Origin: Candidatus Anammoxibacter sp.
GTDB lineage: Bacteria; Planctomycetota; Brocadiia; Brocadiales; Anammoxibacteraceae
Assembly (NCBI GenBank): GCA_021777055.1
Contig: JAIQZO010000071.1
Span: 1 to 64,000, forward strand
Direction of reading: 5' to 3'
Length of the DNA stretch: 64,000 bases
The translations under genes and the position numbers were made by a program. Position 1 is the stretch's first letter. Every line of letters begins with the position of its first letter. Below the pieces are notes generated by a model that saw nothing but the letters and a program-made list of their open reading frames with translations, was not told the origin of the DNA and made no database searches. This document shows, in pieces, positions 1-64,000 of this stretch.

Positions 1-476
1 TTTTTACCGCCAATTCTCACCCACCGCTGGGATTGGTGGTAAAAAATAGAATTAATGATGCTCATTTTAGAGGGTTTTTCTTTAAAATTTAATAGCTTGT
101 TTTTGATTTGGAAAATTACGATTCACGTTGAACCAAGACAAGATCAAACAAGACACACAACGATTTTTGTATATTGTGGGATTCAATGGTACCATAGTAT
201 CAAAAATAGAGATTTAGAAATTTGGTAAAAAGAATATGGTTTAGTTGTCTGTTGTCAATGCCACTAAACCATATTCATTCTGGTCACTAAGTCACAGCAT
301 TAATTTACTAATAAAGTCTTACCCCGTATTATGCCCCCTTCTTTGTGAAGATGAAAGAAAGGATCTAATAAATTATCAGATATGAAACTGTTTTGAGTTT
401 CCATTTATGTATATGGACACTACTTTTGTCAGTATTTTCTTTTAAGAAATAAAGAAAACTATGTTTAGTAAACTAA

Positions 477-620
477 TTTATAGTTCTGGTAACTTTGGCA
501 AGATGGGAAAATTATAGAATTGCAGAAGAGTGGTTAGTGGGAGATAATGACCATTTATTTAGACAAATTGGTATAAATTTAATCACAGGGGTACCAGATG
601 GAGAGCCAGCGGAGGAGTAA
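477..620 (+). pseudogene. Possible remnant of a coding sequence (C-terminal end)
   Basis: Reading from 477 to the TAA at 618-620 gives 47 codons with protein-like composition: a stretch ending in RQIGINLITGVPDGEPAEE that looks like a real, charged, folded C-terminus. There is no ATG or GTG start and no ribosome-binding site, and an in-frame stop (474-476) cuts it off at the 5' end. I do not recognise the family. It may be the tail of a decayed gene or transposase; chance is also possible. Confidence 0.3.
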
Positions 621-694
621 GGGAAAGATAATCAAACTTTAATCTATTGAGGGTTCCAATTAATGTTCAGATAAGCTTTCAATATAAACAAAAC

Positions 695-736
695 GCAAAA
701 TTTGCATATCGATGGCAAACAATATGCAAATTTTGC
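695..736. repeat. Perfect 15-bp inverted repeat
   Basis: Arms at 695-709 and 722-736 (gcaaaatttgcatat and its exact complement) are separated by 12 bases. Each arm also contains the near-palindrome around AAATTTGCAT. There is no T-run, so it is more likely a protein-binding operator or a palindromic repeat than an intrinsic terminator. The nearest gene starts 336 bases downstream. Confidence 0.6.
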
Positions 737-1071
737 ATTGAAGTAAGCAGTAACAGTAATAGATCTAAAAGCGTAAAAAATATATAAATTAATTAACTAA
801 TTAATTGCAAATAGGATAGATAGAATATGCACTATCCAATCATATTTAGGCATCAGTTTTGCGGGTACTAATAGTTATTACCATAGATTTATTAATTAAA
901 CAATAATAGATCAAATATAATATTTTTCTTAGTTCTTATGATATAATAAAAAATATGCCAATGAGTTTACTTAAAACTGAAAAGCAAAATAATTACTAAA
1001 TATTTTTATTTCTTTAAAAGAGACTAATTAATGTTTTTTAGGTACTTATATAAATTCTTTCAGGTCAATTA

Positions 1072-2532
1072 TTGAGAACGCTATCCAATAATTTATGGAA
1101 ATTGAATATATTGAAAAGGAAACATATCCAGATTGTAATAATTATAATATCTGTCTTTGCTCCTATAAGAGACATCTTTACACAATCTACGGAAATCGCA
1201 ACTGAACCTTCTTCATCAATAAACAGTTTTAACACTATATTTGATGGGGTATCCGGAGCTTTCACCTTACGATACCACGGTAGACATGCCGAAGGAGATG
1301 GAAGATCAGATCAGGATTTCTATGAATCTCTTCGTCTGAGTTACATTAATCCTAAAAACGAAAAGATATCAGGATATCTCAGTGGAGCGTTACGTCAAGA
1401 TATTGATGATCCCAGTACCCTGTTCAGATCTATAGACGATACGCATGATAACAGTTTAAGGGGGTATCTATATGAACTTTATGCAAATATCAATGATATT
1501 GGTATTATTGAATCTGCCAAAATAGGTCGACAGTATTCATATGACGTTGAAAATTTACATTTTGATGGCCTACATCTAAGATTTAAACCTTTTCATAATA
1601 TACGATTCGCAACCTTTGCAGGCATTCCTGTACATTTTCAGGAATCAAGTTCCGACGGGGACTGGATAAGTGGGATATCAGTTGAAATTAAACCGTTAGA
1701 AAACTCTACAATAAGATTCGATTATGTGGTTTCAAGTGACAACAGTGATGATACAATTGGCAATCATCATGACAACCTTTTCATAGTCAACGCCTGGCAC
1801 AATATAAAACAGTGGTGGCGCATATACGGCAGATTCTCAAAATTAGACTCCATAAGCCGTGATCTTCAGATACGCTCATTCTGGAACTTTTCGTCATTAG
1901 ATCTTAATATTCAGTTTTCATATTACAAACAATCTCAGAAACTTGGCGATTTTACAACTACATTCAACGAGTTTGTACCTTCAATGGGAAACTATGAAGC
2001 GTACGATCAATATACGCTGGACATTTACAAAGGGATTGGAAATCATATGGGCATCAACATTGGAGCAAGTTTACGTGAATTAAAAGATGAATCTGATGAA
2101 AACTCATTTAACAACGATTTTGAACGATATTATATCACATATTCACTCTTTGATTATCCTTTAAAAGGATTAACTACAACTGTAACCGGTGAAGATTATG
2201 AGACGGCCGGAGATGATATTCAGTCTATTAGTTTTGATGTTACACATAATTTTAGCAAGAATCTTAAAATCAGCCTTGGTACATACTATTCCCTTTATAA
2301 GTATGACACAACATCCGGTGTAGACCTCACTGCTTTAAATAGCATGTCTGAAGATACATTCTTTCCAGTTGATTCACTAAACGAATCTGAACGGGATAAT
2401 GTCAGGAGTTATTACCTGAAAGTAAAAAAGAGATTCTTTGATAATTGGGAAATCTGGGGAAAATATGAGTATGAAAATTTTGACTCGGATATCTTTCATA
2501 CTTTCCAAACTGCACTGAAAGTTAAATTTTAA
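1072..2532 (+). CDS. Outer-membrane beta-barrel-like protein beside multiheme cytochromes
   Basis: The 486-residue product has a basic N-terminus and a hydrophobic stretch (about residues 16-32), consistent with a signal peptide. The rest alternates polar and aromatic/hydrophobic residues, with repeated short tracts such as LRLSYINP, IRFDYVVSS and YYLKVKKRFF. It ends in FQTALKVKF, a terminal aromatic residue as in beta-barrel outer-membrane proteins. The start used is TTG at 1072; no later ATG keeps the full signal sequence. It lies 45 bases before a 19-heme lipoprotein. From this context I infer the porin of a porin-cytochrome conduit (the role of MtrB or OmbB), but I see no sequence motif that proves that family; an unrelated porin is the alternative. 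Confidence 0.6.
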   Translation: MRTLSNNLWKLNILKRKHIQIVIIIISVFAPIRDIFTQSTEIATEPSSSINSFNTIFDGVSGAFTLRYHGRHAEGDGRSDQDFYESLRLSYINPKNEKISGYLSGALRQDIDDPSTLFRSIDDTHDNSLRGYLYELYANINDIGIIESAKIGRQYSYDVENLHFDGLHLRFKPFHNIRFATFAGIPVHFQESSSDGDWISGISVEIKPLENSTIRFDYVVSSDNSDDTIGNHHDNLFIVNAWHNIKQWWRIYGRFSKLDSISRDLQIRSFWNFSSLDLNIQFSYYKQSQKLGDFTTTFNEFVPSMGNYEAYDQYTLDIYKGIGNHMGINIGASLRELKDESDENSFNNDFERYYITYSLFDYPLKGLTTTVTGEDYETAGDDIQSISFDVTHNFSKNLKISLGTYYSLYKYDTTSGVDLTALNSMSEDTFFPVDSLNESERDNVRSYYLKVKKRFFDNWEIWGKYEYENFDSDIFHTFQTALKVKF

Positions 2533-2577
2533 GAACTGTTAGATCAAAGTTGAGCTTCAAAAATCAAGCTAGAAATC

Positions 2578-4035
2578 ATGAGAAAAAAGAGATACTCTAA
2601 GACAACATATGTAATCCTATTAGTTTCTATTATTACCGCCCTAATGATTGTTGGATGTGCGTATAAATTTGGTAAAGACCAAGAAAAATCGCAGAAAGAG
2701 ATAAAAGCCTATGTTCATAAGACTCACGATAAAGTAGGAACCAGTAATTGCGAGACTTGTCATACCACCGCATACAAGAGCTCATTGGCTGGAATGCCCA
2801 GTGAGAAGATATGTATTTTCTGCCACGAAAAGGTTGGAAAGGGAGTATTGGTACAAGGGCTATATAATAAAGATAAATGGACTGCTGATTATAAAATTGC
2901 AAGGGCAAAGTTTGACGAGATCAAGATATCTCACAAAGAACATATGGATGTTAAGGAAATAAGTTGTAAGGATTGCCACGGCAATATAGCAAACAGCATT
3001 GAAGTTACAGATGAGCACGTTCCCACAATGGAATCATGCTTTCAATGTCATAAAAAATGGGTTGGTCCTAAACAATGCGAAAAATGTCATAAGGAAATAG
3101 CTGCAGATACTCTTCCAAAGTCACATTTTGTTAATGATTTTAAAAATAACCATGGAAAAATAGTAAAGGAAAAATATGCAGACCCGGCAAAAAGATTAAC
3201 GTCTGCCTCTAGTTGCTTCATCTGCCATTCTCAGGATTCATGCGACAGCTGTCATCAAGCAATGCCTCCAGAGAATCATAACAATCAATGGAGACTCATT
3301 GGTCACGGCATTACAGCAGGCATAGAGAGGGAAAGATGCTCTACCTGCCACAAAACAGACTTTTGTTCTAGATGTCACGAAAACGTTAAGCCCAGGAGTC
3401 ATTTGGAAAATGGATGGGGCGAGCCAACTTTGAATCATTGTAATTCGTGTCACATGCCAATCAGTTCTACTAGTTGCGGCGTTTGTCACAAAACAACTCC
3501 AAGTCATGAAAAAAAACCAGCTGATCATATCCCCCTGAGCTGGGGAGTACCGGCGAATAACCACTGTATGACTTGTCACAGAACCCCTGCAAAGTGTTTG
3601 GTTTGTCATGAGGAGAATTCCACACATAACATTGACAGTTATTTGGAGTCCCATATACGTATATTAAACTGGGGCAGTCCGGCAAATAAACATTGTGCGG
3701 CCTGTCACACCAATCCAAGGCCCTGTATGGTTTGCCACCATGAAGGAACGCCTAGTCATGATGAGGTAGAACCTATAACCCACACGGCTAGATACGGTTC
3801 GCCCAGACATCAACACTGTTTACAATGCCATATGCCAATCTCCAATTCGCCGCAATGCTCTACGTGCCACCCGGCAAGGGTAGGAGAGCATATTAGCGAA
3901 GCAGTTCCAATTCCTGATGATTTTCGCCATAGGCCTGAAGCAATCATTCGTTGCAGAAGGTGTCACATTTCGGGAATTCGGCGATTGAGACACGCTGATA
4001 ACGGTCAAGCATGTAAGATATGTCATGAGCGTTGA
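2578..4035 (+). CDS. 19-heme c-type cytochrome lipoprotein
   Basis: The 485-residue protein has a lipoprotein-type signal (hydrophobic segment about residues 11-26 ending in the lipobox-like IVGC, Cys27) and 19 CxxCH haem-binding motifs spread from residue 58 to the C-terminus. The middle is made of roughly 45-residue repeats with paired haems and a recurring WG-P--NHC--CH pattern (about residues 280-435). It should be exported, lipidated and loaded with c-haems in the periplasm or at the outer membrane. It lies between the barrel-like gene and the cytochrome b/c fusion gene, so it probably passes electrons between inner and outer membrane. The family resembles other large multihaem proteins of anammox and metal-reducing bacteria; no catalytic haem is recognisable. 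Confidence 0.85.
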   Translation: MRKKRYSKTTYVILLVSIITALMIVGCAYKFGKDQEKSQKEIKAYVHKTHDKVGTSNCETCHTTAYKSSLAGMPSEKICIFCHEKVGKGVLVQGLYNKDKWTADYKIARAKFDEIKISHKEHMDVKEISCKDCHGNIANSIEVTDEHVPTMESCFQCHKKWVGPKQCEKCHKEIAADTLPKSHFVNDFKNNHGKIVKEKYADPAKRLTSASSCFICHSQDSCDSCHQAMPPENHNNQWRLIGHGITAGIERERCSTCHKTDFCSRCHENVKPRSHLENGWGEPTLNHCNSCHMPISSTSCGVCHKTTPSHEKKPADHIPLSWGVPANNHCMTCHRTPAKCLVCHEENSTHNIDSYLESHIRILNWGSPANKHCAACHTNPRPCMVCHHEGTPSHDEVEPITHTARYGSPRHQHCLQCHMPISNSPQCSTCHPARVGEHISEAVPIPDDFRHRPEAIIRCRRCHISGIRRLRHADNGQACKICHER

Positions 4036-4190
4036 TAATAAAATCTAAGCATCCATATGACTCATATCCAAACAAATAGGGCTTTAATTTTTTTTCTATT
4101 CAGAATGAAACCTCTTGGAAATACGAAAAGAACTATATGCTATTAAATATAGTTTGTTTTCTAAAAAACCCGTTTGCATAACTATAAAAT

Positions 4191-6665
4191 ATGGCAAATA
4201 AAGAACCCTTTGCTATGAAAACAGATTTAGTGCGTAGATTTACCATCGTAGAGGTAGTCTACCATGGTATTCAGGTGTTGCTATACCTCACCATGTTTAA
4301 TACCGGCGGTGCGCTTCTGGTGCAAAGGTTGTTTGAAATAGAAATATTTGAACCTGAGAAGTTGTCCAATATTCATCGTTTTGTCGGGTTACTATTGATA
4401 TCATTTATTTCCATGACGATATTTTTCAGCATTTTTTTTAAAAGTATGCGACCGCTCTGGGGTACGTTTCTTGAGGCTTTTAAATGGTATTTTAACGACA
4501 TTGTCTGGTTCGTAAAAATGCCGTTGAATTTTATTAATCATAAAGTAACGGTTCCACCGTCAGCACGGTTTAATCCGGGGCAACGGATGCATCTGCTGGT
4601 TATTATGTCTCTTATATTTGTTTCTGCTACTACCGGGTTAACTATGATGATATACAGGCCGGGAGCTATCGGTCCATGGATTGCACACGCCTCCACCATT
4701 CCACCTGCTGCCTTTTTTCTTAGCTTACATACTTTTCTGGCTTTAGTAAATCCATCCACGCGCAAGGCGTTAAAAGGAATAGTTACGGGTTTTGTATCTA
4801 GGACTTACGCTGAAGAACATCACCCTCTCTGGATAAAGAGCGAAGGGCATATTGTACATGATGGATATGTATCGCGCAAAGCAGTTATTATAGTTGGATC
4901 AATCCTTATTACAATAGGGTCTTTCGTTGTATGGCATGTGGGGCCTGGCCTTATCTATGCACAATTAACAAAGGTTGTAAACAATAGAGGCAGAGAAGCA
5001 ATTACACCCGGCAAGTTGATTTCGTATCATGATGCGGAAACAGATACAAAGCATTGCACCTCTTGTCATGAATATTTTAATTCGCCGCAATCAGGTAAGT
5101 GTCTAAAATGCCACAAGGAGATTCAAAGAATATTAGCCAACCGACAGGGGTATCACGGAACATTGACTGGACAATGTTCCGTCTGCCACAAAGAACATAA
5201 AGGGCTTGATGCAAAGATGATCACACTTGACACGGGCACATTTGACCACAAGCTTGCCCGTTTTTCATTACTTGGCAAGCATCGTGAACTGGAGTGCGAA
5301 AAATGCCATCTGAAGAATATCAAGAAAACTGACCAGACAAGAATCCAATACACTAATCTGGATTTTGAATCTTGCTCATCATGCCACCGCAATCCCCATC
5401 CAGGACTTACAGATGATAAAGATTGTCTCTCTTGTCACACCATGCATGGATGGTCCAGGAAACAATTAAAATTTAAACATAATAGAGACAGCCAATTCAA
5501 ACTTGTTGATAAACATAGCGAGGTTTCTTGTGAAAAATGCCATAAAACTATTCTAGAAAAAGATAAGATTGTCCAGGTTAAACTTACTAATGTGGGAAAA
5601 CATTGTAAAGATTGCCATGATGATCCGCATGGTGGACAGTTTAAAGCTGAGTGTTTTTATTGTCATTCAGAAAAGGGGTGGAAAGATTTGAGACCAGGTA
5701 AGATACATACGGCTGATTCTACATTTCCACTTAAAGGGAAGCATTCTAAAGTAAAATGTGATGAGTGCCATAAACCTTTGCATTTGAAAACAGTACTAGC
5801 GCAAGCAAAGTTCGTTGGGTTGTCCCATGAATGCGGATCCTGTCATAAAGATCCACATAAAGGTCAAATGGCTCATCCTTGTAAGACGTGCCACACTGAG
5901 CAGGGTTGGAAAGGGAAAAACCTTTTATTTGTACATAACAAGCATTCATCATTTAAGCTTAAAGGCAATCACTCTAAAGTTCAATGTCAGAAATGTCATA
6001 AGCCGCAACACACCAAAGGCGAACTCGCAAAAGTGCGGTTTGCAGGCTTATCCCATGAATGTGCTTCCTGTCATAAGGACCCTCATAGTGGACAGATGTC
6101 TCATACTTGCAAAACATGTCACGTAGAGAAAGGTTGGAAAGGTGATAATCTATTGTTTGTTCACAATAAACATTCTGTTTACAAGATTAAAGATTTACAC
6201 CGACATGTTTCATGTTCATCATGTCATTTATCCGGTAGAGATAAGATTGTCAGGTATAAACCATTGCAAAAAGAGTGCAATTTATGCCACAATGATATGG
6301 ATGATTTTATGAATGGAATATCAGATACAATTGAATCCGCACCTGATCATCATGCTTGTAAAGTGACGTGTTTAGATTGCCACCCTGAAAGCATAAATAA
6401 ACAATCTCACCCTGAATATGCTCAAAGGTGTGCTTCCTGTCATAACCAGGGCTATTTTTACATCTATTTCTCTTGGATGGATGGAAAAGCAAAAAAAGCA
6501 GAGAAATTCCTAAAAATGGTGGAGAAATCGGACGGAATCAGTAATAAACAAAAGGAGTACTATAAAGACAGGATCAGAACGATTGAAAAGATCTGTTTTC
6601 ACAATATTCAGCTAGCAAGAAAAATGCTTAAGGAGTTAATTGAATCCGCTAATATAAAAAAATGA
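4191..6665 (+). CDS. Fusion of membrane cytochrome b domain and 19-heme cytochrome c domain (CbcL-like layout)
   Basis: The 824-residue protein starts with about five membrane segments (residues about 22-45, 62-84, 125-147, 160-182, 230-250) carrying histidines, as in cytochrome b561/FdnI-type dihaem subunits. It continues with a periplasmic tail containing 19 CxxCH motifs. From about residue 345 the tail is a tandem array of roughly 75-residue modules, four complete and one partial, each with three haems and a KH--V-C--CHK ... CHKDPH-GQ ... C-TCH--KGW pattern. The same layout, b-type domain fused to a multihaem c domain, is known in CbcL of Geobacter, a quinol oxidase for extracellular electron transfer. 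I infer quinol oxidation at the inner membrane. Start ATG 4191 has no clear ribosome-binding site; ATG 4215 is an alternative. Confidence 0.85.
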   Translation: MANKEPFAMKTDLVRRFTIVEVVYHGIQVLLYLTMFNTGGALLVQRLFEIEIFEPEKLSNIHRFVGLLLISFISMTIFFSIFFKSMRPLWGTFLEAFKWYFNDIVWFVKMPLNFINHKVTVPPSARFNPGQRMHLLVIMSLIFVSATTGLTMMIYRPGAIGPWIAHASTIPPAAFFLSLHTFLALVNPSTRKALKGIVTGFVSRTYAEEHHPLWIKSEGHIVHDGYVSRKAVIIVGSILITIGSFVVWHVGPGLIYAQLTKVVNNRGREAITPGKLISYHDAETDTKHCTSCHEYFNSPQSGKCLKCHKEIQRILANRQGYHGTLTGQCSVCHKEHKGLDAKMITLDTGTFDHKLARFSLLGKHRELECEKCHLKNIKKTDQTRIQYTNLDFESCSSCHRNPHPGLTDDKDCLSCHTMHGWSRKQLKFKHNRDSQFKLVDKHSEVSCEKCHKTILEKDKIVQVKLTNVGKHCKDCHDDPHGGQFKAECFYCHSEKGWKDLRPGKIHTADSTFPLKGKHSKVKCDECHKPLHLKTVLAQAKFVGLSHECGSCHKDPHKGQMAHPCKTCHTEQGWKGKNLLFVHNKHSSFKLKGNHSKVQCQKCHKPQHTKGELAKVRFAGLSHECASCHKDPHSGQMSHTCKTCHVEKGWKGDNLLFVHNKHSVYKIKDLHRHVSCSSCHLSGRDKIVRYKPLQKECNLCHNDMDDFMNGISDTIESAPDHHACKVTCLDCHPESINKQSHPEYAQRCASCHNQGYFYIYFSWMDGKAKKAEKFLKMVEKSDGISNKQKEYYKDRIRTIEKICFHNIQLARKMLKELIESANIKK

Positions 6666-7417
6666 ACAAACTTATTATCTTTATTATTTATCCGGTTTTG
6701 GTGTTTTTTATTAATCTTCTTTTCCGGTTACCGTTTTTATTTTCTTTAATTTCTTTCTACGGTGTACCAGCTTTTTACGTTTCAATAAAAAACAGGCAAC
6801 ATATACGGCGTGCCTTTGCCGTATCATTTGCCGTATTTCCATTATTCGTAGTTTTTGATTATATGGGTCTTATTAATAAGGCGTGGTTTAATGGCAGCAC
6901 ATTATGGGATTACAGAATAATAGATCTTTTTACTATAGAAGAGTTGCTTTGGGCTCTTTTTCTAAACTATTTTATTGCTATTGTTTATTTCTCCTACATT
7001 AATACTATAGCGGTTATTCGTCCCAAGGTTGTTCCCTGTTTTGCTATTTTTAGCGCTTTTCTAATGGGATTTTTCTTTGTTATCAAAGAGGTGGGGTTGA
7101 TCATCATTCCACACTTTTATATAATTTTTGGCCTGATTGTTATAGTACCTCCCATATTATTAAATTTCTACAAAAAGATTATTCCAATAAAACGATTCTT
7201 ATGGATAATGCTCTATTTTACTTTTTTTCATTTTTTATACGAGATTGCCGGTGTTCATTTGAAATGGTGGGAATTTAAAGGGGTTGATTATATTGCACAG
7301 GTATCTATTTTTGGAGCAACGTTCCCTCTTGAAGAACTCATATTTTGGGTTATCATGGGTGTTCCCTCGTCATTGGTTTATCTGCATTTAGCCTATAAAT
7401 CAGAAGTAAGGATGTGA
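6662..7417 (+). CDS. Lycopene-cyclase-domain-like integral membrane protein
   Basis: The 251-residue protein is strongly hydrophobic with about seven to eight membrane segments. It contains a tandem motif typical of heterodimeric/fused CrtYc-CrtYd lycopene cyclases: an acidic residue, a Trp, then (F/L)xxEEL(L/I)(W/F), once at about residues 66-98 (FTIEELLW) and again at 194-229 (FPLEELIFW). The start codon overlaps the end of the upstream cytochrome gene (ATGA), so the two are probably translationally coupled. No carotenoid gene such as crtB or crtI is nearby; instead a type III polyketide synthase cluster with a UbiA prenyltransferase follows. I infer a membrane terpenoid cyclase acting on a prenylated product; a carotenoid role elsewhere in the cell is the alternative. 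Confidence 0.6.
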   Translation: MNKLIIFIIYPVLVFFINLLFRLPFLFSLISFYGVPAFYVSIKNRQHIRRAFAVSFAVFPLFVVFDYMGLINKAWFNGSTLWDYRIIDLFTIEELLWALFLNYFIAIVYFSYINTIAVIRPKVVPCFAIFSAFLMGFFFVIKEVGLIIIPHFYIIFGLIVIVPPILLNFYKKIIPIKRFLWIMLYFTFFHFLYEIAGVHLKWWEFKGVDYIAQVSIFGATFPLEELIFWVIMGVPSSLVYLHLAYKSEVRM

Positions 7418-7779
7418 TAAGAAATAACTTCTCTATTTTATGTTTAGGTTCTTACCGCATAATTGAGAGAATTTATCTCAAATTTATAATTAGCTGAAAA
7501 TAAAGTTTTTTTGAGTTCATGGTTCAATGTCAGAGTTTAAAGGTTAAAGATACAATAACAAAAAAGAACGCTAAACCTTGAACGCTGAACCTTTAAACCA
7601 CAAAAATCGCAAATATTTTTTCCTAGTCTTTATGCGGGAAATAGATTTATACCTTAAAGATATCAAAATCAGTATGATAAAATATGCATACAAAGCAATG
7701 CTTTTCCATACAAGTATGTTCCGAACCAAAGTCTTATCAATAAGATACAGAAAATAACTATTCAAACAGGTCAAACTTA
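7418..7779. repeat. Intergenic region with imperfect repeat
   Basis: This gap between the cyclase-like gene and the FAD oxidoreductase gene holds two imperfectly complementary GAACC/TTGAAC-rich arms (about 7521-7545 and 7573-7599). They look like a degraded palindromic element of the kind seen elsewhere in this window. No gene is supported on either strand. Confidence 0.4.
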
Positions 7780-8895
7780 ATGAAAGATATAATTATTATC
7801 GGTGGCGGTGTGGCCGGATTGGTCAGCGCCATTAATCTAGTGAATCATGGGTTAAATGTCCTTGTGATAGAGAAGAACTCTTACCCGTCTCATAAAGTTT
7901 GTGGTGAATATGTTTCCAATGAAGTAAAGCCATTTTTAGAATCTTTAGACGCATTTCCAGATAAATTTAATCCGCCGGAGATTTCACGTTTTGTTTTAAC
8001 ATCGTGTCAGGGAAGAAGTTGCAGTATGCCATTGGATTTAGGCGGATTTGGTATCAGTCGCTATACCCTTGATCAGTTTCTGTTTGAAAAGGCAACAAAC
8101 GCTGGGGTAAAAATCTTGTTAAATACTCAGGTTGATCAAGTCACGTTTACAGATGATTCATTTTATCTTCAACTCTCTGATGGAAGCAGCTTAACTTCCC
8201 ACCTGGTAATAGGATGTCAGGGAAAGCAATCAAAGATCGACAGGGCCTTAGAAAGAGATTTCCTCAATCATAAAGGTGAATTTATCGGTGTAAAGTATCA
8301 TATTCAATATGACTTTCCAGATGATACCATCGCATTGCATAATTTCAAGGGTGGATATTGTGGAATATGCAAGATTGATGGTGATAAATATAACCTTTGT
8401 TATTTGGGACAAAGAAAGGATTTGCAACGATTCGGCAACATCAAGCGGATGGAAGAGGAGATACTATACCAGAATCCCCATCTAGAGGATATCTTTAATA
8501 ATGCGGATTTCCTGTTCGGTAAAGCAATGATGGTTACCGGAATAGGATTTGTGCCTAAAGGTTTAATAGAAAATCATGTACTAATGTGCGGCGATTCTGC
8601 GGGTGTTATCACACCGCTTTGTGGGAATGGGATAGCGCTTGCCATTCATGCGGCTAAAATAGTGTCGGAATTGATCATAGAGTATTATAGGGTAGATAAT
8701 TTTGACAGGGCAAGACTGGAAGCTGAATACAGTGCAAGATGGAAAAAATTATTTGCTTTTAGATTAAAAGCAGGTCCTATAATGCAAAATCTATTCGGCA
8801 ACGGTTTTTCAACTGAAATTGCCGTAATGATAATGAAATACTTTAAACCGGTTGCGCGATATATGATGAGTCAGACCCATGGCAAACCGTTTTAA
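7780..8895 (+). CDS. FAD-dependent oxidoreductase, geranylgeranyl-reductase family
   Basis: The 371-residue flavoprotein opens with a Rossmann FAD-binding motif (IIIGGGVAGLVSAINL, residues 4-19), followed by an acidic strand end (VIEK) and the KVCGEYVS segment typical of geranylgeranyl reductase-like and halogenase-like group A flavoproteins. The second FAD motif MCGDSAGVITPLCGNGI lies at about residues 267-283. Proteins of this type reduce prenyl double bonds or oxidise aromatic polyketides. It belongs to the cluster with the type III polyketide synthase, methyltransferase and UbiA prenyltransferase, a gene set I have seen together in other bacteria. Substrate is unknown. Its stop overlaps the convergent UbiA gene by four bases. 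No ribosome-binding site precedes the ATG. Confidence 0.8.
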   Translation: MKDIIIIGGGVAGLVSAINLVNHGLNVLVIEKNSYPSHKVCGEYVSNEVKPFLESLDAFPDKFNPPEISRFVLTSCQGRSCSMPLDLGGFGISRYTLDQFLFEKATNAGVKILLNTQVDQVTFTDDSFYLQLSDGSSLTSHLVIGCQGKQSKIDRALERDFLNHKGEFIGVKYHIQYDFPDDTIALHNFKGGYCGICKIDGDKYNLCYLGQRKDLQRFGNIKRMEEEILYQNPHLEDIFNNADFLFGKAMMVTGIGFVPKGLIENHVLMCGDSAGVITPLCGNGIALAIHAAKIVSELIIEYYRVDNFDRARLEAEYSARWKKLFAFRLKAGPIMQNLFGNGFSTEIAVMIMKYFKPVARYMMSQTHGKPF

Positions 8896-9758
8896 ATTAA
8901 TTTAAAGAGCAGAAAGAATGCATTCATGCAAGCAGCTGTTATAAAATTGAGACGCATAGTATTTGTAAAGTCCGCTTTTGTTTGATCTTTTATTACCTTT
9001 AAAGACCATCTTATGAAGAATGTCAGCACTGGCAGTAAAAATAATTGAAAGAGAATAGCTGACCGTAGATTGTAATTGTTCAGATAAAAAATTATGAAAC
9101 AGGCATTGGTGATTGAAAATACCACGGCAGTAAATAGGAACGTGCCTTTAATCCCTAAGAGTATACTTAAAGTTCTGTCGCCCCGTTTGGAATCTTCAGA
9201 ATGCTGGTAGACTTGTGTCATAGGGTATGAGCCCCAAAGTAGCATTGATGACAAGAGTGCCGGTATCAAGGCCGTTTGCTTTGCAAAAACGTCAAACCCC
9301 ATGTTGTTTAAGGCCATAGAGGTCATTATAAATGTAAAAAATCCTTGAAAAAAGCCGGCTATAAAGAAGCTGATAAACGGGTATTTTTTCAATCTGATGG
9401 AAGGATGACTGTACGCCTTGGAGACCAAGCCGTATATTAGAAGCATAAATGAAAATTCGATACTTATTAACAGTCCTAAAACCAGGGCAGCAAAATCCAT
9501 TATCAAAGCGGTGTAATACAATTGTTTTTTTACCTGAGGGGGATTTTTTAAACCACCTATACTACCCTCATCTTTGTCAAAATAGCTGTTGTATCCATTG
9601 CTTGCCGGATAAAGTAGGAAATGGATAATGAAAAATGCCAACCAGGCCGCCTGACATTCAATATCTGTTGAAAGGCTCAGGGCAAACAAAAACACCGGCA
9701 ATAAAAAGAATGAAAACGGTATGCGTAAATGTAGAAACGTTGAACGTGATATCATCAT
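8892..9758 (-). CDS. UbiA-family prenyltransferase
   Basis: The 288-residue membrane protein has about eight hydrophobic helices. The two aspartate-rich motifs of UbiA prenyltransferases are visible: NSYFDKDEG (about residues 57-65), and YQHSEDSKRGDRT (about residues 186-198, matching YxxxED--GD). These bind Mg-prenyl diphosphate; the family attaches prenyl chains to aromatic acceptors or small rings inside the membrane. It is transcribed divergently from the polyketide synthase (47 bases between the starts) and convergently with the FAD oxidoreductase. The likely acceptor is the polyketide made next door, which is inference. Confidence 0.8.
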   Translation of the reverse strand: MMISRSTFLHLRIPFSFFLLPVFLFALSLSTDIECQAAWLAFFIIHFLLYPASNGYNSYFDKDEGSIGGLKNPPQVKKQLYYTALIMDFAALVLGLLISIEFSFMLLIYGLVSKAYSHPSIRLKKYPFISFFIAGFFQGFFTFIMTSMALNNMGFDVFAKQTALIPALLSSMLLWGSYPMTQVYQHSEDSKRGDRTLSILLGIKGTFLFTAVVFSITNACFIIFYLNNYNLRSAILFQLFLLPVLTFFIRWSLKVIKDQTKADFTNTMRLNFITAACMNAFFLLFKLI

Positions 9759-9805
9759 TGCCTCACTGATTAAATTAACTTTATTTTCATTAATAATAAT
9801 ACAAC

Positions 9806-10930
9806 ATGAACAAGATTATCACAAGTAATATAAGATCCATCGGGTTGGCCACACCACGATATAAATACGAACAGAAAACTATTCTAGATTTTATGTTGCG
9901 TACCCATCAATGTGAGAACGGCAACATCAAACGATTGAAAGCAATGTACAGGGCTAGCGGCATTAAATATCGATATTCCGTGTTGGAAGATTATGATAAG
10001 GAAGTTCAGGATTTCAGGTTTTACCCTGCAAATCAGGAATTAGAACCGTTTCCATCTACTTCACAAAGAATGTCCGTATACAAACAAAATGCATTTCAAC
10101 TGGCGGAAGAAGCAATCAATGATTGTTTAAAACCTTTGACTGATGTAAATCTTGATCAAATAACGCACCTCATCACCGTAAGCTGCACTGGTATGACTGC
10201 ACCGGGATTAGATCTGGAGATTATCGAAAAGATGAACCTAAATGGATCGATACAAAGGACATCAATTAATTTTATGGGATGCCATGCTGCATTTAATGCT
10301 TTAAAGATTGCTGACTCTATTTGTTCGGCGAATCCCGAATCGTTAGTGCTTGTGGTTTGTGTAGAATTGTGTACTCTCCATTTTCAAAAAGAAAACAGTG
10401 AAAATTATATGCTTGCCAATAGCCTTTTTAGCGACGGTAGCGCAGCCGCTTTAATTAGTCCCCAGAGAGGACCTGGTGTAAATTTTTCTATAAAAAAATT
10501 TTACTGCGATGTGGACTTTCAGGGTAAAAAGGATATGACCTGGGATATTGGTGAATTTGGTTTTGAGATGACACTCTCTTTACAAGTTCCTCAAGTCATC
10601 AAATCCGGTATTGCGCGATTGTCAGGAAAATTGCTAAAAGACCTCTCTCTGTCGTTAGAAGAAATCGATTTCTTTGCAATTCATCCAGGGGGAAAGAAGA
10701 TACTACGTACGATTGAAGACGAATTGAAAATTGAAAAGGGACGCAACCGTTTTGCATATGAGATCTTGAGGAACTATGGAAACATGTCATCATCTACAAT
10801 TTTTTTTGTATTAAGAAATATTTGGGACCAATTGTCCGAAAGCGATTCAGAAAAGAACGTTTTAAGCTTCGCCTTTGGCCCTGGACTCACACTTGAAAGT
10901 ATGTTGCTTGAAATAGATTACCGGAGTTAA
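9806..10930 (+). CDS. Type III polyketide synthase (chalcone synthase-like)
   Basis: The 374-residue thiolase-fold enzyme carries the catalytic Cys-His-Asn triad of type III polyketide synthases: Cys in INFMGCHAAFNALK (about residue 154), His in FFAIHPGGKK (about residue 296), and Asn in EILRNYGNMSSST (about residue 328). The VSCTGMTAPGLD segment is also typical. The enzyme extends an acyl-CoA with malonyl-CoA units and cyclises the product to a pyrone, resorcinol or phloroglucinol. The methyltransferase gene follows after four bases. The start ATG has no ribosome-binding site. The starter unit cannot be told from the sequence. Confidence 0.9.
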   Translation: MNKIITSNIRSIGLATPRYKYEQKTILDFMLRTHQCENGNIKRLKAMYRASGIKYRYSVLEDYDKEVQDFRFYPANQELEPFPSTSQRMSVYKQNAFQLAEEAINDCLKPLTDVNLDQITHLITVSCTGMTAPGLDLEIIEKMNLNGSIQRTSINFMGCHAAFNALKIADSICSANPESLVLVVCVELCTLHFQKENSENYMLANSLFSDGSAAALISPQRGPGVNFSIKKFYCDVDFQGKKDMTWDIGEFGFEMTLSLQVPQVIKSGIARLSGKLLKDLSLSLEEIDFFAIHPGGKKILRTIEDELKIEKGRNRFAYEILRNYGNMSSSTIFFVLRNIWDQLSESDSEKNVLSFAFGPGLTLESMLLEIDYRS

Positions 10931-10934
10931 TATT

Positions 10935-11642
10935 ATGTTTTTAAAACGATCTGAAGAAACTGAACTTATGGACGATCTCTCCTTTACTGGCGATGAGATG
11001 CGTATTACCCTCAAAGAGTTGGAGACCATTAACAGATGGTTGGGAGGTAACAACATAACTATTTCCGGGCTGAATATTCTGCTTTCAGGTAACGATACGC
11101 CCACAACGATTGCAGACATAGGCTGTGGGCGTGGTGACATGCTTAAATTAATGGCACAATGGGCACATGCAAAGGGTTTAAAGATAAGTTTAACTGGGAT
11201 AGACGCTAACCGGTCTATCATAGATTATGCAAAGGAAAATACTGTTGATTATCCTGAAATCACTTATGATTGCGTAAATATCTTTTCCGATGATTTCCAA
11301 AATAAAAGATACGATATAATCGCCTGCTCCCTTTTTACCCACCATTTCACAGACGAAGAATTGGTTGCATTGCTTAAAATTTTGAAAAATCAAACAAAAC
11401 TGGGAATAATTATCAACGATCTTCACAGACATTGGCTGGCCTACCACTCCATCAAATATATCACCGCCGCGTTTTCCGGTTCACACATGATAAAAAATGA
11501 CGCCCCCCTATCTGTTTTACGCTCTTTCAGTCGTGAAGATTGGTCGAAAATATTGAGCCTGTCAGGTATACGAAAATACAGTCTAACATGGAAATGGGCT
11601 TTTCGTTGGCAGTTGATAATACCAACATTGAATAATTTTTAA
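10935..11642 (+). CDS. SAM-dependent methyltransferase of the polyketide cluster
   Basis: The 235-residue class I methyltransferase has the SAM-binding motif TIADIGCGRGDMLKLM (about residues 58-73), then the acidic ribose-binding residue in LTGIDANRS and a YDIIACSLFTHHF motif-II-like stretch. It starts four bases after the polyketide synthase stop with GGAG upstream, so it is co-transcribed. It probably methylates the ring O or C atoms of the polyketide or an intermediate. The short N-terminus with LMDDLSFTGDEMRITLKELE resembles methyltransferases found beside type III synthases in Bacteroidetes, from memory. Confidence 0.8.
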   Translation: MFLKRSEETELMDDLSFTGDEMRITLKELETINRWLGGNNITISGLNILLSGNDTPTTIADIGCGRGDMLKLMAQWAHAKGLKISLTGIDANRSIIDYAKENTVDYPEITYDCVNIFSDDFQNKRYDIIACSLFTHHFTDEELVALLKILKNQTKLGIIINDLHRHWLAYHSIKYITAAFSGSHMIKNDAPLSVLRSFSREDWSKILSLSGIRKYSLTWKWAFRWQLIIPTLNNF

Positions 11643-11717
11643 TAACTATACACCAATAAATTCTTTGCGAAGGACGTTTCTTGCTTTCTTGCAATTAAAT
11701 GTAACACTAACAAATCC

Positions 11718-14700
11718 ATGTATTTTATCGATAGTTTAATTGAAAAACCCATAAGCGTATACCTTTCTTCCATATTTGTCGTACTGCTCAGTCTGTTTGC
11801 CTTTTCTAAAATACCCATCGAAGATACTCCAAAAATTGTCATTCCTTTTGTTAATGTTCAAGTTCCGTATCCTGGTGCCGCTTCAGAAGATGTAGAGTCT
11901 CAAATAGTAAGGAAACTTGAAGAACGCATAGAAACCCTTGATGATATTAAAAATCTCTATTCCATTTCCAGTGAAGGAGTGGGAAGGGTGTTTGTTGAGT
12001 TTTATGATGATGTTGATCCCAAGGATGCAGTTCGTGATGTTCGGGATAGGGTGGATGGTGTTCGCAGTGAATTCCCTGAAGAAGCGGAAGATCCTATAGT
12101 TACAGATATGGATATTGAAAGTATGCCCATACTTCTAATTGCAATTGCAGGTAATGTCTCGCCCTTTCATCTAAAAAGTATAGCAAAAGACGTTAAGCCT
12201 GTTATTGAAAGTGTGTCGGGTGTTGCAGATGCCATTATATTTGGAGGTTTTGAGCGGGAAATACACGTAAATATGGACCCTGCCCGTTCAGCGTTCTACA
12301 ACATTACTTATAATCAGATTGCAAACGCCTTGAAAAGTCAGAACATGAATTTTCCCGGTGGCCACATGGGTATTGGAGATAGTGAGTATCTCCTAAGGAC
12401 GTCAGGTAAATTTAAGACAGTTGATGAGATCGGAGATACCATTATCTATTCAAAAAATAGCAAACTGCTAAAGCTTTCAGATATTGCGGATATCAGAGAT
12501 TCTCATAAAAAGCAAGCGACTATTTCACGAATCAATGGAAAAAACAGTGTAACCCTTGCGGTAAGGAAGCAAAGTGATATAAATACTTTAAAGACGATAA
12601 AGGAGATTAAAAGGCGTTTAAATGAAATATCTTTATCTCTGCCGCCAGGGATTGAGCTATTGTTTTCCCATGATAAGTCTAGCGGTATAAAGAGACTAGT
12701 GGGAGAATTGGGAACAAATGCTATGTACGGCGGTATCCTGGTGGTTATCATCCTTTTTATAACAATGGGCCTCCGCAATGCCATATTGATAAGCATGGCT
12801 ATACCTTTCTCCATTCTTGTCACGATTCTATTTTTGTATATATTTGGGATGAGTATTAGCGGTATTGCATTGTTTAGTATGATACTTATTCTTGGTATGG
12901 TTGTTGACGGAGCTATTATAGTGGGTGAGAACATTTATCAGAAATTTGAACAGGGATTTGACAGAGTGGAGGCTGCAAAAGTTGGAATAAAAGAGGTTGC
13001 CTGGCCGGTTTTCAGCTCTGACTTGACAACAATTTCTGCATTTTTACCCATGCTTCTGGTTACGGGACTTGCCGGACAGTTTGTTCTGGTCATTCCACTA
13101 GTTGTTACTTTTGCATTAGCTGGGTCAGTCATCGTTGATCACATAGTTATTCCAACGGTTGCATCAAGGATTATGGAAGTTAGGAGAAAGAACAATTATG
13201 CCGGGCGCAGCTCCTTGGATGGAGAAAGAAAGTACTCTTCTTTATTATCTATCTTTCAATCTGTAATAAACGCATGCTTTAGAAAAATACGAGGGTTTTA
13301 CTCTACAGTTTTAACATACTCACTAACGCATACAAAGAGTATTGCTTTGTTTACTTTAGCAACAATTGCCATTTCTGTTGCACTTGTTGTCTCTGGATTT
13401 CTTGGATTTGAATTCTTTCCAAAAGTAGATATTGGGCGGTTTAGCATAGATTTTGAACTACCCTCGGGAAGCAGTATAGAAGAGACAGATAAAGTTGCCC
13501 GCAAACTAGAAAAACACTTATATGGTATTCCTGAGCTTGTCACTTATGTTACTACTATTGGTAATACAGAGGCTTTAAGATCTGACATTCGGGAAGGAGG
13601 AAAAGAGGGATCCGAATATGGAAAGATATCAATAGAGCTAGTTGATGCAAAGCAGAGGGAGAGGACACAGACCCAGGTCTTGGATGAGATAAAATCAAAG
13701 ATTAAAGAGATGCCCGGGGTGCTGTTGACATACTTTGAATTAAGAGAAGGTCCCCCAGCAGGTGCCGACATTGCTATTAAACTTAGTGGGGACAACCTAG
13801 AGACCCTTTCGTCTATTGCAGAGACCATACAATCTAAACTGGAAAACAAAAGTGGGACTATTAATATTCGAAGTGACTTTAAAAAAGGGAGGGCGGAATT
13901 AAAGATTGCAGTTAACAGAGAAAAGGCATCTATTTACGGTATAAATGCCAATAGTATTGCAAATGCAGTGGCAAAATCTTTTCTAGGGTACGTTGCAACT
14001 ACAATAGAAATAGATGACGAAGATGTTGATATCCGAATACAAAACAAGAAATTGCTAAAAAAAAGCATTGAAAATATTAATAGTTTATATGTAGCCGGAA
14101 CAAATGGTCTTTCCATTCCCGTGGGAGAAGTTGCAAGCATAACTCTGGTAAACAGTGTATCAGATATTCGAAGACTAAACCGTAAACGAACTGTTACCAT
14201 AAGGTCTGATATGGTACAAGGCTTCTCAGCGGATGGGATTAAGGAGGAGCTTGAAAAAGAGATGAAAAATGAGGAGATTCCACATAATTACACTATTGTG
14301 TACGGAGGAGAAAGTGAAGATAGGGACCAGGCGATGAAAGAGTTGATCTATTCCATGACCTTGGCAATTGTTCTAATCTATTTTATATTGTCAATACAGT
14401 TTAATTCCTATAAACAACCGTGTATCATATTGATTACAATCCCTCTTTCGTTTGTGGGTGTTGTTTTTGGTTTGATTGTTACCGGGAATAATTTCGGATT
14501 TATGTCGTTTGTTGGAATCATTGCTTTGACAGGTATTGTGGTAAACGATTCAATAGTGTTGATTACCTATACAAATCAACTGGTTGCAACCGGAACAAAG
14601 ATAAAAGATGCGGTTGTTATGGCAAGTCAGAGAAGATTGCGGCCTGTTTTAATGACTACAGTTACTACTATTGGCGGATTGCTGCCCATATCTCTGGATC

Positions 14701-14840
14701 TAGGAGGAGGTGGTGATTTTTGGGCTCCAATGGGATGGTCTATAATATTTGGTATCGGTGTTGCGACTTTTCTTACTCTTATTATTACACCTCTTATTTA
14801 CGCAATTATTGAAGAAAAAAAAGAGTGTATGGCTAATTAG
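11718..14840 (+). CDS. RND-family efflux transporter (AcrB-like)
   Basis: The 1040-residue protein has the complete duplicated layout of RND pumps: one N-terminal membrane helix, a large periplasmic porter domain, five helices, a central loop, then a second copy. Motifs include IEDTPKIVIPFVNVQVPYPGA near the start, PFSILVTILFLYIFGMS and LGMVVDGAIIVGENI in helix 4 (charged Asp of the proton relay), and ALTGIVVNDSIVLITY in the second half. It sits 75 bases after the polyketide cluster, so it could export or reposition the cluster's product. No membrane-fusion protein or outer-membrane factor is adjacent, which is unusual for an AcrB-type pump; partners must be encoded elsewhere. Confidence 0.9.
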   Translation: MYFIDSLIEKPISVYLSSIFVVLLSLFAFSKIPIEDTPKIVIPFVNVQVPYPGAASEDVESQIVRKLEERIETLDDIKNLYSISSEGVGRVFVEFYDDVDPKDAVRDVRDRVDGVRSEFPEEAEDPIVTDMDIESMPILLIAIAGNVSPFHLKSIAKDVKPVIESVSGVADAIIFGGFEREIHVNMDPARSAFYNITYNQIANALKSQNMNFPGGHMGIGDSEYLLRTSGKFKTVDEIGDTIIYSKNSKLLKLSDIADIRDSHKKQATISRINGKNSVTLAVRKQSDINTLKTIKEIKRRLNEISLSLPPGIELLFSHDKSSGIKRLVGELGTNAMYGGILVVIILFITMGLRNAILISMAIPFSILVTILFLYIFGMSISGIALFSMILILGMVVDGAIIVGENIYQKFEQGFDRVEAAKVGIKEVAWPVFSSDLTTISAFLPMLLVTGLAGQFVLVIPLVVTFALAGSVIVDHIVIPTVASRIMEVRRKNNYAGRSSLDGERKYSSLLSIFQSVINACFRKIRGFYSTVLTYSLTHTKSIALFTLATIAISVALVVSGFLGFEFFPKVDIGRFSIDFELPSGSSIEETDKVARKLEKHLYGIPELVTYVTTIGNTEALRSDIREGGKEGSEYGKISIELVDAKQRERTQTQVLDEIKSKIKEMPGVLLTYFELREGPPAGADIAIKLSGDNLETLSSIAETIQSKLENKSGTINIRSDFKKGRAELKIAVNREKASIYGINANSIANAVAKSFLGYVATTIEIDDEDVDIRIQNKKLLKKSIENINSLYVAGTNGLSIPVGEVASITLVNSVSDIRRLNRKRTVTIRSDMVQGFSADGIKEELEKEMKNEEIPHNYTIVYGGESEDRDQAMKELIYSMTLAIVLIYFILSIQFNSYKQPCIILITIPLSFVGVVFGLIVTGNNFGFMSFVGIIALTGIVVNDSIVLITYTNQLVATGTKIKDAVVMASQRRLRPVLMTTVTTIGGLLPISLDLGGGGDFWAPMGWSIIFGIGVATFLTLIITPLIYAIIEEKKECMAN

Positions 14841-15360
14841 TACTCTTTATAGTATTACTTTATAAAGACTTCTTTTTTTTAAAGATTTGTAGTTTTTATG
14901 GAATACAGAATTCAGGAGCCAGGAGTCAGTACAATAAAAAGCAAGAGTTGAAAATCAGATATAATTTCTATCTATGTCCATTAAGTAACATAGTGAAATA
15001 ACTACAAATCTATGCTTTATTCTGGATTCTGTCTCCTGAATTCTGTATTCTGTATTTTGGTTGCAGCTTCGCCGCATTATAATATTACCCTTTAAAAACT
15101 TATTTTTCTAGAAAGAAATTTTGACCGTGCATTATTAAGTCATTTGTAACGGTATAGTTACTGGATACTTGATGCTGGATGCTTGATAATTTATTCAACT
15201 AGCTTAAAATGTTATATTTTAAATCTAAATCATCTTTTTTTCATGTGGCATCTTGACAAAGAAATTAGATATCTAACTATTGTCCAGCATCAAGCATCAA
15301 GCATCTAGTATTCTAGTTGCGGCTTCGCCGCACTATGATATTACTTTATAAAAACTTCTT
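14841..15360. repeat. Two related long inverted-repeat elements
   Basis: Between the RND pump and the channel are two hairpin-like elements. In the first, GGAATACAGAATTCAGGAG (about 14900) is answered by CTCCTGAATTCTGTATTC (about 15033-15050). In the second, TGATGCTGGATGCTTGAT (about 15170) is answered by CATCAAGCATCAAGCATC (about 15287-15304). Both finish with TTGC(A/G)GCTTCGCCGCA and a TATTACTTTATAAAAACTTCTTT-like tail (split here for length: TATTAC, then TTTAAAAACTT). A third member is at 63655-63870. No gene is supported here. Confidence 0.6.
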
Positions 15361-15468
15361 TCCTAAAAAGAAATTAACTGCTCTGGTTAGGTTAATCGGA
15401 GTGCAAAATTTATTTTGCCCGTAATTCAATTATACAAATGGTTGCTGCCTCTGAGGCCATAAAAAATT

Positions 15469-16155
15469 ATGAATAAAAGATCTTATACCAAAATAGTTAA
15501 AACATGTTTCAGAGAAAGATTCCTTTTCCTGCTTATCTCCATTATTGGGTTTCTGCTACTAGGTCCAATATTTGAGGAATTTATAAAGATTCGTATCATA
15601 ATGGACATATTCCTGACCATCACGTTGATATCTGGCATTTACGCTATTAGTAAGAGAAAAAGTATCGTGATCGTTGCCGCATTTCTTACCCTACCATTAT
15701 TCATGTCAACCTGGTCAAACTATTTCGTAGAAAATTCTTCTATTAATTTTATAGGTAACTGTTTTGGGATACTGTTTGCAGCTTTTACTTTAATTGTAAT
15801 TTTTTCATTTATATTTAGAGAGAATGAAGTTACATTAAATGTTATTTGTGCTGCAATTGTTGTTTATCTGTTAGCCGCAATAATGTGGGCTTTTATTTTT
15901 ACAGTTTTAGAAAATATTCAGCCTGGGTCCTTTACTCTTGCAGAAGGACACATGAAATTTAAAGATAGCAGGTTCCTTTTTATATACTATAGTTTTGTCA
16001 CTATCACTACTCTGGGTTATGGTGATATTTATCCATTAACCTCAAAGGCGTGCTCGCTTTCATTTCTTGAGGCAGTATTTGGTCAGATGTATCTTGCTGT
16101 GATTATCGCAAGGCTGGTAGGAATACAGATTACGCAATCAATTGGCAAGAAGTGA
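15469..16155 (+). CDS. Two-pore-type potassium channel protein
   Basis: The 228-residue membrane protein has several N-terminal hydrophobic helices and a C-terminal pore module. The selectivity filter TITTLGYGD (about residues 178-186) is the potassium-channel signature T-x-G-Y-G-D. It is followed by the inner helix GQMYLAVIIARLVG. There is no regulatory RCK domain. It is an Ion_trans_2-type channel, probably for K+ flux or membrane potential. It stands alone, convergent with the response regulator gene. Confidence 0.8.
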   Translation: MNKRSYTKIVKTCFRERFLFLLISIIGFLLLGPIFEEFIKIRIIMDIFLTITLISGIYAISKRKSIVIVAAFLTLPLFMSTWSNYFVENSSINFIGNCFGILFAAFTLIVIFSFIFRENEVTLNVICAAIVVYLLAAIMWAFIFTVLENIQPGSFTLAEGHMKFKDSRFLFIYYSFVTITTLGYGDIYPLTSKACSLSFLEAVFGQMYLAVIIARLVGIQITQSIGKK

Positions 16156-16231
16156 TAACCATTAGTCACAAATTTGCTAACAAAACTAGATAAAGATGAT
16201 ATACCTCAACATTAGAATAATTTATTAAAAA

Positions 16232-16615
16232 TTACCTGCCTAATTTATTCTCAATACACGTAATCAGATCACCAAGTTTCACCGGTTTGGCTAAAAAAGT
16301 GCTACCTCCAATATTACTACCAGTATCATCCACTTCTTCTTTTTGAATTATTGCCGTTAAGAATACTATAGGGACTTGTTTCAGTTGCTCATCATCCTGA
16401 ATCTGTGCAGCGACGGCTCCCCCATCAATGTCAGGCATCATTATGTCGAGCAAAATCATGTCAGGTTGAAACTGTTTTGCCGTGGCATATCCCTGGCTTC
16501 CTACATTTTCTTCTTTTACCTCATATTTCCCGGTTGCCTCGAGATTTCTCCTTAACATGCGAGTAAGACTTGCTTCATCATCAACCACCAAAATTTTCTT
16601 TTTAGGCATGATCAT
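16232..16615 (-). CDS. Single-domain response regulator
   Basis: The 127-residue protein is a lone CheY-like receiver: acidic pair in ILVVDDEAS, phosphoacceptor Asp in DMILLDIMMPDIDGG (about residue 57), switch Thr in VFLTAI, and Lys in FLAKPVK. There is no output domain, so it acts by protein contact or as a phosphorelay step. Its start overlaps the last 14 bases of the histidine kinase gene, so the pair is translationally coupled. An ATG two codons later is an alternative start. Confidence 0.85.
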   Translation of the reverse strand: MIMPKKKILVVDDEASLTRMLRRNLEATGKYEVKEENVGSQGYATAKQFQPDMILLDIMMPDIDGGAVAAQIQDDEQLKQVPIVFLTAIIQKEEVDDTGSNIGGSTFLAKPVKLGDLITCIENKLGR

Positions 16616-18032
16616 CCCCTAGTTTTGTTTTAAATAAAATAGATACAGAAGCACCACCAGCTTTCCGATTCATAATATTAATAATTGCCTGGTGTAACTC
16701 AATAATACTTTTTGTAACTGACAGGCCAAGTCCGGTTCCTATACCAGTTGGTTTCGTCGTAAAAAATGGTTCAAACAACTTATCAATAGAGCCTTCAGGA
16801 ATACCTATTCCGGTATCTTCAATTGTAACAATAACAACTCTATCACCAACCTTGAAATGCTTCACCTTCTTACAGTAGTTATTGTATAAATCTTTTGGCA
16901 ATTGGTTGGAACATGTATTTACCGTAAGAGTTCCATCCTTATCCATCGCATGAATGGCATTCATGAATAGGTTTATAAAAACCTGTTTCATCTTGTTACG
17001 ATCCAGTTTGATGTCAGGAAGGCCATTTTTTAACTGTTTATCTAGAGTGATATTATTTTTTGATAATTCATATTTGACCAACAATAACGATTCCTCTAAC
17101 ACTTCATTCACGTTCATAGTCTTTATCTCAAGTTTTGTTGGTCTGGAAAATTCAAGCAGGCCTTTGATTACTGTATCTGCACGTTTAACAGCATCATCCA
17201 TATCAACCACAGTCTCTGTTACATCCTTATTTCCTTTCTGTGTTTGTGAAAGATAATCAATGCCCAACTGAATAACGGCAAGTGGATTTTTAACTTCATG
17301 TGCGACACCTGCTGCCAGGCGCCCAATAGACTCCAACTTCTCCGCATGTATTAATTGAAGTTGAGCGCTTTTAAGATTATTCATTTGCTTGATGATTACG
17401 GGATAAAGCAACCCTGTAGTTACTAAAACAATAGCAATGATAATTAAGGCTGCATTTAGAGCACTGCTACGAACGTCCGTCAGGGACTCGGCCGTAACGG
17501 CAAAAACACCTTCTGCATGTGCTACGGTTTTTCCAATGCTGTTAGTAAGCGGGACCCCATATAAAACAAATGGAAAGCCCTTAATCCATTTTAGCTCATA
17601 CCAATCCTTATTATTGTGATGGCGCGGTAAATTGGAAGTATGCATCTGTGTTTCAAATGCATTAATATTTTCATAGTCAAGGTCAATATATTTTGCAACT
17701 TCATTTCGATTAAGATCAAGTATATTGATAATTACAGAACGACCTACTTTGTTATAATGACTGTTCCGCAGCTTCAAACCTCGTGTAACAAACGTATCGA
17801 GTACACATTGAATTTGATCATGGTCCGGCAAACCGGGCTTGTCCAGTAAAGCACCAGCCTCTGCATTAAAGTGAATCGCAGCCTGAAGTGCACGGTCGAG
17901 TACTACCTCACCGACCTTTTTACTCTCAATTAGAAGTACTATTAAGCCAAACACAATAGAAATAATGAATCCGACCATTGCAAGGCGCATGGCCAATTTT
18001 CTATGGAGAGCTTTATTTATTAAAGTTTTCAT
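16602..18032 (-). CDS. Membrane sensor histidine kinase
   Basis: The 476-residue protein has a first membrane helix (about residues 14-36), a periplasmic sensor region of roughly 150 residues, a second helix (about 190-215), then a HisKA domain with the phosphorylated His in GVAHEVKNPLAVIQ and a HATPase domain with N box NLFMNAIHAMD, G1 EDTGIGIP and G2 GTGLGLSVTKS. No HAMP or PAS domain is evident. It is the cognate kinase of the coupled single-domain regulator. The signal sensed is unknown. Confidence 0.85.
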   Translation of the reverse strand: MKTLINKALHRKLAMRLAMVGFIISIVFGLIVLLIESKKVGEVVLDRALQAAIHFNAEAGALLDKPGLPDHDQIQCVLDTFVTRGLKLRNSHYNKVGRSVIINILDLNRNEVAKYIDLDYENINAFETQMHTSNLPRHHNNKDWYELKWIKGFPFVLYGVPLTNSIGKTVAHAEGVFAVTAESLTDVRSSALNAALIIIAIVLVTTGLLYPVIIKQMNNLKSAQLQLIHAEKLESIGRLAAGVAHEVKNPLAVIQLGIDYLSQTQKGNKDVTETVVDMDDAVKRADTVIKGLLEFSRPTKLEIKTMNVNEVLEESLLLVKYELSKNNITLDKQLKNGLPDIKLDRNKMKQVFINLFMNAIHAMDKDGTLTVNTCSNQLPKDLYNNYCKKVKHFKVGDRVVIVTIEDTGIGIPEGSIDKLFEPFFTTKPTGIGTGLGLSVTKSIIELHQAIINIMNRKAGGASVSILFKTKLGDDHA

Positions 18033-18488
18033 TATAAGGTTCTTCTACTAGTACGTAGTCATTGTTCTAATGACAGGTGTAATTTCGCAAGTTTTATCCG
18101 CTGTAACTACTCCTGTGAATAGACTGAAGGCTGATGGCAGAAGGTAAAAGCAGAAAGCCTTTTAAGTGCACAGGTTAATGGTAAAAAGCAAAAGCTACAG
18201 CCTTTTTGCATTTAAGCTTTACCTTTAGCCTCCTGCCTATCCACCTGCGTAATGACTACCTGTTAACAAAAAGAGTTTAGATCACATGGCTATCGCCAAC
18301 GCAACATAGAGGTTCTACTAGTTATTTGGGAAAAAGGCATATGTTTCTTTTTTTAATGAGAGTAAAGTTACAATGCTTCGCAAGAGATCCCCATAGCGGA
18401 TAAGAAGCATATCCTTTTCAGTGAAACGATTTCCGGGCCTGAAATCTCTGTCTTCATCTATCAGTTCATCTGGTTCATGGTTTGTCAA
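18033..18488. repeat. Intergenic region with imperfect inverted repeat
   Basis: About 18124-18147 (GAAGGCTGATGGCAGAAGGTAAA) and 18220-18243 (TTTACCTTTAGCCTCCTGCC) are largely complementary, with further partly pairing sequence between them. They look like another diverged member of the hairpin elements near 14900-15350. The remainder holds no supported gene. Confidence 0.4.
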
Positions 18489-19739
18489 TTATTTGGACGC
18501 AGAAGAAGGCAATTTCCTTGTCCTTATCCAGTATATGATGATGAATATTACCAGACCAAAGATTATTAAACCTGCAAGAAGCAAACAGACTTTCCAAAAC
18601 ATAGAAACTACAAGTTTTTCTATTCTCCCCGAAACATCTTCCACTGTTATATCTGTCATATTTAATATCTCTTTTAGTGTTTCTATCCGTTCCCTTTGCA
18701 AACTAGACACAGTTGCAATCCTTTCTTTACGAAGGGATTCTATTATTGCCACTAGTTCATTTTGCAACACTGTAATTGTTTCTGTCCTCTGTTTATTAAT
18801 TGATTCAAGGACTAACTCCCGTTCTTTCTGAATCTCTGCAAATGCTCCTATACGTTCATTATTAATGAGTTCAGGACTCTGCTCTACAATATGTGTCATA
18901 CGGTCGATAGACTCTACTAATGTAGTCATGCTATCTAGAATTTTATCAATATTTTGCTTAGATACCGTGGTTTCCATAAGGTATTCAGCATGCCATCGTG
19001 CTGTACGAGGAAGGTTTTCTGTAAGAAACGTGATCCGGTCAGCTATATCACGTGTATTTTGATCCAGGCTCCCTACTGTAGCAAACGTACCTTTCCGGTC
19101 TTCTTTAAAAACTTCAGAAAGAACAAGAAGTGTTGAGTCGCGGTTAAAAAAATGTGTTGTTAGGGGATGTTCAAGCTTCCAATCTTTAACAAAGCATTTC
19201 GCCTTTTCAAAACCCTCAGGAACAGCCCAATCCTTGAGATCGTTCATTATTTGCGTCTCAAGATTCCTAGAAGTATCAATGGCTATTGATTGAAACTTCC
19301 CAAATACGTCCTTTCCGTTCCCTGTTTCAAAGTAATCTGCTATCTGAGCAGTAAATGTCCAAGTGTCTATAAAAGCCATAAGAGGATCATGCTCCATTGA
19401 AGTAGAATGGCACTCAGGAATGGCATAAATTTTCCACGCTAGAGCATGTTTTCTGACAGAAGGATCATTACTCATTTCCATGATCCTCTCAGACGCCTCT
19501 TCTACTATACGGGCAAAGTGGTGGGAAAATTCTCGCACTCTTATCTGTAGCTCTTGGGCGGTAATCTCTTCTATTTTTAGCTGGTCCATCATGGGACTTA
19601 TCTTATTCATGGTACTACAGCCTGTAATGGCAATGACAGAGATGAAAAAACACAAAAAAATAGAAATAGAGGAGAAGTATGATGAACTGTGCTCTAGAAA
19701 GGAGCTCAAAAACTTATTTCTTTTCATCAATTTCCCCAT
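18489..19739 (-). CDS. Putative lipoprotein with coiled coil and C-terminal membrane anchor
   Basis: The 416-residue product begins with a hydrophobic stretch ending in the lipobox-like ITGC (about residue 41). The middle is helical and charged. Residues about 290-370 form a long coiled coil with repeated ESLRKERIATVSSLQRERIET-type units of about 11 residues. A single C-terminal membrane helix (about 383-405) is followed by a short basic tail. It would therefore be anchored at both ends in the envelope. I do not recognise the family; chemotaxis-receptor-like coils are similar in look only. An internal ATG four codons downstream, preceded by GGGGA, may be the true start. Confidence 0.7.
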   Translation of the reverse strand: MGKLMKRNKFLSSFLEHSSSYFSSISIFLCFFISVIAITGCSTMNKISPMMDQLKIEEITAQELQIRVREFSHHFARIVEEASERIMEMSNDPSVRKHALAWKIYAIPECHSTSMEHDPLMAFIDTWTFTAQIADYFETGNGKDVFGKFQSIAIDTSRNLETQIMNDLKDWAVPEGFEKAKCFVKDWKLEHPLTTHFFNRDSTLLVLSEVFKEDRKGTFATVGSLDQNTRDIADRITFLTENLPRTARWHAEYLMETTVSKQNIDKILDSMTTLVESIDRMTHIVEQSPELINNERIGAFAEIQKERELVLESINKQRTETITVLQNELVAIIESLRKERIATVSSLQRERIETLKEILNMTDITVEDVSGRIEKLVVSMFWKVCLLLAGLIIFGLVIFIIIYWIRTRKLPSSASK

Positions 19740-20199
19740 TTATAATTATTATCCTATACAACATTATTTTCTACTATTTGCTACTTCCAAAACAACATCT
19801 TCTATTTCTCTATATTTATACAAAGCCTCATAAAAATAGAAGAAAATAGAAGATGATGTGCAAAATAATTGCATTTATTAAAAGAATGTTATTGATTTAT
19901 TTGGTGTGGAGAACAAGCGTAGTGTTAAATAACATTGAACCCAATTACAAATCATGGTCATCCCGAGGCTTTACATGAGAAGCATCGGGTGTTATTGACA
20001 CCCGATGCCATGATGCTGGAATAATCTGTTCACCTGCCCACTGCTCCCTAGGTCAAATAACGCTAACCAAATTGGGTATAATTTGGAAGGATATTCTCTT
20101 TCATCTCCATGTCATTTTAACAAAGAGACGTAATTGCTTACTCGCAGCAGAAAGTTTTCTATGTGGCCTTCCTTAACATCAATTTAAACAAATTGAAAA
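19740..20199. repeat. Intergenic region with two hairpins
   Basis: An imperfect inverted repeat of ACATCTTCTATTT and its complement spans about 19794-19858, upstream of the lipoprotein gene. A perfect 11-bp hairpin with a five-base loop lies at about 19983-20009 (GCATCGGGTGT/ACACCCGATGC). It lacks a T-run, so it is not a typical terminator. No gene is supported. Confidence 0.5.
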
Positions 20200-20397
20200 T
20201 TAATCCTCATACGTAACAACTCTAATGATACCCATAGTTCCTCCATCAACGTTTGTAGTAGTGGAATCGCTAACGGAAATAACTCTTGTTACCTCGTCTG
20301 AGTTCAAGAATTTGGTAACCCGTCTGTCCAGATCATTCAGCTCAGTTGCAACATGAAACACTTTTAAAACCGCTGTAAACGTTTTAACATTTAACAT
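20200..20397 (-). CDS. Small hypothetical protein (65 aa)
   Basis: The product is a compact, mixed alpha/beta small protein (MLNVKTFTAVLKVF at the start, GTMGIIRVVTYED at the end). A strong ribosome-binding site, AAAGGAGA, lies six bases before the ATG, which supports it as a real gene despite its size. The pattern of an N-terminal strand, a helix ending in VTKFLNS and a terminal IIRVV strand is reminiscent of small Cse60-like (DUF2758) proteins, but this is only a visual resemblance. Function unknown. Confidence 0.6.
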   Translation of the reverse strand: MLNVKTFTAVLKVFHVATELNDLDRRVTKFLNSDEVTRVISVSDSTTTNVDGGTMGIIRVVTYED

Positions 20398-20590
20398 GAT
20401 TTCTCTCCTTTATTATTCAGACTAAAATTACTATTAATAAATATGCCCTTGGGACAAAACATAGCCTCAATTCTACATCATGCTCCTTGTAACAAGGATG
20501 TTGGCTATATTTTAATTATAGAACAAATCGAATCGCATTCAAAGGAAGTTTTCGCCAAAGATTGTGTTCTTATGTAGCGGGGACCATTTT

Positions 20591-20832
20591 CGATGCACAA
20601 TTTATAACAGTAGTGCAAAATATGAATAAAGTATTGGGATGACTCTCTATGCACAGGTGCAATTTAATATTTAAAAATTTTTACGCTCTGAAAAAAACAA
20701 TAATAAAATCATCACTATTTTTGGTGTATAATATTGATAGTTCTTGTAAATCGCGAGTCCACCCGATGCACAATTTATAACAGTAGTGCAATGCATGAAT
20801 AAAGTATTGAGATGACTCACTATGACAGGTGC
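20591..20832. repeat. Pair of ~70-bp direct repeats
   Basis: Copies at 20591-20660 and 20764-20832 share nearly every base, beginning CGATGCACAATTTATAACAG and ending in ACAGGTGC. Inside each, TGCAC and GTGCA form short complementary arms. About 100 bases of unrelated AT-rich sequence separate them. The surrounding 20398-21253 contains no supported gene. Confidence 0.7.
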
Positions 20833-21052
20833 TCATTAAATGTTATGTAGAAAGACATTATAGATATAAGCAATCACAATGCTAGATAATATCTATTCTT
20901 GTGTCATCTGCTGGCCTCTCAATAGATTGTCCATCACGATAAAGCAAATCATCGGGAGAGGATCCAGACACTGAAAACTAATTGCATAGTATAGGAATTT
21001 TTGTCTTATTAATTATGTCTGGTTGATTCAGCCCAACAGGAATTACGATAGT

Positions 21053-21112
21053 CTTAATCATATTCATACTCTTAATCTTAACCTCAGGGTTTGGATTATG
21101 AATATGATTAAG
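21053..21112. repeat. Perfect 16-bp inverted repeat
   Basis: CTTAATCATATTCATA at 21053-21068 is exactly complementary to 21097-21112, with a 28-base spacer. It lies about 140 bases upstream of the DUF362 gene and could be an operator or the stem of a leader structure. It lacks a terminator T-run. Confidence 0.55.
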
Positions 21113-21253
21113 ATTAAGGTTTTAAAAGTCAAAAGTGCACTTAGGCGCTAATTGAATTTTTTCATGACAGAATATAAATATACATAATGTTTCACTATCT
21201 AAAATTCTTTCTCTTATTAATTTTATGTTTTTTTCTTACCATAGGAGGACATA

Positions 21254-22180
21254 ATGAATCGAAGAAATTTTCTCAAAAAAGCGGTTGGTACCGGTGTTTT
21301 AGCTGGTTCAATTGGTAATATAGGAGCATTGACAGACATTTACGCAATGACTTCCGATGTAAAAGATTCAGAAGGATATGATCTTGTTGCTATCAAAGGC
21401 GGAGAGCCGGATGTTATGTTTGATAGAGGCATTGCGTCTTTAGGCGGTATGAAAAGGTTTGTAAAAAAAGGAGACACTGTAGTTGTAAAACCAAATATAG
21501 GATGGGACAAAACGGAAGAGTTTGGTGCGAACACAAATCCACTACTTGTTAAAAGAATCATACAACATTGTTTCGAAGAAGGGGCTCGTAACGTTTATGT
21601 ATTTGACAATACCTGTGATGAATGGCGTATGTGTTACGAGAATAGTGGTATGAAAAAGGCAGTTAATGAAGTAGACGGGAAACTTGTTCCAGGTAATGAT
21701 AAAAAATTTTATAGCGATGTAAAAGTTAAACAAGGAAAACGGCTTAGAGAAGCTATGGTTCATGAACGAATACTAGAATCTGATGTTTTTATTAATGTTC
21801 CTGTCCTAAAATCACACGGAAGTGCAAGGCTTACAATAGCGATGAAAAACCTTATGGGGGTTGTGTGGGATCGTAGATATTGGCACAGAAATGATTTGCA
21901 CCAATGTATTGCCGATTTTGCAACATTCAGAAAACCGGACCTTAACGTTGTAGATTGCTATAATGTTATGATGCGTAATGGCCCTCGAGGAGTATCTGTA
22001 AAAGACGTTAAACGCATTAAGACACAATTAATATCTTCAGACATTGTAGCTGTTGACACTGCAGCAACAAAGGTGTTTGGTCTTGAAACCGACGATGTTC
22101 CATACATTAATATCGCTCATGATATGAAAGTCGGTACTAAGAACCTGGATCAGTTGAATATTGCCAAATTAAAGATATAA
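21254..22180 (+). CDS. Tat-exported DUF362 protein
   Basis: The 308-residue protein starts with a twin-arginine signal (NRRNFLKKA, residues 2-10, then a hydrophobic run to about residue 32), so it should be exported folded. The body matches DUF362: VVVKPNIGWDK, NPLLVKRIIQHCFEEGA, DVFINVPVLKSHG, TIAMKNLMGVVWDR and SDIVAVDTAATKVFG. DUF362 proteins often occur with iron-sulfur proteins and their reaction is not established. The gene has a strong site (AGGAGGA) and is followed after four bases by the polyferredoxin gene, so the two probably form one envelope redox unit. Confidence 0.85.
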   Translation: MNRRNFLKKAVGTGVLAGSIGNIGALTDIYAMTSDVKDSEGYDLVAIKGGEPDVMFDRGIASLGGMKRFVKKGDTVVVKPNIGWDKTEEFGANTNPLLVKRIIQHCFEEGARNVYVFDNTCDEWRMCYENSGMKKAVNEVDGKLVPGNDKKFYSDVKVKQGKRLREAMVHERILESDVFINVPVLKSHGSARLTIAMKNLMGVVWDRRYWHRNDLHQCIADFATFRKPDLNVVDCYNVMMRNGPRGVSVKDVKRIKTQLISSDIVAVDTAATKVFGLETDDVPYINIAHDMKVGTKNLDQLNIAKLKI

Positions 22181-22184
22181 TCAC

Positions 22185-23744
22185 ATGCAGAAAAACGGAT
22201 TAAAGAAAATAAGGGTGGTTTTATCGCTCTTATTTCTCTCTGCGGTATCTATTCTATTTATTGATGTAGAGAATAAAATAGTTGAAAACTGGAGCGGGCC
22301 TTTTTTGTATCTGCAGTTTGTTCCATCATTACTTAAGTTTATATATATTGCAGGAATTGGAACTGCAGGATTTATCTTTGTGATCATTTTAACGGTTATA
22401 TTTGGACGTGTTTATTGCTCATCAATATGCCCCCTTGGAACCGTTCAGGATATAGTATCGTACATTTCTAAAAGATTTAGAAAAGCAAAGTACAAGTTTC
22501 TCCGTTCAAATAACAAATCTAGATACGCTATATTATTTCTAGTCGTTCTTTTATTGATGGTAGGTACAAATTTCGGCCTGCTACTATTGGACCCATTTAG
22601 TAATTTTGGCCGTGTTCTTGCTTCTTTTGTAAGACCGGTCTTTGTATTTTTGAACAATGGTCTTGTATTGGCGTTAGAGACATTTGATAACTATTCTCTA
22701 TACCCTGTGGAGATCAAAGGATTTAATTTTGTATCAACTATTTTTTCGGCCATGTTATTAGTTATCGTAATTAATCTTTCTTATAAATATGGAAGATTGT
22801 ATTGCAACGTTATATGTCCGGTAGGATCACTTTTTGGAATTATTTCAAAATACTCTTTCTTTAAAGTAGTGATTAATAAGGAACGTTGCAACGGCTGTGG
22901 ACTTTGTGAAAGTGTATGTAAATCAGAGTGTATTGATTCACAGATAAAACATATTGACGTGACTAGGTGTGTTGAATGTTTTAATTGCCTTGGGGTTTGC
23001 CACGGAAGATGTATTTCGTATAATATGTCGCTTGGTGAAAAAGCAGGGAAAATCTTGTCATATAATGGCCCTGAATCCAGGAGGGATTTTATTCAAAAAA
23101 TAGGCATTTCTTTTGTTAGTTTGAGTGGTTTAGTGAAAGTAGAGAAAAAGATAGATGTTTATGTGGATAACAAAACTCCTGTTGTTATAAAAAACCCTAT
23201 ATCCCCCCCAGGTTCATTAAGTCTTGAACATTTTACAGATAAATGTACATCTTGCCATTTGTGTATAACTGCATGTCCCACTCAAGTGTTACAGCCTTCA
23301 TTTCTTCATTATGGGTTTTCTGGAATCCTACACCCTATGTTAGATTATAAGAAAAGTTTTTGTAATTACGGCTGTACTGTGTGCCTAAATGTTTGCCCCA
23401 CCGGAGCAATTACACCTGTGCAACTGGAGGATAAAAGGCTTATACAGATAGGCAAAGCAAAATTTATAGAAGATAATTGTGTTGTAAAGACCCAGGGAAC
23501 TGATTGTGGCGCATGTGCGGAACATTGTCCAACTAAAGCAGTAAGAATGGTACCATATCAGGACCTTAGAATACCGGAAGTAACTGGCGATATATGTATT
23601 GGTTGTGGTGCATGTGAGTATGCATGTCCATCAAAACCATGGAAGTCTATTTATGTGGATAGTAATATTGTACATGCAACGGCAAAAAAACCGTTGGAAG
23701 ATGAAATCTGGAAAGAAGACCCAAAAGAGGATTTTCCATTTTAG
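22185..23744 (+). CDS. Membrane polyferredoxin (NapH-like fused to MauM/NapG-like ferredoxin)
   Basis: The 519-residue protein has about four membrane helices in its first 210 residues, with the CxxxCP motifs SSICPLG and NVICPVG that mark NapH/CcoG-type proteins. Two ferredoxin motifs follow (CNGCGLCESVC and CVECFNCLGVC). Near residue 300 an RRDFIQK segment and a hydrophobic run look like an internal twin-arginine element. The C-terminal part has more 4Fe-4S motifs (CTSCHLCITACP, CGACAEHCP, CIGCGACEYACP, and a variant with CTVCLNVCP). It looks like NapH and NapG/MauM joined in one chain, passing electrons from the quinone pool to the exported DUF362 protein; this role is inference. Confidence 0.85.
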   Translation: MQKNGLKKIRVVLSLLFLSAVSILFIDVENKIVENWSGPFLYLQFVPSLLKFIYIAGIGTAGFIFVIILTVIFGRVYCSSICPLGTVQDIVSYISKRFRKAKYKFLRSNNKSRYAILFLVVLLLMVGTNFGLLLLDPFSNFGRVLASFVRPVFVFLNNGLVLALETFDNYSLYPVEIKGFNFVSTIFSAMLLVIVINLSYKYGRLYCNVICPVGSLFGIISKYSFFKVVINKERCNGCGLCESVCKSECIDSQIKHIDVTRCVECFNCLGVCHGRCISYNMSLGEKAGKILSYNGPESRRDFIQKIGISFVSLSGLVKVEKKIDVYVDNKTPVVIKNPISPPGSLSLEHFTDKCTSCHLCITACPTQVLQPSFLHYGFSGILHPMLDYKKSFCNYGCTVCLNVCPTGAITPVQLEDKRLIQIGKAKFIEDNCVVKTQGTDCGACAEHCPTKAVRMVPYQDLRIPEVTGDICIGCGACEYACPSKPWKSIYVDSNIVHATAKKPLEDEIWKEDPKEDFPF

Positions 23745-23760
23745 ACCCTTAAAAAACCAG

Positions 23761-23795
23761 AAACGCCCTGTAGTCATATAACTACAAGGCGTTTG
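23761..23795. terminator. Bidirectional hairpin terminator
   Basis: AAACGCCCTGTAGT and ACTACAAGGCGTTT form a 14-bp stem with one mismatch and a six-base loop, followed by TGTATTGATTT. It lies between the polyferredoxin gene and the convergent small lipoprotein gene, and can serve both. Confidence 0.7.
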
Positions 23796-23802
23796 TATTG
23801 AT

Positions 23803-23961
23803 TTAATGTCCAGCGTCTTCAACTTTTTCTTTTACATCTTCAACCGCTTTATCAAGTTTTTTCCCTGCCTTTTCAGCTGGGCCCTCGTCACCACAACCAT
23901 AAATACCACCAAGCAATAACACTACCGCCCCAACAATGAAAAATTTCTTAAATATTGACAT
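23803..23961 (-). CDS. Small lipoprotein (52 aa)
   Basis: Reading the minus strand from ATG at 23961 gives MSIFKKFFIVGAVVLLLGGI followed by YGCGDEG: a short signal with the lipobox-like GIYGC (Cys23). The mature part is a charged helix (AEKAGKKLDKAVEDVKEKVE). An AGGAGG box lies five to six bases before the start. Such entericidin-like or YtxH-like mini-lipoproteins are common envelope proteins; no specific role is visible. Confidence 0.75.
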   Translation of the reverse strand: MSIFKKFFIVGAVVLLLGGIYGCGDEGPAEKAGKKLDKAVEDVKEKVEDAGH

Positions 23962-24443
23962 CTCAATCCTCCTTCTTTTACATAAAATAAAAATACCTTA
24001 GAAACGTATACAAACTAAAAATCCAATGATGAAAGTGCCGCATATCTAAAAAGGTACTATACAAAATACCTAATTCTTAAACCAGAAGCCATAAAAAAAT
24101 ATATTTACTACCAAAATTGACCAATTCTTATTAAAATCTATAAAAATTAAGTGAAGCAGATCTGGACAAAAGATTAAAACATAGAGATTATGACCTTTGT
24201 AAAAAAAAAGAGGATACAAATAATCTATGATATTTAATATCTATGATTCTCAGAATGTAGGATGGGTTAAGCGATAGAAAAACCCATCAATGACACTCTT
24301 GATTTACCTCCTTTTTAAAAATTTCAAAAATGGATTAAATGAACAGTGTCATTAATAATTCTTTACGCTCTGATGGGTTTTGCTATTTCATTTCAAAATT
24401 GATTGTTACTTGTTTTTTTTATTTTCAAGGAAAGGGAAGGATT
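23962..24443. repeat. AT-rich leader of the first PII gene with inverted repeats
   Basis: GATGGGTT...AACCCATC (24261-24288) is an 8-bp hairpin. The sequence ATAGAAAAACCCATCA followed by AATGACACT (about 24274-24297) is mirrored by AGTGTCATT and TGATGGGTTTTGCTAT (about 24344-24386). Part of this leader, around 24140-24175, resembles 26748-26785 before the second PII gene. No separate gene is supported. Confidence 0.45.
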
Positions 24444-24818
24444 ATGATATTAATCAAAGCTATTGTTTTACCTGAACGAGTTGTTATGATAAAAGATACA
24501 TTACAAGAACAAGGTTTTCATGGAATAACAACAAAGAATAGCCATGGATATGGTGAACAAAAGTTAACTGTTAAGAAGGTATACCGAGGTCATGTTTTTG
24601 AGGAAAGGGTTGATGCTGTCAGCAGAGTTGAATTAGAGTTGGTTGTTGGTGAAGATAAAGTTGATGAAGTAATTGATATAATTCGTGATTCTGGTTCTAG
24701 CGGTGAAGGTGGAGATGGAAGAATTTATGTTTTTCCTTTAGCGAGATCTATTCATATTGGTTCAGGAACTAAACATCTAGGTTGTCAAGAAGAAGAAGAC
24801 GAAGAAGAAGATATTTAA
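24444..24818 (+). CDS. Divergent PII-family signalling protein, copy 1
   Basis: The 124-residue protein has the PII fold pattern: IKAIVLPERV at the start, the T-loop region YGEQKLTVKKVYRGHVF, and the B-loop GGDGRIYVF. Compared with E. coli GlnB, Tyr51 (uridylylation site) is Phe52 here, Lys90 of the ATP/2-oxoglutarate site is Glu, and the Arg101/Arg103 pair is replaced by His/Gly in HIGSGTKH. The tail HLGCQEEEDEEEDI is acidic and contains His and Cys. So it should not be uridylylated and may bind effectors differently. The start was set at 24444, preceded by GGGAAGG. No amtB or glnA is adjacent. A diverged PII or PII-like metal/nucleotide sensor are both possible. Confidence 0.75.
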   Translation: MILIKAIVLPERVVMIKDTLQEQGFHGITTKNSHGYGEQKLTVKKVYRGHVFEERVDAVSRVELELVVGEDKVDEVIDIIRDSGSSGEGGDGRIYVFPLARSIHIGSGTKHLGCQEEEDEEEDI

Positions 24819-24907
24819 ATTATTATATTCTGATCTATTACTTATATTTTCAGGCATGATGATTGAGTTTAGAGAAATTTGTAATCAGGTCAATAACTTA
24901 GGTATTT

Positions 24908-24958
24908 AACTCACTGGTAGGAAAGTCACCAGTTTATCAGTGGAACTATCAGTGAGTT
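24908..24958 (+). terminator. Hairpin downstream of PII copy 1
   Basis: AACTCACTGGTAG (24908-24920) pairs with CTATCAGTGAGTT (24946-24958), 13 bp with one G-T pair. There is no T-run after it, so termination is only suggested by position, 90 bases after the stop codon. The convergent regulator gene ends at 25009. Confidence 0.4.
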
Positions 24959-25008
24959 ACGAAACGTTAAAAGCTATGCTGAACCATCTATGCCATAACT
25001 AGAAGTTT

Positions 25009-26301
25009 TTATGGCTTCTTTTTTGTCCTGCCTTTTTTTTTGCTGTTCAAATCCAGCATCCTTTCAGCAACTCCTTGGCTGGTTACCAATCCATCTATTA
25101 TGTTAGCTTTGGTATATTTGAGCCTATTTAAAACGTAATGCAGTGGTTCTGCTTTCATGCTTGAACCACCCGCAACTATTAAAACAAATGGCTTTTTCTG
25201 CTCGGAACCTTTTTGCATAAATTGCTCAAACGTACAAAAGTTTATTGTAAATATAGAACAATATAACTCTGCTACAGCGTAAAGATCTTTTATATCTACA
25301 GATTTCCCTTTTAATGATATCTTTTTAAGCAAATCTATTTGTTCATCTAAGCTATGTTTAAACTCCCAATCGTCAATGGACCCTTCCATATCGCCACTCT
25401 GATTTTTCGGTGCGAATACAATATTTCTTAAAAAATGGAATAAGAACCCAAATTCTGTACTAAACGGAGAAAACGAAACTTCTCCCAATATATTAAATTT
25501 TACAATTATGTCACTATGTCCCATGTTGCTAACAAATTGTGAAAATCCTTTTGCAAAGAAATTTCTTCTAACGTTTTCAATTCCAAGTACCACAATATCG
25601 CTCTTACATATGTTGTAATTAAATTTAAGTCTATGTACTGTGGTAATGCGTTGTTTAACTAAATGTTGCATTTGCTCATAACTGTTGATATTTATTTCTG
25701 GCAGATGATACAGATTCGTTACGCTTACATTTGGTTTTAAATTTAACAATTGCGATATAGAATGTGCAGGGGAAAGTTCAACTAAATGTTTGCACCTTAA
25801 AGCGATTGTCGGCATAATTTCAATTTCTAAATTTGTATTTGTAAGATCGTTGATTAAACAAGATAAACATGCAGAAACATTGTTGCCATCAGATCCTGCA
25901 ATTTTTATAGAAGATTCCTGTAAACCATAATCATTGATGTCATGATTGCTTTCCTTCTTTTCTATTATTTCGGGTATCACGTTAACTAATAGATCCGAAG
26001 CATGCATTCCTATTAGTTCATAATATGATTTTAGATGAACTTCTTTACTTTTCAAAACAATTACATGCTTTAAATTGTATATATCTTTTAATTGCGTTTC
26101 AGTACTACAGTCTCTCTCCTCAGACTCTTCAATTCTTATGGGATAATTCTTGTTCCACTTCTTAAGACATCTCGAAATCTGAGACTGGCTTACTTTTAAC
26201 TTATCCGCAAAAAACTGTTGGGACCTAAAATCAGGCCAGTTTTTTACTATTAAACTTGCAATTTGATGATCCAGTTCTAATTTAGTCTTTGGTTTTCTCA
26301 T
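25009..26301 (-). CDS. SorC/DeoR-like transcriptional regulator
   Basis: The 430-residue protein has an N-terminal helix-turn-helix (RSQQFFADKLKVSQSQISRCLKKW, about residues 26-49; key residues Gln and Ser-Arg in the recognition helix). The large C-terminal domain resembles the SorC sugar-phosphate-binding fold: KIAGSDGNNVSACLS (the ligand loop) and a final VAGGSSMKAEPLHYVLNRL...NIIDGLVTSQGVAERML. SorC proteins are controlled by phosphorylated sugars. Here no sugar operon is adjacent; instead the gene sits between two PII copies, and it is longer than usual (about 320). Its ligand is unknown. The C-terminus ends in a Lys/Arg-rich tail. Confidence 0.65.
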   Translation of the reverse strand: MRKPKTKLELDHQIASLIVKNWPDFRSQQFFADKLKVSQSQISRCLKKWNKNYPIRIEESEERDCSTETQLKDIYNLKHVIVLKSKEVHLKSYYELIGMHASDLLVNVIPEIIEKKESNHDINDYGLQESSIKIAGSDGNNVSACLSCLINDLTNTNLEIEIMPTIALRCKHLVELSPAHSISQLLNLKPNVSVTNLYHLPEININSYEQMQHLVKQRITTVHRLKFNYNICKSDIVVLGIENVRRNFFAKGFSQFVSNMGHSDIIVKFNILGEVSFSPFSTEFGFLFHFLRNIVFAPKNQSGDMEGSIDDWEFKHSLDEQIDLLKKISLKGKSVDIKDLYAVAELYCSIFTINFCTFEQFMQKGSEQKKPFVLIVAGGSSMKAEPLHYVLNRLKYTKANIIDGLVTSQGVAERMLDLNSKKKGRTKKKP

Positions 26302-27117
26302 CCAATAATATATTTCTTTGTTAATTTTTTAGAAATTTTCTATCTAGTTTGTGCATAAGATATGGAAATAATATAAAAAAAATATAACACCTGCTATTTT
26401 ATGCATAATATTAAAATAAAACTGATATATCTATCAATTAAACATATTATAAGTTGTATTATATACAGTTATTATTAATGCAATAGCATACAATAATAAT
26501 ACTAATATTTATATGATATTATTTTATGTATTTAATCAATGTAACATAAATTACATATTATAAGGAAAATTATATTGTAACAACCTGAAATTTGCATATT
26601 ATTACTAAAAGATTAACCTGATTTGAAATAGTTTTCGTCAATCCCAAGTAGCAGAAATGATTGTTTAAGAGAAGTTGTTTCCGTTTTATTTATACCTTTG
26701 AGGCAATAGTTTATTAAAAGAAAGGAGGCTGTCAAAGTAAAACCTAGAAAAACTAAGTGAAAAAGATCTTGGCAAAACATGAAAGCCTGTAGATCATTAC
26801 GTTGTTTTTAATAAGAAAAGATGTATATGATGTCTAATTAGTTTAGTTTTTCTAAGCGTTATAATAAAAAGTGAGCAATTATATTAACGGTAAGCTTAGC
26901 GTTAAAAATTAGTGGAGATATGACGCCTTTACATAAAAGGCAACCCTGTAAAAGCAATAACTTAATGCTTAGGTATTTTGGTTTAGCTGTAAATAATAGG
27001 TGATATTTGCTATCTGTGATTATCATTACAAACCTGTAGCTAAATATTATTTCTTAAGACTTAACTTGTATTAAAATTGATTGTTAATTGTTTTTTAAGA
27101 AAAGAGAGGGGTTCATT
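26302..27117. other. AT-rich intergenic region between regulator and PII copy 2
   Basis: Very AT-rich sequence without a supported gene. Around 26748-26785 (AAAACTAAGTGAAAAAGATC and following) resembles the leader of PII copy 1, and the 30 bases from about 27072 (AAAATTGATTGTTAATTG) match 24398-24416, showing that the duplicated segment includes upstream DNA. The promoters of the SorC-like regulator and of PII copy 2 should lie here. Confidence 0.5.
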
Positions 27118-27486
27118 ATGAGATTAATTAAAGCTATTGTTTTACCTGAAAAAGTTGTTATCATAAAAGATACATTACAAGAACAAGGTTTTCATGGAAT
27201 TACAACAAAGAACAGCCATGGATATGGGGAACAAAAGTTAACTATAAAAAAGGTGTACAGAGGTAATGTCTTTGAGGAAAGAGTTGATGCTGTCAGTAGG
27301 GTTGAATTAGAGTTAGTTGTTGCTGACGACAAAGTTGATGGTGTAATTAATACAATCCGAGAGGTTGGTTCTGGTGGTGCAGGAGGAGATGGAAGAATAT
27401 ATGTATTTCCATTAGAGAATTCTATTCATATTGGGTCAGGAACTCAGCATTTAGGTTGCCAGGAAGAAGAAGGATCTGATATTTAA
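27118..27486 (+). CDS. Divergent PII-family signalling protein, copy 2
   Basis: The 122-residue paralogue of the PII protein at 24444 is mostly identical over the first 70 residues and equally lacks the uridylylation Tyr (Phe52 in YRGNVF), the B-loop Lys (Ala in GGAGGDGRI) and the Arg pair (HIGSGTQH). The C-terminus keeps HLGCQEEE but is shorter. The start was set at ATG 27118 with GAGAGGGG upstream rather than the TTG-type start ten codons before. Two copies with small differences in the B-loop and tail suggest either mixed trimers or separate partners. A strong hairpin terminator follows. Confidence 0.75.
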   Translation: MRLIKAIVLPEKVVIIKDTLQEQGFHGITTKNSHGYGEQKLTIKKVYRGNVFEERVDAVSRVELELVVADDKVDGVINTIREVGSGGAGGDGRIYVFPLENSIHIGSGTQHLGCQEEEGSDI

Positions 27487-27585
27487 ATTATGAATTATTG
27501 TATAGTGATCTATAACCTATATTTCAGACAACACGCTTCCGGTTAGAGAAATTTGCAATCAGATCAATAATTTTAGTATTTAACT

Positions 27586-27629
27586 AAAGAGAAACCTTTC
27601 TGCTCTCCAAACAGAAAGATTTCTCTTTT
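27586..27629 (+). terminator. Hairpin terminator after PII copy 2
   Basis: AAAGAGAAACCTTTCTG (27586-27602) pairs with CAGAAAGATTTCTCTTT (27612-27628) with one mismatch and a nine-base loop, ending in a short T-run. It lies 100 bases after the stop. Confidence 0.65.
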
Positions 27630-27735
27630 CAAGCAAGGTGACATATTTGCGTCAACCAATTGGCCAGCGTTTTTTTGGTGTTAACTTAATAGTTAAAAGT
27701 CTGCCGAAGACACTAATTTAAGAAAAAAGTGGAGA

Positions 27736-28140
27736 ATGTTGATGTTTATTGAGTGGGGCGAAATTTTTTCAGTATCTAATGGCACATTGGATGCTCAGCA
27801 TAAGCAAATTGTTAAACGAATGAATGATTTACTTTCGGTTCTATCGAGCAAATCGAGAGAACAAACTATTAAGAAATCCATTGTAAGATTAAGAAGCGTT
27901 CTGGAAATCCATTTTAGATACGAAGAAGCATTAATGAAATACTCTTCTTTCCCTGAGTATGAAAACCATAGACAAATGCATCGTACATTGCTGATTAGAA
28001 CTGCAGAGTTATTTGATAAGTATGAAGACAAGACTGTATCTATATCTGAAATAATAGTTTTCATAAAGGAATGGTGGCTTCGCCACATTATCAACGATGA
28101 CAGAGAATATATTGAATGTATTGCAGAATTAGAGCTATAA
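27736..28140 (+). CDS. Bacteriohemerythrin
   Basis: The 134-residue four-helix protein has the hemerythrin di-iron ligand set: His in DAQHKQ (about residue 22), His in EIHFRYEEALM (about 58, with the Glu), His in ENHRQMH (about 77 and 81), and His/Asp in WWLRHIINDDREY (about 118 and 123). Such proteins bind O2 and serve in oxygen sensing, delivery or detoxification, useful in an anaerobe. It is a single-domain form. It is convergent with the DUF2877 gene, with 55 bases between. Confidence 0.85.
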   Translation: MLMFIEWGEIFSVSNGTLDAQHKQIVKRMNDLLSVLSSKSREQTIKKSIVRLRSVLEIHFRYEEALMKYSSFPEYENHRQMHRTLLIRTAELFDKYEDKTVSISEIIVFIKEWWLRHIINDDREYIECIAELEL

Positions 28141-28195
28141 TCACTTGTTTTGTAAATTAGTTTGAATAATAAAATTATAAATTAAAAACTCTTTA

Positions 28196-29182
28196 TTATT
28201 CTTCTCCTTCTGATAAGATTGCCTCTAAAGTCGTAATCAAACCAACCAAGATATCCGCCCCACTGGAATGCCCTATCTCTAATATTTTTTTTGTTAATAT
28301 TTTAACATGTTTACTATCACCTTGGAATAAGGATACCAGCCAATTGGATATCAAATCCTGTACCCATCCCCGTGCTGCAGCTTTAATAAGTGTAGCGGAA
28401 AAAGGAGATGTTTTATGTCCAACGGAATTTGCCAGGTTTTCAAGTTGATCTTCTGTGAACCTATCATTAAAAATAGTATTATAAAAATAAAGAGAGGCAA
28501 ACACTCCGCAGAGAAAATCATCTCCAGAAGGAGTTAGACCAATACCTACACCTACTATTTTTTGGGAATATTTGGAAAATTCCAGCCAATCCCTATCCCT
28601 GATGGATAAACTTATTCTTTGAATATGTGGCTTTACCGCCTCTAATATTTGATTATCCTCATCATTACCAATCAAAATTGGAAAGAAACCGTCTATTCCA
28701 GTTGTTAGACACGCCTCTCGTCGGCATTCCTGCAACTCTTTAATAATATTTTCCTGTGGAATGATATACTTAATTGTAAAACTAGGGGTATAAATGGGCA
28801 TAAATCTTAGATTCAAATAGAAAGACCTTCCAATCTTCTCTTGACGTGCAGTGGCAGTGTCTCTGCATGCATCAACACGGTTGATGCACTCCATATTACC
28901 ATCAATATATGGATATTGTTTCAAATTGCTCATACTCCATCTTTTAATACACAATCTCCTTTTTGTAATAGAAAAAGTATCGCCTATACAAATACTTTTG
29001 GGTAAAATATTTGTCCTTATGGTGAATGGATGGTTTGGTATCTTTTCGGAACCAAGTGTCAAAACACAGTTTTCTGCCGTTAAATGTATTGAATTCTCAA
29101 ATATAGCAGTCACTCTTCCTGTTTGTTCAGATGTCTCGTTTTCTATAACCCCACAACCTACTGTTTCTTGATTAATAACCAT
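28196..29182 (-). CDS. allH: DUF2877 protein, AllH-like subunit of oxamate carbamoyltransferase
   Basis: The 328-residue protein carries the DUF2877 signature GVGIGLTPSGDDFLCGVFASL (key residues GLTPSGDD, about 213-220) followed by KTSPFSATLIKAAARG. In E. coli the DUF2877 protein YlbF (AllH) works with AllF (FdrA) and AllG (YlbE, DUF1116) as oxamate carbamoyltransferase, which makes oxamate and carbamoyl phosphate from oxalurate and phosphate. Both partners are encoded upstream in this same-strand gene series. A 315-base gap with a palindromic element separates it from the GlcF-like gene, and no ribosome-binding site is visible, so its expression may differ from the rest. Assignment rests on family recognition from memory. 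Confidence 0.8.
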   Translation of the reverse strand: MVINQETVGCGVIENETSEQTGRVTAIFENSIHLTAENCVLTLGSEKIPNHPFTIRTNILPKSICIGDTFSITKRRLCIKRWSMSNLKQYPYIDGNMECINRVDACRDTATARQEKIGRSFYLNLRFMPIYTPSFTIKYIIPQENIIKELQECRREACLTTGIDGFFPILIGNDEDNQILEAVKPHIQRISLSIRDRDWLEFSKYSQKIVGVGIGLTPSGDDFLCGVFASLYFYNTIFNDRFTEDQLENLANSVGHKTSPFSATLIKAAARGWVQDLISNWLVSLFQGDSKHVKILTKKILEIGHSSGADILVGLITTLEAILSEGEE

Positions 29183-29497
29183 TGTTTTTTAGTAAGTTTA
29201 AACTGTTTTCAAAGAAATCAATTTATATAAAAGATATAAAACTATATAAAATACCACAACGGGGTGAAACATACCAGCGCAGGGCAACGCCCTGGGGCAA
29301 AGATAACCATTAAAACTCACCCTGCATGGGTGCAACATATATAACCGACGTAATCAAATGTATGTTACGCCCTTACAGGGCTATATCTTTTTTCTACTTT
29401 GTCCCAGGGCGTTGCCCTGCGCTGGTATATCTGCCCCTTACAGGGCCAAACTTATAGATTAGATCTGCAAACAGTTTGAACTTACGTTTTTTATTTT
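29183..29497. repeat. Palindromic element, family B (perfect 26-bp arms)
   Basis: ATACCAGCGCAGGGCAACGC plus CCTGGG at 29271-29296 is exactly complementary to 29403-29428. Further partly complementary tracts (GGGGTGAAAC, CCCTGCATGGG, CCCTTACAGGG) lie inside and outside. A second copy is at 57049-57332. It looks like a non-coding mobile or REP-like element inserted between the GlcF-like gene and allH. Confidence 0.75.
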
Positions 29498-30679
29498 TCA
29501 TTCTAACGACTCTAGAAGTAACTCTTCCACACCTGCAAATTGTAACGGGCTGTTAAGCGCTTTTAACGATTGAGTAAAACTAGTTTGGCAAAACGGACAC
29601 ATGGTCACAAGGGTATCTGCGCCGGTCTCTTCCGCTTCTTTAACACGACTATTTGAAATCTCTGTTGCCATGTCAGGATAGTTTGCCTTTACCCCCCCGC
29701 CTGCACCACAACACTTAGAGTCTTTTCTCTTAAAATCCATTTCAATAAGTTCGATTCCCGGTATAGAGTTTAATATCTCCCTTGGTTCATCATAAATATT
29801 CTGCGCTCTGCCAAGATGACATGGATCGTGATAAGTAACCTTTCTTTTAAGCTCTCTTACCGGCTTAAGTTTTTTCTGCCTGAGAAGATCAACATAAATC
29901 TCCGAGAAATGCACCACTTTAATATCCCATTTTTTACCAAGATGTTTTGCCCAGACAGGATAGTCATGTCTTAATGTTTTCGAACAACCCGAACATGGGG
30001 TAACAATCTTCTTGACACCCATTTCATTAAACAGATCAACATTAGATCCAATTAACCTTTTTGCTGATTCTATCTGTCCTGTCCTTAAGATCGGACTGGA
30101 GCAGCACACTTCTTTGCCCCCTGCATAGCAGAAAGGTATACCGACACGGGTCAGTATCTTTGCTCCTGTTTGCAGCATAGGAGGCATTTTATACGAGCAT
30201 GTACAACCTCCAAATAGTAGGATTTCCGCTTTTTCACTGGGTTTTATATCAGGCAACAACCATCGATCTCTTTCAGCTTTTGGCTCACCATACGGATTAT
30301 CAAATTCCTCAACAAACTTTCCAAATTTCTTGTGTGCCGGCATTGGACCACTGCCCATTTTCACAGATTCCGCTCTTGCCGCTTCCCAAATTTGTACTAA
30401 TGGTATATCTGTCTGGCAAACCTCAACACATCTTTCACAGGTAGTACATTGATAGAGTCTTTCTACCCAATCATTAGTGAGTTCACCTTTTCCATCTTTA
30501 ATCTTTTTTAGATGATAGATTTTTGACCTTGGCGAAAATGCTTCAAAACCTCCACCAAAAGGATGTGTAGGACACACCGGTTTACAGAAACCGCATCGAG
30601 CACAGGTGGATAGTGCATAGTCTAAAGATTCTGATAACCCTAACTCATCGAATAACGAAAGCTTACTGTTTTTTGTCAT
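29498..30679 (-). CDS. GlcF-like iron-sulfur subunit of a 2-hydroxyacid oxidase
   Basis: The 393-residue protein has two 4Fe-4S motifs near the N-terminus (CARCGFCKPVCPTHP and CTTCERCVEVCQTD, between about residues 26 and 92). It also has the two cysteine-rich CCG domains (LFGGCTCSYK...EVCCSSPI...CSGCSKTL and YHDPCHLGR...SKCCGAGGG...MCPFCQTSF). This is the layout of GlcF, LldE-type and heterodisulfide-reductase-D-like subunits that pass electrons from a flavoprotein. It starts two bases after the stop of the GlcD-like gene, so the two form one enzyme. In this cluster a likely substrate is a 2-hydroxyacid such as ureidoglycolate or glycolate (inference). Confidence 0.85.
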   Translation of the reverse strand: MTKNSKLSLFDELGLSESLDYALSTCARCGFCKPVCPTHPFGGGFEAFSPRSKIYHLKKIKDGKGELTNDWVERLYQCTTCERCVEVCQTDIPLVQIWEAARAESVKMGSGPMPAHKKFGKFVEEFDNPYGEPKAERDRWLLPDIKPSEKAEILLFGGCTCSYKMPPMLQTGAKILTRVGIPFCYAGGKEVCCSSPILRTGQIESAKRLIGSNVDLFNEMGVKKIVTPCSGCSKTLRHDYPVWAKHLGKKWDIKVVHFSEIYVDLLRQKKLKPVRELKRKVTYHDPCHLGRAQNIYDEPREILNSIPGIELIEMDFKRKDSKCCGAGGGVKANYPDMATEISNSRVKEAEETGADTLVTMCPFCQTSFTQSLKALNSPLQFAGVEELLLESLE

Positions 30680-30681
30680 AA

Positions 30682-32142
30682 CTATTCCCCATGTTTTTCA
30701 TTAAAAACAGATTTATATCTATTTTTATAGATAGATATTTTTGCTATTGGTGACATCAGTTTTGAGATTAGATTCATAAAAACACAGATATTCAAGAGTG
30801 GTATCTGTCTTATTTTAGGAGGTATTATCTTGCCTGGATTTAATAAAAGTTTAGAATCCCTCTCTTTCTTTGTATTTACAATATAGTTGTATTTTTTCAT
30901 GCCAAACAACTCTTTAGAATTGTTAGCTAACCATAATCCTGCCGTGTAGAAAGAACCTCCATAACGTAACGCTATTCCTAATGGCCTCAACGCCTTTGCC
31001 ATCCTTATCTGATAAAACATACTTTTAGCATTATCAAGAATATAAACTAATACTGCCATTTTATTATCATTAACAACAACGGCCTCCATTCCAAGGGTAT
31101 CATTTGCTAGATCTTTTTCTATCTCCGTCCATGCTCTGTCAAAACATTTCTCCGGAAGATAAAATTCACCTACCAAGACCGATGGCCCAAACTTTTTTAT
31201 CCGCATGGGATAAAACCGATCCTCCCACTCTTCCATCGCAGTCTCTTTGCTTAATGATTTCCCCGCGGATTCATCAATAATTGATTTCAGAGTAATATCA
31301 TCTTTATTGCTTTCTTCAAATGCAATTAAGGCATGAAAATCTTGCGTACCATTTCCATTCTCATAGTTCTCCTGTTTACGCATCCTAATGTAACCTGAGG
31401 AATGGAGTATAATAGTATATGGCTTAAGCCTTTCACGAGCTTTTATAATAAAACTTTGTGCTGACTCTGTATTTGGTAAAAGAACACCGTATGGAACAAT
31501 TCTTTCTGCTTTTATACATTTCAATCTAAGACGCACAATTACTCCAAATATTCCGCATGTCTGATGGTATATTTCCATATCACTGCCGGAATATGTTCTT
31601 ACCTTACAATCCAGGTCAATTACGTCAATCTCTGTAACCACATCTCTAACACTTCCATATCTCATGCTTCCAAGCCCAACCCCACCTTTTGGAAACCATC
31701 CACCAACAGTAGATGAAGGCGCGCTAGTAGGACAGATACTGTTGTCAAGTCCGATCTTCCGTAATTCAAAGGAGAGATTATTCCAGATGATACCCGGTTC
31801 AACATCTACTGTAAGCGGCTCTTTATTAATGGATATTATTTTGTTCATACATGCCATATCCAGAACTATACCACCATTAGTAGGAATTGCACCTCCATAA
31901 CCGGAACTTCCTTGACCTCGTGGTGTAACGGCAATTCCAAATTCATTTGCTATAGAGAGTGTATCGATTACATCCTGATTACTTTTCGCTACAATTGCAG
32001 CTTCAGGTTTACAGTTAATCATACTCATAATAATAGACGGTATTTCACCAATATCATGATCATAAACCTCTAATAGTTCAGAGTCGAACGTAACTCTCTC
32101 TTCTAATTTTTCTTTTAATCTATCACGAATTCTTTGATTCAT
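30682..32142 (-). CDS. GlcD-like FAD-binding oxidase subunit
   Basis: The protein (486 residues from ATG 32142, chosen because AGGAG lies six bases before it) has a PCMH-type FAD-binding domain: AIVAKSNQDVIDTL, VTPRGQGSSGYGGAIPTNGG (FAD pyrophosphate loop), VDVEPGIIWNNL and STVGGWFPKGGVGLGSMRYG. The C-terminal cap ends with LLNPGKIIPP, as in GlcD and D-lactate/2-hydroxyglutarate oxidases. An extra C-terminal hydrophobic stretch (ICVFMNLISKLMSPIAKI) may touch the membrane. With the GlcF-like partner it should oxidise a 2-hydroxyacid and feed electrons to quinone or cytochromes. Oxidation of ureidoglycolate to oxalurate would link it to the carbamoyltransferase; that is a hypothesis. Confidence 0.85.
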   Translation of the reverse strand: MNQRIRDRLKEKLEERVTFDSELLEVYDHDIGEIPSIIMSMINCKPEAAIVAKSNQDVIDTLSIANEFGIAVTPRGQGSSGYGGAIPTNGGIVLDMACMNKIISINKEPLTVDVEPGIIWNNLSFELRKIGLDNSICPTSAPSSTVGGWFPKGGVGLGSMRYGSVRDVVTEIDVIDLDCKVRTYSGSDMEIYHQTCGIFGVIVRLRLKCIKAERIVPYGVLLPNTESAQSFIIKARERLKPYTIILHSSGYIRMRKQENYENGNGTQDFHALIAFEESNKDDITLKSIIDESAGKSLSKETAMEEWEDRFYPMRIKKFGPSVLVGEFYLPEKCFDRAWTEIEKDLANDTLGMEAVVVNDNKMAVLVYILDNAKSMFYQIRMAKALRPLGIALRYGGSFYTAGLWLANNSKELFGMKKYNYIVNTKKERDSKLLLNPGKIIPPKIRQIPLLNICVFMNLISKLMSPIAKISIYKNRYKSVFNEKHGE

Positions 32143-32160
32143 CTTAATCTCCTGCCACAA

Positions 32161-32554
32161 TGTTTTGCAAAAATAGTGTTTGCCTGGCTTTTTTTTATAG
32201 GTTTGATGTAAGTTTAATATGTTTACAGAAAGACAATATAACCGTAAAGCAATTTTATAATGAATGTCTCTGTCGCCCCTAATTGGGCTTGCACTATTGA
32301 ACCACTATTTCCCATAGCTTACGCTATGGGCTATCTTCTTTCGTCCCTACGGGACTTATCTTGCGATTTGTTTCTAATAAATATTTATAATGTAAGCCCT
32401 GTTAAGGGCGATAGATGTTAGCCCATAGCGTAAGCTATGGGAATTATGAAAACATATTTTAGCCCAGTAAAGGGCGACAGAAACTTGATCAAATAACAAA
32501 ATTAATAGAATCTGTGTAAATTTGAAGGGAAGGGAACTTTAAAAATTAGCATTC
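32161..32554. repeat. Palindromic element, family C
   Basis: CCCATAGCTTACGCTATGGG (32310-32329) has a near copy in inverted setting at about 32418-32440 (AGCCCATAGCGTAAGCTATG). Outer tracts CTCTGTCGCCCCTAATTGGG (about 32267) and AGCCCAGTAAAGGGCGACAG (about 32462) are also complementary, so the element is about 220 bp. A half copy is found at 49484-49510. No gene is supported. Confidence 0.65.
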
Positions 32555-34075
32555 CTATTCTAAATCGTTATTAATAACTCTCATGGCAACCCTTGCTGCA
32601 TCAGCGTTAGTATCAAACAGAAAGAATCCTGCTTTTTTAAGCCGTTCTCTTTGATTTTTAAGGGATTGTGGATCACTATCTGTTCCACAAACATGGGCGA
32701 TTAATATGGGCCCAGCATCGTTTATCTTTTCCCGTGCTGAATTTAATGCCTTGACCATATCACCTGCTGGGTCTTCTGCTGATCCATATCCTAACACTAT
32801 ATCGATTAAAATTACCTTTGTTTCGGGATCTGTAAACTCTTCTATAAATCTTTCCTCACGAAAATCAGAGCTAATCATTGGATGAGGCCGGCCATTTGTA
32901 AAGTCATCTTCACCCATATCTATACAAAGATGTTGAGAACCTTTGGCCGGATAATCAAGCTTTAATTTTGCCTCCAATGCTATATTTGAGTATACATCCA
33001 CATCGTTATTATTGTTAAATATTAGTAACGCTTCATAACAAAGAGTTCCCCCCGCATATAAACCACGAAGATACTTTCTCTCTTTTGTCATGTTTAGTAA
33101 ATGGCGGTTTAACGGTTCAGGGATTTTTACTGTTTTCTTCTTTTTTTTACAAGCAGAATATGCAGCATCCTCAAGTGTATTTACAATAGTTACATTTTTA
33201 TTTCCATTAAGTTTAGAATCTATACCTAGAAAACATATGGTTACCGGAAGTGCTGTTTTTACCGCCTCATCTACAACATCTTGCATCACCTTTAGAGAGG
33301 CTGGTTTTGATATCAATACCAATGATTTCGTCTTCTTATCTTTTGCAAGTTTTCTAATTGCGGATATCATCATAAGCCCACCAACCGATCCTTTAAGATC
33401 TCTTCCTCCCACACCTATTGCGTGGGAAATACCTTTACCAAGGTGATGAATAAGAGATGTAATCTCCTGTATCCCAGTTCCAGAAGCACCAATCACACCT
33501 ATTTCACCTTGCCTAATAACATTGGCAAAACCTAATGGCACTCCATTAATAATTGCCGTTCCACAATCCGGACCCATCATTAACAGGTCTTTCTTTACAG
33601 CTAATTTCTTTAAATGAACTTCATCTTCTAAAGCTACATTGTCTGAAAAAAGCATAACGTTAAGATTCTGTTCAACCGCATTAATCACATCGAGTGTAGC
33701 AAATTGACCTGGAACAGAGAAAAAGGCTAAGTTTGCGTTAGGCATAGTAGTAACCGCTTGATCAATATTGTTAAGAACTGCATATTTACTCTCTTTACTT
33801 GTTGGTTTTGACAATAGGTTATCTATTTCAATAACAGCATTATCCGCAGATGATTCGGTTTCAGATTCAACGCAGATAATCAAATCGTTCGGTGTTGAGG
33901 ACTTAATATCTTCAAGCATTAACCCCAGATCATTTATTATTTTTTTATTACCATCAGTACCAAGAAGTACTAAGACTTTTTTTACTCCATCGATGGCGTT
34001 TACCTTTCGTGAAATATTCATCAATCTGACAGAATCCTGGTACTCATTCTTTCTCACAATTACCTTTTGCGACAT
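32555..34075 (-). CDS. allF: FdrA/AllF, acyl-CoA-synthetase-like subunit of oxamate carbamoyltransferase
   Basis: The 506-residue protein matches FdrA: N-terminal VRKNEYQDSVRLM, a CoA-ligase-like Rossmann segment (GPDCGTAIINGVPLGFANV, GEIGVIGASGTGIQEI, AIGVGGRDLKGSVGG), and a second ligase-like domain (GLYAGGTLCYEAL ... ILIDIVLGYGSAEDPAGD). FdrA proteins have a succinyl-CoA-synthetase fold but in E. coli FdrA (AllF) is one of three proteins needed for oxamate carbamoyltransferase. AGGAG lies before the start. It follows the carbamate kinase gene by 18 bases, with DUF1116 upstream. Slightly shorter than E. coli FdrA (about 555). Confidence in the family is high, in the reaction moderate. Confidence 0.85.
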   Translation of the reverse strand: MSQKVIVRKNEYQDSVRLMNISRKVNAIDGVKKVLVLLGTDGNKKIINDLGLMLEDIKSSTPNDLIICVESETESSADNAVIEIDNLLSKPTSKESKYAVLNNIDQAVTTMPNANLAFFSVPGQFATLDVINAVEQNLNVMLFSDNVALEDEVHLKKLAVKKDLLMMGPDCGTAIINGVPLGFANVIRQGEIGVIGASGTGIQEITSLIHHLGKGISHAIGVGGRDLKGSVGGLMMISAIRKLAKDKKTKSLVLISKPASLKVMQDVVDEAVKTALPVTICFLGIDSKLNGNKNVTIVNTLEDAAYSACKKKKKTVKIPEPLNRHLLNMTKERKYLRGLYAGGTLCYEALLIFNNNNDVDVYSNIALEAKLKLDYPAKGSQHLCIDMGEDDFTNGRPHPMISSDFREERFIEEFTDPETKVILIDIVLGYGSAEDPAGDMVKALNSAREKINDAGPILIAHVCGTDSDPQSLKNQRERLKKAGFFLFDTNADAARVAMRVINNDLE

Positions 34076-34093
34076 ATTTGTTCTCCTCTACAT

Positions 34094-35047
34094 TCAGGAC
34101 TGTTCATGGTTAACGATTCGTGTACAGAATCCTTGATCTATTGCATTTGCAACATTATCTTCACTGGTTATGATTACCTCTTTTCCGCCCTTTTCTATAT
34201 ATTCAATTGCAGCTTCTATCTTTGGGCCCATACTTCCTGCGGGGAATTGCCCCTCCTTAAGCCACTTTTTTGCTTCTTTAATGGTCATTACGTCTATTTG
34301 TCTTTGAGTTGGCTTGCCAAAATCAATCGCAACCTTTTCCACTCCGGTAAGTATGAGAAAAAGTTCGGCTTCAAGATTATATGCTAGAAGTGAAGCCGCA
34401 AAATCTTTATCAATAACACCTTCAGTACCTATAACCGATCCGGTATGGTAGTTTACTGGTATTCCACCACCACCACATGCAATAACAATGACACCGCTTT
34501 CAATAAGGTGTCTGATCGTATTCAGTTCCAATATCTTTTGTGGTTTTGGCGAATAAACAACACGTCTATATCCCCTGCCAGAATCTTCCATTATGTTCCA
34601 TTTATCATTTTTCCTATGTTGTTCACCAACTTCCTTACTGTAAAAAGGGCCTATGGGTTTTGTTGGATTCTCATATGCGGGATCTTTCTCGTCCACAACA
34701 ACCTGTGTCATAATTGTAGCGACTTCTTTTGCGAAACGGTCCTCTTCCAGGACGCAACGCATACTGATCTCCAGCATATGCCCCAAGAGACCTTGTGATG
34801 AAGCCACCGCAACATCCAAAGGTGGTACCGGAATTAGATCTTTTGCCTTCTCAAATTGTAATAACAAATTTCCTACTTGCGGGCCATTACCATGAACTAT
34901 TACCAATTCATATCTTTTATGAAGTATCGCAAGCATCTGTTTGCAAGCCTGTTTCGCATTGTTAAGCTGTGCTTCAAAAGATAAGTCATCGTTTGATTTA
35001 AGGATAGCGTTACCGCCGATGGCAACTACTGCTATTGGTTTTGCCAT
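34094..35047 (-). CDS. arcC: Carbamate kinase
   Basis: The 317-residue enzyme shows the amino-acid-kinase fold motifs of carbamate kinase: VVAIGGNAILKSND at the N-terminus, VIVHGNGPQVGNLLLQ (about residues 49-64), VIACGGGGIPVNY (about 206-218), and the final ITSEDNVANAIDQGFCTRI. It converts carbamoyl phosphate and ADP to ATP, CO2 and ammonia. In E. coli the corresponding gene allK (ybcF) lies with allFGH. Here it is placed between DUF1116 and FdrA with a strong AGGAG site, so it should harvest the carbamoyl phosphate made by the transferase. Confidence 0.92.
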   Translation of the reverse strand: MAKPIAVVAIGGNAILKSNDDLSFEAQLNNAKQACKQMLAILHKRYELVIVHGNGPQVGNLLLQFEKAKDLIPVPPLDVAVASSQGLLGHMLEISMRCVLEEDRFAKEVATIMTQVVVDEKDPAYENPTKPIGPFYSKEVGEQHRKNDKWNIMEDSGRGYRRVVYSPKPQKILELNTIRHLIESGVIVIACGGGGIPVNYHTGSVIGTEGVIDKDFAASLLAYNLEAELFLILTGVEKVAIDFGKPTQRQIDVMTIKEAKKWLKEGQFPAGSMGPKIEAAIEYIEKGGKEVIITSEDNVANAIDQGFCTRIVNHEQS

Positions 35048-35124
35048 AATTTTCTCCTAAGACAGTGATTATTTATAAATTAAAGATTTTGCCACAAATA
35101 ATATGATTATATGGGCAAATTAAA

Positions 35125-36528
35125 CTATTTCTTATCACTGCCTAAATAAACAACAGCCTTTTTAAAAACATCCATTGGTGCACGCGCAATACCGGCACCT
35201 ATCTGACCTATACCCGATGTTTTATGTAATACTCCCGTATCAACAACAGGTGCAACACCTGTCTTAACAACTTTACGAATATCAATTCCCAGTGGAGCTG
35301 GAGTAAAATCTGCGGAACCCGGTCCAAATTTCTGATTAGAAGCAAAACATATGGACTGCATATTTTCCATTGTTCGAATAGAATCACTTAAAGTTCCACC
35401 CACAAATGAACTGATTGAAGGGGCGGCAGGTATAATCATACCACCAAGACCAACAGTCTCTACAATTGCGCTATCACCTATATCACCTGCCGCATCGTTT
35501 ACAGAATAACCTGAATAATATATGGCCTCATCCATAGGTGCCGTCTTATCAATGAACCATCTGTCTTTTACTCCGCCTACCCGCAAAGCAAAATCCACAC
35601 CGTTTCGACTCATAGCAGTAACTATAGTAGAATGCTTTACCCCATGGGCAGCATCTGCAGCTAATTTACACCCGATCAGTGTCAAGTTTAGAAAAAAGTG
35701 GTTATTAGAATCTATAAATTCTATGATCTCAAGTATCTTCTTTTTTGTAAGACCTGTTTTTAATAAGAGAGGAAAGAGCTTCCGTTGTAGTAATGATGTG
35801 CAGGCCGCACTCCTGGCATGAACCTCATCACCCATCTGTACCCCTTCTGCAATGATATTAAAGATATCAATCCCGTTTTCACTATTATTAATGGCGGCTT
35901 TAAGTCCAGGCCCTAAAACATCACGCATCCATTGAAGACGTTTGATCGTATTATCATCGTACGTCCCCATCCACAAGACGTTTCCTTTACCTTCGTTAAA
36001 AGTACTCCATGTAACATTATGATGTGTCGCGTCCTTTCCTATCATTACACACATGGAAGGGGAGATAACGCCGCACATGGGACCGATACTACCCATAACG
36101 TAATTAGGTGTAAGAATAATCTTTTTATCATTTACTTTTTGTATCAGCTCTTTTCTATTTTTTATTAACCCTTCAAAAACAGCTGCACCTTCAATGGCAC
36201 GCTGTTGGGGGTCACACATATCTTCAAATGCAATAGGTGGACCGGAATGTAGTATTTGATTCGGCTTCATTCCCGGTATAACATCCAATGCCCTGGCCAC
36301 ATCCACCCATATAGGACGACTGTCAATAATACGTTTAATTGTCAAGCTATTTGCCTTATCAATCTCCGGACTACATAAACTTACAAGATGATCAATTAGC
36401 TCTTGATCACCACCTGCCGGCGGACACCATTCTACTTGTGTTACCGGAACATTCTGGCTTTCAAGTGAATCGTGAAAACACTTTAACCCCAGATTTATCA
36501 CATTGAGATCCTGATTTAGATTATTCAT
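35125..36528 (-). CDS. allG: DUF1116 protein, AllG-like subunit of oxamate carbamoyltransferase
   Basis: The protein (467 residues from ATG 36528, selected because AGAAGGA lies seven to eight bases upstream) matches DUF1116/YlbE: QVEWCPPAGGDQELIDHL, WVDVARALDVIPGM, HSGPPIAFEDMCDPQQRA, WSTFNEGKGNVLWMGTYD and GDEVHARSAACTSLL. In E. coli YlbE (AllG) is a component of the oxamate carbamoyltransferase. It is followed 77 bases downstream by carbamate kinase and FdrA. An upstream in-frame start at 36615 would add 29 residues without a ribosome-binding site. Confidence 0.85.
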   Translation of the reverse strand: MNNLNQDLNVINLGLKCFHDSLESQNVPVTQVEWCPPAGGDQELIDHLVSLCSPEIDKANSLTIKRIIDSRPIWVDVARALDVIPGMKPNQILHSGPPIAFEDMCDPQQRAIEGAAVFEGLIKNRKELIQKVNDKKIILTPNYVMGSIGPMCGVISPSMCVMIGKDATHHNVTWSTFNEGKGNVLWMGTYDDNTIKRLQWMRDVLGPGLKAAINNSENGIDIFNIIAEGVQMGDEVHARSAACTSLLQRKLFPLLLKTGLTKKKILEIIEFIDSNNHFFLNLTLIGCKLAADAAHGVKHSTIVTAMSRNGVDFALRVGGVKDRWFIDKTAPMDEAIYYSGYSVNDAAGDIGDSAIVETVGLGGMIIPAAPSISSFVGGTLSDSIRTMENMQSICFASNQKFGPGSADFTPAPLGIDIRKVVKTGVAPVVDTGVLHKTSGIGQIGAGIARAPMDVFKKAVVYLGSDKK

Positions 36529-36635
36529 TTGTTTCCTTCTTGTTTTGTAATTAATTTTAACAACATTAATATCAGAAGAGCATTTATCAAAGCTCAAATT
36601 GCTTATGGTTAACATTTCTCCCCAAATGATATAAT

Positions 36636-37451
36636 TTACCGTTTAATGGCAGGACGAACTTTCCTGAAAATTGACCTTATTTGCCTAATTCTATTGGGAT
36701 GTATTGTTAAAATAAAGATACCACCAACAATATTTCCCAGGGTAACTGGGATCAAATTGTCAAATAAAATTGACATCTTATAAAAAGGTATTCCTTTTGC
36801 TAATAAACCAATAGGAATCAAATACATATTAGCCACGCAATGTTCAAAACCACAGGCTACAAAACATGTGATCGGAAAGAAAATGCAAAATATTTTAGCC
36901 ACGATCTCTTTAGCCATTATTGCCATAATGATTGCCAGTATTACAAGAATATTACAAAAAATGCCCCTGATAAAAGCTTCCATAAATGAAATAGCCAGCT
37001 TATACTCTGCAATCTTAACTGATACGGCTCCTAGCTCATTTAGAGCGCCTGCTTTTCCTAAAAGTCCGGAGTTATATATTAACCATGCACATACAATAGC
37101 ACCGATGAAATTACCTATATAAACTACAATCCAGTTATTTAACATTTTTCGTTTAGAAATAGCAGTTGCAAACACCCCTATAAGAATTGTAATATTTCCA
37201 GTAAAGAGTTCAGCACCTGCAACAATAACCAGTATCAGACCCACGCTAAACATTATTCCACCGGCAATCTTGCCCATTCCGGCAGCGATAGTAACTAAAA
37301 AGAGTTGCCCTCCAAGTCCTATATATAATCCTGCCAAGATACCTAAGATAAGAAGCTGCCAGGTTTTTGTGTTAGATTTTTTTATACCAAGTTTAGATAT
37401 GGCCTTACTGGCCTCTTCCTGACTGAGACTAGGTGTATATGTTGTCTCCAT
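36636..37451 (-). CDS. Formate/nitrite transporter family channel (FocA/NirC-like)
   Basis: The protein (271 residues from ATG 37451, GGAG ten bases upstream) has six hydrophobic helices and the FNT motifs GGQLFLVTIAA, AELFTGNITILI, FIRGIFCNILVILAIIMA and GFEHCVANMYLIPIG. Members conduct formate, nitrite, hydrosulfide or similar small anions. Its place between the OsmC gene and DUF1116 suggests a small anion made or used by the pathway (formate, nitrite, cyanate-like or bicarbonate). The sequence alone does not show which. It is shorter at the C-terminus than E. coli FocA (285) by only a few residues. Confidence 0.88.
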   Translation of the reverse strand: METTYTPSLSQEEASKAISKLGIKKSNTKTWQLLILGILAGLYIGLGGQLFLVTIAAGMGKIAGGIMFSVGLILVIVAGAELFTGNITILIGVFATAISKRKMLNNWIVVYIGNFIGAIVCAWLIYNSGLLGKAGALNELGAVSVKIAEYKLAISFMEAFIRGIFCNILVILAIIMAIMAKEIVAKIFCIFFPITCFVACGFEHCVANMYLIPIGLLAKGIPFYKMSILFDNLIPVTLGNIVGGIFILTIHPNRIRQIRSIFRKVRPAIKR

Positions 37452-37524
37452 AAATGGTTTCTCCAAAATCAGTAACAAGATATCAGTATATTATAGTGAT
37501 GGCGTATTAGCGTTATCTCACTTT

Positions 37525-37917
37525 TCAAAGTCCATATGTTTTGTAATTAACTTGAACCTGATTAATAATTGTATTAGATACAAAACAATACTTTTTCGCT
37601 ATATCAAGAATGTCTTCAAGAACATTACTTTTGTTATCAGTACGAATATTGACATCTATGCTATCTAATCTAAAGGTTTCACTGTTTTTATTTCCTTCTA
37701 CATGAATCCTTAGGTTCTTTAGCTCTAAACCTTTTTTTGATGCAACAAAAACAATTGATTGACCGATACAGGATGCAATAGACCAAAGTAATAACTCACT
37801 GGGCATGGGGCCTACACCATCTCCGCCATACTCATGTGCCTGGTCTATTGTCATTTCAAATTTCTCTGAAACTACCTTAAACTTAAAATTATCAACATGT
37901 TTTAGTTCAATCTTCAT
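37525..37917 (-). CDS. OsmC-family protein
   Basis: The 130-residue protein matches OsmC/YhfA-like proteins: MTIDQAHEYGGDGVGPMPSE near the N-terminus, and LLWSIASCIGQSIVFVASKKGLEL, which holds the conserved Cys (Ser-Cys-Ile, about residue 50). The second catalytic Cys of peroxiredoxin-like OsmC appears as IAKKYCFVSNTI (about residue 112). The start overlaps the end of the radical SAM-GNAT gene by 11 bases; GTG codons two and one positions earlier are alternatives. The neighbours suggest a role in protecting or processing a reactive intermediate; a thiol-dependent hydroperoxide reductase is the default function. Confidence 0.8.
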   Translation of the reverse strand: MKIELKHVDNFKFKVVSEKFEMTIDQAHEYGGDGVGPMPSELLLWSIASCIGQSIVFVASKKGLELKNLRIHVEGNKNSETFRLDSIDVNIRTDNKSNVLEDILDIAKKYCFVSNTIINQVQVNYKTYGL

Positions 37918-39520
37918 CACCACTCTTTTCTAGAATTTTTTCCATTAATTGGTGCTTTTTCCCTTTGAGGATAAATACTTTACCCTTTCTTATCCAGCCA
38001 AGGCGTTTAAAAAAACGTGCATTTTGTAATTGTATAGTCGCAAAGAATTTTTCGGCATCCTGATGGTTATTCATGATTTCAACTGCTTTACGAACCAGAA
38101 GTATTCCCACTTTGTATTTCCTGTACTCCTTTACAACTGCAAGTCTACCACCGAACCAGATCTTTGTGGTTTTAGGATAACATCTGACAGCACCAACAAT
38201 CTTACTATCATAAGTAGCAATAATTGGGATAGAGTCTTTATCATGCTTATCTATGTCACTATTAAGGAAGACCTCTTGTTCTTCGACAAAAACCTCTTTT
38301 CTTATCTTAAAATATTCGTTAATCTCATACGTCGTTTTGGCAACCTTTAATTCAAATTGGCTTAAACCCTCAGTTTCCAAACAAGGATTCTCAATTGCTT
38401 GATTCTCTATCTTGTTAATGGTATTTGTATTGCTTAAACCTTTTCGGTTCTCAACAAATTGCAACATTGAACATGCTTTGCATTTTACACAACCGGAAGA
38501 ACAGTTATCCGAGTTCAATCCGTTGTCATTTAACATTTTCCCTACTTCCAGATACATTTTCTGCAAATACCCAACGCTGGGAGATTTAAATCTTTCCATT
38601 AGCGTTCCATTTATTGGTCGTACTGGCACTATAAAAGGATAAACGCCAATTTCAATAGCTTGACGACAACGTTGCAACGTTAAATCCACATCTTCACCTA
38701 AACCAAGAATTACAAATGTACTTACCTGGTTTTTCCCAAATATAGATACAGCATCTTTAAATGCTTGAAAATATACCTCTTCACTTATAGAAGCCTTTCC
38801 CGGGACAACAACTCTCCTTACATCGGGATCAAAGCTCTCAATATGAATCCCCACACTATCAACGCCCATATTAGCCAATAAAAAGAATATCTCTTTGTCT
38901 CGTGGTGGTTCAAATTGTACATGAACTGGTAAACCTGTTGCCTCCTTTATGGCAAAGGCACATTTACCCAGGTATTCAGCCCCTTTGTTATCCATATCTG
39001 TTGTGCCAGAAGTTAGTGTTACATGTTTAATGTTGTCCAGCCGTTTAGCTGCAGCTGCAACTTCTGCAAGTTGTTCAGGCGTTTTTTTAAGTATTGTGTT
39101 TCCGTTTTTGAGAGAGACTCCAACAGCACAAAATTGACATCTTGTATCAAGATTATCATACCTGACACACTGTTGAACAACCGTTGAAGCCAGGCAGTCT
39201 GAACCATGTAAACGAGCAATCTTTTTATACGGAATACCATCCTCTGTTGATAAATCGTAAAACTTGGGGCTTGAAACCTCTTTGATCTCTCCAAGTTTAG
39301 TATTCTCTTTTTTAAGAAAGAGTTGATTTATCTCTTTTTCTATATAAAAATCTGATTTACTCGAGGGTTCATTAAGAGTTGGAACCATTACTGTAAATGA
39401 TCCTAATCTAAATGCTTTGTCATCCGATGGGCCAGCCCCCCCTATTCTCCCTTTTTCAACAAACGATCCACGGACACCTTTTACTTGAAGTCCTATAATA
39501 TCTTTTAGTAAATTTTGCAC
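37907..39520 (-). CDS. Fused radical SAM (MSMEG_0568-like) and GNAT (MSMEG_0567-like) protein
   Basis: The 537-residue protein starts at GTG 39520 with AGGAG eight bases upstream. The first ~370 residues match the radical SAM family found in Nit1C nitrilase clusters: VRGSFVEKGRIGGAGPSDDKAF near the start, then Cys118, Cys128 and Cys131 (CVRYDNLDTRCQFC), a CX9CX2C spacing instead of CX3CX2C. A further Cys cluster (SGCVKCKACSMLQF) follows near residue 350. From about residue 390 a GNAT acetyltransferase domain (YFKIRKEVFVEEQE, GGRLAVVKEYRKYKVGILL) ends the chain. In Nit1C clusters these are usually two genes. The reaction is not established. No nitrilase is adjacent here. Confidence 0.82.
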   Translation of the reverse strand: MQNLLKDIIGLQVKGVRGSFVEKGRIGGAGPSDDKAFRLGSFTVMVPTLNEPSSKSDFYIEKEINQLFLKKENTKLGEIKEVSSPKFYDLSTEDGIPYKKIARLHGSDCLASTVVQQCVRYDNLDTRCQFCAVGVSLKNGNTILKKTPEQLAEVAAAAKRLDNIKHVTLTSGTTDMDNKGAEYLGKCAFAIKEATGLPVHVQFEPPRDKEIFFLLANMGVDSVGIHIESFDPDVRRVVVPGKASISEEVYFQAFKDAVSIFGKNQVSTFVILGLGEDVDLTLQRCRQAIEIGVYPFIVPVRPINGTLMERFKSPSVGYLQKMYLEVGKMLNDNGLNSDNCSSGCVKCKACSMLQFVENRKGLSNTNTINKIENQAIENPCLETEGLSQFELKVAKTTYEINEYFKIRKEVFVEEQEVFLNSDIDKHDKDSIPIIATYDSKIVGAVRCYPKTTKIWFGGRLAVVKEYRKYKVGILLVRKAVEIMNNHQDAEKFFATIQLQNARFFKRLGWIRKGKVFILKGKKHQLMEKILEKSGDED

Positions 39521-39792
39521 AAATATATCTCCTAACCGCAGAGGTTGCGACGTTCAGAGTTAGAAACCAATTTAGTTAATTAACAGATTAAAAACTAGCT
39601 TGTCTTTTAGTTTAGATACAAAGTAAAAAGTACAGATTGATTCCAAAATAAATAACTCAATATTTTTCTCTTGCAACATCGCAACCCTGCGGATATTTAA
39701 AAGATAATAATAAAAACTTTGAAAACTTTATTTATACCCCTCTTGAGTAAAGAGAGGCGCTAACAAAAAACTAATATAATTTTTTATTGAAA
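39521..39792. repeat. Intergenic region with inverted repeat
   Basis: CCGCAGAGGTTGCGACGTT (about 39537-39555) and AACATCGCAACCCTGCGG (about 39676-39693) are complementary except for two positions. It is probably a palindromic element between the Sll0783-like gene and the radical SAM gene. The operon may read through it. Confidence 0.5.
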
Positions 39793-40278
39793 TCAGACAG
39801 TCCATGTAGCAATAGTTAGCGCCCCTGCCCGCCAATGCTCAATCAGCATATCTAAAACATCCAGCGGATTAATACACTTTACACCCTCAATCATATCTTC
39901 TTCCCGATGTCCGTATAGTGCTGCCATTGCAAACCTACAGGCATAGACCTTCCCACCTTCTTTGATGATTGTCTTTATCTGATTATTAATAGCCTGATTA
40001 CCTGGAAACGCATCATCTCCCACCCGAGGATATCCTCTGGTTTCTGATGCCATCAGAACACCTGGGCCGTAAAGACTCAGGCTTAAATCGAAGCCCTTCC
40101 TAATCATTCGGGTAGCAGTTAAAAGATTTACCAGTCCTACTGATCCCTCATATGGAACCGTGTGCATCATTATTAATGCCTTATCTCCGGGCTTGGCTTT
40201 ATGATCTTCAAATACCTTCTCTTTAACATCAACAATTTCATCACCTGGTTTTGCCCTTGGAATTTCTACTCTTCCCAT
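39793..40278 (-). CDS. MSMEG_0572/Sll0783-family nitrogen-starvation response protein
   Basis: The 161-residue protein belongs to the DsrE-like family named after Sll0783 of Synechocystis and MSMEG_0572: RAKPGDEIVDVKEKVFEDH, KALIMMHTVPYEGSVGLVNL, SLYGPGVLMASETRGYPRVGD, VYACRFAMAALYGHREEDMI, and a WRAGALTIATWTV end. Members are encoded in Nit1C clusters beside a nitrilase and the radical SAM and GNAT proteins, and Sll0783 is known to respond to nitrogen starvation. A strong site (AAGGAG) precedes the start. Reaction unknown; a carrier or small-molecule-binding protein is likely from the DsrE fold. Confidence 0.82.
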   Translation of the reverse strand: MGRVEIPRAKPGDEIVDVKEKVFEDHKAKPGDKALIMMHTVPYEGSVGLVNLLTATRMIRKGFDLSLSLYGPGVLMASETRGYPRVGDDAFPGNQAINNQIKTIIKEGGKVYACRFAMAALYGHREEDMIEGVKCINPLDVLDMLIEHWRAGALTIATWTV

Positions 40279-40369
40279 AGTTTCATCTCCTTTTAAGTAA
40301 GGAGGAAAATGGATAATTCTTTAATTTCCACTTCCCTGACAACAATTAATAAAATAATTTTCCATTTTT

Positions 40370-41218
40370 CTAACCACAATAAAGGTTATATGCGTTATCC
40401 CAAAAAATCTTATTCTTTAACTCATCCGAAATATTTGCCCCTTCGACCTTATAATATTCACCCCAGAAGTCACTCCACGGTTCATCCGACGCAAACAATA
40501 TTCTGTCATCACCCACACCATGCTTTTCAATCTCATTTAATAGATATCGGGGGCCAAATCCAACCGCCCATGAGAAATCCGTGTAGACCTTGTATCCCTC
40601 TTTTATGAGATTAATGAAAGCCGGCACAAATTGTATGTGACCTGATACACCTCCCCCCATATGATTAAGATGGATCTTTACTCTTTTTCCGTATTTCTTT
40701 ACAAAATTAAATGCATTCTTTATGTCAGACCCACCGCCAGGGCTTGTATGCAGATGAAAGATATAATCAAATTTCTCTGCTACGTTTACAACCTCATCCC
40801 ACAACTTTTGCGTCTCCTCATCCCAATCCTCCGGATTGTATGTACCGCCAAGAAGACATGTCGTCTTTAAAACCTTTATTCCCGGCGAGCCTGCAAGTTT
40901 TAATGATTCCCTTGTTAGTTCTTTATCACGTGCAGCACCTGAAAACCAAATTGCACCCAGAACTCTATCACTATTACCGTTACAAACATCCAGCACCAGC
41001 GGATTCAATTCAAATGGTTGTTTAGGATCAGGTATTCCGTAATTGGACATCACAATAGCCATGTCAATCCCGTAGCTATCCATATGTTTAAACTGTGCAT
41101 CTGCATCCTTGAATTCATAAACAGTAGGTTTCACTGGTTCCGGTAACCCGTAAAACGGATATCCAGCCATCTCTCCAATGTGACTATGCATATCAAAAAC
41201 TTTTCTATTTGCTTTCAT
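40370..41218 (-). CDS. Amidohydrolase-2 family metal-dependent hydrolase
   Basis: The 282-residue TIM-barrel protein has the amidohydrolase-2 pattern: DMHSHIGEMAG (metal-binding His-x-His, residues 10-12), LHTSPGGGSD with a His in YIFHLHTS (about residues 155-157), KIHLNHMGGG (His in strand 6), and the catalytic Asp in ILFASDEPWSD (about residue 245). Members hydrolyse or decarboxylate ring or carboxylate substrates. It is the first gene of the minus-strand series, behind a possible sigma-54 site at 41348-41364, with GGGGG before the ATG. It may open or deaminate the entry substrate of the pathway; the exact substrate is not shown. Confidence 0.8.
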   Translation of the reverse strand: MKANRKVFDMHSHIGEMAGYPFYGLPEPVKPTVYEFKDADAQFKHMDSYGIDMAIVMSNYGIPDPKQPFELNPLVLDVCNGNSDRVLGAIWFSGAARDKELTRESLKLAGSPGIKVLKTTCLLGGTYNPEDWDEETQKLWDEVVNVAEKFDYIFHLHTSPGGGSDIKNAFNFVKKYGKRVKIHLNHMGGGVSGHIQFVPAFINLIKEGYKVYTDFSWAVGFGPRYLLNEIEKHGVGDDRILFASDEPWSDFWGEYYKVEGANISDELKNKIFWDNAYNLYCG

Positions 41219-41347
41219 ATAAAATTACCCCCTTTCAACGTTAACACAATAAGTCCTGTAAATAAGATAACGACTCAAAATCAGATATAATTGTTGTCCA
41301 AATTATTAAGCCCATATATCAGAATGTTAGTACTACACAACTCATAT

Positions 41348-41364
41348 ATCAAACGGTGTGCCAA
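41348..41364 (-). promoter_or_regulatory. Possible sigma-54 promoter of the amidohydrolase-first operon
   Basis: On the minus strand the sequence reads TTGGCACACCGTTTGAT. The -24 half (TTGGCAC) is a full match to the sigma-54 consensus and the spacing is right, but the -12 half is TTTGA rather than TTTGC. It lies about 130 bases before the amidohydrolase start and faces it. A sigma-54 activator is encoded 2 kb away on the other strand. Confidence 0.5.
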
Positions 41365-41897
41365 TTGCTCGCTACAACTATAAGTTATGCTTATACCGCA
41401 AGTTAAAACAAAGAACGAAAAAAAAGGGTAATAACGATATTTTATAAATAACGATTTTTCGTTTTATGATTACGAAAACTCGCTTGTTTTGATGTGAATG
41501 AAAAGGCTTTTTCAATCTATAGATCAAAAGCAAATAACAAAATAGGCTGTCTGCAGATAAAATTCCTAATATCAAATTTAGATAAATAACTTGATAGTAT
41601 AGGAATTTTCATTTTAAGATTCAGATAGTTGTTTCTTTTCTAATCGAGTCAAACCTGAAGGTTTGAGTTACATTTCGTAACTCAAGGCTTTAGCCTTGAT
41701 GATATAAGAGAAGAGATATCCGTTTGCGATAGGAGACGCTTCTTTTGGGAGATTATAGTTCGCCGTTGGCGCTAAATTAATATCTTTGAGTCTTAGTGTC
41801 TCTGTGTGAGAAATATCAAGGAAAAATGTACATAGATAGCCATATATTAATTCTTAAATGTGAAATTTTATCCGCGTACGAAGTATAAATATTTATA
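41365..41897. repeat. Divergent intergenic region with small palindromes
   Basis: Between the two candidate sigma-54 sites are short palindromes (TCAAACCTGAAGGTTTGA at about 41648-41665; TCAAGGCTTTAGCCTTGA at about 41681-41698). They resemble the 53-kb palindrome family. Upstream binding sites for the sigma-54 activator should lie here, but I could not single out a convincing pair. No gene is supported. Confidence 0.45.
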
Positions 41898-41914
41898 TTG
41901 GCAGGATATTTGCT
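41898..41914 (+). promoter_or_regulatory. Sigma-54 promoter of the B12-radical SAM/activator operon
   Basis: TTGGCAGGATATTTGCT matches the sigma-54 consensus (TTGGCAC-N5-TTGCA/T) with GG and GC exactly ten bases apart and only one change in the -24 half. It lies 56 bases before the ATG of the radical SAM gene, so the transcript would start about 45 bases upstream of it. The second gene of this operon encodes a sigma-54 activator, suggesting autoregulation. Confidence 0.65.
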
Positions 41915-41969
41915 AATTATTCATATTAATGCTTTTCATTAGTTTATTTAGGCTTTTTGGAGAATAGAT

Positions 41970-43310
41970 ATGGATATACTGCTTATTAATCCTTCTTATA
42001 TGGATTCACAAGATATTTCAAAAAGACATGACACATATCGGTCCTTAATTGAAGCTGGCAACATGTACGTCTTTCCGTTTGAACCACCACTGGGTTTAGC
42101 ATCACTTCTTTCAGTTTTACAACTAAACGGAGTTAGCGCCAAACTTTTAGATCTGCAGGCAGAGGAATTTACAAGACCTGAATTTGTATCTTTTTTGAAA
42201 AACAACAACCCTCGATATGTTGGAATTACCGCAATGACAACAACCTATCCAAGAGCAATAGAGGTTGCCCAATTAGTAAAAAAGACATTACCAAACTGTA
42301 AAGTAATCTTAGGAGGTATCCATCCCACAATAATGCCTAATGATACGATCGCCGAAGAGTGTTTTGATTATATTATCCGTGGTGAAGCAGAAGAATCTTT
42401 AGTGCAATTATTAAAAACTGATTCAACCGATAGCCATATAGATGGTATAGTAAGTAAAAAGGGATCTGAAAATATAGATTCAAAAAGAGTTCCACATTTA
42501 AAAGATTTGAATATCTATCCTGCTCCTGACTATGATAGCTTCCCTGTACATAAATATGTCAAATACAATGAGTCGTTACGATCTTTAAAGGCTATTTCAA
42601 TGATAGTGTCAAGGGGATGTCCATATCCATGTTCATTCTGCGCAGTAAATAAAACAATGGGACGCTCTTTTAGAATACGTAATCCAAAAAAGGTTGTAGA
42701 AGAGATGTCGATATTACAAAAAAAATATAGTGTTGAAGGGATATGGTTTAAAGATAGTATATTTAATCTTAATAAAAAATGGGTAGATGATTTTTGTAAC
42801 GAAATAAGAAGAAGAGATTTAAAAATGAAGTGGCAAATAAATACGAGAATAGATAACATTGAAGAAGAACAGTTATCAAAGATGGTTAAAGCCGGACTGG
42901 AACAGATTGACCTTGGTATTGAATCGGGCTCTCCCGCAAGCCTAATAACACTTAATAAAAATATTACAGTGGATCAAATTGAACCAGCTATCAAGATTGC
43001 CAAAAAGCATGTAAAGGTTTCAGGTTTTTTCATGATCGGCATTCCAGGTGAAACAGAAGATGATATAGAAATGACATTTACGTTAGCAAAACGGCTAGAT
43101 CTAGATAAGGCATCCTGGTCTATCTTTACACCGTTACCAGGTTCTTTACTCTTTGACAATCTGAAATCTCAAGGACGCCTCCCTGCAAATATAGACTGGA
43201 GCCAGACACACTTTATAGATTCAAATATCTCTTATTCGCAAGTTCCCCATGAGAAATTATTAAAATATTTCTGGGAGATTCAAGAATATTTCAAAATAAA
43301 ACAAGAATAA
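41970..43310 (+). CDS. B12-binding-domain radical SAM protein
   Basis: The 446-residue protein has an N-terminal cobalamin-binding-type Rossmann domain (VSAKLLDLQAEEF, GITAMTTTYPRAIEVA, VILGGIHPTIMPND, FDYIIRGEAEESL) without an obvious DxHxxG base. The radical SAM domain follows with the canonical CX3CX2C cluster (GCPYPCSFC, about residues 214-222). QIDLGIESGSPASL and SGFFMIGIPGETEDD are typical barrel segments. Proteins of this layout methylate or rearrange unactivated carbons, or modify lipids and cofactors. It is the first gene behind the sigma-54 promoter and is followed after 66 bases by the sigma-54 activator. The substrate is unknown. Confidence 0.85.
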   Translation: MDILLINPSYMDSQDISKRHDTYRSLIEAGNMYVFPFEPPLGLASLLSVLQLNGVSAKLLDLQAEEFTRPEFVSFLKNNNPRYVGITAMTTTYPRAIEVAQLVKKTLPNCKVILGGIHPTIMPNDTIAEECFDYIIRGEAEESLVQLLKTDSTDSHIDGIVSKKGSENIDSKRVPHLKDLNIYPAPDYDSFPVHKYVKYNESLRSLKAISMIVSRGCPYPCSFCAVNKTMGRSFRIRNPKKVVEEMSILQKKYSVEGIWFKDSIFNLNKKWVDDFCNEIRRRDLKMKWQINTRIDNIEEEQLSKMVKAGLEQIDLGIESGSPASLITLNKNITVDQIEPAIKIAKKHVKVSGFFMIGIPGETEDDIEMTFTLAKRLDLDKASWSIFTPLPGSLLFDNLKSQGRLPANIDWSQTHFIDSNISYSQVPHEKLLKYFWEIQEYFKIKQE

Positions 43311-43376
43311 GAAATAGAAGATTATTCTATTACTTTTGACTTATCACTTTTAACTTTTAACTTTTAACTTATCACA

Positions 43377-44996
43377 ATGAACATTGAATTCTTTCAAACA
43401 GTCGCATTATCTGTAGCCAATGAACGGTCAGTAGAGATTGTGTTTAATAAGATAGTTAAAGGCTTGACTGACGACCCTAACGTTGTACTGGCACGTATTT
43501 GGCTTATTGCTCCGGGCGACATGTGTAAAGAGTGTATCTGGCAAGAAAACTGCCCTGACAAATCCATGTGTTTACATTTGGTATCAAGCGACGGTCAATC
43601 TTTAGATAAAGATGTTCCCAGATCAACATCACTTAATGGAAAGTTCAGGCGTTTCCCTATCTTTACTGCTGAATCTCATAAGGGTACTTCCACAGGAAAA
43701 ATAGGTTATATTGGCGGGACTGGTAATCCCATATTAAAAAATGATATAAAAGAAAACCCCAACTGGCTTATGAATCCTGAATGGGCCAAAAGAGAGAAGA
43801 TAACAAGCTTTGCGGGCCAACCTCTAATATTTCGAGATAAAACCCTTGGGGTACTTGCGTTATTTAGTCGAAAGGTATTAGATAAGTCACATTTGGCAAT
43901 GTTTAGAACCTTTGCTCACAATGCAGCGGCTGCCATAGCTAACGCAAAAGCATTTGAGGAGATCAAACATTTACATCAAAAGCTTGAACTGGAGTTAGAA
44001 TATTTACGAGACGAAGTGCGAGACACGTGTCCCTTTGGGAATATTATTGGCCATAGCGCAGCTTTACAAAAAACACTTCAACAGATAGAGCTTGTGGCGC
44101 CAACCGATACAACGGTACTTATTCAAGGTGAGTCAGGAACAGGAAAAGAGCTAATTGCCCTTGCAATTCATCAACAGAGTAAACGTAAAAACCATTCTCT
44201 TATTAAAGTAAATTGCGCGTCAATTCCTAGAGACCTGTTTGAGAGTGAATTCTTTGGTCATATAAGGGGTGCATTTACCGGAGCAGTTAAAGATCGGACA
44301 GGGAGATTTCAGTTAGCAGACAATGGAACTATATTCCTTGATGAAATAGGTGACATACCTGTTGAACTTCAAAGTAAATTGCTTCGTGTACTCCAGGAAG
44401 GTGAGTATGAAAAGATTGGAGATGAAAGGACGCGTAAAGTAAACGTAAGGGTTATTGCAGCTACAAACAGAGACCTCAAAAAAGAGATGGATATAAACAG
44501 GTTTAGGGAAGATCTATATTTTCGACTAAGTGTCTTTCCCATAGAAATAGTCCCACTGAGAAACAGAAAGGATGATATTCCTATCTTGGCTCAATTCTTC
44601 CTAAAGAAGAGCTGCAGAAATATGGGGTTAAGAGAATTACACCTAAAAAATAAGCATGTTATGCAGCTACAAAATTATAATTGGCCAGGAAATATAAGAG
44701 AATTACAAAACATTGTTGAACGTGCGGTTATAATGTCCAAAGGAAAAGAGCTTAGACTTGATTTGCCCTTATCAAATAATCGCGACGGTTTTTCTAGTCT
44801 ATCAGAATCTTCCATGGAAGATAAAATACTAACTACCCATGAAGTAAAAGAGTTTGAAATAGAGAATATTATAAGGGCACTAAACCAATCAAACTGGAAA
44901 GTCTCAGGAAAAGGTGGCGCGGCAGAACTTCTGGGAATGAAATCAACCACCTTAGATTCACGTATAAAGATGTTGGGGATCAGGAAAAGTGGTTAG
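43377..44996 (+). CDS. Sigma-54-dependent transcriptional activator with GAF sensor domain
   Basis: The 539-residue regulator has an N-terminal GAF-like sensor (about residues 10-185) with an unusual Cys-rich insert, CKECIWQENCPDKSMC (about 50-65), which could hold a metal or iron-sulfur cluster or redox thiols. The AAA+ domain shows Walker A GESGTGKE, the sigma-54-contacting GAFTGA loop, Walker B GTIFLDEIGD, and RVIAATNRDL. A Fis-type helix-turn-helix (GAAELLGMKSTTLDSRIK) ends the chain. This is the layout of FhlA/NorR-like activators. It is likely the activator for its own promoter and for the facing amidohydrolase operon. The Cys insert suggests response to redox state or a small gas/anion. 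Confidence 0.9.
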   Translation: MNIEFFQTVALSVANERSVEIVFNKIVKGLTDDPNVVLARIWLIAPGDMCKECIWQENCPDKSMCLHLVSSDGQSLDKDVPRSTSLNGKFRRFPIFTAESHKGTSTGKIGYIGGTGNPILKNDIKENPNWLMNPEWAKREKITSFAGQPLIFRDKTLGVLALFSRKVLDKSHLAMFRTFAHNAAAAIANAKAFEEIKHLHQKLELELEYLRDEVRDTCPFGNIIGHSAALQKTLQQIELVAPTDTTVLIQGESGTGKELIALAIHQQSKRKNHSLIKVNCASIPRDLFESEFFGHIRGAFTGAVKDRTGRFQLADNGTIFLDEIGDIPVELQSKLLRVLQEGEYEKIGDERTRKVNVRVIAATNRDLKKEMDINRFREDLYFRLSVFPIEIVPLRNRKDDIPILAQFFLKKSCRNMGLRELHLKNKHVMQLQNYNWPGNIRELQNIVERAVIMSKGKELRLDLPLSNNRDGFSSLSESSMEDKILTTHEVKEFEIENIIRALNQSNWKVSGKGGAAELLGMKSTTLDSRIKMLGIRKSG

Positions 44997-45214
44997 ATTG
45001 TAAAATTCAAGAACATCAGACAACCATAATCTAGACATTTAAATTAAGAGATTAGCTGGTTTTGCAATAATGACATTGAGGATAAGCACTATTAGCATTT
45101 CTTAGGAATAGCTTAATGATCTTTTAATAAATATTTAGTTTATGTCCGTCGGTAGTTTAACACTAATCTTTTAAATAGACTTTTGTTATATAGATACAAA
45201 CCGTATAATTTCTT

Positions 45215-48200
45215 CTAGTTTACACATTTGTCCCACCCTCTAACTATGGAATGACATAACGTATCAATTTCTTCTAAAGTTGTTGTAATACTTGAAGCAT
45301 CTCTGTTTTTTGCGGCATCTTCAAGTTTCTTTGCGGTTTCTGTTAATATTTGATATCCATAGCTTCCACCGGCACCTTTTATTTGATGGGCAAATCGTCG
45401 GAGATTATCGTAATCACGCTTATCAAACGTTTCTTGCATTTTTTTTATATCTGCACCTAAAGAGGTAACAAAATCATTAATAATGTCTACCAAGTCGTCA
45501 TCTTCTCTAAATTCTGAGTATATTATGTCCGGTATAGATTCGGTATGGGATTTCAGCTCATAATCTCCTGGTAATTCTTTTGATATGTCTTCCTGTTTTA
45601 GACAACGATCAAGTTGTCTGTTTATAGCATCTGAAAGCTCCTGAAGTTTTATTGGTTTGGAAATATAATCATCCATACCTGCATCAATACACTTTTCCCG
45701 GTCTCCTTTTATCGCATTAGCAGTAAGGGCTATTATTGGGATATTGCGATCTTTGTCAGGCGTATTGCTATTTCGGATTACCATAGTGGTTTCATAACCA
45801 TCAAGCTCAGGCATTTGGCAGTCCATTAACACAAGATCATATTTATTTTTTTCTAATAATTTGATAACTTTTTTACCGTTGTCAACGATATCCACACTAT
45901 ACCCAAGTTTTTTTTCCAGTAGAAGTCGTGCTATTTTTTGATTTGCTAAGTTATCTTCTGCTAAAAGGATGGAAACTTTTCGTTTTTGAAGGTCATTAAT
46001 TATTGAACTAGTAACGTTTTGATCTGTTATGTTTCCTTTGTTCTCGTCAATTTCACTACTAACTATTTTGACACAATCTAATAATTGAGATTGTTTTATG
46101 GGTTTTCGCAAATATGCAGAAAAACCTTGTTCTTTTAAACTCTTTACATCTCTTTGTTTACCAATGGCAGTTAACATCACGAGGGAAGTATCTTTATACA
46201 TAGGATTCGTTCTGATCTTTTTACCAATCACTTCTCCACTTGAATCAGGTAAACTGTGGTTAAAGAAGGCAACCTTAAAAGGATCTTCCACTTTAACGGC
46301 ATTATAAAGCATCCTGGTTGCCTCATCTGCTGAAGTGGCCTCTTCAAACCGACAATTCCATGATTCCAAATAGGTTTTGAATATAGTTCTGTTTGTTTTG
46401 TTGTTATCAACAACAAGTATCCGTAGGTTCTCTAAAGCTACAAATTCAGAACCATGCTTATTTTCTGAAGACTGTTTTTTTAGTGTTACAGTAAAGAAAA
46501 AAATTGATCCTCTTTCAATTTCACTCTTTACACCAATTTTACCACCCATTAACTCTATAATTCGTTTAGAAATTACTAGTCCTAATCCGGTTCCGCCAAA
46601 TCGTTTTGTAGTAGATGAATCTGCTTGTGAGAAAGGTTGAAAGAGCTGATCAATGGTTCTAGACGGTATGCCAATACCTGTGTCGCGTACTTCAAAATAT
46701 AAATTAACTGCTAATTCTGTTTCGTTTTCAAGTTCGACATTTATAACAACTTCTCCACTCTCAGTAAACTTAATAGCATTACTAATAAGGTTGACCATTA
46801 CTTGTCGTAACCTTCCCGGATCACCAGATAATAGAGATGGAACTTCCGGGTGTACCAGAAAATTGAGCTCTAATCCTTTTCTTAATGCTGCAACAGAAAA
46901 TGCATCTACAACTGAATCTATAGTTTTATATAAATTAAAATCAATATCTTCGATTTTCAATTTGCCCGCTTCTATCTTTGAAAAGTCTAGAATATCATTA
47001 ATTATTATTAATAATGAGTCAGCAGATTCACGAACTATGCTTGTATATTCAATCTGTTCTTTAGTTAAATTTGTGTCCAATAAAAAATCTGTCATGCTTA
47101 TCACTCCATTCATTGGAGTTCTTATTTCATGACTCATATTTGCAAGAAACTCCGATTTGATATTATTTGCTTTTTCCGCTTCAATCTTTGCATTCACAAG
47201 TGATCTGGTTGATCTCTGTAATTCTGACGTCATTTGGTTAAAAGAATTTCCCAATATGCCCATCTCGTTCTGTGATTTCACCTCTACTCTTAAAGATAAA
47301 TCTCCCTTGCTTACCGCTTCAATTATTTTAATCATCTTTTTCAGAGGGAAAATAATGCGGTTTTTTGACCATCTAATAAACAAAAGAAAAAGTAGTGAAG
47401 CAATTAATAAAGATAGGATACTAACAACTATCCATTCTTCAGATTCTGAATTAATGTTACTCATAATTGCTGCGGTCTCATCGCCAGTCGCGGTTGAAAT
47501 ATCCAAAGCAGTCTTAATGGCCATTGTAGACCGATTAAGCCATGTTTCCGCATCAACAGGATATTCAGGTCTTTTTATGGATTTTATTAAAACCCAGTAA
47601 TCTTCCGGTACAGATTTAGGAAGAAAATACAATGGTTCAAATATAACTATTTCACCGTCTTTATGATGAAATGCACCCCTATTCTCTAAAAACATCTGTT
47701 CCTCTATTTCAGGATAATCATTCATCATGTTATGATGAGCTCTATCCAGATCTTTCATCATGCCCCACTCTTTAAACGCATTTTGATGATAAATATAATT
47801 ACCATTTTTATTTGACACAATGATATCATGCAAACTATTTTTGTTCTCCCCTGCCTTTGATAGAAATAGTGGATTATTAGCCATAACATTAATAATAACT
47901 AGACCGGCCTTCTTGTCATCTATGCAGACAGGCGTAGAGTAACGAATTACGGATTGAAAAGGGATTTCAATTTCACCATGCTCAATATTAAGATCAAGGG
48001 GTGAGACGTAAATATCTCCTTTATCCTTGATTATGGTTTTTTGAAAATAGTATCTATTGCTCTTGTCCTGTAAATCCCCATCCGCAACACTAATGGCACT
48101 ATCACCATCAAAGTCTATCCGTACAATTTCGTTACCATTTGGACCAATATATCGTAACTGCATATAAATTCTTTTAAATTTAGTGACATTGAGAAAAAAA

Positions 48201-49195
48201 GCCCTCACTTTCTCTTTTGTTTTAGCGATAAGTAAATCATTCTCTGTCAGTAAAGCATTTCCTAATGCCAATACATCTTTATTGTTACTAAGATTCAGTA
48301 ACTCGTTGGTTATCCCGAACAAAAATTTACGCAAAGACTCTTTTGCTCTGGTTATTTGTTTAAATGACTCATTTACATCTTTTTCTTGTATTTTGTTTGC
48401 CTCATATATCTGTTCTTGAAGAGCCCAATACGATATCAAAAAGTTTTCTTTGAATCTTGAGACAGCCATTTTTATCTCATCTGATATAAATGGTAATCCT
48501 TCTATAATCAACACCTTATTAACAGCAGCTTTAACAATGGCATTATATTGTTTTATCTTTTTTAATTCGTCATCTGAAAATGGCTTTCCAGAAGCAATGG
48601 TATTACCAATTAAAGCCCTTTCCCGTCCGGCAAACTCTGCTAATCTTGCTATATTAGGACGGATTATACTATTTAAGTACGTCATCTGTTCTTTTTGACC
48701 ATCAGGAACAAAAATCAGATCATGTAGATTAAATCCGTTAAAAATGTCATCTGTTGCAATTTTAAGCCACTCTTCTTTTCCAATCTCTTTTTTTGCTATC
48801 CTATCCCTTGCCTTTTTTAATAGATCATGTCCTTTTTCCCATAATATAATCTGTCTTTCTATATAATTTTTCCTGTTGATAGTGAATAATTGCTTAGCGT
48901 ATTCTTTCGCTAATTCAAACTCTTCATCTGCTTCTCGTCCAGTTTTCTGAAAAGAGGTAAAAAGTGTTGAAAAATCACCATCACCACTTCCTATGATTGT
49001 CGCTCCAATACCTCTTTGTATTGCAAGTTTCTCGGAGACAAGCTCAAGTTTTCCCACAAGTTTATTCTTAATAAGATTCTCTTTGGAATACCTCTTCTCT
49101 TTAATGGCTTTATTAAACATAAGTACTGTTAGTAAGGCCAGTATGCAGAATATAATTCCAGAAACTATGTAAAGCTGAGATTGTATGGTTTTCAT
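45215..49195 (-). CDS. Hybrid sensor histidine kinase with NIT and Cache sensors, two receivers and HPt
   Basis: The 1326-residue protein has a first membrane helix, a NIT-like helical sensor domain ([32 protein letters not shown]; about residues 50-310), a Cache-like domain ([31 protein letters not shown]), a second membrane helix near 600-620, and HAMP. Then come HisKA ([13 protein letters not shown], His about 688), HATPase ([11 protein letters not shown]), receiver 1, receiver 2 ([13 protein letters not shown]) and a C-terminal HPt ([13 protein letters not shown]). In receiver 1 the phosphoacceptor position reads [13 protein letters not shown], so Asp is replaced by Asn and it should be inert. 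NIT domains are associated with nitrate/nitrite sensing. The target is unknown. Confidence 0.85.
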
Positions 49196-49650
49196 GCCTT
49201 TTTATTGTAAACAGATTGGATATTATATTTTGTCTTAAAATTTATAATCTACAATAATTTATCGGATTATTTGAAAATTAATTAGTATATAAATGATAAG
49301 CAAAATATTGTTTAGTAAGGTATGGTAGGTAGCTAGGTTTCCATTAACTTCTTTCCATATAGAGGGAAGTTAAGTTATAAAGATGAACAAAATTAAGTTG
49401 CGAGAGTAAAGTTGATATGCGGCTGACATGTTGCAGGAAAAATGATTTTGTTTAAAACATTAGTCCCATATGAGAATATCGAAGTTAGCCCATAGCATAA
49501 GCTATGGGAACTAATTGTACACTACAATTAGGCCCAATTAGGAGTGCTAGAAAAACCTAAAGCAAATTAGGAACCTCTAATGGGTTCCCCTCTACCACTA
49601 CTCATGGTTTACTTGGATTAAAAGTTTACTTGAACGTCCACAAGGTTTCC
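49196..49650. repeat. Intergenic region with half copy of palindromic family C
   Basis: AGCCCATAGCATAAGCTATG at 49486-49505 is close to the arms at 32310 and 32418. It is followed by an ATTGTACACTACAATTAGGC hairpin and AATTAGGAGTGCTAGAAAAA, matching the outer part of that element. No gene is supported. Confidence 0.5.
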
Positions 49651-50046
49651 TTAGACAATTTTATAAAGCCAAATTAAAACCAGAGAGGACCAAAGAAATG
49701 TTCGAATCCAGTTTGTATTTATAAGTCTCTCAACAGCCGCATTACTTAAACCTTTAGCAAGTTCTCGATGGATGGGAACTGACACAAAAAAAGTAACCAC
49801 CCAAACCAATGCTACAAAAACGAAGCGTAGATAACTAATTGTCTGTCTTGTGTAAATCAGATCAAGGATACTGTAGCCAGCTTGTCCAAGCATTAAAGGG
49901 ACAACAATAATGCTAATCATCCTTTTATACCAAGCATGAATCTTAACAAATATATCTTTTTGCCAATATTTAAAAGATGGATAGATAATTAATTGTACTA
50001 TCCAAATAAGGACAAATAAACCACAGTCAATTCCGAATTGAATCAT
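49651..50046 (-). CDS. Small membrane protein of unknown function
   Basis: The 131-residue protein has four hydrophobic helices (about residues 5-22, 42-60, 72-92, 112-130). Polar residues include HAWYKRMIS and VPIHRELAKGLSNAAVERLINTNWIRT between helices. I do not recognise the family. It stands alone, downstream of the hybrid kinase on the same strand but 600 bases away on its 5' side. No ribosome-binding site is visible. Confidence 0.55.
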   Translation of the reverse strand: MIQFGIDCGLFVLIWIVQLIIYPSFKYWQKDIFVKIHAWYKRMISIIVVPLMLGQAGYSILDLIYTRQTISYLRFVFVALVWVVTFFVSVPIHRELAKGLSNAAVERLINTNWIRTFLWSSLVLIWLYKIV

Positions 50047-50804
50047 TTTGGTTTTTTAATTACAATTTTTTTTTAATTTTACAGGGTGAATAGAAGATTG
50101 CCGTAATAATAGAGATAACATCTAATACCCACAATATTTGATAATAATTGTTGGGTTACTTGTAAAACATTAATTAATCATCAAAATACTTTTCCTGTGT
50201 ATAAAACCATAAATCGGCATGTAAAACCTGTAAGGCATAAAACTTACTGATAGTCGTCCGTCAATTGTAAACTAACAGTAGAATGTTTCTATCTTTAGGT
50301 TTATATAGACCATACTAGAACTGTGGTATATATTTCCTAATGAAATAAAAGATGAAACTTAGTTTATCACATACGGTATTTTAGTGCAAATATCATGTTG
50401 TCCTGGTGTTAAGAATCAATATATGGAAAGCGAAGAATAGAAATAGGCGTAATACTATTAAGACATACAAATAGAAATGCGTGGCAGTGCTAATAGACAC
50501 AGCGTGTATTGATCACATTCATATATTCCTAAATAGTATATGATCCGAACTTCTATTATTTTTACAATATCATAAAAGTGGAAAACCTGATCCGTTTATC
50601 CCTACGGATGATTCAGTCAAATTTTTTCTTAAAGGGCAATAATAGAATCAGTTCTATTGACATTAAAAATTATTTAGATAGAATAATATTTCCACTTGGT
50701 ATTTAACAAAACTAGAAAACTAATCTTTTGATCGACTCTATTAATATACTGAGGACTTGCCCGGATATGGATTATTTATAATAGTAATTATGATTGGGTT
50801 ATAA
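50047..50804. other. AT-rich intergenic region without visible genes
   Basis: About 760 bases with no supported gene, terminator or long repeat on either strand. It contains the promoter region of the folate genes, which I could not define. Confidence 0.5.
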
Positions 50805-51515
50805 ATGCAGAAAGTTGCCCTTGTTACAGGTGGTGCGAAAAGGATAGGCAAAGCAATATGCTTGAATCTAGCCAAGAAAGGATATATAGTTGCCATTCAT
50901 TATCACCAATCCTCGGTAGAAGCAAAGCGCACAGCCAATCAGATCCGCAAAGAAGGTGGTGTTTGCGAGTTGTTCAAGACTGATCTCTCCGATTCTAAAC
51001 AAATTGAAGAATTGATACGTAAGGTCCTGAAAACTTTCCGCCGATTAGACGTTCTCATTAACAATGCTTCAAATTTTATACCGTCTGACCTTAGTAATGG
51101 ATTTCTAGAACAGTTTCCAGTTGATTTTAATATTAATTTCACAGCACCTGCTATATTGATTGTGCATTTTGCAAAACAGGGAAGAAAAGGAAATGTAATC
51201 AATATTCTAGATGTTCAAGTGGTAAAGAATGAGACTAAGCATATGGCCTATTTATTGGCGAAGAAGTCGTTGCATGAATTAACGAGGTTAGCTGCGGTAG
51301 AGTTAGCTCCAGGTATTAGAGTAAATGCGGTGGCCCCCGGGTGTATTCTATTACCTGAAGGTAAAGGGGATGCATACTTGGAGAAACGTTTAAAAAATGT
51401 TCCGCTGCAACGTAAGGGTAAAGTAAAGAATATTGTACTAGCAGTTTGCTTCCTCTTAGAAAATGACTATGTTACCGGACAAACCATATTTGTAGATGGA
51501 GGAGAACACTTGTAA
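50805..51515 (+). CDS. Short-chain dehydrogenase, pteridine-reductase-like
   Basis: The 236-residue SDR has the NADPH-binding motif LVTGGAKRIGKAICLNL (residues 5-21), in which the TGGxxRIG form is typical of pteridine reductase/FolM-like members. It continues with INNASNF, the catalytic YLLAKKS (Tyr about 149, Lys 153) and a C-terminal YVTGQTIFVDGG. It is followed by folB and folK, which supports reduction of a dihydropterin or dihydrofolate as its task. A general 3-oxoacyl-ACP reductase-like SDR is the alternative. No ribosome-binding site is visible before the ATG. Confidence 0.75.
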   Translation: MQKVALVTGGAKRIGKAICLNLAKKGYIVAIHYHQSSVEAKRTANQIRKEGGVCELFKTDLSDSKQIEELIRKVLKTFRRLDVLINNASNFIPSDLSNGFLEQFPVDFNINFTAPAILIVHFAKQGRKGNVINILDVQVVKNETKHMAYLLAKKSLHELTRLAAVELAPGIRVNAVAPGCILLPEGKGDAYLEKRLKNVPLQRKGKVKNIVLAVCFLLENDYVTGQTIFVDGGEHL

Positions 51516-51556
51516 AGAGAGGCAAGACCAACCTCTACTTTGTGAAAGGAACAAAA

Positions 51557-51913
51557 ATGGCAACTCTACGTATAACGGATTTAAGATTGCGAACCATCAT
51601 TGGTGTCAATGATTGGGAAAGGGATATCAAACAGGATATTATCATTAACATTACTATCTGTTACAATGCTACTAAATCAACGAAAAGCGATGATTTAAGC
51701 GATACCTTAGACTACAAATCCATTACAAAGGAAATAATTAAAGAAGTTGAGAATTCCAGCTTTTTTCTATTAGAGAAACTGGCAAAAATGACTTTAGATA
51801 TTGTTATGAACCATCCTTTAACCGAAAAAGCCATAGTACGGATAGACAAACCCTCAGCATTACGATTTGCTGATTCAGTCTCCATAGAGTTACATTCAGA
51901 TGAGGAGTGTTAG
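51557..51913 (+). CDS. folB: Dihydroneopterin aldolase
   Basis: The 118-residue protein (ATG 51557, AAAGGA upstream) matches FolB: LRLRTIIGVNDWERDIKQDI at the N-terminus (substrate loop), LSDTLDYKSITKEI (the D-x-x-DY motif), FFLLEKLAKMTLDIVM (Glu anchor), and VRIDKPSALRFADSVSIEL (catalytic Lys). It cleaves dihydroneopterin to 6-hydroxymethyl-dihydropterin and glycolaldehyde. The folK gene follows 39 bases later, the next enzyme of the pathway. Confidence 0.85.
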   Translation: MATLRITDLRLRTIIGVNDWERDIKQDIIINITICYNATKSTKSDDLSDTLDYKSITKEIIKEVENSSFFLLEKLAKMTLDIVMNHPLTEKAIVRIDKPSALRFADSVSIELHSDEEC

Positions 51914-51952
51914 CGATTCAACCATAATAAAATCCTTGTAATATAAACACCA

Positions 51953-52333
51953 ATGAATAAAGTAGTTGTTAGTTTAGGATCTAATATTAGACCTGAAGAG
52001 AATATACGTCATGCGCGTAGAATTTTAGCTAGGAAATATGACGTTATTGTTGAATCATCATTTGTAATAACCAAACCAGTTGGAGAAGTTAACCAGCCGG
52101 ATTTCATTAATGGGGCGATACTTCTAAAAACACCACTATCAATGAGTGAATTAAAGGGTGAGTTAAAAGAAATAGAAGTTTATTTGGGTAGAAATCTAAA
52201 GAGCAATAAGTTCGGCCCAAGAACTATTGATTTAGATATTGTAGTGTGGAAAGGTAAGATTGTGGATCAAGATTTCTACGAACGCGATTATCTACGTTTG
52301 TCAGTTCTTGACGTTTTACCTGAGATACGATAA
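51953..52333 (+). CDS. folK: HPPK, 2-amino-4-hydroxy-6-hydroxymethyl-dihydropterin pyrophosphokinase
   Basis: The 126-residue protein has the HPPK motifs VVSLGSNIRPEENI (residues 3-16), FVITKPVGEVNQPDFINGAI and the signature FGPRTIDLDIVVW (about residues 86-98). It is shorter than the usual ~155-160 residues: the segment after the signature ends at VLDVLPEIR, without the usual last helix. Core catalytic residues (two Asp in TIDLDI) are present, so it may be a minimal active form. folP is not next to it. Confidence 0.8.
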   Translation: MNKVVVSLGSNIRPEENIRHARRILARKYDVIVESSFVITKPVGEVNQPDFINGAILLKTPLSMSELKGELKEIEVYLGRNLKSNKFGPRTIDLDIVVWKGKIVDQDFYERDYLRLSVLDVLPEIR

Positions 52334-52421
52334 GACATTGGGTTTAACGTCAAACCCAATCTGTTGACAATGATGATAAGTACCGTTGAAACTTTCAAAT
52401 AAAAAAAGACAAGCCCCCCTC

Positions 52422-52453
52422 CTTAAGTCCCATCTTATAAGATGGGACTTAAG
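52422..52453. terminator. Perfect 32-bp palindrome (possible terminator)
   Basis: CTTAAGTCCCATCTTA at 52422-52437 is directly followed by its exact complement (52438-52453). It lies between folK and the convergent small secreted protein gene. With no loop spacer and no T-run it might be a terminator stem or a palindromic repeat unit. The flanks (CCCCCCTC before it, GAAGG after it) extend the pairing weakly. Confidence 0.5.
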
Positions 52454-52518
52454 TTAGAAGGTAACTGGTCTGTAATTGCAGTTGAATAGAATACATTAAT
52501 ATACGTTATCTCCATTTG

Positions 52519-52968
52519 CTATTCTTCTGCCACTAATGTATCGTCATTCTTTCCAACCTTATCAAATGAGTTACTTTCCACTCCAACCAAGCATGTATCA
52601 AGTAATATTTTGCCATTGTCAAGTTTACTGTACCTGGACTTTATGACATCGCCCACACTAACATGTCCAGATAATATTCTTTCGTCTTCAGTAAATTTAA
52701 CATCATTAAAAACATTTTCCATTGGCAATGAAATATCACCTTTACCAAACTCAGTTTTATCATCAAAGTGTAACGCCTTATCATTTCCCTTAACCATTAA
52801 AGTTCCTTTGTCATGATCAACGGAAATCACTTCACCTTCAATCAAGGCATATTTATAGTACTTAGGGTCAAAACCCCAATCACCTTTGCTGCCGTTTGAG
52901 GCAAAGGTAACGCTTGCTATTAATGTAACAAACGTTAATGTTAACATCAGAATAATAAGATTCTTCAT
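52519..52968 (-). CDS. Small secreted protein of unknown function
   Basis: The 149-residue protein has a clear signal peptide (MKNLIILMLTLTFVTLIAS, cleavage near SVTFA-SNG). The mature part contains a small beta domain (LIEGEVISVDHDKGTLMVKG, VGDVIKSRYSKLDNGKIL), similar in look to OB-like periplasmic domains. GGAGG precedes the start. No family is recognised. It stands between repeat-rich segments. Confidence 0.7.
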   Translation of the reverse strand: MKNLIILMLTLTFVTLIASVTFASNGSKGDWGFDPKYYKYALIEGEVISVDHDKGTLMVKGNDKALHFDDKTEFGKGDISLPMENVFNDVKFTEDERILSGHVSVGDVIKSRYSKLDNGKILLDTCLVGVESNSFDKVGKNDDTLVAEE

Positions 52969-54019
52969 GATTAATCCTCCAATAAATATTTGTTACCTAA
53001 AAGTAGAAAATGTACAGCCTTAAAATAATTTTCAAAATCCTCTAACAATTTCCACCTCCTTTCTTTTGGAAAATAGTTTTGTCATTCTACTAATAATAAG
53101 TAACAAATTAAGTGCCAAAGCAAAGGAATGTCTGTTAAACCATTACCAGTAGGTTGATTGCTGCAATTATTGATAATTATTGGAAATGTGTTTGCCCCGA
53201 AAGTCCGTAAAAAAAGCGTAATTCTTGTCCTGATATTTCGGGAGAAATTTAAAGATTGCTATTTGTTAAAAAAACTACTGTATAAAGTTATAAGGAGTCT
53301 CCGGTTTCACCGTACCAGTTTGGTGATTTTTTGCTACTCATTACAAGGCTCTGCCTTGTAATGCAATGCCTAGAGGCTCTGCCTCTAATGTTGAAGGGGT
53401 GCAATACAAAAAAATGAGATCCTGCAACCGTAACCCTTGTTGCACAGATAAACATCAATTATATTATGAATATCGAACATGGGATGTAGAAGTGTCAAGT
53501 TTATTGGCGGATTTAACTCTTAACTCGTAACAAGGCTTCAGCCTTGTTACGCATTGTCCCTAGAGGCTCTGCCTCTCATTGTTTTACGGAACAAACAATT
53601 CCACATCCATGATACTAGTTCCAGCAGTTAAAAAGTTAGAGACACAATTGGCAACTGTCATTGTAAAGAAATAAGGCTGGTTGTTTTAAAATGTATTGTA
53701 TTTGCTGCTCATTATTTTACAAGAGGCAGAGCCTCTTTGAACCGTGCGTAACAAGGCTGAAGCCTTGTTACGAGTCTCAAATGCTCTCATTCCACATTCA
53801 AATGGGCTATCACTTTTTTGTATTGCTCCCTGTTGACAGCAGTGACGCATTTAGCCATGAGTTTTTGGTAACACCTTTGCACTGTTAGGTATTGACAATC
53901 CTATATTGTATGCGATAATTTACAAAAGTAATAAAGCTCACCGGTAAATATGCTGGAAGGCTACCGGTATTTTTTCGTAGTTATAAACCCTTGCCTTGTA
54001 ATGATAAGTGGGAGAGAAG
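52969..54019. repeat. Repeat-rich region with three palindromic elements
   Basis: Two direct copies of a ~60-bp element lie at about 53339-53386 and 53527-53577, and a third in inverse orientation at 53722-53771. Each joins a larger palindrome (GTAACAAGGCTTCAGCCTTG or CATTACAAGGCTCTGCCTTG) to AGAGGCTCTGCCTCT. No gene is supported in the region. A short frame at 53158-53361 was considered and not accepted. Confidence 0.7.
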
Positions 54020-56719
54020 ATGACTGATCTTGAACGTATACAATTCATTGAAAATGTTTTCTGCTTCAGTCTGAAACAGGTTGACCCCTCAGAAATTGGC
54101 AAAAAAGATTTTTTTTCTAGAAATATTTCATTCTATTCATTGAGCCAGATACAGAACCATTTATTCCCTTTTAAAGGTTCACGCAACTACTGTTTAAATA
54201 GTGACAATAGGATTACCGGACTTTCACTGGACTTTTCCCCCCTGTTTTTACTATCTGATAATTTTCTAAAAGATTTTAACTACCTTAATTTTCTCAGTAT
54301 TCGTTCTTCCGGTTTGCACGATGTCTCATTTCTTAAAGAACTAAAAGACATCACTTCACTAGATTTAAGTTACAATCAATTAACAGATGTCTCATTTCTT
54401 AAAGAACTAAAAGGCATCACTTCACTAGATTTAAGTTACAATCAATTAATATAATTTTCATTTCTTAAAGAACTAAAAGGCATCACTTCTGTAAATTTAA
54501 GCAAGAACCAGATTAGAGAGATCCCTGATTGGCTTACCGGAAAAGGCTTGGAGATACAGATAGATAGCGAATATGCGTTAGACTGTGTTAATTTAAACGG
54601 CAACCCCATTGAAAAGCCACCTCTGGAAGTAGTGAGACAGGGGAACAAAGCAATCCAAAATTATTACTCCCAGATGGAATTGCAGGGTAAGGATTATCTG
54701 TTTGAAGCGAAAATGCTCATTGTCGGTGAGGGTGAATCAGGCAAAACCACATTATCACACAAGGTGCATAATGCTGACTGTGCACTGCCTCATATTGACG
54801 ACAGAACAAGGGGTATTACCATAAAACCATATCATTTTAAAGTAAATGCAAGAGATGGTGAAGGCACCCGCCCCTTTCAACTGAACGTGTGGGACTTTGG
54901 GGGGCAGGAGATTTACCATGCAACACACCGTTTTTTTCTCTCAAAACGCTCCCTCTATGTGCTGGTTGCCGATAACCGTAAGGACGACACGGATTTTAAT
55001 TACTGGCTTAATATTATTGAACTGTTTGCTGGGGATAGCCCAATGATCATTCTCCTTAACGAAAAGGGTGATGTGCAACGCAGCATAAACATTGCTGAAT
55101 TACGCGGCCGCTACCCTGAGAGTATCAAGGAGGTAATTGCTGTTAACTTTAAGACCCGTGAAGAGAGTGACGAGTATATCCGTAGGAAACGACTGCAAAA
55201 GATAGAGAAATTGAAGAGCCACATTGAGCATAACGCATACTGTCTTCCCCACATCGGCGAGCCTCTACCTGCCCTTTGGCTTGATGTAAGGGAAGCTATA
55301 GAAAATGGTACCCGCAACTGCATCTATCGGGAAGAGTTTGATGACATTTGCCGTAAACACAAGATAACCGGCGAACAGGACATAACTACACTGCTGGGCT
55401 ATTTCCATGATCTGGGAGTTGTGCTGCATTTTGATGAGAATCCCCTGTTGCGCAATCGTGTGATCTTAAAACCATTCTGGGCAACAAACGCCGTGTACCG
55501 CATCTTTGATAACGATGGCATCAAAGCCAAAGAGGGACGCTTCAGGCGCAATGACTGTATTGCCTTGTGGAACGGCGATGAATACAGACACATGCATGAT
55601 CTCTTCATGGAGCTGATGAAAAATTTCCAGCTGGCATACGAAATTGATCAAACAGGTAATATGGTTGCACCGCAAATGCTGCCACAAGATACACCGGACT
55701 ACAACTGGGCCACAAACAACAATTTACTGATGCAGTACAGGTATGATAAATTTATGCCAAAAGGGATCTTTTCGCAATTTGCAGTGAAGATGAACCGCTA
55801 TATCGCAAACAATAAATGGATTTGGCGTAACGGGGTAATCCAGGAACGTGATGGAACCCAAGCAGAAATCATTGAGAACCTCTTTGACCGAAGGATATAT
55901 ATCCGATTTGCCGGCCCGAACATAGCCGAGTTTCGGGCTATTATTACCGATACCCTTGATGAAATCAGCAATTCGTACCATAAATTGCAATATGAAAAGA
56001 TGATACCATGCAATTGCAGCGTTTGCTCAGAAAATAAAGTACCGCATTTCTTCCGATTTTCGGCCCTTCGAAACCGTCTGCAAAAAGGCATAAAAGCCAC
56101 AATTGAGTGCGAAATCAGTGCAGAAGATGTGTTAATGTTGCCTTTGTTGGAAGGCCTTGATATAGGGCAAATGAAAGGTAAGTATGAGGATATGGGCAAG
56201 AGAGGGGAATGGGAAAAAGAGGTACAGATAAAAACAGTAAAGATCTTTCTGGCTTCGTCATCTGAATTATCAAACCATCGGAAAGAGTTTGAAATCTTTA
56301 TACGCTGTAAAAACGATGAATATGGGAAAAAGGGTATATACCTTAAGCTAACTCTATGGGAAGACTTCCCAGACGCCATGTCACAAACCCGTTTGCAAGA
56401 TGAATATAACAAGGCGGTTGCGGATAGCGATGTGTTTGTGAGCCTCTTTCACACCAAAGTAGGCAAATACACCGAAGAGGAGTTCCAAAAGGCTTTGGAG
56501 ACCTTTAAAGAGAATGGTAGGCCATTAGTATATACATATTTCAATGATACTGCTGTCAACATTAGCGATATTACGCAGGATGTTTTGAGTCTGCTCAATT
56601 TCAAAAAAAGACTTAATGAACTGGGACACTTCCCTACCAGTTATACCGGCATTGACGATCTGAAGAATCAGTTCAGCGATCAGATGACAAAGTTTATACC
56701 GAAATTGACCGGCGTTTAG
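54020..56719 (+). pseudogene. LRR-Roc-COR protein with C-terminal TIR-like domain, interrupted by one in-frame stop
   Basis: Read as one frame, this is an ~899-residue protein interrupted by TAA at 54452-54454. The N-terminal part has leucine-rich repeats (VSFLKELKGITSLDLSYNQL), the same frame continues with LRR-like codons, then a Roc GTPase (P-loop LIVGEGESGKTTLSHKV, switch WDFGGQEIYHATH, NEKG in place of NKxD), a COR region, and a C-terminal domain beginning KIFLASSSELSNHRKEFEIF with DSDVFVSLFHTKVGKYTEEEF, resembling bacterial TIR-like/DUF4062 effector domains. GGGAG lies before ATG 54020. A separate shorter product could start at TTG 54548, 32 codons after the stop. The layout suggests a STAND-like immune or signalling protein; it may be inactivated, or expressed in two parts. 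Confidence 0.75.
54320..54517 (+). repeat. Three 66-bp tandem LRR-coding repeats
   Basis: Units at 54320-54385, 54386-54451 and 54452-54517 each code for one 22-residue leucine-rich repeat. The first two differ at few bases; the third begins TAATTTTCA where the others have GATGTCTCA, which creates the stop codon, and diverges toward its end. Confidence 0.85.
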
Positions 56720-57430
56720 CATAGATAAAGTTAGGGATGAATGTAAAATATTTCAGTATTCCTAACGTTTTTTTCAGATTCTTTTACCCTCCAATTTTAG
56801 CAAGATAAATCTTGCACTCCGTATTTTTTAACAATATCAGGACTTTATAATAATTTCTTTTTTGTATCTATTTAGCTGATTCAGGAGGTGGAGTAAGGGA
56901 GAAGCATGGATAAAGGACCAGGGTAATTAATAGTGTCGCAAACAATATTATTTACCTATTCCTCATTTTGATCTAATCATTTTGAGAAGAAGTAGTTTTT
57001 TACTGGGTGCAATTTTCATTTTACGTAGATTTATATGTATTTTACTTTCTTAAGCCTGAAAGGCTTTAATATACCAGCCCAGGGCAACGCCCTGGGAATA
57101 GTTTACAAACAGTTACAAGCCCTGTAGGGGCGAAACATATATTTGGTTACATAGTGATACGTTTCTAATACATTGGTATCAAATATAATTAGTATTTTGG
57201 TAGAATATAACAAAAAGTACACTTGAAAATGAATTAGTAGAATATGTTGCACCCCTTCAGGGTGCTATCATAAAGGTTATCAAGAACCCAGGGCGTTGCC
57301 CTGGGCTGGTATATCAAAGCCTTTCAGGCTTAAGTTTGAATGTTATTTTTTACTGAACCGCCACATACTTTGAACATTTCTCCGTGTGCATATCTATTTT
57401 TTTTACGTAAAATGAAAATTACACCTTTTT
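56720..57430. repeat. Nested inverted-repeat element, family B
   Basis: ATACCAGCCCAGGGCAACGC and CCTGGG (57071-57096), with CTTAAGCCTGAAAGGCTTT before it (from 57049), is answered by the complement at 57287-57332. An outer pair (GCAATTTTCATTTTACGTA at about 57009-57027; TACGTAAAATGAAAATTACA at 57408-57427) encloses the whole, giving a ~425-bp element. Its right end directly abuts the 3' end of the OsmC gene. The 280 bases before it hold no supported gene. Confidence 0.75.
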
Positions 57431-57904
57431 TTAATTGCCTGTGCGTATGGACCAATGATAATTAATCTTTGCGCCACTTCTTGCGAAAAGCTGATACAGT
57501 GGACATCGCCGCTCAGTTTCCTCATAAAACCTCTTGAAGACAGGGTCTGCGGCATCTGTTTCAACTATGACATTAACTTCCACATTCTGAAAGTTCGGAT
57601 TTCCCTCTGTAGCCCCACCAACCAGGATGGCAGTGTCAAAATCTGCCGTCAGGTAAAACTCGAAACTGTGCAACTTAATTCCAAAGTCTTTGGCCACCAA
57701 TTGAGCCGTTACTTGAGAACAGGAAATCAAGCCTCCAAGTGCATAAGCTATTGGACTCGGGTATTTATCCTTTCCGCCGAAAACCGGAGCAGCATCAACT
57801 TTCATAACATGGGAGGAACCTTCCTGTTGTATCTCCTGGCAAACGCCCGTTCCTCTTGAATGCAACTTGAAGGTTTGCATCGTACTGTTGGGTGACATTG
57901 GCAT
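57431..57904 (-). CDS. OsmC-family protein (YhfA-like)
   Basis: The 157-residue protein matches OsmC/Ohr-like proteins: MKVDAAPVFGGKDKYPSPIAYALGGLISCSQVTAQLVAKDFG carries the first conserved Cys in SCSQ (about residue 59; motif given by its key residues), and ERRCPLYQLFARSGAKINYHW carries the second Cys (about 133). Both catalytic thiols are present, so peroxide reduction is plausible. AAAGGA precedes the start. It is a single gene with its 3' end against a repeat element. A second, shorter OsmC gene is at 37525. Confidence 0.8.
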   Translation of the reverse strand: MPMSPNSTMQTFKLHSRGTGVCQEIQQEGSSHVMKVDAAPVFGGKDKYPSPIAYALGGLISCSQVTAQLVAKDFGIKLHSFEFYLTADFDTAILVGGATEGNPNFQNVEVNVIVETDAADPVFKRFYEETERRCPLYQLFARSGAKINYHWSIRTGN

Positions 57905-58631
57905 AATTGTATTCCTTTATTTGATAAACTACATTGTTTCTACATTCATAATCGTACCAATAGTACACAATGTAAACTACAAAAGCAAGAAATAGAAGAG
58001 GGATGTCGTCGCATAAGTAAACAGGCAGGTGAAACTAAAGAAAAAACTAGTGAAAACAGAATTCGCAATCTTGTTTTAGAATAACTTATACAGTTACAAA
58101 TTATAGGTGCAAATATTTAAAGCTTTAACAATAGGTCAATCCTTCTTCTTCAATAGTATATGAATTTTCATTTTGGACTAAATACGTTTTTTTTGCATCA
58201 AACTGTAACTGCCGTGGTCACTATGAGTTATGTTTGCTTTTGCAGTTGGTTCAAATCTCCAGATTTGAATCACATCTGACTTTAACGCAACTCTGTTGCG
58301 AGTAAAAGAGATTAATGTTTACAGATAATTGGTTGTGTCCAAAATGCAAAACCATAAAGAGTATTGTTAATGTCAGATTAGTTCAAGTCAGAGACTTGAA
58401 CTAACAACGAAAGTATTCAAAGTTAGTCTATGGTAAAGAGTTCGCCGAAGGCCATAATTTGAAAATCAACTGTATTAATAGACTTTTTAATCTTAGATCT
58501 CTATTTCCAATCTGTGAATATATAGTTATTTGAAAAAATATATCCACAGATATTAGAGATTTAACTAGATGCGCCAGAAGAAATCACCCATTATTGCCTA
58601 AGGATTATGCATATTCAATAGATTATTACCA
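57905..58631. other. Intergenic region with small palindromes
   Basis: TTCAAATCTCCAGATTTGAA (about 58250-58269), CGCAACTCTGTTGCG (about 58281-58295) and GTTCAAGTCAGAGACTTGAA (about 58381-58400) are short palindromes of the same style as those near 41650 and 53340. No gene is supported. Confidence 0.5.
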
Positions 58632-60863
58632 TCAATTTTTCGTAATAGTGACAGTTACAACATTACCATCTGAATCGGTAGCAGTTATCACAAAGACTGC
58701 ACTCCTTCCTGAAAAGAATCTAAACCTACCTGAAACTATTGCTTTTCCATTAATACCTGTTACATTTGATTCTATTCCAAGAACAGCTCCGGCTCCCCTT
58801 GCTTCAAGTTTAACTGTTACCCCTTGCATAGGATTACCGTTTATATCAAGAGCCGTAACTGTAATAACTTGTAGTCTAGAAGATGCGCTTAAGGTCTCTG
58901 GATCAACCTCAATTGAACCAAGAGTTTCCGCGGGCTCTTCTGTAGGAAAAGGTGCCGGTGTTGCTGTTGGCATGGGAGCTGGGGTTCCTTCTGGTGGTTT
59001 TCCAGATCCTCCATCTGGAGTCGAAGTTCCAACTGGTACAGGAGTTCCTATTGGAGTTCCTATTGGTGTTCCTACTGGTGTGGGTATTGGTGCTTCAGAA
59101 TCATCTTCAGATTGACCAAAACTTGTAAATGGACTTACAACTCCAAATGCAATACTTAAATCTATGATTTCTTGTTTAATAATTTCGGCATCAGATAAGT
59201 TTGGATCTAAACTATTAAACTTTATTAAAAGGCTGTCAATTTTCTGCTTAGCCCAAATTTTAGGTAAAAATTGATTACTTTCAACTAAAGAATCTGCAAG
59301 TTCCAGTGGAAATAGAAATTCTACAGGATTACCAAATGCGGTCCCGCTTAATGCTATCTCAACATCGCCAGGTTCCAAATAACGACCAGATACAATCATC
59401 TGCTGACCTATAAATAAATTTGGCAATGGTTCGGGATAGATTTCAGATATACCAGGTAGAGAGAAGAGTATTTCTGTATCCAGCAATACAGGATTATTAA
59501 TTAGTAGAAAAAACTTTGTAATACGTTTTTCCAATTCATCATCACCCAAAAATTCTGCAAGGCCATTGTTTTGGCTTGCAAGTAGAGTAAGAAGTTGCTC
59601 ATTAACAGACTCACCTATTCCAAAGGTAAATAATAAAATATTAGTTTCTGTTGCAGTTGCTATGTCTGAAATGTGTGGTACAAGCAGCTGTGTATCTGTA
59701 ATACCTGTAGTCGCGTCCCCATCTGTAAGAAAGATTATTATATTTGCCGTAGTTTCATTTGCTGCGGCAAATTGTGGAATAGCAACATCAAAAGCTCCTG
59801 AGATGTTAGTGCTTCCATCTGCTTCTATGGCGGCAATGTGATCTAAAGCATCATTTTGAGTTTCTGTAGTAAAATTAACATGGGACGGTCTAAATGAACT
59901 TACATCTGAAGCAAAGTCAACAATATTAAATTTATCCCCCTCATTTAAGTTATTGACAATAAATGCGGCTGCATTTTTTGCCTGAACGATCTTATCTCCA
60001 GACATACTTCCGGAACGGTCAATAATTAATGTAAATACTTTACTTATTACATCCGTTGTATCGCTCGGGTCAGGCTCAGCAACAAACAGAAAGAATCCTC
60101 CATGTTCATCAGGGAGTGATTCATTAGGAATTAAAGTGCTTAAACCGAACAACCCTAGTTCATCTAAATTAAGGGAATATCTAATATCATAGTTTTCATT
60201 GGCAATTGTTTCAAATAATACACTTTTAATACTAGCAAGATTTCCATTGTTTGTTTGCGAATCAACGGGATGACTACTCAAAAGTTCAACACTTTCAATA
60301 GTTCTTGGTGATGATAAATTGAATTTTATCTCCTGAATATTCAGTACATTTTCCTGGATTAGCTGATAATCATTTGGATAATGAAAATCTACTTTACCAA
60401 ATTCTGACGATAGTAGTTCGGCATATTCCAGAGTAACTACAATGGTAGAACCAGGTTTAATAGGTTGTTCAATATCAAAAAAGAGCGGTGTTTCCCCAAG
60501 AAATGTTATCAGATTTGGGTCCTCAGTTTCTCCATCACCAGTCCCGGGAATAGTTGTATCCTGTGGGGTTGGTTCTATACTTGCATTTTGCTCAACCCCA
60601 CCTATACTCCAGCTCAAGTTTAAGGCGCTTGCGTTTTCTGGAAGAGGAAATCCATATTTTATAATTGCATCGGATTCTAAATTATTTCTCAATGTTTGCG
60701 TTGTTGTAACAACAGCAACCTGATTTTCTACATTGATATCAATTTGAGTGGATTCAAGTTGAAGATAAACCCCATTAACTCCATCTACAATTCCAACTCC
60801 ATTACCAAATAAACTTCTCATAAAAGCACAAAACATAAAGCAAATAAATATCCCTTTCTTCAT
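58632..60863 (-). CDS. Secreted VIT-vWA domain protein with C-terminal Big-like domain
   Basis: The 743-residue protein starts with a signal peptide (MKKGIFICFMFCAFMRSLFG). A VIT domain follows (QIDINVENQVAVVTTTQTLRN, KYGFPLPENASALNLSW; about residues 35-160), then a von Willebrand A domain with the MIDAS motif IDRSGSMSGDK (about 282-292) and the later FLTDGDATTG. A low-complexity linker of PTPVGTPIGTPIGTPVPVGT type (about 595-650) leads to an immunoglobulin-like Big domain (VTALDINGNPMQGVTVKLEA, about 665-743). This is the inter-alpha-trypsin-inhibitor-like layout used in surface adhesion and protein-protein binding. AGGAGA precedes the start. The Thr-rich linker could be glycosylated. Confidence 0.85.
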   Translation of the reverse strand: MKKGIFICFMFCAFMRSLFGNGVGIVDGVNGVYLQLESTQIDINVENQVAVVTTTQTLRNNLESDAIIKYGFPLPENASALNLSWSIGGVEQNASIEPTPQDTTIPGTGDGETEDPNLITFLGETPLFFDIEQPIKPGSTIVVTLEYAELLSSEFGKVDFHYPNDYQLIQENVLNIQEIKFNLSSPRTIESVELLSSHPVDSQTNNGNLASIKSVLFETIANENYDIRYSLNLDELGLFGLSTLIPNESLPDEHGGFFLFVAEPDPSDTTDVISKVFTLIIDRSGSMSGDKIVQAKNAAAFIVNNLNEGDKFNIVDFASDVSSFRPSHVNFTTETQNDALDHIAAIEADGSTNISGAFDVAIPQFAAANETTANIIIFLTDGDATTGITDTQLLVPHISDIATATETNILLFTFGIGESVNEQLLTLLASQNNGLAEFLGDDELEKRITKFFLLINNPVLLDTEILFSLPGISEIYPEPLPNLFIGQQMIVSGRYLEPGDVEIALSGTAFGNPVEFLFPLELADSLVESNQFLPKIWAKQKIDSLLIKFNSLDPNLSDAEIIKQEIIDLSIAFGVVSPFTSFGQSEDDSEAPIPTPVGTPIGTPIGTPVPVGTSTPDGGSGKPPEGTPAPMPTATPAPFPTEEPAETLGSIEVDPETLSASSRLQVITVTALDINGNPMQGVTVKLEARGAGAVLGIESNVTGINGKAIVSGRFRFFSGRSAVFVITATDSDGNVVTVTITKN

Positions 60864-61832
60864 AATACTTTTGTCTCCTTAGGCTGTCGTTAGTAATAAA
60901 AGGTAGGACTCTAAAATCTTCTTCGTTGCCTCACCTTACAAGAAGAGAGAAATTTGTTGAATAACATAGCGATTCCCATGCTATTCAAACAAACCGATAC
61001 TTCAAAGCGAATATAACATATGGCAGATAAGACATAACAAGATTGGGAATCCATAATGGATGAGACAGAATTTACCACAAAAGTGTTGTCTTGTAATTAT
61101 TTTACTATGTTACTTATCGTAAAATTGTGTGCCCTTTCTAGCTCTTGCTTTCTGTTATTCAGGCTCCAAGCACCTACATGCACTATTCCATAAAAACAGA
61201 AAATAATATATGGTTTCTTTATAACACAAATAAGAGGAGTTGTCTATTGGGGTTTTCCCTGGTTTTTTTGTAAGGATATCCCCTACAAGGCTTTTTTATT
61301 CTTAAGGTAAAAATTCACCACTTCCAGATAGAGAATTCGATTCATATAATGTTCTGAGTGAATCAAAAGGTTTACAGTTTACTCTTTTATCCTGTCAAAT
61401 CCAGATCACTTCCAGCTATTCTGTCTTTATTCTGTAAATAAATTGATACGTAAATCTGCAGAATCCATCTTATCAATGATTAATTTCTTTAATAGAGATC
61501 CATGCGGTCCCTTAAAAAATTCTGGCAATTTAGCGGTCTGTCGGATTATATTCAATTGGTCTTTGCAAAAACATTTTAAAAAATTTAATAATTTATTGGA
61601 TAATATAGGTATTTATGATTCATAATAGATAGTAGAGATGGGATAGTATTAAATATTGATAATGTTGCTTTTTTGATTGAACAGGTATTATGTTAAGAAT
61701 CTGAAACTTTTGTAATAATTTTGTTTTATGTTTTGTGATGAATTTCCAAAAATAGAGAGTTATTCAGTAGCAAATATCTGATATTTTTTGAAGTCTAAGA
61801 TTCATAATTAGATTCTAAAAGGAGAAACAGTA
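60864..61832. other. Intergenic region without supported genes
   Basis: About 970 bases between divergent genes for the vWA protein and the ferritin-like protein. A frame at 61443-61625 begins with TTG, has no ribosome-binding site and no recognisable content. I see no terminator or clear repeat. Confidence 0.5.
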
Positions 61833-62363
61833 ATGAGAGATGTAAGTAAGAAGTATAGGTCCTACAGTCTTGCAATCAAGACAGAAGAAGATGGTTATAA
61901 TTTTTATAAAAAGATTTCTGACGAAGCAGAGAACAAGTTAATAAGGGAGACATTTAAATCATTTGCCGCGGATGAAATGAAACACAAAGAGATGATAATT
62001 AATTTCTATAATGCACTTGAGAATAATGAAACAGTCGAAGTACCTGAGAAACTAGGCGCATGCAGCAGTATTGAACTGGCCAGGAGTATATTTGAAAGGG
62101 CAGACGAGAAGGTCGGCGAAAGCGTAAAGAGTGACAGCGATGTTATTGATTCATATAAAATGGCATCTAAACTTGAAGATGAGGGTATAAAATTTTACAA
62201 GCAGCTTCATGAGTCAACTATCAGTGAGAAAGAGAAAGAGCTTTACGGAGCCTTAATGCATATGGAAGAGAAACATAAAGAGCTGTTGGACAATATGATA
62301 GATTATCTCAATGATCCGGGAGATTGGTTCTTTGAACAGGAACGCTGGACAATTGAAGGGTAA
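61833..62363 (+). CDS. Ferritin-like di-iron protein (rubrerythrin-type domain)
   Basis: The 176-residue helical protein holds two ExxH-type half-sites: AIKTEEDGYNFYKK with ADEMKHKEMI (Glu and His, about residues 47-51), and KLEDEGIKFYKQ with HMEEKHKELL (about 146-151). It lacks the C-terminal rubredoxin domain of full rubrerythrin. Such proteins reduce peroxide or handle iron, and are common in anaerobes. AAAGGAGA precedes the ATG. It is followed by a strong hairpin terminator. Confidence 0.85.
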   Translation: MRDVSKKYRSYSLAIKTEEDGYNFYKKISDEAENKLIRETFKSFAADEMKHKEMIINFYNALENNETVEVPEKLGACSSIELARSIFERADEKVGESVKSDSDVIDSYKMASKLEDEGIKFYKQLHESTISEKEKELYGALMHMEEKHKELLDNMIDYLNDPGDWFFEQERWTIEG

Positions 62364-62462
62364 GCTAGTTCTTATAATACATAGAAAGAAAACACAAAGA
62401 GTATAAGATCAAGTGGAAATGAACTAAAAGATGTGAAATAAGACGCAGTAACGGTATTGTTT

Positions 62463-62500
62463 CTCACACAAAGACACGAAGCTCTGTGTCTTTGTGTGAG
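62463..62500. terminator. Bidirectional hairpin terminator
   Basis: CTCACACAAAGACAC (62463-62477) and GTGTCTTTGTGTGAG (62486-62500) form a perfect 15-bp stem with an eight-base loop, followed by TATTATTATTTT. It lies between the ferritin-like gene and the convergent oxidoreductase gene. Confidence 0.75.
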
Positions 62501-62505
62501 TATTA

Positions 62506-63597
62506 TTATTTTGACAAGATTCCATCAATTGCAATTAGTGCATCTTTTATTGCAGTATAAATTAGGTTCGGATGTTTATTCTCTGTTGACGAGCCGTCAC
62601 CTTGTAGTTCCATAATTGTAGGACTTATTGATCCCCCAATTGCATAGATTCCATCCTTACTTGTTTGTAAATTCTTATCAAGCAATATTATTTGATCATC
62701 ACTACTCGTAAAACCTTCTCTATCAATCACCTTAAGATCCAGATTCTTAAAAACTCCAGTGGGACCTTGTGTCCCTATACATGCAATCACATTCTTCATG
62801 GGAAAACTCATACCTTGATAAACAAAGACGTCGCTTTTTTGATTAATTCCAGGAGATTGGTGAATATATAGCCTATCAATCCCGTCACTGTCAACTTCTC
62901 CAATTTTTGGTATGGCCTCTTGTAAGATTTTAACATGTCCGCCTAGCAAGAGCTCTTCACCTAGATCCCGTGCAGTATCTTTATTAATTCTAAATGTCTC
63001 CTTTCTGTGTGCCCAATAAACTGGCATATACGACGCCGCTTCACGCTTGGCTTTTGAAAGGGCCGCAACTATATCCGCCGCAGCGTTTCCCCCACCAAGT
63101 ACAAGGGTAGGCAGCCACACATAGTCTTCAACATTCTCAAGTTTGCGGGCAACGGTCTTAGCTTCACCATATAATCCTAAATCATTCGGTATATTACTTC
63201 CAAAGGCAAGGATTATATTTTTCGCACCATATTGACTCTTTTGTGTTTTAACTATATATCCTTCACTCTCTTCTTCTATATCTTTAAAATCTTCCTCATA
63301 AATAATGTTCAAATTTTCAGATTGTACCACAGCCTCAATCTGTTCTACATATTCCTCAACTGCGACCTTCTCTTTCGGCGGTTCAAGACTTTTAATGGGA
63401 AACGGTGCCTCGTGACCTTTAGGAATTGTAGGATATACAGATTTTCCTTTTGGGTAAGAGTCAATTATTCCTTGAAAAACCTTTTTCCCTTTTTCAATTA
63501 TTACATATGATTTACCCGCTTCTTTTGCCTTGATTCCAGCGGCTAAACCTCCTGGTCCAGCTCCAATAATTACAATATCATACTTAGTACTATTCAT
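62506..63597 (-). CDS. NAD(P)/FAD-dependent oxidoreductase (thioredoxin-reductase fold, no CxxC)
   Basis: The 363-residue protein (ATG 63597, GGAGGG eight bases before) has an FAD-binding motif DIVIIGAGPGGLAAGIKA, an NAD(P)-binding motif VLGGGNAAADIVAAL (about residues 164-178) and the second FAD motif DGIYAIGGSIS near the end. The redox-active CxxC of thioredoxin reductase is absent. This resembles ferredoxin-NADP reductase-like or YpdA-like members. In anaerobes they move electrons between NAD(P)H and small carriers. An upstream TTG/ATG start would lie too close to the ribosome-binding site. Confidence 0.8.
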   Translation of the reverse strand: MNSTKYDIVIIGAGPGGLAAGIKAKEAGKSYVIIEKGKKVFQGIIDSYPKGKSVYPTIPKGHEAPFPIKSLEPPKEKVAVEEYVEQIEAVVQSENLNIIYEEDFKDIEEESEGYIVKTQKSQYGAKNIILAFGSNIPNDLGLYGEAKTVARKLENVEDYVWLPTLVLGGGNAAADIVAALSKAKREAASYMPVYWAHRKETFRINKDTARDLGEELLLGGHVKILQEAIPKIGEVDSDGIDRLYIHQSPGINQKSDVFVYQGMSFPMKNVIACIGTQGPTGVFKNLDLKVIDREGFTSSDDQIILLDKNLQTSKDGIYAIGGSISPTIMELQGDGSSTENKHPNLIYTAIKDALIAIDGILSK

Positions 63598-63894
63598 CAA
63601 CATACCCTCCAATTTAAGCTTGACGTAGGTTCTAAAAATTACATTTATAATATTACTTCATGAAAACTTTTTTTTAAAAAAGATTTTATAGTTTTTAAGG
63701 AATACAGAATCCAGGAGTTAGAAGCTAGAATAACAGAAAACATGGTTTAGGAAATGTACACTAATCTTACTATTAAACAGATGGCAAAATAATTCAACAC
63801 CTATAATTTATTCTGAATTCTGACTTCTGGATTCTATATTCTCAATCTTGGTTCTGGCTTCACAGCACTATGTTTTAAATACCTTCTCAATCCA
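63598..63894. repeat. Long inverted-repeat element, family A (third copy)
   Basis: GGAATACAGAATCCAGGAGT (about 63699-63718) is answered by a complementary TTCTGACTTCTGGATTCTATATTC (about 63815-63840; key core CTGGATTCTATATTC). It is preceded by ATTACTTCATGAAAACTTTT and followed by GGTTCTGGCTTCACAGCACT, matching the ends of the elements at 14850-15350. No gene is supported. Confidence 0.6.
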
Positions 63895-64000
63895 TTAACC
63901 AGCATCATTACTATTTCCCAGTGCTTTTGCTATTACTTTAGAAAGTTGTCTCGCTATATATGGTTTCTGAATAAAACCCACCACCCCTGCATTCAGCATC
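63895..64000 (-). CDS. Partial response-regulator receiver domain (C-terminal end)
   Basis: Reading the minus strand from the window end to TAA at 63895-63897 gives ...MLNAGVVGFIQKPYIARQL, then SKVIAKALGNSNDAG. The pattern GxxGFIxKPY followed by an amphipathic helix is the end of a receiver domain, with the conserved Lys before Pro. The rest of the gene lies outside the window, so it may be a single-domain regulator or the last domain of a hybrid kinase. Confidence 0.65.
   Translation of the reverse strand, partial: MLNAGVVGFIQKPYIARQLSKVIAKALGNSNDAG

Follow-up and report, generated by a model that had tools for sequence, protein, structure and literature searches.

An operon within the window, the 64,000-nucleotide stretch of Candidatus Anammoxibacter sp. 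DNA analysed here, probably encodes a trans-envelope electron conduit in which the products of the genes starting at positions 4191, 2578 and 1072 act as one chain, most likely in the outward direction. The genome encodes the anammox marker hydrazine synthase alpha and its closest named relative is Candidatus Anammoxibacter OFTM214, indicating that the host is an anammox bacterium. The three consecutive genes proposed by a preceding sequence-only reading are all present as ORFs on the + strand, separated by 45 bp (barrel/lipoprotein) and 155 bp (lipoprotein/oxidase), and the features are as follows.

1072..2532, + strand: outer-membrane beta-barrel, proposed conduit sheath (486 aa including signal peptide, TTG start, C-terminal Phe)
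2578..4035, + strand: multihaem lipoprotein, proposed trans-outer-membrane wire (19 CxxCH, lipobox Cys27)
3508..3891, + strand: lineage-specific insertion in the lipoprotein, three ~43-aa two-haem units, residues ~311-438 (from alignment and unit layout)
4191..6665, + strand: cytochrome b / 19-haem cytochrome c fusion, proposed inner-membrane quinol:conduit oxidoreductase (19 CxxCH, matches to TIGR01583 and 1KQF)
4191..4841, + strand: FdnI-like four-helix b-haem domain (invariant His25, His62, His166 and His180)
4881..4955, + strand: fifth helix, counterpart of the N-terminal signal anchor that a stand-alone 19-22-haem cytochrome has in other Planctomycetota
5055..6446, + strand: 19-haem c domain, proposed periplasmic (~76-aa three-haem repeats)
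5625..6080, + strand: two three-haem repeat units missing from the 13-haem Brocadiaceae homologues (alignment)
6662..7417, + strand: fourth gene of the operon (about five hydrophobic segments in 251 aa)

The CxxCH motifs number 0 (1072-2532), 19 (2578-4035) and 19 (4191-6665), in agreement with the earlier counts for the lipoprotein and for the b-type domain fused to a multihaem part. Residue shuffling of each cytochrome in 2000 trials yields means of 0.28 and 0.13 motifs with a maximum of 3, and so the two sets of 19 do not arise by chance. The fourth gene and the oxidase gene overlap by 4 bp and are also neighbours in the other Anammoxibacteraceae genome; the product of the fourth gene has no family match in a Pfam/NCBIfam search. 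The exact trio of barrel, lipoprotein and b/c fusion was found in just the two genomes that are available for Anammoxibacteraceae, where its order is kept across two genera, whereas the Brocadiaceae encode the modules at separate loci; the order thus recurs in Brocadiales within one family only, and this narrow distribution counts against the conduit. No publication on the locus was found among open-licence papers naming Anammoxibacter.

The 4191 product would oxidise menaquinol in the cytoplasmic membrane through its two-haem FdnI-like cytochrome b, and the electrons would then travel along its own 19-haem periplasmic arm, which would hand them to the 19-haem lipoprotein. The lipoprotein is proposed to thread the 22-strand barrel and so to reach the cell surface, resulting in extracellular electron transfer that needs no separate MtrC-type surface cytochrome and most likely runs outward, to an acceptor that is solid or large. 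The gene neighbourhoods support the trans-envelope electron transfer foreseen in the sequence-only reading as a path from quinol pool to cell surface; conduction and its direction, like the insertion of the lipoprotein in the barrel, the contact between the two wires and the nature of the acceptor, are inferred. Shaw et al. 2020 showed that ammonium oxidation by anammox bacteria can depend on an electrode, and proposed a porin-cytochrome complex (PMC7188810). Extracellular electron transfer by these bacteria has thus been measured, but how electrons leave the quinol pool and cross the outer membrane was until now a guess based on transcriptomes, with a CymA-like tetrahaem cytochrome proposed alongside the porin-cytochrome complex. 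The operon names three specific proteins, in a separate anammox family, on which these steps can be tested. If the conduit is real, it could allow these ammonium-eating bacteria to trade electrons with extracellular solids.

AlphaFold2 predicts the 1072 product to be a plug-free 22-strand barrel with a pLDDT of 82, bearing out the barrel suspected from its sequence. A PDB fold search with this model retrieves outer-membrane barrels exclusively, the best query TM-score among the matches listed being 0.56 (PapC usher), and the C-terminal Phe is invariant in 34 homologues. A search of NCBIfam and Pfam gives the barrel no match at E ≤ 1, and thus none to an MtrB/PioB-type model, and neither single-sequence nor profile searches link it to the solved MtrB. 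The next same-strand gene after the barrel encodes a multihaem lipoprotein in 44 of the 44 Planctomycetota loci with room for one, and the barrel and lipoprotein trees are concordant, indicating that the two form an obligate pair. Barrel-then-cytochrome is therefore the standard order of the family, and the impression of an unusual gene order has to be abandoned. Horizontal acquisition of the barrel is unsupported, since the Anammoxibacteraceae copies form one clade that groups weakly with the Brocadiaceae copies in the tree.

An outer-membrane conduit is supported by the neighbours of the pair in non-anammox Planctomycetota, which include MtrC/MtrF-domain proteins (PF22113, E 5e-37 to 4e-43) as well as quinol dehydrogenases of the NapC/NirT or cytochrome-b/multihaem type. 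On the comparison as a whole, the pair is conserved and widespread across Planctomycetota as a probable conduit. No surface c-cytochrome is encoded in the Anammoxibacter operon or its conserved flanks. A canonical MtrC elsewhere in the genome was rejected, since the PF22113 matches are weak and partial; the absence of a strong MtrC-like cytochrome from the genome is a point against the conduit. The pcc clusters of Kuenenia and Anaeromyxobacter lack a surface cytochrome as well (PMC4245776), and so its absence does not disqualify a porin-cytochrome system. The direction of electron flow is unreadable from sequence (PMC6295460), and the same conduit might run inward: a partner cell, a cathode, or Fe(II) or Mn(II) outside the cell would then supply electrons that pass through the barrel and lipoprotein to the FdnI-like domain and there reduce quinone, in line with the proposal for MtoAB/MtoC. 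This reversal, which we consider rather unlikely, is favoured by the same lack of a strong MtrC homologue, because clusters without an MtrC-type surface cytochrome often come from Fe(II) oxidisers (PMC4245776), as well as by the implication of CbcL/MtrH/MtoC-type enzymes in both directions (PMC6295460) and by the origin of OFTM214, judging from its isolate name, in an Oslofjord tunnel biofilm linked to iron/manganese oxidation (PMC10732223). However, anammox bacteria have been demonstrated to export electrons to electrodes (PMC7188810), and the MtrC/MtrF-domain proteins that often adjoin the pair in the non-anammox relatives are typical of reducers, although neither observation settles the direction here.

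The lipoprotein belongs to a family in which 13 haems and the lipobox Cys are conserved in a family-wide alignment. The insertion contributes the haems at C330, C340, C373, C383, C414 and C427, raising the family's 13 to 19, and members of the family have 13, 17 or 19 haems. The impression of unusually many haems is accordingly right for the lipoprotein but not for the oxidase, since related oxidase modules of the phylum reach 19-22. A recent DNA-level duplication of the haem units was rejected, since their DNA contains no direct repeats that reach 40 bp; the units are therefore old. The lipoprotein scores 12.9 bits against the MtrA/DmsE-type decahaem model TIGR03508 (cut-off 192.2) and otherwise matches c7/alternative-complex-III-type and other multihaem cytochromes and a weak stretch of OmcA, and so a relationship with MtrA was rejected. 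That neither the barrel nor the lipoprotein is a recognisable MtrB or MtrA family member weighs against the conduit. So does the poor AlphaFold2 model of the lipoprotein, which was computed without haems (pLDDT 53.5) and left out of the fold search.

The fusion matches TIGR01583 over residues 14-217 with an E-value of 1.2e-12 and 48.3 bits, below the curated cut-off of 115.85, and is a homologue of FdnI but not its equivalog; phmmer aligns it with 1KQF chain C at E 3.5e-8. His25, His62, His166 and His180, the last two 14 residues apart in helix IV, where the phmmer alignment runs in another register, are what we take to be candidate axial ligands of two b haems. The five helices assigned to the b domain are present, but only four are FdnI-like, the fifth serving, in split relatives, as signal anchor to the multihaem part. 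Elsewhere in Planctomycetota the b and c homologues are encoded by separate adjacent genes, implying that the two halves work together. The c domain is modular, with 13, 16 or 19 haems.

The oxidase module also occurs without the barrel, behind a five-haem cytochrome, on another contig of the same genome (C18), in Brocadiaceae and in other Planctomycetota. Anammox energy metabolism uses the anammoxosome membrane, and that this second energised membrane could house the oxidase is a further point against the conduit. Both observations would fit a b/c fusion whose gene is only a neighbour of those for the outer-membrane pair and whose product acts at the anammoxosome membrane or with different periplasmic partners. 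Such independence of the oxidase appears improbable, because the three genes lie on one strand with spacers of 45 and 155 bp in an order conserved in two genera, and because clusters of unrelated Planctomycetota also have a quinol dehydrogenase next to the pair, at locus L109 in the same three-gene order. In the proposed conduit the oxidase would lie in the cytoplasmic membrane rather than in that of the anammoxosome. The pair might instead serve redox-controlled transport, or a redox reaction of a soluble extracellular or outer-membrane kind, rather than electron exchange with solids or cells, and the pcc clusters noted in organisms other than Fe(III)/Mn(IV) reducers could point that way (Shi et al. 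2014, PMC4245776); such a role is improbable too, since the operon has no catalytic partner gene and neither cytochrome has an enzyme domain in Pfam/NCBIfam beyond haem motifs and cytochrome b.

The porin-cytochrome likeness of the operon holds, in that a porin-like barrel gene lies next to a multihaem c-cytochrome gene, but such a pair was already reported in Kuenenia stuttgartiensis, whose two-gene pcc cluster likewise encodes a porin-like barrel and then a multihaem cytochrome (338-344 aa, 12-14 haems) with no surface cytochrome (Shi et al. 2014, PMC4245776). The Brocadiaceae pairs compared here, with barrels ~30% identical and cytochromes of about 338-349 aa and 13-14 haems, presumably correspond to this cluster. 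What differs in Anammoxibacter, as judged from the genes, is the extension of the lipoprotein from 13 to 19 haems and its linkage to a dedicated b/c quinol oxidoreductase of reversed domain order. It is possible, though doubtful, that the lipoprotein, by gaining two-haem units (13 to 17 to 19), together with an oxidase made up of three-haem units (13, 16, 19), became an all-in-one two-protein wire in Anammoxibacteraceae, in which a soluble periplasmic shuttle and a surface cytochrome are dispensable and quinol electrons reach the outside via ~40 haems in two polypeptides. These stepwise ladders, +2 in one wire and +3 in the other, make a ready-made series in which to study how wire length is tuned by cells.

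MtrAB/MtrCAB of Shewanella and MtoAB (PMC7198977) also combine a multihaem cytochrome with a large empty-lumen barrel encoded together; the Anammoxibacter pair differs from MtrAB in having 22 predicted strands rather than 26, 19 haems rather than 10, a cytochrome that is a lipoprotein, an operon without an MtrC partner, and neither an MtrB/PioB-type nor an above-threshold MtrA/DmsE match. CbcL/MtrH/MtoC enzymes likewise fuse a HydC/FdnI-like cytochrome b to a multihaem c domain, with 3-23 haems reported and often beside porin-cytochrome genes (PMC6295460, PMC9129911). Their c-haem domain is N-terminal and their six-helix b domain C-terminal (PMC6295460), whereas the Anammoxibacter fusion has an N-terminal b domain of four plus one helices and C-terminal haems, and its relatives occur as split adjacent genes; the quinol oxidase proposed as CbcL-type is thus a b/c fusion but not CbcL proper. 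FdnI, the gamma subunit of formate dehydrogenase-N (PDB 1KQF), shares the homologous four-helix membrane domain and may share the candidate b-haem His pattern, but the Anammoxibacter fusion comes without formate dehydrogenase catalytic subunits and carries the extra helix and 19 c haems. Dester_0351 and Theam_0871, which belong to another phylum and are likened here by description rather than by sequence, are also formate-dehydrogenase cytochrome-b-like multihaem proteins beside a pcc cluster, with six typical and two atypical haem motifs (PMC4245776).

The three open reading frames in which a sequence-only reading had seen an electron conduit, made of a barrel, a 19-haem lipoprotein and a CbcL-type quinol oxidase, are confirmed on the plus strand with 19 CxxCH (haem) motifs in each cytochrome, and a fourth gene follows them.

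1072-2532, plus strand: barrel gene, 486 aa, TTG start, cysteine wholly absent, 0 CxxCH
2578-4035, plus strand: lipoprotein gene, 485 aa, 19 CxxCH
4191-6665, plus strand: oxidase gene (cytochrome b/haem fusion), 824 aa, 19 CxxCH
6662-7417, plus strand: fourth gene, about five hydrophobic segments, no family assigned, 4-bp overlap with the oxidase gene

The barrel/lipoprotein and lipoprotein/oxidase gaps are 45 bp and 155 bp, respectively, and residue shuffles yield on average 0.28 CxxCH in the lipoprotein and 0.13 in the oxidase, with a maximum of 3. A role of the trio as a conduit is well supported by comparative genomics. The barrel/lipoprotein pair is the part already known; as far as searches show, the Anammoxibacteraceae operon joining this pair to a reversed-order b/c oxidoreductase, the split-gene counterpart of the b/c fusion and the haem ladders are new. 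The closest named locus, in Candidatus Anammoxibacter OFTM214, shows 77% identity over the oxidase with synteny extending past it, and the position of the fourth gene after the oxidase gene is conserved in the other Anammoxibacteraceae genome (the relative). Since the window starts at the first base of the contig, the genes upstream of the trio are missing here; in the relative, they encode a metallo-beta-lactamase-fold protein and a two-component sigma-54 regulator, and no further cytochrome was found among these upstream neighbours. The window's own genome encodes hydrazine synthase alpha.

Of 294 sampled Planctomycetota genomes, 60 (own genome counted) have barrel homologues, as do 27 of the 62 genomes of the window's order, where the homologues occur in both Anammoxibacteraceae genomes and in 25 of 33 genomes of family f2, probably the Brocadiaceae. 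They were not found in the other families of the order, including f94 (0/17) and f3 (0/9), and conduit presence or absence divides the anammox families in this way. The barrel and the lipoprotein form one unit: a lipoprotein homologue lies within about 400 bp downstream of the barrel gene on the same strand in all 44 loci offering 700 bp or more of downstream sequence, and the barrel and lipoprotein trees show an identical set of three groups. The expected joint conservation holds for the pair, but the exact trio was found in two genomes only. Most members of the lipoprotein family share 13 haem sites in the alignment, and conservation of the lipobox cysteine is 90% or higher. Kuenenia stuttgartiensis has a two-gene pcc cluster of porin and cytochrome without a surface cytochrome, and the cytochromes of its group have 338-344 aa and 12-14 haems (Shi et al. 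2014, PMC4245776). The Brocadiaceae lipoprotein copies, with about 338-349 aa and 13-14 haems, agree with this size and haem count and presumably represent the Kuenenia cluster.

The barrel has no family match in Pfam or NCBIfam. An AlphaFold2 model built on an alignment of 34 homologues has 22 beta strands (pLDDT 82, pTM 0.77). Only its N-terminus and a single loop are of low confidence, and it contains no additional domain that could plug the lumen. Foldseek matches in the PDB are outer-membrane barrels (AlgE, MOMP, OprD-type porins and pilus ushers), the best query TM-score among the matches listed being 0.56 (PapC). The C-terminal residue is Phe in all 34 homologues, an expected feature of outer-membrane barrels. 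The 22-strand model, the barrel-only fold matches and the terminal Phe thus argue against a non-barrel fold, and the assignment of the 1072 product as a barrel is borne out by the model and the Foldseek matches. TonB-dependent receptors have a 22-strand barrel able to house a folded domain. MtrB has 26 strands (PMC7198977), compared with 22 predicted here.

Residues 14-217 of the oxidase match formate dehydrogenase gamma (TIGR01583, E 1.2e-12, under the family cut-off), and FdnI (1KQF_C, E 3.5e-8) is the one credible relative in the PDB. Membrane histidines H25, H62, H166 and H180 are invariant among seven homologues; they are at most candidate haem ligands, with a spacing like that of the FdnI ligands, but phmmer puts helix IV in another register. 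In five loci (L112, L113, L115, L117 and L118), an FdnI-like protein and a 19-22-haem cytochrome are encoded by separate, overlapping reading frames, and this stand-alone cytochrome carries its own N-terminal anchor. The oxidase is a fusion of an FdnI-like protein and an anchored multihaem cytochrome, its fifth helix corresponding to that anchor. This helix and the FdnI topology would leave the haem arm facing the periplasm. Haems are N-terminal and the b domain C-terminal in CbcL, MtrH and MtoC (PMC6295460), whereas the window oxidase has the b domain first and the haems last. The oxidase is not assigned to that family; it agrees with the CbcL-type reading in its FdnI-like b domain fused to 19 haems and differs from CbcL in domain order.

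Downstream of the pair, many non-anammox Planctomycetota encode proteins of about 1000 aa that match the MtrC/MtrF domain strongly (PF22113, E 5e-37 to 4e-43 for the five proteins tested). Candidate quinol dehydrogenases linked to the pair are a three-helix NapC/NirT-like multihaem protein (L067, L100) or a multihaem protein with a C-terminal FdnI-like cytochrome b (L068, L096, L102, L109). By guilt by association, these neighbours point to trans-envelope electron transfer. In L109 (1359-5224), from a non-anammox planctomycete, the barrel and lipoprotein genes precede a 19-haem/C-terminal cytochrome b fusion; its gene order is identical to that of the window, but its oxidase domain order is opposite and CbcL-like. 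Contig C44 of the own genome (L014) carries a paralogous pair with a 17-haem lipoprotein, a second conduit, near a 13-haem NapC/NirT-like protein; an 8-haem protein encoded there contains a carboxypeptidase-regulatory-like domain. With a different kind of quinol dehydrogenase at each of the two conduits, the arrangement is reminiscent of CbcL and ImcH in Geobacter.

Most likely, the FdnI-like domain would oxidise menaquinol and the 19-haem arm would conduct electrons onward to the lipoprotein, which would sit in the barrel and pass them to the cell exterior. Anammox bacteria transfer electrons to electrodes, for which a CymA-like protein and a porin-cytochrome complex have been proposed from transcriptomes (PMC7188810). 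Reverse flow, in which Fe(II), Mn(II) or a partner would donate the electrons, competes seriously with this outward route because Fe(II)-oxidising clusters often lack surface cytochromes and MtrC-like matches in the own genome are only weak.

Compared with the 13-haem family core, the window lipoprotein has extra residues at about 311-438, made of three two-haem units, each about 43 aa long. Two such units occur in the 17-haem paralogues (own C44, relative's C90) and none in the relative's C30 copy; in the barrel tree, C30 (13 haems) comes first, followed by the 17-haem copies and finally by the 19-haem pair. The lipoprotein of L102 (6247-7950), from another planctomycete, also reaches 19 haems through additional two-haem units, apparently at a different place. 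The oxidase arm consists of three-haem repeats of about 76 aa; haem counts are 13 for Brocadiaceae, 16 for one relative copy and 19 for the window. DNA-level repeats were not found at the haem units. Such fixed-step lengthening suggests that selection may act on wire length or haem number.

Directly downstream of the operon, 7780-11642 encodes an FAD oxidoreductase, a UbiA prenyltransferase (opposite strand), a type III polyketide synthase and a methyltransferase, a gene set whose product could be a prenylated or alkyl aromatic (quinone-like) lipid; synteny in the relative covers at least the first three genes. Farther on, a cluster at 28196-40278 contains, among other genes, an FAD_binding_4 oxidase (30682-32160), a CoA-ligase-domain protein (32555-34075) and a carbamate-kinase-like gene judged by eye (34094-35047). 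It resembles FdrA-type oxamate/allantoin catabolism, a possible source of ammonium for an anammox cell.
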